A stretch of DNA of 26,461 nucleotides from a virus. The DNA lies in IMG/VR virus record IMGVR_UViG_3300050821_001895, positions 1-26,461 of that record. One strand, given 5' to 3'. Below the pieces are notes generated by a model. The model had not been told where the DNA came from, did not search any database, and saw nothing but the letters and a program-made list of their open reading frames with translations. The translations under genes and the position numbers were made by a program. Shown piece by piece: positions 1 through 26,461 of the stretch; the stretch's first letter is position 1, and each line of letters opens with the position of its first letter.

Positions 1-131
1 CGCCGCCTGGTCCGCCGCCTGGTCCGCCGAATCCGCCAGGTCCGCCGCCAGGTCCGCCGCCTGGTCCGCCGCCTGGTCCGCCGAATCCGCCGCCGAATCC
101 GCCGCCGAAGAAAACCAGTGTATTGCTTTAA
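1..131 (+). CDS. C-terminal end of a Gly/Pro-repeat protein (partial)
   Basis: The frame beginning at base 3 is open from the window edge to a TAA at 129-131 and gives 42 residues. Most of it is GPPP or NPP(P) repeats, followed by a short tail KKTSVLL. The stop lies 19 bases before the next ATG, which has its own GGAGG site, so plus-strand coding fits the neighbours. Pro/Gly-rich tails of this kind are usually extended, non-globular linkers or surface-exposed stalks. The function cannot be told because the main body is outside the window. The opposite strand is also open through the repeat (Gly-rich, with some Phe and Pro), but I see no convincing start for it. The plus reading is preferred but not certain. 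Confidence 0.6.
   Translation, partial: PPGPPPGPPNPPGPPPGPPPGPPPGPPNPPPNPPPKKTSVLL
3..107 (+). repeat. 12-base tandem repeat encoding GPPP
   Basis: The core unit is GGTCCGCCGCCT, repeated with shorter 9-base variants in which AAT replaces GGT-type codons (AATCCGCCG). It continues off the left edge of the window. Unit length is a multiple of three, so copy-number changes keep the reading frame. Confidence 0.85.
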
Positions 132-150
132 TCAACATTTTGGAGGAAAA

Positions 151-375
151 ATGAAAACGATTCTAGTCTTATCAGTCCTGTTACTAACGTCTTGCGGTAG
201 TCAAGAGCCAATCGTAATTGCTGGTCCTCCGGGACCTTCTGGACAGCCAGGAGCTACCGGAGAAGTAGGTCCAACAGGACCGCAGGGAGAGCAAGGTCCT
301 ACAGATCCTGACATAAAATTCTGCAAAGTCATTTGCGACAGGGGAGACCACTATGAGCCTTGCAAGACTAAGTGA
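151..375 (+). CDS. Small lipoprotein with a collagen-like G-X-Y stretch
   Basis: The product has 74 residues. The ATG at 151 is chosen because GGAGG stands at 142-146. Residues 1-15 form a lipoprotein signal peptide: a short basic start, a Leu-rich core and the lipobox L-T-S-C with Cys15 as the lipidated residue. Residues 25-51 are nine uninterrupted G-X-Y triplets (for example GPPGPSGQP), the pattern of a collagen triple helix. The tail has three cysteines (58, 62, 71) that could form disulfides in the periplasm. A membrane-anchored collagen-like trimer is the natural inference. In phages collagen-like repeats are known mainly from fibres, so a lipoprotein form suggests a product displayed by the infected host. 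The role is unknown; exclusion of competing phages and host-surface change are guesses. The following gene overlaps its end by 23 bases. Confidence 0.75.
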   Translation: MKTILVLSVLLLTSCGSQEPIVIAGPPGPSGQPGATGEVGPTGPQGEQGPTDPDIKFCKVICDRGDHYEPCKTK

Positions 376-541
376 GGTCCACTTCGAGAAGTACGGATCT
401 GGAATCGTAGAGGCCATTAGAATCTCTACGATATCAGGCAAGAAGTACAAGTTCATAGTGTTTCGATTCGATACAGAGCAGACGATTATCCTACCAGAAG
501 TCGAGTTGAAGAACTATACTTGGTATAGAGTTATTAACTAG
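353..541 (+). CDS. Hypothetical protein, 62 aa
   Basis: The ATG at 353 is preceded by GGGGAG at 341-346, inside the end of the lipoprotein gene, so the two are probably translated together. The product is soluble, with alternating hydrophobic residues suggesting several short beta strands, and is rich in Glu, Lys and Tyr. There is no signal peptide or membrane segment. I do not recognise the family. It ends two bases before the GGAGG of the next gene. Confidence 0.6.
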   Translation: MSLARLSEVHFEKYGSGIVEAIRISTISGKKYKFIVFRFDTEQTIILPEVELKNYTWYRVIN

Positions 542-549
542 GAGGATTT

Positions 550-816
550 ATGAAAGAGCCAAAAACATTCGATCATCCCAGACTATATACCGTTGAAATT
601 GATGGAGATACAAGACTGCGAATAATTTATCTTAACCACTATCCTGAGTTTTCGTGGCTTAAGAAGAGATCTTGGTCGGACAATGAACCTCAATGGTCAA
701 ATTCTCCAGCCTGCTGGTATAGGGAAGGCATGACTCCACGACAACAAGTACGAGCCATGAATAGATACGATAAAAAGTTTCACCGTAGTAAAGCAAAATT
801 CATTTGCGAACTGTAA
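550..816 (+). CDS. Hypothetical protein, 88 aa
   Basis: The ATG at 550 has a strong GGAGGA at 541-546. The product is soluble, with many aromatic residues (five Trp, several Tyr) and a basic C-terminal third (RYDKKFHRSKAKF). No catalytic or metal-binding motif is clear and there is no signal peptide. The family is not recognised. It sits in a run of small plus-strand genes with near-identical ribosome sites, which suggests one transcript. Confidence 0.65.
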   Translation: MKEPKTFDHPRLYTVEIDGDTRLRIIYLNHYPEFSWLKKRSWSDNEPQWSNSPACWYREGMTPRQQVRAMNRYDKKFHRSKAKFICEL

Positions 817-827
817 CAGGAGGATTT

Positions 828-1523
828 ATGAATAGCAAAGGACAGTCTCTAGTAGGAATAATGATCTCGCTAGCGATCTTCAGCATCATGTCAGTCTCGA
901 TTTTTCAGATCAACGCCAACATGGTTAAGTCAAACATGACGTTTCAGGCGAACTCTGACATGCAAACGTACGTCAACCAGCTTAGAGGCGACGTACAGTA
1001 CTCAACCAACGCCACGGCCTCTGTAGGAGGGCAGGACGTTACTCAGCCAATCCAGTTCAAAGATCCTTTAACTGGACTGGTTATAGCCGCTCCTGGCTAC
1101 AAGCAGCAGCCAAGCAACGCATGGCAGGTGAACTCTGTCTCGTTCTCAAACGTAGTGAGCATTCCAAGCCAGAGTAACTACTACAGAGCCACGCTGTCGA
1201 TATCTTTTACAGTAGACAACACCAGGGTTTACGGCAGCAGCGGTAAAACGTCCATTATAGGAGACGTTTACTGCACTATTGTATCGAATATCATACAGTT
1301 CTGCTACGGCTCAACGGATCTAATGACCATGGCTCAGAGTAACTGTACGGCTCTAGGAGGCTCTTGGAACGCTAACCTAGCCTACGGCTCTCAGTGCGTG
1401 TTTCCCGTGAATCCAATTGCTGCGGCTACCGCCAGCTCTGGGAACATAGCCACAACTGCATCCAATGGCAACGCTAACCCGAATAATTCAAGTCCGTGCG
1501 ACAACCCAGTCTGGAACCACTAA
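828..1523 (+). CDS. Type IV prepilin-like protein lacking Glu5
   Basis: The product has 231 residues; the ATG at 828 is supported by AGGAGG just upstream. The N-terminus, MNSKG followed by QSLVGIMISLAIFSIMSV, matches a class III (prepilin) signal: a short basic leader ending in Gly, then a hydrophobic helix that prepilin peptidase would expose. Mature position 5, normally Glu, is Gly. In known pilins Glu5 is needed for efficient assembly and methylation, and its absence is typical of the GspK-type tip pseudopilin. The rest is Ser/Thr/Asn-rich with strand-like segments and several Cys in the C-terminal half, including CTALGGSW, which resembles disulfide-bonded pilin C-termini. It may be a host pilin captured by the phage that caps or jams host pili. 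An unrelated membrane-anchored virion protein cannot be excluded. Confidence 0.7.
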   Translation: MNSKGQSLVGIMISLAIFSIMSVSIFQINANMVKSNMTFQANSDMQTYVNQLRGDVQYSTNATASVGGQDVTQPIQFKDPLTGLVIAAPGYKQQPSNAWQVNSVSFSNVVSIPSQSNYYRATLSISFTVDNTRVYGSSGKTSIIGDVYCTIVSNIIQFCYGSTDLMTMAQSNCTALGGSWNANLAYGSQCVFPVNPIAAATASSGNIATTASNGNANPNNSSPCDNPVWNH

Positions 1524-1810
1524 TGGAAAACAACACGTGGTGGTGGATGAAACAAGATGCAGCAATACAACTATGGGATAATTATATGAAGATGCAGTCC
1601 GAGAAGTGGATAAAAGACAAGTACGGTGGCGGAGAGTGGGTAATAGAGGGAGAAGACCCAGTACTTCCAGCGGGCCTGTTCAATGACCTGCTAGACAAGG
1701 CTACCGATCCAGGAACTAAGCCTCGCGGCTGTACCTGCGGTACGGCTAAAACTCACGGAAACGTCCCAAACGAGGCTCATTCGACTTGGTGCGAGTTAGT
1801 CTCAAAGTAA
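1523..1810 (+). CDS. Small protein with a Cys/His metal-binding-like C-terminus
   Basis: The ATG at 1523 overlaps the TAA of the prepilin-like gene (TAATG), so translation is coupled. The product has 95 residues. The N-terminal half is acidic with an aromatic cluster (TWWWM). The C-terminus holds C-x-C-G, then H, then H-S-T-W-C, a spacing I associate with small phage proteins of the form CxCG...HSxWC. Two or three Cys plus His could bind zinc. The function of that group is not known to me. Its codon use looks like its neighbours. Confidence 0.65.
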   Translation: MENNTWWWMKQDAAIQLWDNYMKMQSEKWIKDKYGGGEWVIEGEDPVLPAGLFNDLLDKATDPGTKPRGCTCGTAKTHGNVPNEAHSTWCELVSK

Positions 1811-1860
1811 AATTAGTTGACACTAGTTCATTTCCGTGTGAACCTGTCAGTGGAGGACAT

Positions 1861-2127
1861 ATGAACAAAGTAATTAAAGCCATTTCTACGAACCGATACG
1901 AGGTAGAACTATCCAAGGACCAGGACGACATGTACCAGATCAAGTACGTCTCAAACATACTCGTAGGAGCATCCTACAGCGAGTGCCTGCAGGACTACGG
2001 CATGGCGTCTTATCTCTTCGATCTCAAAGTAGCCGACCTGGAGTGTGTAGACGGAGTAAACGATGTACAAGCTAACGTTTTTACAAAGATTGAGCTTGTA
2101 TTGGCTGATCTTAAAATTGAGGCGTAG
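1861..2127 (+). CDS. Hypothetical protein, 88 aa
   Basis: The ATG at 1861 has GGAGG at 1852-1856. A 50-base gap separates it from the gene before. The product is acidic, soluble and mixed alpha/beta by eye, with no signal peptide or recognisable motif. Its last 65 bases overlap the longest possible form of the next gene. The family is not recognised. Confidence 0.65.
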   Translation: MNKVIKAISTNRYEVELSKDQDDMYQIKYVSNILVGASYSECLQDYGMASYLFDLKVADLECVDGVNDVQANVFTKIELVLADLKIEA

Positions 2128-2479
2128 GATAAACGATAAGTACGTAGAAGAGTTCTTAAAGAGCGTAAAATCTAACGAGACTTACGTAAACTCAATGAAA
2201 TGGAGGCTAATGGAATCAAACAAGAAGCCCATTCTTTTATTCGAAATAGGTATCCTTCAGGTATACCACTTTCAGACGCAAGAGGACTACGAGGCCAACA
2301 AGAAGTACACAGAAGTTTATTGGAGACATAAGGTAACGTTATACACTTACGGGCCTTTTCCTACCATAGACGCCGCCGTGACTCATCACGAGTACACTAT
2401 GTCTAAGATGAACGTGGAAGACGCCAAGAACGTGGTTTACGTAAATTTCCAGACCAAGAAGCGCATAGCCAACAAATAA
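2063..2479 (+). CDS. Hypothetical protein, up to 138 aa, start uncertain
   Basis: The frame is open from an ATG at 2063 (GGAG at 2053-2056) to a TAA at 2477-2479. The first 65 bases overlap the previous gene. Codon use from about 2138 onward (AAC, TAC, GTA, GAG, AAG) looks like genuine local coding. A second candidate start is the ATG at 2210, which has GGAGG at 2202-2206 but a short spacer; TTG at 2117 is a third option. The product is basic and rich in Lys, Tyr and Glu, with no membrane segment. I do not recognise it. The stop codon lies inside a perfect inverted repeat that probably ends this transcript. Confidence 0.6.
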   Translation: MYKLTFLQRLSLYWLILKLRRRINDKYVEEFLKSVKSNETYVNSMKWRLMESNKKPILLFEIGILQVYHFQTQEDYEANKKYTEVYWRHKVTLYTYGPFPTIDAAVTHHEYTMSKMNVEDAKNVVYVNFQTKKRIANK

Positions 2480-2493
2480 GGCTCTTATTTGTT
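2471..2493 (+). terminator. Perfect 10-bp hairpin overlapping the stop codon
   Basis: AACAAATAAG (2471-2480) is followed by a GCT loop and CTTATTTGTT (2484-2493), an exact inverted repeat. It sits at the end of the first plus-strand gene block, just before the 266-base gap. The stem is AT-rich and the U-tract is formed by the 3' arm itself, so it is not a classic strong terminator, but the position fits one. Confidence 0.5.
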
Positions 2494-2568
2494 TCCATAT
2501 TCATCAAGATAATCAGTTATTTAGACGTTTCATTTGGTAATCACCGATAAAATAAACAATATATATAG

Positions 2569-2604
2569 GTATACATACGAGTTGTATATGTATACATGTA
2601 TACA
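2569..2604 (+). promoter_or_regulatory. Candidate operator: palindrome plus half-site 21 bases away
   Basis: TGTATACATGTATACA at 2589-2604 is a perfect 16-base palindrome. GTATACAT occurs at 2569-2576 and again at 2590-2597, 21 bases apart, which is two helical turns and places both on one face of the DNA. This pattern suits a dimeric regulator binding cooperatively. The palindrome lies 20 bases upstream of the conserved 22-base element. Confidence 0.4.
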
Positions 2605-2624
2605 GTAAACTATAAACCATCAAA

Positions 2625-2646
2625 GTGACTATCCACCGTATACAGC
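2625..2646 (+). promoter_or_regulatory. Conserved 22-base element, copy 1 (promoter candidate)
   Basis: It matches GTGACTA-N3-ACC-N2-ATACAGC, with variable bases TCC and GT. The other copies are at 9742 and 16548. It lies on the plus strand 99 bases upstream of the first structural gene. Length and invariance resemble single-subunit phage RNA polymerase promoters, but no such polymerase is in this window. Confidence 0.6.
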
Positions 2647-2745
2647 ACTAGGAATATCCTTATTGCTTCCCATCTAGGCCCTGCCCGAACATGGTGAGAA
2701 CGCGCTCCGGCTCTACGTTCATAACGCAGGAAAGAGGATATTCTC

Positions 2746-3417
2746 ATGGCAAATCGCAACTGGTCCAACGGCGGAAAAATCTATGCAATGCATACTTCCC
2801 CGGTACTAATCGACTGTAACTTCATCGTAGATCCAGCAAACGGCAACGGACTCGGCATCAGAAGCCTCAAAGGCCCTGCCGTTGAAAACGTTTTCATGCA
2901 TACTTCCGCTCCTTTAGCAGGCTCCGGTAACCCCAATCCAGAAGCAGGTATCATAGTAATCCAGCTAGCAGATAACTATAACCGCTCCCTCAGTGGCTTT
3001 AGCTCGATCGTCAGTCCTATTGGCTCGTCAGTTACGGCTACGACTGCAACAGATCCAGCGGTAGTTACGTCCCTGGGCACCTCTACTACGGCTCAGTGGC
3101 TGGCAGTAGGCTTTCCTAGTCAGTACCTGAACTCAGCTACTCAGCTTCCTAACATCGGCGCTACGTTCATTCCGACGAGCTCTGCTACCATCGGCGGCTC
3201 TGCAACCGTAGCTCCTCCTACTGCCTCTACTATTGATAACATCGAGACAGTTGGCGATCCTAACCAGACATTGGTCTCTACTCAGCCTCAGACAGTTGGC
3301 GGACAAATCATCCTCCAGTGTCTCCAGGACGGAGCGTTGACCACTCCTGTTACAGGATCTGTTATCAGCATTGCTATGTACCTCTCTAACTCTAGCGTAA
3401 CGGTGCAAGGCGAGTAG
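2746..3417 (+). CDS. Predicted virion structural protein
   Basis: The product has 223 residues; the ATG at 2746 follows an AGAGGA-like site. It is the first gene of the structural transcript. The N-terminus (SNGGKIYAMHTSPVLIDCNF) and the GLGIRSLKGP segment match, from memory, a conserved protein of uncultured environmental podovirus-like phages found beside adaptor and nozzle genes. It is Thr/Ser/Ala-rich and largely beta by eye, without signal peptide or catalytic motif. Its position before the adaptor suggests a head decoration or head-completion role. This is inferred from context; no function is established that I know of. Confidence 0.7.
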   Translation: MANRNWSNGGKIYAMHTSPVLIDCNFIVDPANGNGLGIRSLKGPAVENVFMHTSAPLAGSGNPNPEAGIIVIQLADNYNRSLSGFSSIVSPIGSSVTATTATDPAVVTSLGTSTTAQWLAVGFPSQYLNSATQLPNIGATFIPTSSATIGGSATVAPPTASTIDNIETVGDPNQTLVSTQPQTVGGQIILQCLQDGALTTPVTGSVISIAMYLSNSSVTVQGE

Positions 3418-3436
3418 TCCTCGTTGAAAGGACTTT

Positions 3437-4792
3437 ATGGCTGGCATTCCAGGCATACCTCAAAATCTCTTAGTCCAAACGGCTAACCAGCAAATCCTGG
3501 TTAGCTGGGATCTATCTACAGGCGCTACGTCGTATAATATCCAGCGGAGCCAAGACAACGTCACTTATGCCACCATTGCAACGGTGTCAGGCTCTCCTTT
3601 AGCTACGTCTTACCTCGACACAGCAGTAACCTTAGGAACCCAGTACTGGTATAAAGTAGCTGCTAGTTCTTTGAGTGCTAGCATTAACTTCACAGGACAG
3701 CCTATTCCAGGCGGCACTGTTATTATTTTTTATGGTTTCTCATCTTTTACATTTACAGCTGTAGCTAGTTCTCCAGTAGGCAATCAATTCGCTATAGGAG
3801 CATCGATAGCTCAAACTATTTTAAATCTAAGTCAAGTCATTAATAATATTATTCCAAGTTTGGTCGCTACCGCTCCTACTCCTACACAATTGTTTATAAC
3901 TGCATTAGATCCTAATGTTTATGACGTTACTTCTTCATTGACTAATACCACGGTAACTCCATTCTCAGTTGGCGGTATTAGTCAGTTCACACAGCCAGCC
4001 TCAGCCGTTCCTACGCCTACAGGTGAGATGTGTCTGTCTCAGATCAGGCTAGCCGCCATGCAGCGCGCTGACAGGGTTAACTCGAACTTCGTAACGGTAC
4101 CGGAGTGGCGGAATTACATTAACCAAGCAATGTTTGAGCTCTACGACCTGCTAATCACCGTCTACGAAGACCTCTACGTAGCGCCTCCCATTCAAATCGT
4201 AGCAGACGGCGTTACGTTCCTTTATCCGCTGCCAAACGGTTCTAATACGTTCTTGAACGGTTTGAACCCAGCTTTGACAGTTACGCCTCCTCCGTTCTAC
4301 AAGCTATTAGGCGTGGACTTGGCCCTTAACAACGCAGTAAACGCCTTCGTTACGGTGAACAAGTTTAACTTCGCAGACAGAAACAGGTTTGTCTATCCTA
4401 ACACCGCAAGTACGATATACGGCGTATTCAACCTCCAGTACCGCGTTATGGGCTCTAACATACAGTTCATTCCTACTCCAACTTCTGGTCAAGCCCTGCG
4501 CTTCTGGTATATCCCTAGACTTACTGAGCTTTTACAAGAAACTGACACTACCAGCACAGGTATATCTGGTTGGATCGAGTACGTTATCGTGAGAGCAGCT
4601 AAGTACGCCTTGGACAAAGAAGAGTCAGACTCCTCTAAGCTGGACCAAGAGCTACTTTTCCTAAAGGGCAGAATAGAAGAGTCCGCAGCTAACAGAGACG
4701 CAGGCATGCCAGACACTATCAGCGACGTCAACAACGGTAACTGGGCTAACGGATGGTCTGGCGGTCGCAATGGTGCTGTGGGGGGATTCTAG
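3437..4792 (+). CDS. Head-to-tail adaptor with N-terminal FN3 domain and inserted module
   Basis: The product has 451 residues with an AAAGGA site before the ATG. Residues 1-77 look like a fibronectin type III domain up to strand F (PGIPQNLLV, LVSWD, SYNIQRS, YWYKVAAS). Residues 80-178 are a separate beta module of the F-x-G-x-P-x-x-G-x-T type (INFTGQPIPGGT, then FTFTAVA and the GASIAQTILNLSQVINN segment), seen in other phage tail proteins. Residues 181-195 look like FN3 strand G, so the module seems inserted in the FN3 F-G loop. Residues 198-451 match the podovirus adaptor (SU10-like): AAMQRADRVNSNFVTVPEW, ELYDLL, FNLQYR and an RIEESAANRDAG tail. The adaptor joins portal to tail. Bases 3674-3970, which encode the insert, are visibly richer in A and T. 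Confidence 0.75.
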   Translation: MAGIPGIPQNLLVQTANQQILVSWDLSTGATSYNIQRSQDNVTYATIATVSGSPLATSYLDTAVTLGTQYWYKVAASSLSASINFTGQPIPGGTVIIFYGFSSFTFTAVASSPVGNQFAIGASIAQTILNLSQVINNIIPSLVATAPTPTQLFITALDPNVYDVTSSLTNTTVTPFSVGGISQFTQPASAVPTPTGEMCLSQIRLAAMQRADRVNSNFVTVPEWRNYINQAMFELYDLLITVYEDLYVAPPIQIVADGVTFLYPLPNGSNTFLNGLNPALTVTPPPFYKLLGVDLALNNAVNAFVTVNKFNFADRNRFVYPNTASTIYGVFNLQYRVMGSNIQFIPTPTSGQALRFWYIPRLTELLQETDTTSTGISGWIEYVIVRAAKYALDKEESDSSKLDQELLFLKGRIEESAANRDAGMPDTISDVNNGNWANGWSGGRNGAVGGF

Positions 4793-5091
4793 TGACCCTC
4801 CTACCCCAGCAGCTAACCTTTGCCCAGCTCCTAACCAAGTGGGCCAGCATCATTAACCCGGTGATAAACAGCCCTACGAACAACGCTAGCGTATTGAAGA
4901 GCGTCATGCTGACTACTGGACATAACTCGGTGAATCACCTGCTAGGCAGGAACCTTCAAGGCTGGTATCCGTCTAGAATCAGAAACGTCTCTGCTACTAT
5001 ATACGACACTCAGGACGCTAACCAGACTCCGCAGCTAACTCTTGACCTAGTAGCCTCTACAACCGTCACAGTCGATTTGGTGGTGTTTTAA
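4792..5091 (+). CDS. Small neck or tail structural protein
   Basis: The start is a GTG at 4792 that shares its G with the preceding TAG (TAGTG), with GGGGG upstream. The product has 99 residues. The core HNSVNHLLGRNLQGWYPSRI followed by TIYDTQ and hydrophobic strands matches, from memory, a common small protein between adaptor and nozzle genes in environmental podovirus-like phages. It is predicted all-beta. Spacing indicates coupled translation with the adaptor on one side and the fibre on the other (TAATG). The exact virion location is unknown. Confidence 0.65.
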   Translation: MTLLPQQLTFAQLLTKWASIINPVINSPTNNASVLKSVMLTTGHNSVNHLLGRNLQGWYPSRIRNVSATIYDTQDANQTPQLTLDLVASTTVTVDLVVF

Positions 5092-6233
5092 TGTTCACGA
5101 CTTCTCCTAACATGCAGCTTCCAGTTCCCTCAGTAGGACAAGAACCAGGACCACAGTATGCCTTTGACGTTAACTCTTGCTTTAGTCTTATTGATTCTCA
5201 TAACCATAGTCTAGGCAAGGGCATACCGATTAACCCGTCTGGGCTGAACATCAACGCGGACTTGACGTTTCAGAACAACCAGGCTACTAACCTCCTAACT
5301 ACGCAGTACACTGCTGAGAGCTTACCAACGACTACTAGGCAGGCCATCTCGGTAGCTCCCGTGTCCACTACGAACGAGCTCTGGTATACGGACAGCAACG
5401 GAGTGTCGACTCAGATCACCACTAACGGCGTGGTTAACGCGACGGCGGCGGCCATACCAGGCGAGAGCTACGTAGCAGGTACGTTCATATGGACTCAAAC
5501 TCAGAGCTCTCTGCCGACTACCCCGGCTAACTTCGACATAGGCTCCATTACGATTCGTCCCAACACGGCAGCTACTACTCGCGGGATTACTATCTCTCCT
5601 CCAACTCTCATTGGTCCAACGCCGTACGCACTAATACTTCCTTTGCTGCCGTCTGGAACTAGCTTCTTAACGCTTGACAACTCAGGCAACATCGTAGCCG
5701 GTACTTCAACTACTGGCGGTATAACTGGAACTAACATAGCTTCGGCTACGATTACGGGCAGCAACGTAGCTTCTAACACTATTAGCAGGACTAACTTAAC
5801 CGCCGTCGGCCAGCAAGTTAGTTCAAACGTTACTTCTTTTTCCACTGCTAACAGTAGCCCAGTAGCTGTATCTGGCGCTACCGTTACCATTACGACTACC
5901 GGTAGACCAGTTATGTTAATGCTTATAAGCTCGTCTGCGAATCCAGTAGCAGGCTCAGAAATATTTCTTTCAGCAAATACGAGCTCAAGTGAGACATTAG
6001 TTGGTCAAATATGCTTTCTAAGAGGTGCTACTCAAATAGTTACGCAAAGCTTTGGAGGAGGAATATTTACAAGTACGTCTAATAATGTCATTGTCCCGCC
6101 CTCGTCGTTTAACTACCTAGACGTAATAGCTGCTGGTACCTACACTTACTCGGTATCAGCTCTAGTAACCTCTACTAGCGGTGTTCCTACTATAAACATA
6201 AAAAATATTCAGCTAGTAGCCTACGAGCTATAA
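5091..6233 (+). CDS. Tail fibre-type protein
   Basis: The product has 380 residues; the ATG overlaps the previous stop. The N-terminal part has the pattern of a fibre attachment domain: MQLPVPSVGQEPGPQYAFD, then SLIDSHNHSLGKG and GLNINADLTFQNNQA. The middle is Ser/Thr-rich with short repeats of ITGTNIAS / ITGSNVAS type. The last 120 residues or so look like a beta-sandwich tip domain. Bases from about 5850 to 6233 are richer in A and T than the first half, which suggests that the receptor-binding tip was exchanged. It directly precedes the nozzle gene, so it may be the fibre docked at the tail. No chaperone or lyase motif is visible. Confidence 0.7.
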   Translation: MFTTSPNMQLPVPSVGQEPGPQYAFDVNSCFSLIDSHNHSLGKGIPINPSGLNINADLTFQNNQATNLLTTQYTAESLPTTTRQAISVAPVSTTNELWYTDSNGVSTQITTNGVVNATAAAIPGESYVAGTFIWTQTQSSLPTTPANFDIGSITIRPNTAATTRGITISPPTLIGPTPYALILPLLPSGTSFLTLDNSGNIVAGTSTTGGITGTNIASATITGSNVASNTISRTNLTAVGQQVSSNVTSFSTANSSPVAVSGATVTITTTGRPVMLMLISSSANPVAGSEIFLSANTSSSETLVGQICFLRGATQIVTQSFGGGIFTSTSNNVIVPPSSFNYLDVIAAGTYTYSVSALVTSTSGVPTINIKNIQLVAYEL

Positions 6234-9200
6234 TGGCACTCCAAAAGCAACAAGTTCCAATTAACTTCATTAAAGGACTGGACACTAAAACTGATCCGTA
6301 CCAGCTCCAAATAGGAACGTTTAGCTCCCTTCAGAACTCCGTGTTTACCACTTCTGCCAGACTAAGCAAGCGCAACGGATTCGATATCTTAACTACTGCT
6401 CCGATCCTGCAGACTCCTACTCTTGCTACCCTCAACGACAACCTGCTGGCTCTGGAGTCCGAACTCTACGCCTTCAGCGAAGACACGAACCAGTGGCTAG
6501 ACGAGGGGTTCATCCGTCCGTTTAACATCCAGACTCAGCCGTTAGTCCGGGTGAGCACTTCTCAAACCGCTCCAGATGCCGCCATAACGGCCAACGGGCT
6601 GACTTGCCTGGCCTACGTAGACAACTCAGTAGCTTACTACCAAATCTCTGACTCGAACACTGGCCAGCAAATCGTCAGCAGAACAGCTCTACCCGCAACT
6701 GCTGGACAGCCGAGAGTTTTTCTTCTTAAGAACTACTTCATCATAACGTTTATAGCGAACATAACCTCTACTCCTACGCTCCAGTACGTCCCTATTCCTA
6801 TAGCTAACCCAAGCGCTCCTCTGCCAACTGCTACCATCAGTTCTACGGTATCGAGTCTGACGGCAGGATACGACGCATTTTCGTACAATAACACCCTGTT
6901 CATAGGTTGGAGCTCAACTGGAACGTCAGTTAAGATAGCCTACCTCACCTCGTCGTTGGCTCTGTCTCCGTCCACTAGCACTACGAGCGCTCCAGCAGAC
7001 CTCATGTCCATAACAGTTGACCCAGTGAACAACATCGTATGGCAGACCTGGTGGGATTCAGGGTTGGACGACGGGTTCACGGCCTCGTTTAACCTCGTTT
7101 TAGTGCCTCTGGTGGCTAAAACAGCTATCATAACAGACACGCCCATAGCTGAGATCACTTCCATAGTCCAAAACGGGATTCTGTCAATATTCTACCAAAA
7201 CATTAATTTCTACACATACGGCAGCGACAACATAAGAACGGACTACATCTCAGCGCTAACTGTAACTCGCCTAGGCGTAGTCGGTCCGACTACAATTATC
7301 GCTAGATCAGTAGGGCTAGCCTCTAAGCCAGCCATCAGCAACGGAACAATCCTGTTTCTAACGGCTTACGGCGACGAGAACCTTACTCCAGCCACGAATG
7401 ACTCTAACCAGCCGTCGTACTTCCTAATGGACAGCATCGGCAGGATAAGCACAAGGCTAGCGTACTCTAACGGCGGCGGCTATGCATCGTCTCAGGTATT
7501 ACCATCGTTCGTAACTGCCGGTACTGAGATGTATATCCCGTACCTGGTAACGGATTTCTTGGCAACGGTTAACAAGGGAACTAACCTGCCAGCAGGAACG
7601 CCAGTAAACGCCATATATACCCAGACAGGCATTAATCTCTGCATCTTTACTACGTTTGGTAACTCCCCTACGGTTAAGCAGTACTCGTCTGAGATAGCCA
7701 ACGCCCTGCACCTAACAGGCGGACAGCTCTGGGAGTACGACGGCGTAAGGGTAGTTGAGCACGGGTTCCAGGTGTGGCCTGAGAACATCCTAGTAACTCC
7801 GTCAACTACTGGCGGAGCTATCACAGCAGACACGTACTACTACGTGTTTACCTACGAGTGGACAGACAACGCAGGAAACCTCCACAGGTCAGCTCCTAGC
7901 ATCCCTTTTCCTGTTACGAACACCGGCTCGACGTCCAGCAACACTATATACGTTCCCACGCTTAGGCTAACGTACAAGCTAGCTCCGAACCCGGTTAGAA
8001 TCGTCGGGTACCGCTGGAGCGTTCAGCAGCAAGTCTACTACCAGTTCACTAGCATCCAGATGCCGGTATCGAATACTCCTTTTACTTCGTCTACTTGGAC
8101 GGACGGTACTAACACAGACACGAGTACTACTGGGCTGGACTTCACGACGATAGTGGACACGTTTCCGTACTCCAGCATCCTGGGCCAGACGCTGCTATAC
8201 ACCACAGGCGGGGTAATCGAGGACATAGCAGCTCCTGCATCTGTCGCATCTGCTTTGTTCAACAACAGGCTATTCCTGATAGATGCAGAAGATCCTAACT
8301 TACTGTGGTTCTCGAAGAAAGTAATAGAAGCCGTTCCAGTGGAGATGTCAGACCTCTTAACTCTGTTCGTAGCTCCCACGACGGGAGCTCAGGGCTCTAC
8401 GGGACCTATGACTGCGCTGTCAGCCATGGACGACAAGCTAATTATCTTCAAAAAAGACGCGATTTACTACATAAACGGTAACGGACCTGACAATACAGGT
8501 GCAAACAGCACGTTCTCAGATCCGGTATTCATTACTAGTACGGTTGGCTGTAACAACCCTAACAGCGTTATACTCGTGCCAAACGGCGTCATGTTCCAGT
8601 CCGACAAGGGTATATGGCTTCTGGGCAGAGACCTGAGCACTCAGTACATCGGCGCTCCAGTAGAGGAGTTTAACGCCATTCCCGTAGCTAGCTCCCAGAC
8701 AATACCAGGTACGAACCAAGTCCGCTTCGTCTTAACAGGTAACTCCACTACGCTCATGTATGACTACTACTTCCAGCAGTGGGGAACGCACACGAACGTC
8801 AACGCCGTGTCGGCAACGCTGTATCAGAGCTCGCACACGTACATAAACACCCTCGGCCAGGTGTTCCAAGAGACTCCCGGAGTATATCTAGACGGAGATA
8901 ATCCCATTTTAATGCAGTTCACGACTGCCTGGATCAACGTAGCTGGCATACAGGGATACGAGAGGTTTTACTTCGCTAACCTCTTGGGAACGTTCTTCAC
9001 GCCGTTCTCGCTTATAGTGAACCTAGCTTATAACTACAACTCCTCTAGCCAGCAGCAGATCCAGGTATTACCCAATAACTACGCCCAGAACTGGGGTAAC
9101 GAGGCTCAGTGGGGTAGCGGGCCTAAGTGGGGAGGATCTAACGGTGACGGCAACGTGTTCAGCGCCAGACTGTTCCCCGAGAAGCAGAAATGCCAGAGCT

Positions 9201-9346
9201 TTCAAGTATCTGTACAGGAACAGCCAGCACTGTATTCCACTGGATTCCCGGCTTACGGAGAGGGATTATCCCTGTCAGGGCTAATGCTCACCGTTGGAAT
9301 TAAAAAAGGAAGCAGAACTCAGTCTGCGAACCAGTCCTTTGGATAG
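6233..9346 (+). CDS. Tail nozzle-type protein, 1037 aa
   Basis: The ATG overlaps the preceding stop (TAATG). The N-terminus (INFIKGLDTKTDPYQL, then LQNSVFTTSARLSKRNGFD) is the hallmark of podovirus nozzle or tail-tube B-type proteins. The C-terminal half holds blade-like repeats typical of the same proteins: SALFNNRLFLIDAEDPNLLW, MTALSAMDDKLIIFKKDAIY and GVMFQSDKGIWLLGRD. The family forms a hexameric nozzle at the tail end that gates DNA release. A length of about 1000 residues is at the large end but normal for SU10-like forms. No enzyme motif is seen. Codon use is uniform, so no swapped module is evident. The end overlaps the next gene by up to 53 bases. Confidence 0.75.
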   Translation: MALQKQQVPINFIKGLDTKTDPYQLQIGTFSSLQNSVFTTSARLSKRNGFDILTTAPILQTPTLATLNDNLLALESELYAFSEDTNQWLDEGFIRPFNIQTQPLVRVSTSQTAPDAAITANGLTCLAYVDNSVAYYQISDSNTGQQIVSRTALPATAGQPRVFLLKNYFIITFIANITSTPTLQYVPIPIANPSAPLPTATISSTVSSLTAGYDAFSYNNTLFIGWSSTGTSVKIAYLTSSLALSPSTSTTSAPADLMSITVDPVNNIVWQTWWDSGLDDGFTASFNLVLVPLVAKTAIITDTPIAEITSIVQNGILSIFYQNINFYTYGSDNIRTDYISALTVTRLGVVGPTTIIARSVGLASKPAISNGTILFLTAYGDENLTPATNDSNQPSYFLMDSIGRISTRLAYSNGGGYASSQVLPSFVTAGTEMYIPYLVTDFLATVNKGTNLPAGTPVNAIYTQTGINLCIFTTFGNSPTVKQYSSEIANALHLTGGQLWEYDGVRVVEHGFQVWPENILVTPSTTGGAITADTYYYVFTYEWTDNAGNLHRSAPSIPFPVTNTGSTSSNTIYVPTLRLTYKLAPNPVRIVGYRWSVQQQVYYQFTSIQMPVSNTPFTSSTWTDGTNTDTSTTGLDFTTIVDTFPYSSILGQTLLYTTGGVIEDIAAPASVASALFNNRLFLIDAEDPNLLWFSKKVIEAVPVEMSDLLTLFVAPTTGAQGSTGPMTALSAMDDKLIIFKKDAIYYINGNGPDNTGANSTFSDPVFITSTVGCNNPNSVILVPNGVMFQSDKGIWLLGRDLSTQYIGAPVEEFNAIPVASSQTIPGTNQVRFVLTGNSTTLMYDYYFQQWGTHTNVNAVSATLYQSSHTYINTLGQVFQETPGVYLDGDNPILMQFTTAWINVAGIQGYERFYFANLLGTFFTPFSLIVNLAYNYNSSSQQQIQVLPNNYAQNWGNEAQWGSGPKWGGSNGDGNVFSARLFPEKQKCQSFQVSVQEQPALYSTGFPAYGEGLSLSGLMLTVGIKKGSRTQSANQSFG

Positions 9347-9770
9347 TGAAATTTCAGTTACTCCGTTTAAGTTCAAGCATTTACCCCTGCTGAGCGACAT
9401 GCTTGAGTCCAACAAGTTCCCGCACCTGACAGACATATCCATGAAAACGCTGCCTAAGATCGGGTACATAGCGCTACTCAGCGGACAGCCAGTAGCGGCT
9501 GGCTTCCTCAGACGAATAGAAGGCGGGTACGCCCAGATAGACACCCTGGCTTCTAACCCGTTCTTCGGCTCTAAACTACGTCACGAGGGACTTAACTTAA
9601 TTGTTAAGTCCCTCATTGAAGACGCTAAAGCATTGGATTTAAAGGCTATTATATCGTTTACCTCTGACGAAGGCGTTTTAACACGCGCTAAATCCATTGG
9701 CTTTAAGGAAACCCACCAGAAGCTAATAGCCTTGTCCCTGAGTGACTATTCACCACATACAGCTACTTAG
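9294..9770 (+). CDS. GNAT-like acetyltransferase domain protein
   Basis: The frame is open from a TTG at 9294 (158 residues). The start is uncertain: CTG 9324 and TTG 9339 are alternatives, because recognisable sequence begins near ISVTPFKFKHLPLL. The fold pattern is GNAT-like: a beta strand (YIALLSGQPVAAGFLRRI), then strand plus turn (IDTLASNPFFGSKLRHEG) where motif A binds acetyl-CoA, a helix, then SFTSDEGVLTRAKSIGFKET. The usual Q/RxxGxG/A loop is degenerate. Such genes occur beside internal virion proteins in related environmental phages; the substrate is unknown. Two features lie within it: a perfect 12-bp hairpin, and the second copy of the 22-base element, which overlaps its last codons. 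Confidence 0.6.
   Translation: MELKKEAELSLRTSPLDSEISVTPFKFKHLPLLSDMLESNKFPHLTDISMKTLPKIGYIALLSGQPVAAGFLRRIEGGYAQIDTLASNPFFGSKLRHEGLNLIVKSLIEDAKALDLKAIISFTSDEGVLTRAKSIGFKETHQKLIALSLSDYSPHTAT
9585..9614 (+). other. Perfect 12-bp hairpin inside the GNAT-like gene
   Basis: GAGGGACTTAAC (9585-9596), loop TTAATT, GTTAAGTCCCTC (9603-9614). The arms are exact complements. No T-run follows, so it is not a standard terminator. An RNA-processing site or a stability element near the end of the nozzle transcript is possible. Confidence 0.6.
9742..9763 (+). promoter_or_regulatory. Conserved 22-base element, copy 2 (promoter candidate)
   Basis: It matches GTGACTA-N3-ACC-N2-ATACAGC, with variable bases TTC and AC. 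It overlaps the last codons of the GNAT-like gene and ends 41 bases before the start of the ejection-protein block. Similarity to copy 3 continues a few bases further (CTTA). Confidence 0.6.
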
Positions 9771-9804
9771 CGTCAGATACAACTAATTAGCTTTAGGAGA
9801 TTAA

Positions 9805-11268
9805 TTGGGCTTTATCGGCGGTCTTTTAGGTGCGGCAGGCGGAGCGTCAGGCTCTGGCTTCCAGGCAGCCAACGGACAAAATCCTTCAATCATGCAGCAA
9901 CCGACTACTACAGCCCAGGCCAATACAGCCTACGGCCAGACTCAAACAGGTCTCCAACAGCAACAACAGTTCCTCCAAGCCCTCCAGGCCCAAAACGGCA
10001 TTCAAAACCAACAAAGCGTATACAACCAGCTCCAAGGCGTAGCCAACGGAACGGGACCTAACCCTGCTCAGGCTCAGCTAGCTCAGGCTACCAGCGCTAA
10101 CGTGGCTAACCAAGCAGCTCTTATGGCTGGCCAGAGAGGCAGCAACGCTAACGTTGGTTTAATGGCTCGCCAAGCCTCCCAGCAAGGCGCTCAAACCCAG
10201 CAGCAGTCCGCTGGCCAGGCCGCTACGCTTCAGGCTCAGCAGAGCTTAGGAGCTCTAAACAGCATGCAGGGACTAGCTACTAACCAGGTAGGCCAGCAGG
10301 CCAACGCAACGAATTCTTACATGCAGTCCGCTCAGGGCTCTCAGTCAGCCTTGCTAGGCGCTATAGCTGGTCAGAACGCAACGGCAGCAGGACTCCAGTC
10401 CAATATTAATACTAATAACACCGCGCTAGCAGGACAGCAGATGGCCGGGCAGCAGAACATGCTGGGAGGACTAGCAGGTGCCGCTGGTGCCGCCATGCTG
10501 TTAGCCGCTGAAGGCGGAGAAGTCCCTCAGTCAGCTCCCCAGCACTACGCCGAAGGCACTCCTTACATCACTCCGGTGCAAATAGGTCAGAATCCAATTA
10601 ATCAAACTTCTAGCAACATGTCTGGCCCTCAGTCCAACGTAGGTCAATATCTTAACGGACAGTCCTCGTCTTCGTCTCCCTCGAACAGCATCGCAGCGGG
10701 CGCTACCATGCCTCAAGCAAGAGATCAGTCAGCTAACTACGCGAGTCTAGGTAAAGGTCTTATAAGCCAGTACAATAGTTCTGGGTTAGACACCAGCTCT
10801 AGTTCAGGCGACCAAGCCACGGGCAACAACATCAACCAAGTCTCTCCAGACGCTAGCTACGCTCAAAACGGCATTCAAGCAACCCCAGACGTGGGATCAG
10901 ATCCTTACTCGTCGGCGGCAGGATCTTCTACAGGCGGCCTAGGAAGCCTAGTAGGAGCAGAAGACTCGTTCGCTAAGGGAGGCAAAGTCCCAGCAATGGT
11001 ATCGCCTGGAGAGCAGTACTTGCCTCCTAAGGACGTTGAGAAGGTCAAAAAAGGATCTAATCCACTCAAAGTCGGCGAGAAGATCCCAGGTAAGCCTAAG
11101 TACAAGGGTAACGACTACCGTAACGATACGGTAAAGAAAAACCTTGAGTCCGGCGGCATAGTAATCCCTAACGAGATCATGCAGTCCAAGCGCCCGCACT
11201 TCGAAGCAATGAAGTTCGTCCATGCCCACATAGCTAAGCACCGTGGTTTACCACCTAAGGGTAAGTAA
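9805..11268 (+). CDS. Internal/ejection-type virion protein 1 (Gln-rich, 487 aa)
   Basis: The start is a TTG at 9805 with AGGAG at 9795-9799; no ATG fits. The first 20 residues are Gly/Ala-rich (GFIGGLLGAAGG), which could insert into membrane. Residues to about 230 are extremely Gln/Ala/Asn-rich and probably helical. A short hydrophobic stretch (AAGAAMLLAAEGG) follows. The C-terminus (FAKGGKVPAMVSPGEQYLPP, GKPKYKGNDYRNDTV, GGIVIPNEIMQSKRPHFEA) matches a conserved tail in uncharacterised proteins of podovirus-like environmental phages. Three genes in a row of this kind are where podoviruses encode core proteins ejected with the DNA. The ejection role is inferred from order and composition. Confidence 0.7.
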   Translation: MGFIGGLLGAAGGASGSGFQAANGQNPSIMQQPTTTAQANTAYGQTQTGLQQQQQFLQALQAQNGIQNQQSVYNQLQGVANGTGPNPAQAQLAQATSANVANQAALMAGQRGSNANVGLMARQASQQGAQTQQQSAGQAATLQAQQSLGALNSMQGLATNQVGQQANATNSYMQSAQGSQSALLGAIAGQNATAAGLQSNINTNNTALAGQQMAGQQNMLGGLAGAAGAAMLLAAEGGEVPQSAPQHYAEGTPYITPVQIGQNPINQTSSNMSGPQSNVGQYLNGQSSSSSPSNSIAAGATMPQARDQSANYASLGKGLISQYNSSGLDTSSSSGDQATGNNINQVSPDASYAQNGIQATPDVGSDPYSSAAGSSTGGLGSLVGAEDSFAKGGKVPAMVSPGEQYLPPKDVEKVKKGSNPLKVGEKIPGKPKYKGNDYRNDTVKKNLESGGIVIPNEIMQSKRPHFEAMKFVHAHIAKHRGLPPKGK

Positions 11269-13871
11269 TGTCGTCCAAAGTAGTATTGGATCTAAAGAAG
11301 TTCAAGCATATCAAGTCTGACAAGGACACTACTACGCTTCGTCACGCAGACGGACACGAGCTAAAGATCGCTCATAACTCGATGTCTCCTGAGTTCCAGA
11401 AGCAGCTAAGCGCTTTGTCCAAGATATCGTCTCAAGACAAGACACCGCTACAAGCAGACGAGACGAAGCACCAGGGTAAACCAGCTCCTCAGGTGTCTCC
11501 TAATCCGTCGTCAGCGCCTTCAGCCATGTTCTACGACGGCGGACCTACTCCTAGTCCTTCTCCCGTACCTAGTAAGACTCAAGAGCCCGATCCAGACAAG
11601 GCTCAGAAGGCCATGGACGACATAAACAAGGGAGAGGACCTGTCAAAGACCTGGTCTAACATCAAGACAGGCATGGGCTTTGCTGATGGCGGAGCCGTCA
11701 ACGACGTTAACGCCCAGACAGAAGCCAGAGAGATGAAGGCCAACCTTCCTCCGGTTGACTCGTCCATCCAAGCTAAAAAAGACCTCTATAACCAGCTCGT
11801 TGCCAGCGGCGGAGCGGCTACGTCTCCAGCCGACATGTTCGGACCTAACGGAGAAGTACCAGCTAACCCGGTGAATCCAACGCTCTGGGGGCAAATCGAG
11901 AACTCTCCTCACTTAGTGCAGCTCATCTCTCAGCAGCAAGCCGACAGAAAGCAACAGACCAGGTCAGCTCCGGCGGCGGAGCAGCAAGCCGTCCACGACC
12001 AAGCCTTACCGCAGAACGTGGTGAACGCCAAGATAGGCGCTCCGATGGTCCCAGATCCAGGTGCTCCTAACCAGGCGATGCAACCTAGTAAAGAGGTTCC
12101 TGTAATCCCTCCAAAAAAGACATATGCCAAAGGTGGAAACATCCAGGAGTACGCAGAAGGCACGAACGACGTAACTCCGCTGAAGAACGCGAGTCAGATC
12201 AATAACAACGACGACACCGTGCCTGAGAAGAATCCTCCGTATGCTGCCGCTAACGTCCCGCTGGCTAGCCCGACTGAGCTAAACCTTAACCAGCCGCTGC
12301 AGACTCCTGCTTCAAGCGAGCCTCCAGCCGTTAATCCCAATGACTACGCTACGATATACGACAGGATCTACAAGCAAACGCTGAAGTCCGGTGCGTCTGA
12401 GTCCCAGGCCAGAACGTTTGCGCTGAACATGGCTGAGAACCAGCGAACCTCAAACGAGAAGTCCGCTCAGTCCGACATTACGGCTAAAGACAGCCTAAGA
12501 AACAGCATACTAGAAGAAAATAAGCGCAGGCAGTCCCTAGGCATTTCTCCCTTAGAGGTTCCAGCCGGTGGTACTCCTGAGGCTCCAGCAGCTCAGCCGC
12601 AAGCAATGGACCAAACCCAGGCTCCGCAGCAGCCGCCTCCTGCCGGTAGTTCTCCAGACGCCTTTGACAAGTATTCGTCTAGCCTCAACGCGGCTAAGAG
12701 CCAGGAGCTCAAGGGCATCCAGGCCCAGAGCCAGGCCCTCCAGGGACAAGCCCAGCTCCAGCAGCAAGCCTACGTAGACGACCAGAAATCCAGGCAAACC
12801 GCTCAAACGAACTTCCAGAACGAGTACAACAACCTAGAGAACGAGCGTCAGAACCACGTAAAAGACATCGAGAATAACTTCATTGATCCAGACCAGTACT
12901 GGAAGGGCGACGCTCAAGGCAACGGCGGCCACAGCAAGCTAGCCGCAGCTATCGGAATGATCATAGCCGGATTTAATCCAACGTCTAAGCCGAACGCAGC
13001 GGTTGACTTCTTAAAGTTCCAGATAGACAAGAACATGGAAGCTCAAGCCAAGAATCTAGACGCAAGAGGAAACCTACTTAGGGCTAACATACAGCAGTTC
13101 GGCAACAACAGAGACGCCGTAGACATGACTAGACTAATGCTCAACGATGACTTGACAAGACGCCTAGACCAGAAGTCAAACCAGCTAGCCGCTAGCGGCA
13201 AAGGACTCCAGGCAGGCATCCTTCAGCAGAAGAAAGGCGAGCTAATGCGCGCCTACGCTCCTCTCCAGATGGAGATGGCGCTGCGCAAGTCCATGATTAA
13301 CATCGCTAACAGCGGTAACTCCCAAGACGAAGGAGCTCTTAACCACACCATAGGCATGCTACGCGTCATGAACCCAGAGATGGCTAAGGAAATGGAATCT
13401 AGACGAGTACCAGGTATTGGTATAGGCAGCATTCCAGTTCCAGACGCGGCTAGACAGCAGCTAATCGCTCATCAAAAGCTTGACTCAATAGGTAACGACG
13501 TGCTTAGCTACGCCCAGAGCCACACTAACCTAGTACCGGGTACGGCTGAGTACAACACTGGCGTCCAGAAGTCCATGATCCTCCAGCAGGCCATCAGAGA
13601 AGGCTTGTTGGGAACGGTGTTCAGAGAGTCAGAGAAGCCCTTGCTGCAGAAGTTCGTTGACGACAACCCGGCAGGAGCCTTTAAGACGCTTAGCTCAGAG
13701 CCTAAGATCAAGACAATCCTGGACTCCAACAGGATGCAGGGCAACATACTTAAGTCAAACTACGGCTTGCCTGTAAAGAATCAGCCTCAAGCCCAACAAC
13801 CCCAAATAGTAACTGGTAAAGACGGAAAACAGTACCGTCGCGAAGGTAACTACATGGTTCCAGTCAAGTAA
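11268..13871 (+). CDS. Internal/ejection-type virion protein 2 (867 aa)
   Basis: The ATG overlaps the previous stop (TAATG). The N-terminal 450 residues are Pro/Ser/Gln-rich and low in complexity, with the motifs FADGGAV and YAKGGNIQEYAEGT, which echo AEGGEVP...HYAEGTPY and FAKGGKVP in the previous protein. Residues of about 450-750 are helical, with long Gln/Glu/Lys/Arg runs suggesting coiled coil, and contain one weakly hydrophobic segment (KLAAAIGMIIAGFNPTSKP). The C-terminus ends GKDGKQYRREGNYMVPVK. No lytic transglycosylase or peptidase motif is visible. A structural component of the ejected core is the best guess. Confidence 0.7.
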   Translation: MSSKVVLDLKKFKHIKSDKDTTTLRHADGHELKIAHNSMSPEFQKQLSALSKISSQDKTPLQADETKHQGKPAPQVSPNPSSAPSAMFYDGGPTPSPSPVPSKTQEPDPDKAQKAMDDINKGEDLSKTWSNIKTGMGFADGGAVNDVNAQTEAREMKANLPPVDSSIQAKKDLYNQLVASGGAATSPADMFGPNGEVPANPVNPTLWGQIENSPHLVQLISQQQADRKQQTRSAPAAEQQAVHDQALPQNVVNAKIGAPMVPDPGAPNQAMQPSKEVPVIPPKKTYAKGGNIQEYAEGTNDVTPLKNASQINNNDDTVPEKNPPYAAANVPLASPTELNLNQPLQTPASSEPPAVNPNDYATIYDRIYKQTLKSGASESQARTFALNMAENQRTSNEKSAQSDITAKDSLRNSILEENKRRQSLGISPLEVPAGGTPEAPAAQPQAMDQTQAPQQPPPAGSSPDAFDKYSSSLNAAKSQELKGIQAQSQALQGQAQLQQQAYVDDQKSRQTAQTNFQNEYNNLENERQNHVKDIENNFIDPDQYWKGDAQGNGGHSKLAAAIGMIIAGFNPTSKPNAAVDFLKFQIDKNMEAQAKNLDARGNLLRANIQQFGNNRDAVDMTRLMLNDDLTRRLDQKSNQLAASGKGLQAGILQQKKGELMRAYAPLQMEMALRKSMINIANSGNSQDEGALNHTIGMLRVMNPEMAKEMESRRVPGIGIGSIPVPDAARQQLIAHQKLDSIGNDVLSYAQSHTNLVPGTAEYNTGVQKSMILQQAIREGLLGTVFRESEKPLLQKFVDDNPAGAFKTLSSEPKIKTILDSNRMQGNILKSNYGLPVKNQPQAQQPQIVTGKDGKQYRREGNYMVPVK

Positions 13872-16555
13872 TGGACATTCCAGCAGGCGCTATCCCCGTA
13901 GATCAGTTCGAAGCTGCTCAGAGCCCTGGGGTTGCTAGTACGCAACCACCTGCTGGAGCTATACCCGTATCTGAGTTCCAGTCCCAAGAAGAGGCATACG
14001 GCGGCGCCAAGCAAGGCGCTATAGCGACAGGCGAGGGAGTAGCTCAAGGTCTACTAGGCCCTGTAGCTCCTTACCTTGAGTCACAGTTCACGAGTCCTGA
14101 AGCGATACGCGGCAGAGCGGCTCAGCATCCAATAGCCAAGACAGTTGGAGAGCTAGGCGGCTTCACTGCTGGCATGATGACTGGTACTGGCGAGGCAGAA
14201 GTGATGTCTCAAGCCGGTAAGGCCGCCACGGAAGCTCTCGGACTATCCAACCTAGGCAAAGAGGCCTCCTACGGAGCCAGAGTAGGCTCAAGCGCAGTAC
14301 AGCAGGCCGCTGAGATGGCAGTTCTTCAAGGTGGAGACGAGACGGCTAAGAAGATCCTCCAAGATCCAGACTACTCCGCAGAGTCCGCCATATCAAATAT
14401 AGGCATGGCAGCAGCTCTAGGAGGCGCTGGCGGTGCTTTCATCACGGGTGCAGTGTCTCCCTTATGGAAGGCCACCATAGGTCCTAAGGTAGACGACCTG
14501 CTAGGCATGGTAAAGAACCACGTCGACGGATCTAACCGCCTCATGCTGCCAGAAGAGCAGGAAAAGGCAGCTCAGACTCTAGGAATCAAGATTGATCCAG
14601 TAATGCGCTCAGGCATGTCTGACAGTGCAAAGGCCAACGAGTACTTTGGTACGCTGAGACGCTCTGAGAACAAAGAAGTACTTGACTCTATTGATACTTT
14701 AAAGAAGAACGCTAGCGACTCCGTGGCTCAGTCCGTTGGAGTCAAGCCAGAAGAAGTACTCGACTACTCAGAGAACAAGGCAGGTAAGAACCTCTCCGCT
14801 GCCTTTGAGAACGAGTTTAAGCAGAAGTACGAGCCGCTGGCTAAGGAACTAGACGCAAGAGACGCCAAAGCCTCTAAGATCAAGCTAAACGACGACGACA
14901 AGCTGTTCCAGAGAGATAAGCTCCTGGAGCGAGGCATGACGGACTTCAACGCTAACTCCCCGTACTACAAGATCTACTCGGACTTCGGAGACAGACTTTT
15001 AGACGTTGAGAGCATAGGCGACCTGAATCAATTGAAGTCCGAAGTAGGCGGAGAGCTCAGAGAAGCGTTGAGATCAGGTAATACCAACAAGATCAAGGCC
15101 TACAGCTCAATCCAAAGTAATATCTCTAACTTCCACGACGCTCACGTGAGCCAGGCCTTCGGAGCCGAGAACGAAGCCGTCAACAAGAACTACTCTGGCT
15201 TCAGACAAACCATGGATGATTTAGCGTCTCACGTTGGGATCAAGCGCCCGTCTGGATACGCAGGACTAATGAGAACGATTAAGGACGAGATCGCTCCCGA
15301 GAAGCTGTTGTCTAAGTTCTCAATTGAGGGTAACTCGGACTTCATCCCGTTCCTGCAGAAGAACTTTCCAGACACGTTTGGCCACGTAGTAATGAACGAG
15401 AGAAAGCAGCTAATCAAGCCAGCTATACTAGCCGCCAACAAGAAGGGCGAAGTTCCTATAGACGTCTCAAAGTTAAACGACATCATCAGGAAGCGCATGG
15501 CTGAGGCTCCGGAATACGTTAGAACGGTACTACCGCAGGATGCAATCAATAAAGCAGACGCGGCAGAGAAGCTAATCAAAGGCATTCCCAGCCCTAGGGA
15601 CTCTGGTACACCAGCGGGTATGATGAAGATATTTAAATCGTTGCCTACTAGCGCGCTAGCAGCCGTAGGATGGCTAACAGGCCACGGGCCTATAGCTAGC
15701 CTTCTCTTCGGCGAGACTGCTAACAGGATGGCCGTGGACGCTCCACTGTCGTACAAGCTAGCCTACCTTAGATTCATGAGCTCAGACGCTCCCATTAAGT
15801 CCGAGGGCTTCAAGGCCATGGTGGACTTCATACACGCTACGTACAAGGGAGAGTCGTTACTAGCAAAGGCTTCTAGTAACGTCTTAAAGGCAGGAGCCCA
15901 GATAGTACCAACGAATTTAATGCCGGACAAGGCTGACAGGGAGAAGCTAGACAAAGCCGTCTCGAAGAATAACTCGAACATGCTGCAGACCAACTCCCAG
16001 AACGTCAACGTAGGGCACTACCTTCCGCAGCACCAGACCGCTCTGAGCCAGACTACGACTCAAGCAACCCAATACCTGCAGTCCCTTAAGCCCCAGACTA
16101 ACCAAAACAGTCCTCTGGACACTCCAGCTAAGCCGCTGCCTGCTCAGACAGCCAGGTATAACAGGGCTTTAGACATAGCCCAGCAGCCCGCCATAGTCCT
16201 CCAGCACGTAAAGAGCGGTACCCTGCAGACCACTGACGTCCAGGACCTAAAGGCCATGTATCCAAACCTTTACAGTAGGATGTCCCAGGACCTAACGAAC
16301 GAGCTAGCTTCAGCTAGGGCTAACGAGGAGAACATTCCCTACAAGACCAAGATAGGTATATCCCTGTTTCTAGGCCAGCCGATGGACTCCTCAATGACGC
16401 CTATGAACATAGTAGCGGCTCAGCCTATTCCTAGACCTCCGCCTCCCGTGCCTCAGGGTAAGAACCGCAAGTCCACGAGTTCGTTGGGTAAATCTAATAA
16501 CTCCTACAAGACCGCTACCCAGGCCGCCGAGTCAGACAGGACTAGCCGTGACTAA
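13871..16555 (+). CDS. Internal/ejection-type virion protein 3 (894 aa)
   Basis: The ATG shares a base with the previous stop. The N-terminus carries PAGAIPV-[DS]-[QE]-F twice, at residues 4-13 and 27-36, a signature I associate with internal proteins of podovirus-like environmental phages. It is followed by a helical Ala/Gly-rich region with possible membrane-active segments (IGMAAALGGAGGAFITGAVS and, near residue 600, ALAAVGWLTGHGPIASLLFG). The middle is charged and helical. The tail is Gln/Pro-rich and ends basic (KNRKSTSSLGKSNNSY). Length and hydrophobic patches suit a protein that helps form a DNA channel across the host envelope. No catalytic motif was found. The stop lies inside copy 3 of the 22-base element. 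Confidence 0.7.
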   Translation: MDIPAGAIPVDQFEAAQSPGVASTQPPAGAIPVSEFQSQEEAYGGAKQGAIATGEGVAQGLLGPVAPYLESQFTSPEAIRGRAAQHPIAKTVGELGGFTAGMMTGTGEAEVMSQAGKAATEALGLSNLGKEASYGARVGSSAVQQAAEMAVLQGGDETAKKILQDPDYSAESAISNIGMAAALGGAGGAFITGAVSPLWKATIGPKVDDLLGMVKNHVDGSNRLMLPEEQEKAAQTLGIKIDPVMRSGMSDSAKANEYFGTLRRSENKEVLDSIDTLKKNASDSVAQSVGVKPEEVLDYSENKAGKNLSAAFENEFKQKYEPLAKELDARDAKASKIKLNDDDKLFQRDKLLERGMTDFNANSPYYKIYSDFGDRLLDVESIGDLNQLKSEVGGELREALRSGNTNKIKAYSSIQSNISNFHDAHVSQAFGAENEAVNKNYSGFRQTMDDLASHVGIKRPSGYAGLMRTIKDEIAPEKLLSKFSIEGNSDFIPFLQKNFPDTFGHVVMNERKQLIKPAILAANKKGEVPIDVSKLNDIIRKRMAEAPEYVRTVLPQDAINKADAAEKLIKGIPSPRDSGTPAGMMKIFKSLPTSALAAVGWLTGHGPIASLLFGETANRMAVDAPLSYKLAYLRFMSSDAPIKSEGFKAMVDFIHATYKGESLLAKASSNVLKAGAQIVPTNLMPDKADREKLDKAVSKNNSNMLQTNSQNVNVGHYLPQHQTALSQTTTQATQYLQSLKPQTNQNSPLDTPAKPLPAQTARYNRALDIAQQPAIVLQHVKSGTLQTTDVQDLKAMYPNLYSRMSQDLTNELASARANEENIPYKTKIGISLFLGQPMDSSMTPMNIVAAQPIPRPPPPVPQGKNRKSTSSLGKSNNSYKTATQAAESDRTSRD

Positions 16556-16569
16556 TTACCACATACAGC
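16548..16569 (+). promoter_or_regulatory. Conserved 22-base element, copy 3 (promoter candidate)
   Basis: It matches GTGACTA-N3-ACC-N2-ATACAGC, with variable bases ATT and AC. Its first eight bases are the end of the third ejection-protein gene. It ends 33 bases before the ATG of the fibre block. Confidence 0.6.
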
Positions 16570-16602
16570 AGCTTAATCAACAGCTTACCCATAAGGTGCA
16601 AG

Positions 16603-16980
16603 ATGTCTTCTAGACCAATTCTCTCTCCCTTCTCAGTAATAACTAACGGCAACATGAGCTCTAGCATCATCTCAGCCGTTACCATAGTGCAGAATCTCTC
16701 CATGATAGGCTACGACGTCTCCTGGACGTCTGGAGTGGCTCCTGTGGGCACTATGTCCGTGCAGGTCTCAAATACGTACAGCCAGAACGCAGACGGCACG
16801 GTTAACAACCCAGGTAACTGGACTACACTGACTCTGAGCGCTCCAACTACGGTTTCAGGATCTACCGGCAACGGGTTCGTAGACGTAGACGCTACTGGCT
16901 GCTACGCCATGCGGCTCGTTTATAACAGAACTAGCGGTACTGGTACCATGAACGCTACCATCAACGCTAAGGTAGCTTAA
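16603..16980 (+). CDS. Small beta-rich structural protein, 125 aa
   Basis: The ATG at 16603 is preceded by AAGGTG. The product is all-beta by eye and Ser/Thr/Asn-rich: IGYDVSWTSGVAPVGTMSVQ, NPGNWTTL, CYAMRLVYNRTSGTGTMNAT. It shares an order of motifs with the protein at 19191-19556 (GY, a strand, an NW motif, a RVVY/RLVY strand with TSGTGT/GGTSTG and a final NATINAKV/NVTINPKG). The two are therefore diverged paralogues. Proteins of this type stand beside fibre genes in environmental phages; they may be fibre-associated or decoration proteins. This is the first gene after copy 3 of the 22-base element. Confidence 0.65.
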   Translation: MSSRPILSPFSVITNGNMSSSIISAVTIVQNLSMIGYDVSWTSGVAPVGTMSVQVSNTYSQNADGTVNNPGNWTTLTLSAPTTVSGSTGNGFVDVDATGCYAMRLVYNRTSGTGTMNATINAKVA

Positions 16981-16981
16981 T

Positions 16982-18274
16982 ATGGCAGATAACTTCTACG
17001 CGTCATATCCTGTTGAAGGTGGAGGCGGATCGGGAGTCACTTCCCTAAATAGCCTGACTGGTGCTCTTAGTCTCGTCGGCGGTACAGGTATATCTGTTAT
17101 TCCATCTGGCAGTAACATAACCATCGCCTCTACGGCTACTCCCGTCGTTCCCGGCGGAGCTAACACAGACATACAGTTCAACTCTTCAGGAACGTTCGGC
17201 GGATCTGCCAACATGACCTGGGACGGTACAAACATTACGTTGAGTAACAACAGCGCCGTTAACTTCACTAACTACGGCTCCGTTGGCATGGGCTCACAGT
17301 TCGGCAGAGTGGCCATAAATGCAGCTAACGCTGTTGAGACGAACGCCAGCAGCATCCAGTTCACTGGTCCTGTTGGCGTTATATTTGGATCTACTGGAAG
17401 CGTTCTTGAGCTAGTTTCTCAAAACGGTAACGTTCAAGTACGTACTCCTAGCAACGCTAGCTTCTTAGAGCTATTTGGTACTGGCGGCGCGTCTACGGGA
17501 CTACAATTCGACGGCGGCACTTCTGGCCACATGACTTTTAAGGTTCCTGCCACGGTAACTACGTACGGCGTCATTCTGCCAGCAGCTCAAGGCACTGGAG
17601 CGCTGACGAACGACGGTGCTGGTAATTTATCTTGGGCGTCTTCTGGCAGCGGAGCTAACACTGCTTTATCTAACTTGACTAGTCCTACCGCAGTAAATCA
17701 ATCTTTGGGCGATTCTAGCGGGGTGACTTCTGCTGATCTCACGGCTAGAGCATTGTTTACAACTAGTGGTTCTATAGTAACTGTTAGATGGCATGAGCAA
17801 GTCTTACAGCTCTTAGATTTTAATCAAGTTCCTTCCGTAGCTTGGGGCGGCACTTCAGGTCCTAGTCGTACTTTGATTGATAGTAGTAATACAACGTCTG
17901 TTGATTGGAATAATAAACTTCTGTACGAAGGTGCCGATGTTTCTATTGATTGGGCCGATAGATTGTTACGAAGCGGCACTGGTACCAACATGTTCGGATG
18001 GGCTACAGCCGGTACTTTAAGTTTTGGTAGCAATATAATCACGAATCCCGCTGGCGGCACCGGTACGGTAGCTGCCGCAGCTAGCACGGCTACCATCACA
18101 GACTCAAGAATCACTGCAACTAGCATGGTTATAGTCGTTATAACGACAGCAGACGCTACCGCAGGCGCTGTCAGAAGCGTAGTACCGTCTTCAGGCTCAG
18201 CAGCTCTCACGTTATCTGCAGCGGCTACCGCTACAACCTCGTTTTATTACATGATAGTGGAAACACCGTCTTAA
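16982..18274 (+). CDS. Tail fibre protein, 430 aa
   Basis: The ATG lies two bases after the previous stop. The N-terminus (VTSLNSLTGALSLVGGTGIS, then GSNITIAS) is a common phage fibre opening. A shaft-like Ser/Gly/Asn-rich part follows, with TDIQFNSSGTFGGS and a GTGALTNDGAGNLSW strand. A module with repeated V-x-W and R-x-L elements (VTVRWHEQVL, SVAWGG...RTLID, SVDWNNKLLYE, VSIDWADRLL) fills about 250-335, and a beta-rich end follows. Bases 17620-18000 are richer in A and T than the flanks, which suggests exchange of this module. The product probably trimerises. Host receptor binding is inferred. Confidence 0.7.
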   Translation: MADNFYASYPVEGGGGSGVTSLNSLTGALSLVGGTGISVIPSGSNITIASTATPVVPGGANTDIQFNSSGTFGGSANMTWDGTNITLSNNSAVNFTNYGSVGMGSQFGRVAINAANAVETNASSIQFTGPVGVIFGSTGSVLELVSQNGNVQVRTPSNASFLELFGTGGASTGLQFDGGTSGHMTFKVPATVTTYGVILPAAQGTGALTNDGAGNLSWASSGSGANTALSNLTSPTAVNQSLGDSSGVTSADLTARALFTTSGSIVTVRWHEQVLQLLDFNQVPSVAWGGTSGPSRTLIDSSNTTSVDWNNKLLYEGADVSIDWADRLLRSGTGTNMFGWATAGTLSFGSNIITNPAGGTGTVAAAASTATITDSRITATSMVIVVITTADATAGAVRSVVPSSGSAALTLSAAATATTSFYYMIVETPS

Positions 18275-18281
18275 GGAACAC

Positions 18282-18602
18282 ATGAAAACAATGCAACCCA
18301 CAGTTTCAAACGGACTAAGTACAGATACTTACAAGATAGGCGTGGCTGGAGCGCACTCTATCTACGTTAACACGACTGTTAACGAGCCGTCTGCTCTGGT
18401 TATAACCATCTCTCAGACAGGAAGCGTGAGTAACTCGTTTTCGTCTCCAGCTACTTCTCCGCTGACTAACCACGTAGAAATGAATGCTAGGTTTAACTGC
18501 GCTGTTGGAGACATCTTAACGGTAGCCGTGACTTCTAGCGCGACTATTGATCAGCCGCCTAGCTTAATCAAAAGCGTAATTAATCTGAGACAAGGACTGT
18601 AA
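18282..18602 (+). CDS. Small beta-rich protein, tandem paralogue A
   Basis: The product has 106 residues; AAGGA precedes the ATG. It aligns by eye with the next gene's product: a Tyr-containing strand, ALVITISQTGS against GISILIKQNGT, then NCAVGDILTVAVTSSATIDQ against NCAINDVISFVLSSSTPSDQ, and a final IKSVINLRQG against IKAILNVHVG. The pair is a clear tandem duplication. Neither has a signal peptide or enzyme motif. A fibre-accessory or decoration role is inferred from the neighbourhood. Confidence 0.65.
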   Translation: MKTMQPTVSNGLSTDTYKIGVAGAHSIYVNTTVNEPSALVITISQTGSVSNSFSSPATSPLTNHVEMNARFNCAVGDILTVAVTSSATIDQPPSLIKSVINLRQGL

Positions 18603-18938
18603 ATGGCAACGACTATACCGAACTTCTTAACTCCTAAAGTCATAACGAATCTCGATACTTATAACTACACGGTGCTGTCCGCAGCTATGCACGTAGCTTC
18701 TATCCAGCTAACCGAGATTCCCGCGTCAGGTATCAGCATTCTAATCAAGCAGAACGGTACTACCGTTGCTACGGCTCCTGCTCCGTCTAGCACTCAACTC
18801 GCTATTACTCTCAAAGTCACGATGAACTGCGCCATAAACGACGTTATCTCGTTCGTTTTGAGCTCTTCGACTCCTTCGGATCAAAACCTGAACGCCATTA
18901 AAGCAATCCTGAACGTTCACGTAGGCTCTGGTAACTAA
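18603..18938 (+). CDS. Small beta-rich protein, tandem paralogue B
   Basis: The product has 111 residues; the ATG directly follows the TAA of paralogue A. The shared core is described there. DNA identity with paralogue A is low at third positions, so the duplication is old or one copy was acquired. Its stop overlaps the next ATG (TAATG). Confidence 0.65.
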   Translation: MATTIPNFLTPKVITNLDTYNYTVLSAAMHVASIQLTEIPASGISILIKQNGTTVATAPAPSSTQLAITLKVTMNCAINDVISFVLSSSTPSDQNLNAIKAILNVHVGSGN

Positions 18939-19189
18939 TGGACGACCAGCGGCTAGACAGAATAGAGAACAAGCTCGACAGCGTCAATTCTCACATATCT
19001 TCTATAGACATGACGCTGGCAGGCCAAGCCGTTGACCTTAAAGAGCACGTACGAAGGACTAACCTTCTGGAAGAAAAAGTCATCCACATCGACGCTGAGA
19101 GATCTGAGTTCAAGGGAGCTATTAAGTTCCTTAAAATCGTAGGAGTACTCGTAGCCGTAGCTGAAGGTATTAGACATCTAATGAGGTAG
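18938..19189 (+). CDS. XhlA-like coiled-coil membrane protein, 83 aa
   Basis: The start overlaps the preceding stop. Residues of about 3-55 form a charged helix with heptad-like hydrophobics (RLDRIENKLDSVNSHISSID, then LKEHVRRTNLLEEKV). Residues of about 63-79 are a hydrophobic helix (AIKFLKIVGVLVAVAEGI) with a basic end. An N-terminal coiled coil plus a single C-terminal membrane segment is the layout of XhlA-type phage proteins, which act with holins, and of small tail-linked proteins in environmental phages. The holin is four genes further on, so a lysis-accessory role is possible; its place among fibre genes argues for caution. Confidence 0.55.
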   Translation: MDDQRLDRIENKLDSVNSHISSIDMTLAGQAVDLKEHVRRTNLLEEKVIHIDAERSEFKGAIKFLKIVGVLVAVAEGIRHLMR

Positions 19190-19190
19190 C

Positions 19191-19556
19191 ATGAACGTTT
19201 TTAACGAACAAATCATAGTAAACGCTACCATGAACACGACTATACTTAGCCCAGCAGTTCCTTTGGTTAACCTGTTTGGCTACACAGTTCAAGCAGTGTA
19301 CGCGGGTAATCCAAATGGCAGCATTAAGCTCCAGGGCTCTGTAGATGCCTTTAAGTATGCAACTCCTAACCAGCCAGAAGTACCAATGAACTGGAACGAC
19401 ATAGACAGGTCTAACTTCGTTATAACGTCTGCTGGAATATACACCTGGAACGTTACGAATGCTTTCTACACCTTCGTCAGAGTCGTGTACACAGACGCTT
19501 CTGGCGGCACGAGCACTGGCGTTTTAAACGTAACTATTAACCCGAAGGGACCATAG
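19191..19556 (+). CDS. Small beta-rich structural protein, 121 aa
   Basis: The ATG lies one base after the previous stop. The product is a diverged paralogue of the protein at 16603-16980: LFGYTVQAVY, GSIKLQGSVDAF, MNWNDID, FVRVVYTDASGGTSTGVLNV. It is beta-rich and soluble. It may be a decoration or fibre-associated protein. Its TAG overlaps the GTG of the next gene. Confidence 0.65.
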   Translation: MNVFNEQIIVNATMNTTILSPAVPLVNLFGYTVQAVYAGNPNGSIKLQGSVDAFKYATPNQPEVPMNWNDIDRSNFVITSAGIYTWNVTNAFYTFVRVVYTDASGGTSTGVLNVTINPKGP

Positions 19557-19990
19557 TGTCGTCAGGCTGGATAGATCTACCTCAGACTGACTCAGTAACG
19601 ATAGTAGGGCCTGTTAGCGTTACTCAAGGCACGACTCCGTGGGTAGTGTCGGGAACAGTGCTGTGCGACCAAGGAACTAGCCCGTGGATAACGAATATCG
19701 TTCCTAACGCTGAAATCCCGTTTACTCTATTGTCTCTCACGTTTCCCGCACTGCTCCAAGAACTCCTTGGAAGCATTACTTATGATCAAGTAACCAGCGT
19801 ATCCATGACTGGCGAGGAAATATTGACTTTTCTGGACAGTGGAAACACGGTTACTACCGTCACTCTGACGCAGATAGCAGGCGGATGGTCATTGAACTTA
19901 AACATTCCACCTGCGGATTACTTGTTACTTGAAAATGGTGGATTTATCGAACTTGAAAATGGCGGCGGAGCCATACTTTTGGAGCATTAA
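19556..19990 (+). CDS. Fibre-associated protein with QGTxPW repeats, 144 aa
   Basis: The start is a GTG overlapping the previous TAG, with GAAGGGA upstream. The N-terminus has QGT[TS]PW[VI] twice, 15 residues apart (24-30 and 39-45), a motif common in phage fibre-like proteins. The C-terminus repeats Leu-Glu-Asn-Gly-Gly elements (LLLENGGFIELENGGGAILL), which probably build a small beta-helical or prism tip. The middle contains strand-rich EILTFLDSGNTVTTVTL. Virion location is unknown, but its neighbours are fibres on both sides. Confidence 0.65.
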   Translation: MSSGWIDLPQTDSVTIVGPVSVTQGTTPWVVSGTVLCDQGTSPWITNIVPNAEIPFTLLSLTFPALLQELLGSITYDQVTSVSMTGEEILTFLDSGNTVTTVTLTQIAGGWSLNLNIPPADYLLLENGGFIELENGGGAILLEH

Positions 19991-22396
19991 ATGGCTAGCG
20001 AGAAGATATCACAGTTACCCTTGGCGTCTACGACAAGTAATGGGGATTTATACCCTCTAGTGCAGGGTGGAAATAACTATGCAATAACGTTTACGAACTT
20101 GCTTAACTCCCTGACGACGAGCGGGAATTACATCAGCGCGTTGACTGGAGACGGGACAGCTTCAGGACCTGGCAGTGCGGTCTTTACTCTAGCTACCGTG
20201 AACTCCAACGTCGGCTCATTTGGATCATCCACGGCTATTCCGTCATTCACGGTTAATGCAAAGGGCTTAATAACTGCAGCTAGCTCAAACCCAGTCATAG
20301 CTCCTGCCGGAACGTTGACTGGATCTACGCTGGCTTCTAACGTTTTGAATTCCTCCCTTACTTCTGTTGGTACGATAACGGGCGGCGTGTGGAACGGGAC
20401 TACCATTGCTGTAGGCTACGGCGGTACAGGAGCCACGACGTCTACTGGAACCGGTTCGGTTGTACTGTCTAATAGCCCGTCGTTGATATCTCCAGCTCTC
20501 GATACTCCTACTGCGCTAACGTTGACTAATGCCACTGGCCTACCGTTGACCACTGGTGTTACTGGGGTATTACCAGTAGTTAACGGCGGTACCGGGGAAT
20601 CTACTTTCAGTAGTAATCAAATCATCTTAGCCGGTACGACGTCGACGTCACCGTTCCAGCAAGTCCCTGGCGCGGCGTCTGGATACATACTGGTATCGAA
20701 CGGTCCAACTGCTGCTCCAACGTTTCAACCCAACACTGGTAGCGGTACGGTTACCTCAGTTTCTGTTGTAACTGCAAACGGCTTTTCTGGAACAGTAGCG
20801 AACGCAGCTACTACGCCAGCTATAACGTTGTCTACGACTGTAACAGGTATTTTATACGGAAATGGCACTACGATAGCTGCAGCGCTAGTATCGAACTTCC
20901 CGATTCTGAACCAAAATACTACGGGAACAGCAGCAAATATCACTGATACTAGTAACTCTACTTTGACTACGCTATCAGCGCTATCTTTGCCGGGATCTCA
21001 GGTAACTGGTAATATTTCAGGCGATGCGGCTAACATTACTGCGACTTCGAATAGTACGTTGACTACTCTTTCTGCGCTATCTTTGCCGGGATCTCAGGTT
21101 ACAGGGAACATAGCTGGAAACGCGGCTAATATAACAGCAACGAGTAACTCTACTTTGACTACGCTGTCCGCGCTTACGAGCGCGCCGAGTCTATCCGTTA
21201 CTGGTTCTCAGGTCGGCGGATTCACTCAAGGTAGTGTCATATTTGCGGGTGTTGGCGGTACGTTAACTCAGGACAACGCGAACTTCTTTTGGAGTGACTC
21301 AAACCTGTCTCTTGGTATCGGAACTGCTACTCCTGCTTCAAATGCTTTCATAGACGGCGTCAACAGCACTGGAGCTACGAAAAGACTTCAATTAACCGGT
21401 TACGGTAACAGCGTAGGTTTCCGTGGTCGCTACGCTAACGGCACCGCTGGTAGTCCTACTGCTGCGGTCTCTGGAAATCTATTGAATTTCATGAGCGGGC
21501 AGGGATACGGAGCTTCCTCCTTTCCTACAGGCTCTACTGGCGTAATTAATATTGTAGCAGGCGAGACGTTTACTAACACGTCAAACGCTACGTATCTACA
21601 GTTCGAAGTAACTCCTACTGGCTCAACAACTGCAGCAGAAGCAATGCGGTTAAACTCCACGGGGAATTTACTCATCGGTACCACCACAGACAGCGGTACT
21701 CAGAAGTTACAGGTAAACGGAAACTCCAACGTAGGCACGGTAACTGCTGGGGTTTGGAACGGCACGGTTACTGCTGGTGTTAATTTCATAACATCTGGAA
21801 CTACGTACACGACTCCAGCAGGCATAACGACTGCAACGCTTTTTAAATTCACCATTGTTGGTGGTGGCGGCGCTGGCGGCGGTACCCCGGCTGCTCTCGA
21901 CGAGCATGCTCCTGGCGGCGGTGCGGGTGGAGTCGTAATAGCGTACGTAACAGGTCTTTCTCCGTCGACTGGTTACACGATTGCTATTGGCTCTGGAGGA
22001 ACTGGCGCGTCGAACAGCGCTGGCGGCTCTGGAGGTAACACGACGCTAACAATTGGAGCTACTACTTATACTGGTGGCGGTGGTACAGGCGGACCTGCTG
22101 GAGATCCAGGTCAAGGCGGTGCAGGCGGTACTGCTACTAACGGAACAATTAACATCGTAGGACAAAATGGTGGAGCTACCGGAGGCACGTCTAATAACAC
22201 TACGTCAGGTTTTGGAGGAAGCACTATATTGGGCAGCGGCGGATCTTCGCTGGCATCCGTAACAACTGGAGGAGGAAGCTTAGCCAGTACGGGCTATGGA
22301 TCTGGAGGAGGCGGAGCAGCTAATGGAACTGCAACGGGAGCAAACGCTGGCGGTAACGGTGCTGCAGGAGCTATACTAGTGGAGTGGAAGAACTAA
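19991..22396 (+). CDS. Large tail fibre with Gly-rich C-terminal adhesin tip, 801 aa
   Basis: The ATG directly follows the previous stop. The N-terminus (MASEKISQLPLASTTSNGDL, then YPLVQGG) is a standard phage fibre attachment opening. The shaft includes VVNGGTGESTFSSNQ and similar GGTG repeats, followed by three near-identical 32-residue repeats (about 315-395). Residues of about 430-590 resemble a structured head domain (ALGIGT-type turn, LQLTGYGN, LIGTTTDSG). From about 620 the chain becomes poly-Gly (FTIVGGGGAGGGTP, YTIAIGSGGTG, TYTGGGGTGG) and ends AILVEWKN. This is the organisation of Gly-rich receptor-binding domains such as T4-like gp38 adhesins. It is very probably the main receptor-binding protein. 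No self-cleaving chaperone is seen. Confidence 0.75.
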   Translation: MASEKISQLPLASTTSNGDLYPLVQGGNNYAITFTNLLNSLTTSGNYISALTGDGTASGPGSAVFTLATVNSNVGSFGSSTAIPSFTVNAKGLITAASSNPVIAPAGTLTGSTLASNVLNSSLTSVGTITGGVWNGTTIAVGYGGTGATTSTGTGSVVLSNSPSLISPALDTPTALTLTNATGLPLTTGVTGVLPVVNGGTGESTFSSNQIILAGTTSTSPFQQVPGAASGYILVSNGPTAAPTFQPNTGSGTVTSVSVVTANGFSGTVANAATTPAITLSTTVTGILYGNGTTIAAALVSNFPILNQNTTGTAANITDTSNSTLTTLSALSLPGSQVTGNISGDAANITATSNSTLTTLSALSLPGSQVTGNIAGNAANITATSNSTLTTLSALTSAPSLSVTGSQVGGFTQGSVIFAGVGGTLTQDNANFFWSDSNLSLGIGTATPASNAFIDGVNSTGATKRLQLTGYGNSVGFRGRYANGTAGSPTAAVSGNLLNFMSGQGYGASSFPTGSTGVINIVAGETFTNTSNATYLQFEVTPTGSTTAAEAMRLNSTGNLLIGTTTDSGTQKLQVNGNSNVGTVTAGVWNGTVTAGVNFITSGTTYTTPAGITTATLFKFTIVGGGGAGGGTPAALDEHAPGGGAGGVVIAYVTGLSPSTGYTIAIGSGGTGASNSAGGSGGNTTLTIGATTYTGGGGTGGPAGDPGQGGAGGTATNGTINIVGQNGGATGGTSNNTTSGFGGSTILGSGGSSLASVTTGGGSLASTGYGSGGGGAANGTATGANAGGNGAAGAILVEWKN
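20933..21175 (+). repeat. 96-base tandem repeat in the fibre shaft (2.5 copies)
   Basis: Units begin at 20933, 21029 and 21125 (the last is partial). The encoded unit is 32 residues starting ANIT-x-TSNSTLTTLSAL. The protein copies are almost identical, while third codon positions differ in many places. A stretch around GCGCTATCTTTGCCGGGATC is identical in copies 1 and 2. Confidence 0.8.
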
Positions 22397-22581
22397 TGAG
22401 CGATACATACGCTAAGATACAAAATGGAACTATCATTAACACCCAGGTAGCAGAGGCGGATGATTACTTCGATCCTAACTACGTCTGGGTAGTGGTGACT
22501 AACACGACGTGTACAGATGGTTCTCCAGTACAAATAGGATGCACCACGACGGACAATGCTACTTTTAGTCCTAGTAGTTAA
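22396..22581 (+). CDS. Small conserved phage protein, 61 aa
   Basis: The ATG overlaps the fibre stop (TAATG). The product opens MSDTYAKIQNGTIINTQVAE and ends with VQIGCTTTDNATFSPSS. The pattern IxNGxVxN...WV...IG resembles small proteins after fibre genes in many phages, sometimes related to fibre-assembly proteins. It has two Cys and no membrane segment. The function is not established. Confidence 0.6.
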   Translation: MSDTYAKIQNGTIINTQVAEADDYFDPNYVWVVVTNTTCTDGSPVQIGCTTTDNATFSPSS

Positions 22582-22597
22582 CTTGAAAGACGGTAGC

Positions 22598-22849
22598 ATG
22601 AAGTTCCTAAAAGCCCTTTTAAGCGATTCTGGAGACGTTAGCTGCATGCGAGTAATGAGCCTGACTTGCTGTCTAGCCGCCATGATAATCGCTATCATAG
22701 GGCTTAATAAGCCTTCTGTTGACTATTCTGGGATTAGCTTGATCTGTACCACGTTTCTAAGCGCCGCATTCCTAGGTAAAGTGTCTCAAAAGAAGATCGA
22801 AGTAGACGGCAGTAAGTCTCAAACTGATACTAGTTTCAAACAAAGTTAG
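22598..22849 (+). CDS. Holin-like protein with two membrane segments, 83 aa
   Basis: The ATG at 22598 is chosen because MKFLKALLSD matches holin starts; an in-frame TTG at 22583 would add five residues. Hydrophobic helices lie at about 17-36 (VMSLTCCLAAMIIAIIGL) and 43-58 (SGISLICTTFLSAAFLGK). The end is polar and charged (VSQKKIEVDGSK). The SSx-type start and the F-x-GK-x-SQK end fit a class II holin that makes the membrane lesion releasing endolysin. It is the last plus-strand gene, one base from the convergent minus operon that encodes the endolysin. Confidence 0.65.
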   Translation: MKFLKALLSDSGDVSCMRVMSLTCCLAAMIIAIIGLNKPSVDYSGISLICTTFLSAAFLGKVSQKKIEVDGSKSQTDTSFKQS

Positions 22850-22850
22850 A

Positions 22851-23354
22851 TTAGAATTTCATACCTAACGATAACGTAGTCAGCGTAGGCGTTATAACGT
22901 CGTACAGGAATAGGCTCGTACCAGGTATGTTGTACAGGAACTCCATACCAATAATTACAGCCAAACCAACAACGTTACCTAGGTGAACGTCAAGGTTGTC
23001 TATGTTCTTATCGGCGAACTGCTGGTCGTTCTGCAGGTAGCTACCTGCTATGAACCCTACTTTCCAAGACTCGTCGTGGAGGCCGATAGACAGAGCAGCG
23101 CCGCCCATGGGGTTACCAATTGAGTTCTCTCCGCCGAACAGCATCAAAGCTGAGTAAGTCTCGTTTTCCTCGTACTCAGTTTGTCTGTAGGCAAACAGCG
23201 GGTTAGCTATCAGACTACCGCCGTAGCCGATCTTGTTAGAGAACTGCTCGTTGGTATTCGCGTAATCAAGGAAGTGATAGGTAATAGATCCAGCTAGAAA
23301 CGAGGTCTCTGAGTACGCAGACATAGAGAATAAGAAAATGAGCAGGTATTTCAT
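22851..23354 (-). CDS. Predicted small outer-membrane beta-barrel, 167 aa
   Basis: Residues 1-15 are a Sec signal peptide (MKYLLIFLFSMSAYS). The mature part of about 150 residues alternates polar and hydrophobic residues and ends with TLTTLSLGMKF, the C-terminal Phe pattern recognised by the BAM complex. The size fits an 8-stranded barrel, the OmpX/PagP/PagL class. A loose resemblance to PagL-like (lipid A deacylase) phage proteins can be seen in the early G-x-x-x-Y-H segment and NEQFSNKIGYG, but no catalytic residues can be assigned. It is the last gene of the minus operon; its ATG overlaps the previous TGA. Altering or blocking the host surface after infection is the natural hypothesis. Confidence 0.6.
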   Translation of the reverse strand: MKYLLIFLFSMSAYSETSFLAGSITYHFLDYANTNEQFSNKIGYGGSLIANPLFAYRQTEYEENETYSALMLFGGENSIGNPMGGAALSIGLHDESWKVGFIAGSYLQNDQQFADKNIDNLDVHLGNVVGLAVIIGMEFLYNIPGTSLFLYDVITPTLTTLSLGMKF

Positions 23355-23506
23355 CGGCGAGGATTCAAAGCCTTAATGTCATCCAGACGCTTTTGTTCTT
23401 TATATTTTAATTCAGTACAGGCACGACCAGTAAGATAGCCAAACACCCATCCAATAAGATAGTTACAAACTACCAATATGAATACTAGTACTTCAAAGTT
23501 ATTCAC
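23351..23506 (-). CDS. Single-span membrane peptide, 51 aa
   Basis: It is a short reading frame missed by length filters. The GTG at 23506 overlaps the preceding TGA (GTGA), with GGAGG ten bases upstream. Residues 5-26 are a hydrophobic helix (EVLVFILVVCNYLIGWVFGY) and the remainder is basic (TELKYKEQKRLDDIKALNPR). The stop overlaps the ATG of the barrel gene (ATGA). An N-terminal membrane anchor with a charged tail occurs in many small lysis-cassette proteins, and a spanin subunit is conceivable. No lipoprotein partner with a lipobox lies within this operon, so the role is open. Confidence 0.6.
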   Translation of the reverse strand: MNNFEVLVFILVVCNYLIGWVFGYLTGRACTELKYKEQKRLDDIKALNPRR

Positions 23507-23694
23507 GGAAACCTCCAGGTTACTCCGACGTATTTATCGGAAATCATCTTAACTATCGAGTATACAGACAGAGCAGTGTTCTGCATACTTTTACTGAACT
23601 TCGTATCTACGTACTCTCTCTGGGAGTACTTAGCCCACTCGTCGAAGTGCTCCTCGAAGTAAAATGCCCTCGCTGCTGAGTTAACTGCGTCCAT
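23503..23694 (-). CDS. Hypothetical protein, 63 aa, perhaps with upstream signal sequence
   Basis: The ATG at 23694 gives 63 residues, MDAVNSAARAF through VGVTWRFP, with many aromatic and acidic residues. The frame continues upstream, overlapping the protease gene, and there encodes RLCLCLCLFAVVQVKA, an ideal Sec signal peptide with an A-type cleavage site. No ATG, GTG or TTG lies close before it; the first is a TTG at 23826. Either the signal peptide is a coincidence, or the real start is non-standard, or a frameshift from the protease frame feeds it. Its stop overlaps the next GTG. Confidence 0.5.
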   Translation of the reverse strand: MDAVNSAARAFYFEEHFDEWAKYSQREYVDTKFSKSMQNTALSVYSIVKMISDKYVGVTWRFP

Positions 23695-23708
23695 GTTAAC
23701 GTCTGCCT

Positions 23709-24497
23709 TTACTTGAACGACGGCAAAGAGACAAAGGCATAAACAAAGTCTGCTAAAGCTCTTGGAGCTGCAAACGAAGTACCGTTCTGCCTGACGCCGT
23801 TGAATATAACTGATCCTGGGTACCAAGCCGTTACCTCCTGGCCGTAGTTAGAATAGCCTGCTTTATGTTCGTTGTCGTCTAAGCCTGTTGCTCCCACTAC
23901 TACTGTATTGGCTAGCTTGTAGCAAGACGGGTAGGAAATGCAAACTTGCGTCATGTTGAGATTTCTGTTACCTGCTGCGATGAATACCGTTGCTCCGCTG
24001 TTAGCTAAATCTTTTAAGGCAAGGGCTTCCGTGTAGTCATGGTCAATGCCCTCGATGCTAAGATTAACGGCCACGACGCCTTCGTGTCTAGCCATCCTGT
24101 AAGCCTTGATCATGGACTTCATGCTGGGTTCTCCGCCGTCGTCTACCTGGTAGATAATAGCGCAGTAGTTCACGTCCCTTAGGATCGAGGCTATAATGGT
24201 AGCAACGACGGTGCCGTGGTTACTTCCTGAGTAACCAACGGTGGACGTGTTAGTGCTGAAGTCATAGTGACCTGTCTTGCATAGTTTTATATGTAGACTA
24301 TCCGGCATGTTGGGCGGAGCGCTATAACCAGTGTCGATAATGGCGATCTTTACCATTTGAGTTTTAAACACAGATCTATTTAACTTGGTCTTAACCACAG
24401 TAGACCTGCTATAGAACAATCTGTCAATGCTGCTGTCATGCTGCCCTAAGCAGGGCGTAGACATGCTCAAAATAAAGAAAATAATCCTTGATATCAT
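23709..24497 (-). CDS. Secreted subtilisin-like serine protease (S8 family)
   Basis: The product has 262 residues; the ATG at 24497 has GAGGG upstream. A Sec signal peptide fills residues 1-18 (MISRIIFFILSMSTPCLG). The S8 motifs are complete: Asp55 in VKIAIIDTGY, His94 in SGSNHGTVVATII, the oxyanion Asn177 in FIAAGNRN and nucleophile Ser241 in NGTSFAAPRA. The catalytic domain is near-minimal in length, with perhaps 30 residues before it that are too short for a classic propeptide. Subtilases normally cleave proteins in the periplasm or outside the cell. Its place between the endolysin cluster and the barrel gene suggests a role during late infection or on the cell surface. Lysis help, maturation of other exported phage proteins and defence against rival phages are all inferences. 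Confidence 0.85.
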   Translation of the reverse strand: MISRIIFFILSMSTPCLGQHDSSIDRLFYSRSTVVKTKLNRSVFKTQMVKIAIIDTGYSAPPNMPDSLHIKLCKTGHYDFSTNTSTVGYSGSNHGTVVATIIASILRDVNYCAIIYQVDDGGEPSMKSMIKAYRMARHEGVVAVNLSIEGIDHDYTEALALKDLANSGATVFIAAGNRNLNMTQVCISYPSCYKLANTVVVGATGLDDNEHKAGYSNYGQEVTAWYPGSVIFNGVRQNGTSFAAPRALADFVYAFVSLPSFK

Positions 24498-24709
24498 TTT
24501 TTACCCTCGTACTTTCTGGTAACGCAGTCATCTTTAGAGACCGAGTAGTTCTTCATGTTTGATTTAACCTCGTCTGGCATGTCAGCAGCTCCGCCAGAGA
24601 AGTCAACGATGTAAAACGAGCCCGTGTCTTTTACTAGCTTGCCGGTGATGTACGTCAAAACGGCTTCTCCGTTAATCATTACTGACAGAACGCAGGCCAC
24701 GATAGTCAT
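24494..24709 (-). CDS. Small protein with hydrophobic N-terminus, 71 aa
   Basis: The ATG at 24709 has GGAGG upstream (on the minus strand) and overlaps the endolysin's TGA. The first 20 residues are hydrophobic (MTIVACVLSVMINGEAVLTY) and could be a weak signal or membrane anchor. The rest is soluble: LTYITGKLVKDTGSFYIVDF, with a Cys near the end and a basic tail. From memory, similar small proteins of GEAVLTYVTGK type occur beside lysis genes in environmental phages, but without known function. The stop overlaps the protease ATG. Confidence 0.6.
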   Translation of the reverse strand: MTIVACVLSVMINGEAVLTYITGKLVKDTGSFYIVDFSGGAADMPDEVKSNMKNYSVSKDDCVTRKYEGKK

Positions 24710-25155
24710 GATTCCTCCACTGGAGTTAAGAATAGTTCCATCTCGGCTTGCCTTCGGTTCAGTAAGCCCTGCATCACTTTACCCGCTGCCTTGTCCCAAG
24801 CAAGGAACTGCTGGCTAGCGCCTTCTATATCGTCGTCTTGAACCATCTTGAGCAGCGTAGAAGACAGCAGATTTCCTATGCCCACGTTGTACGTAAAGGC
24901 TACTATGGCGGAGAACTCGTTGTCGTTCAGCCCGCTTACGTGGTTAGCAACTGAGCCAGCGAGGTACTTAAGCCTGAGAGCTAGCTCGCTGTCGGCTTCT
25001 TCTTGCGACCAGGTGACCCCGGACTGTATTCCGGTACCCGTACACCCGTAGCCAATTGTCCACGGAGCTTCACCAGTAGCAGGATCGGGGTAGGCCGATA
25101 ACCTACACCCTTCGAATCGCTTTATTAAGTCCATTCCAGCTTGGTTAAGTTTCAA
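24706..25155 (-). CDS. GH24 endolysin (T4/P22-type lysozyme)
   Basis: The product has 149 residues with a TTG start at 25155 preceded by AAGGG and overlapping the previous TGA (TTGA). The TTG is preferred over the ATG of Met8 because GH24 enzymes open with K-L-x-x-x-G-x-x-L-I-K-x-F-E-G. Catalytic Glu15 (RFEGC), Asp24 (YPDPATG) and Thr33 (WTIGYG) are present. The helical C-terminal part, with AFTYNVGIGNLLSSTLLKM and LNRRQAEMELFL, is typical. It cleaves the beta-1,4 bond between MurNAc and GlcNAc. There is no signal peptide, so release depends on a holin, presumably the plus-strand gene ending at 22849. Confidence 0.9.
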   Translation of the reverse strand: MKLNQAGMDLIKRFEGCRLSAYPDPATGEAPWTIGYGCTGTGIQSGVTWSQEEADSELALRLKYLAGSVANHVSGLNDNEFSAIVAFTYNVGIGNLLSSTLLKMVQDDDIEGASQQFLAWDKAAGKVMQGLLNRRQAEMELFLTPVEES

Positions 25156-25538
25156 TCAATTACCCTTCGCACAGTGCGCGTCAACCAGTCAGTTTCCTCA
25201 ACGATTCCTGTGATGTACTTCTTTCCCTCTTTAAGGAGAAGCTCAGAGTGATAGTCTTTATCAGCCTCTGTGCCCTTAAAGCCTTTGATTAGGCCGTGCA
25301 CGAGCTTCGCGGGCTTACGAGTCTCAAAAAATGATAGCCCTGAGTACGCAGGATCTTGGATCTTAAACAAATCCACAGCAGTAGCATCCTCAAAATAATG
25401 GTTATGCCCGCTTAGCTCTCCAAGAGCTAACTGACTTTTTTTAGTCAGCTCGTTTTGAACTCTGACTCCTTCCGGAAACTCGTCTACTTCAAAAATTACT
25501 ACGTCGCCTTGATGTCCTACCATTTCTACTTTTTTCAT
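25152..25538 (-). CDS. Conserved phage protein with ALGELSGHNH motif, 128 aa
   Basis: The start is taken as the ATG at 25538, which overlaps the previous TGA (ATGA) and has GGAAG eight bases upstream; the ATG at 25553 lacks a site. The motifs GHQGDVVIFEV and LALGELSGHNHYFE match a widespread phage and bacterial family of unknown function in which the central G-E-x-x-G-H-x-H is conserved. The family has in my recollection often been seen next to DUF6745-type proteins, as here. The two His could bind metal. It is soluble with no signal peptide. It is co-translated with the endolysin that follows. Confidence 0.65.
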   Translation of the reverse strand: MKKVEMVGHQGDVVIFEVDEFPEGVRVQNELTKKSQLALGELSGHNHYFEDATAVDLFKIQDPAYSGLSFFETRKPAKLVHGLIKGFKGTEADKDYHSELLLKEGKKYITGIVEETDWLTRTVRRVID

Positions 25539-26461
25539 GCTTGGTACTTCCATTCTAGGTTAAATTTTGTCATTAACTCAGCGCTTGCTTTGTTTGCTCT
25601 CCACTTCAATGCATCTTGACACGTTTTAATGTTCTCGTCAACAGAAATATTTTCTTTTGGCGTCCCAACCCCTTCTAAGAACTCTCTGCCGGAAGACGGG
25701 CACTTCATGTATAGGTACGGACCTATTGTAGTTCCTTCAACAGTTAAGTTATAGAGTTTGTAATCTTTATAGTTATGAAGCTCTTTGGCATTCAGCTCCT
25801 TTAGAAAACTGCTCAATCCTACGTATTTCATTAAAACGTATCTTTGCTCTGTGTTTTCCAAGGCTAGTACTTTTTTAGGATCAATATCTGCTCTAGTAGT
25901 TTCTACTGCCCACTTGGGCACAGAAATTCCATTCATGTTGAATAAAGAGTATCCATCTGAATACATGAGGCTAGGCGCTTCTTCGTGGTGTAATCTACCT
26001 GCGCCGTCTAATGTAATAGAAACTGGATTATCTGATAATATAACAGTGTCTTCACATGGAATTACTAAATGTACGTGCTGCAAGGCTTCCATAAAGTCAA
26101 CGAAGTCCTTGTGTTCATGTATCTTAGTAGGAAAAATTTCGTTGAGAATGAAATCATAGAATCCAACCCAACCAACCCAATGGTTGAAATAGTAAGTCGA
26201 TTCGTATTTTACCTCGTTGTTCTCAAGATTGTTCACAAGATTGTTCTCAAGATTGTTCACAAGATTGTTCTCAAGATTGTTCCTAAGATTGTTCTCAAGA
26301 TTGTTCTCAAGATTGTTCCTAAGATTGTTCCTAAGATTGTTCCTAAGATTGTTCCAAAGATTGTTCACAAGATTGTTCACAAGATTGTTCTCAAGATTGT
26401 TCCAAAGATTGTTCACAAAATTGTTCTCAAGATTGTTCACAAGATTGTTCTCAAGATTGTT
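25535..26461 (-). CDS. DUF6745-type protein with NNLx tetrapeptide repeats (N-terminus cut by window)
   Basis: The frame runs from the window edge to a TGA at 25535-25537, giving at least 308 residues. The GTG at 26440 lies within the repeats and is not a likely real start. The N-terminal part is about 20 NNL-x repeats plus a degenerate NNEV. The following domain matches DUF6745 as I remember it: YYFNHWVGWVGFYDFI, GRLHHEEAPSLMYSDGYSLF, GISVPKWAVE, NTEQRYVLMKYVGLSSFL and a DALKWRAN-like end. Members often carry degenerate 4-residue repeats (such as xSVx or xQLx) at the N-terminus; here the DNA repeat is almost exact. The function of the family is unknown. It is the first gene of the minus operon inside the window. 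Confidence 0.65.
   Translation of the reverse strand, partial: NNLENNLVNNLENNFVNNLWNNLENNLVNNLVNNLWNNLRNNLRNNLRNNLENNLENNLRNNLENNLVNNLENNLVNNLENNEVKYESTYYFNHWVGWVGFYDFILNEIFPTKIHEHKDFVDFMEALQHVHLVIPCEDTVILSDNPVSITLDGAGRLHHEEAPSLMYSDGYSLFNMNGISVPKWAVETTRADIDPKKVLALENTEQRYVLMKYVGLSSFLKELNAKELHNYKDYKLYNLTVEGTTIGPYLYMKCPSSGREFLEGVGTPKENISVDENIKTCQDALKWRANKASAELMTKFNLEWKYQA
26222..26461 (-). repeat. 12-base coding tandem repeat, 20 units to the window edge
   Basis: Units of AACAATCTT plus one variable codon (coding strand) run without spacers from 26461 down to 26222. The variable codon is GAG, GTG, AGG or TGG (Glu, Val, Arg, Trp). One unit has TTT for CTT (Phe). The array continues beyond the window. 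Confidence 0.9.

Follow-up and report, generated by a model that had tools for sequence, protein, structure and literature searches.

We report that a 22-base element, GTGACTA-N3-ACC-N2-ATACAGC, stands at the head of each of three packed structural gene units in a phage known from an uncultured virus record, and that relatives of this phage carry, at the same operon heads, repeats of their own, the sequence of which changes from one genome to another. The element is very probably the core of late promoters, as judged from the comparison of these sequences. The best overall explanation, and a likely one, is that the late promoters are served by the host RNA polymerase together with a phage factor whose specificity drifts fast.

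The element and the gene units of the window

The DNA analysed (the window hereafter) is 26,461 bases long and constitutes the entire IMG/VR record. It has no end repeats, and is thus probably a fragment of a larger phage genome. When both strands were scanned with up to three mismatches allowed, the element gave exactly three matches, all of them perfect and all on the plus strand. Dinucleotide-shuffled versions of the window gave a mean of 0.05 matches and never reached three (0 of 100 shuffles), and the reversed pattern, used as a control, had no match in the window. The three copies are identical at 17 of 22 positions. The positions, orientation and degree of identity given for the element in the preliminary description of this DNA are therefore all confirmed. 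Taken alone, the 7-base halves occur near chance frequency in the window (GTGACTA 4 times for 3.9 expected, ATACAGC 7 times for 3.7 expected), so that the signal lies in the whole 22-mer and in its placement. The copies and the genes around them are arranged as follows.

2625 to 2646, plus strand: element copy 1, GTGACTATCCACCGTATACAGC, at the head of unit A (2746-9770); family site S2
2746 to 3417, plus strand: first gene of unit A, family cluster 7, a structural protein without assigned function
3437 to 9346, plus strand: the four tail genes of unit A, given in the next four lines
3437 to 4792, plus strand: tail-tube A-like gene, by its place in the gene order
4753/4792 to 5091, plus strand: unit A gene
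5091 to 6233, plus strand: unit A gene
6233 to 9346, plus strand: tail-tube B-like gene (1037 aa), by its place in the gene order
9399 to 9770, plus strand: last gene of unit A, GNAT-like by appearance, with copy 2 in its end
9742 to 9763, plus strand: element copy 2, GTGACTATTCACCACATACAGC, at the head of unit B (9805-16555); family site S3
9805 to 16555, plus strand: unit B, encoding three large proteins of 487, 867 and 894 aa
16548 to 16569, plus strand: element copy 3, GTGACTAATTACCACATACAGC, at the head of unit C (16603-22849); family site S4
16603 to 22849, plus strand: unit C, tail-fibre and accessory genes, with the tail fibre at 19991-22396

The plus strand is tightly packed over 2746-22849, in three units (2746-9770, 9805-16555 and 16603-22849) each headed by one copy of the element, and the clear gaps lie at 2480-2745, 9771-9804 and 16556-16602. 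These had been thought to be the only gaps of more than about 20 bases among the plus-strand genes. The three clear gaps stand, but two more, near 9346-9399 and 22581-22682, appear solely if other start codons are chosen. The three proteins of unit B, judged by their position, are probably internal virion proteins; the product of 9399-9770 has no Pfam match, and Rfam has no match in the window. Two copies do overlap gene ends, as had been noticed: copy 2 lies entirely within the 3' end of the ORF with its stop at 9770, and the first 8 bases of copy 3 are also the last 8 of the ORF terminating at 16555. In copy 3, GTGACTA codes for a conserved C-terminal 'RD-stop', found again in the relative G003, and this copy is thus partly under protein constraint. 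None of the eight matches to the sigma-70 pattern TTGACA/TATAAT (spacing 16-18 nt) over 2450-22440 falls in the three gaps.

Genome-specific repeats at the same operon heads

Among cultured phages, a search over 50,697 phage records with the tail protein of 1037 residues (6233-9346) brought up no relative, the terminase gives remote matches only, and no relative was found in bacterial genomes. The tail protein nevertheless finds many uncultured relatives, of which the whole or long contigs were collected. Their gene order is that of the window, and several contigs, of ~58 kb, have differing start points and matching ends, and are thus essentially complete genomes. The literal sequence of the element occurs in no other contig when all viral contigs are searched. 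Absence from related phages had been proposed as grounds for rejecting the element; the sequence is indeed absent, yet the positions are conserved and bear other sequences, and the absence of the literal sequence does not refute the element.

Pairs of late-operon heads within one genome were compared for ungapped direct repeats with a score of at least 13. A strong repeat of ~20 bases is common to two or more late-operon heads in 31 of the 63 related records, as against 1.0 expected from control gene heads. This score was reached by 21.1% of the head pairs in direct orientation, versus 0.4% when one sequence of the pair was reversed and 0.4% for other gene heads. The repeats differ from the sequence of the window and from genome to genome, but occupy the same operon heads. 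In the complete relatives the copies precede the same four operons, in the best cases without any further copy in the genome; the fourth copy in the more complete relatives lies just after the large terminase gene, in a region outside the window. Thus G003 carries four copies of an exact 18-mer, ACCTAATACGCTATATTA (one downstream of the large terminase gene, the other three in front of the orthologues of 2746, 9805 and 16603), and G023 carries GGGACGTAGCGGCCTTATAG at the four operon heads with zero extra copies, while the repeats at the operon heads of G012, G015 and G016 are ATGGACATTTTGACTAnCCTGAGGC, GGACTGTATCGCAAT and AAAGACTAAATACCGTA, respectively. About half of the 63 records have no convincing repeat by this method (direct repeats between head pairs, simple gene caller); either their copies have diverged or gene boundaries were missed by the gene caller.

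The occurrence of equivalent elements, in one orientation, at the same heads in many relatives gives good support to the earlier proposal of an element that marks the structural units and probably initiates their transcription. That a signal recurs at equivalent places in a different spelling suggests that the virus makes a DNA-reading protein of quickly changing specificity. As the copies sit at the borders of structural modules, they might also be taken for linkers that promote recombination between related phages. However, sequences that differ between genomes offer no shared homology for exchange, and the elements are absent from other gene borders and keep a fixed spacing to a leader and a start codon; this role appears extremely improbable.

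In a common register built from 35 genomes, the agreement within genomes is highest at positions 6-11 and 15-19, with in addition a T at position 24 (T24). The frame common to different genomes is weak, roughly GGAC[T/A] ... RCA ... T-R, with 9.3 bits in total. About one helical turn separates the two blocks; a relation between them as a tandem dimer (direct repeat) or as a palindrome was unsupported, save for one nominal offset in 20 tests. In 17 genomes, a structured RNA leader has its first paired base 8.7 +/- 0.96 nt downstream of T24, although their element sequences differ. From T24 to the start codon, the median distance is 45 nt (IQR 42-47) for the last unit and 94 (86-108) for the first. 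Late operons are thus preceded by a site at a fixed distance from a leader or start codon, as in activator-dependent late promoters, and this spacing adds support to the role of the element as a marker or start of the units. In the window, the leader is made up as follows.

2651 to 2744, plus strand: structured RNA leader directly downstream of copy 1, conserved in relatives
2651-2661 with 2734-2744, plus strand: P1, the long closing helix
2670-2673 with 2691-2694, plus strand: P2, an inner helix
2698-2702 with 2716-2720, plus strand: P3, an inner helix
2680-2684 with 2726-2730, plus strand: pseudoknot between loop and tail

Pairing between the arms of the leader is better within a genome than when an arm is combined with the partner from another genome (permutation tests, p=0.002 for P3, p=0.004 for the pseudoknot and p=0.03 for P2). 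RNAalifold found no structure in an unguided alignment of the leaders, and the structure-only z-score of the leader in the window (-1.15) is unremarkable. Such a leader must be transcribed, so that transcription has to begin either in the interval separating it from the element or further upstream. A strong terminator hairpin ends immediately ahead of the element in a few relatives (4 of 33 S2 sites, versus 4 of 1400 random sites). The fixed spacing, the transcribed leader, the upstream terminators and the lack of a sigma-70 match in the gaps together give the element the appearance of a late promoter core. The location near the 5' end of each unit, and the structured leader in one of them, would also suit a signal acting at the RNA level, such as a site for antitermination or processing with which each late transcript would begin. 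The elements as a class, however, are not self-complementary (inverted-repeat tests near background), and two short conserved blocks one helical turn apart are typical of contact between protein and DNA, which makes an RNA signal very unlikely.

A proposed reader of the element

The mechanism favoured in the preliminary description was a phage single-subunit RNA polymerase (T7/N4 type) that itself recognises the elements as its promoters. Like T7/SP6-type promoters, the elements are contiguous, asymmetric and of ~20 bp, head late units, and are conserved within a genome while differing between genomes, with a clade-specific sequence. Their size and asymmetry would suit such promoters (defined by a contiguous asymmetric element of ~17-20 bp, with initiation right after it), and the geometry in some relatives is alike (~17 bases, TATA, G), with TATAG ends in G013, G015 and G023. 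Against this, the single-subunit RNA polymerase family PF00940 has no match in ~60 related records, complete ~58-kb genomes included, whereas the positive controls were found (T7 at 1e-110, N4 gp16 at 1e-14). The complete ~58-kb relatives contain no unassigned ORF large enough for a T7/N4-type polymerase, and each genome has merely 3-4 copies of the element. The favoured mechanism is thus unsupported, and we consider it highly unlikely. Sigma region 2 (PF04542) is likewise without a match in 20 relatives, while control genomes give matches. The genes that define T7-type and sigma-70-family systems (PF00940-type polymerase, sigma region 2) are thus not found in these relatives, and the remaining reading is that of the host RNA polymerase with a phage factor, by which late transcription is probably carried out. 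A sigma-like factor or activator, as had been offered by way of alternative, agrees better with these results than a single-subunit polymerase.

A candidate for this factor is a protein of ~130 residues, the gene of which lies in the relatives between the polymerase/primase (replication) genes and the terminase, and hence beyond the window of the present phage. It is single-copy in 48 of the 53 terminase-bearing records; the five without it are three fragments and two genomes, G045 and G051, that are also without a convincing element. Its predicted structure is confident (pLDDT 87), with a C-terminal helix-turn-helix (HTH), and its N-terminal part has a conserved motif, WYxKLxxxGFxDIE. The similarity of its C-terminal half tracks that of the element beyond general relatedness (partial r 0.17, p=0.012), versus a partial r of -0.005 for the N-terminal half. 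In the same test, with ten comparisons made, tail-tube A (0.126) and the portal (0.108) come near the HTH value, and the similarity of the terminase, the capsid, tail-tube B and a neighbouring gene does not predict that of the element; in a smaller coevolution test, with 17 genomes, the portal did as well as the candidate. This covariation between the HTH candidate and the element is weak, and no more than suggestive.

Family and fold searches (Pfam, PHROG, structure) gave no firm assignment and no significant fold match for the candidate. The weak leads are to Q-type antiterminators, late activators, other HTH proteins and, in a few members of the candidate family at E about 1e-4 to 1e-3, sigma region 4 (Sigma70_r4), with further weak matches to terminase small subunits, transposases and LuxR-type regulators. 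The candidate is probably not the terminase small subunit, several genes separating it from the large subunit; the helical protein of cluster 48, encoded next to the large subunit on its upstream side, would seem the better small subunit. ArpU/RinA and Q-type late regulators, which act on one target operon, resemble the candidate as HTH proteins of ~130 aa encoded just before the terminase genes, but the candidate has no significant family match and several operons would be its targets here. On balance, it may be the factor that reads the element, an identification that we put forward as tentative.

The course of events would most likely be that a phage-encoded sequence-specific factor, for which the single-copy ~130-residue protein with the C-terminal HTH is the best candidate, redirects the host RNA polymerase. 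One copy of the element would start each structural unit (three in the window), and a fourth would be expected off the left end of the window, immediately downstream of the large terminase gene. The factor would contact the two blocks (register 6-11 and 15-19), one helical turn apart, the AT-rich stretch beside them would melt, and the RNA would start about 1-8 bases downstream of the element. As the specificity of the factor drifts quickly, each phage would come to have its own spelling at conserved positions.

Known late regulons and significance

In phages phiEco32 and 7-11, a phage sigma factor reads motifs of 9-12 bp (TAATGTATA; TGTGATGTTATA) in low-copy phage-specific promoters before the structural genes, which were found by pairwise intergenic comparison (PMC4331800). 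Low-copy conserved elements before structural genes are what the present phages have in common with them, the layout being shared and the specificity different (PMC4331800). The sigma factor is recognised there, whereas here 20 relatives gave no sigma region 2, and the ~20-bp two-block element shows a far greater turnover of sequence. The late genes of N4 are transcribed by the host RNA polymerase, activated by the phage protein N4SSB (PMC4496689). In the present podovirus-like phages, too, the host polymerase and a phage protein would serve the virion genes; N4, however, carries two phage polymerases, none of which was found in the present relatives, and no genome-specific family of 20-bp elements is described for its late promoters in the work cited (PMC4496689).

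The stoperators of cluster A mycobacteriophages are asymmetric, oriented, phage-specific and fast-diverging sites, of which 20-30 act in silencing genome-wide (PMC9283540, PMC6550527). One might propose that the elements are likewise operators or stoperators, at which a phage repressor blocks transcription. They are asymmetric, oriented, lineage-specific and quick to diverge, there is one small HTH protein per phage, and the known analogue uses two DNA-binding domains to bind as a monomer (PMC9283540). Here, however, there are 3-4 sites (3 in the window), confined to the heads of late operons and held at a fixed distance from a leader, and an unsystematic look recognised no integrase/repressor module. 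We regard silencing as unlikely, and retain the reading of the elements as late promoters.

The system works like a phage-factor-dependent late regulon, and is thus of a known kind, set apart by the turnover of its sequences at fixed positions. Whether it amounts to a new class, common to the family, is rather doubtful on the present sequence comparisons. Such a class would comprise a minimal late-transcription factor of ~130 residues, with a conserved N-terminal motif and a fast-changing HTH, acting with the host polymerase on a regulon of four promoters, the DNA code of which has been rewritten repeatedly at fixed positions, giving rise to orthogonal pairs. It is a long-standing question how a regulator and the full set of its sites can change in specificity together, and dozens of related phages with the same small regulon (~4 sites, one candidate factor) in many spellings make it testable. 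If confirmed, the pairs of factor and promoter would also supply promoters that are independent of one another, and with the elements the late operons of a large family of uncultured phages can be mapped.

Structured RNA leader of the tail unit

Upstream of the gene that opens the tail unit lies a structured RNA leader:
2651-2744, structured RNA leader

It is built from a closing helix, two inner helices and a pseudoknot, and a structured leader lies at the equivalent position in at least 17 relatives (uncultured phage contigs); an Rfam search of the window gave no match to it. Many relatives of about 36 kb carry at this position a different leader (..ATACTGC..GAGAGAAAT..), which nevertheless looks related.

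Genes and repeats towards the two ends

1-109, short tandem DNA repeats
118-375, lipoprotein-like protein containing collagen-type repeats
828-1523, plus strand, predicted protein with N-terminus MNSKGQSLVGIMISLAIFSIMSVSIFQ
23709-24497 and 24706-25155, minus strand, subtilisin-type protease and adjoining phage lysozyme genes
25535-26440, minus strand, DUF6745 protein
26217-26461, tandem array of 20 copies of the 12-base unit TTGTTCTCAAGA

The 828-1523 protein begins with a sequence that resembles the methylation motif at the N-terminus of type IV pilins and pseudopilins, an unusual feature in a phage; its match to PF07963 (E = 6e-4) is just under the cut-off. The protease and lysozyme pair sits in a minus-strand cassette downstream of the tail genes, and the 12-base array falls at the start of the DUF6745 protein.

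Boundary repeats in relatives

At loci of the related phage records G013, G015, G003 and G018 (e.g. L109-L117), short sequences, for example AAAGGATAAAAAGCCTTTA and TTTAACAAGATTAGAAA..GGTTATTTATGG, recur at the boundaries of inserted small genes. These are perhaps remnants of homing endonuclease or mobile-gene insertion.
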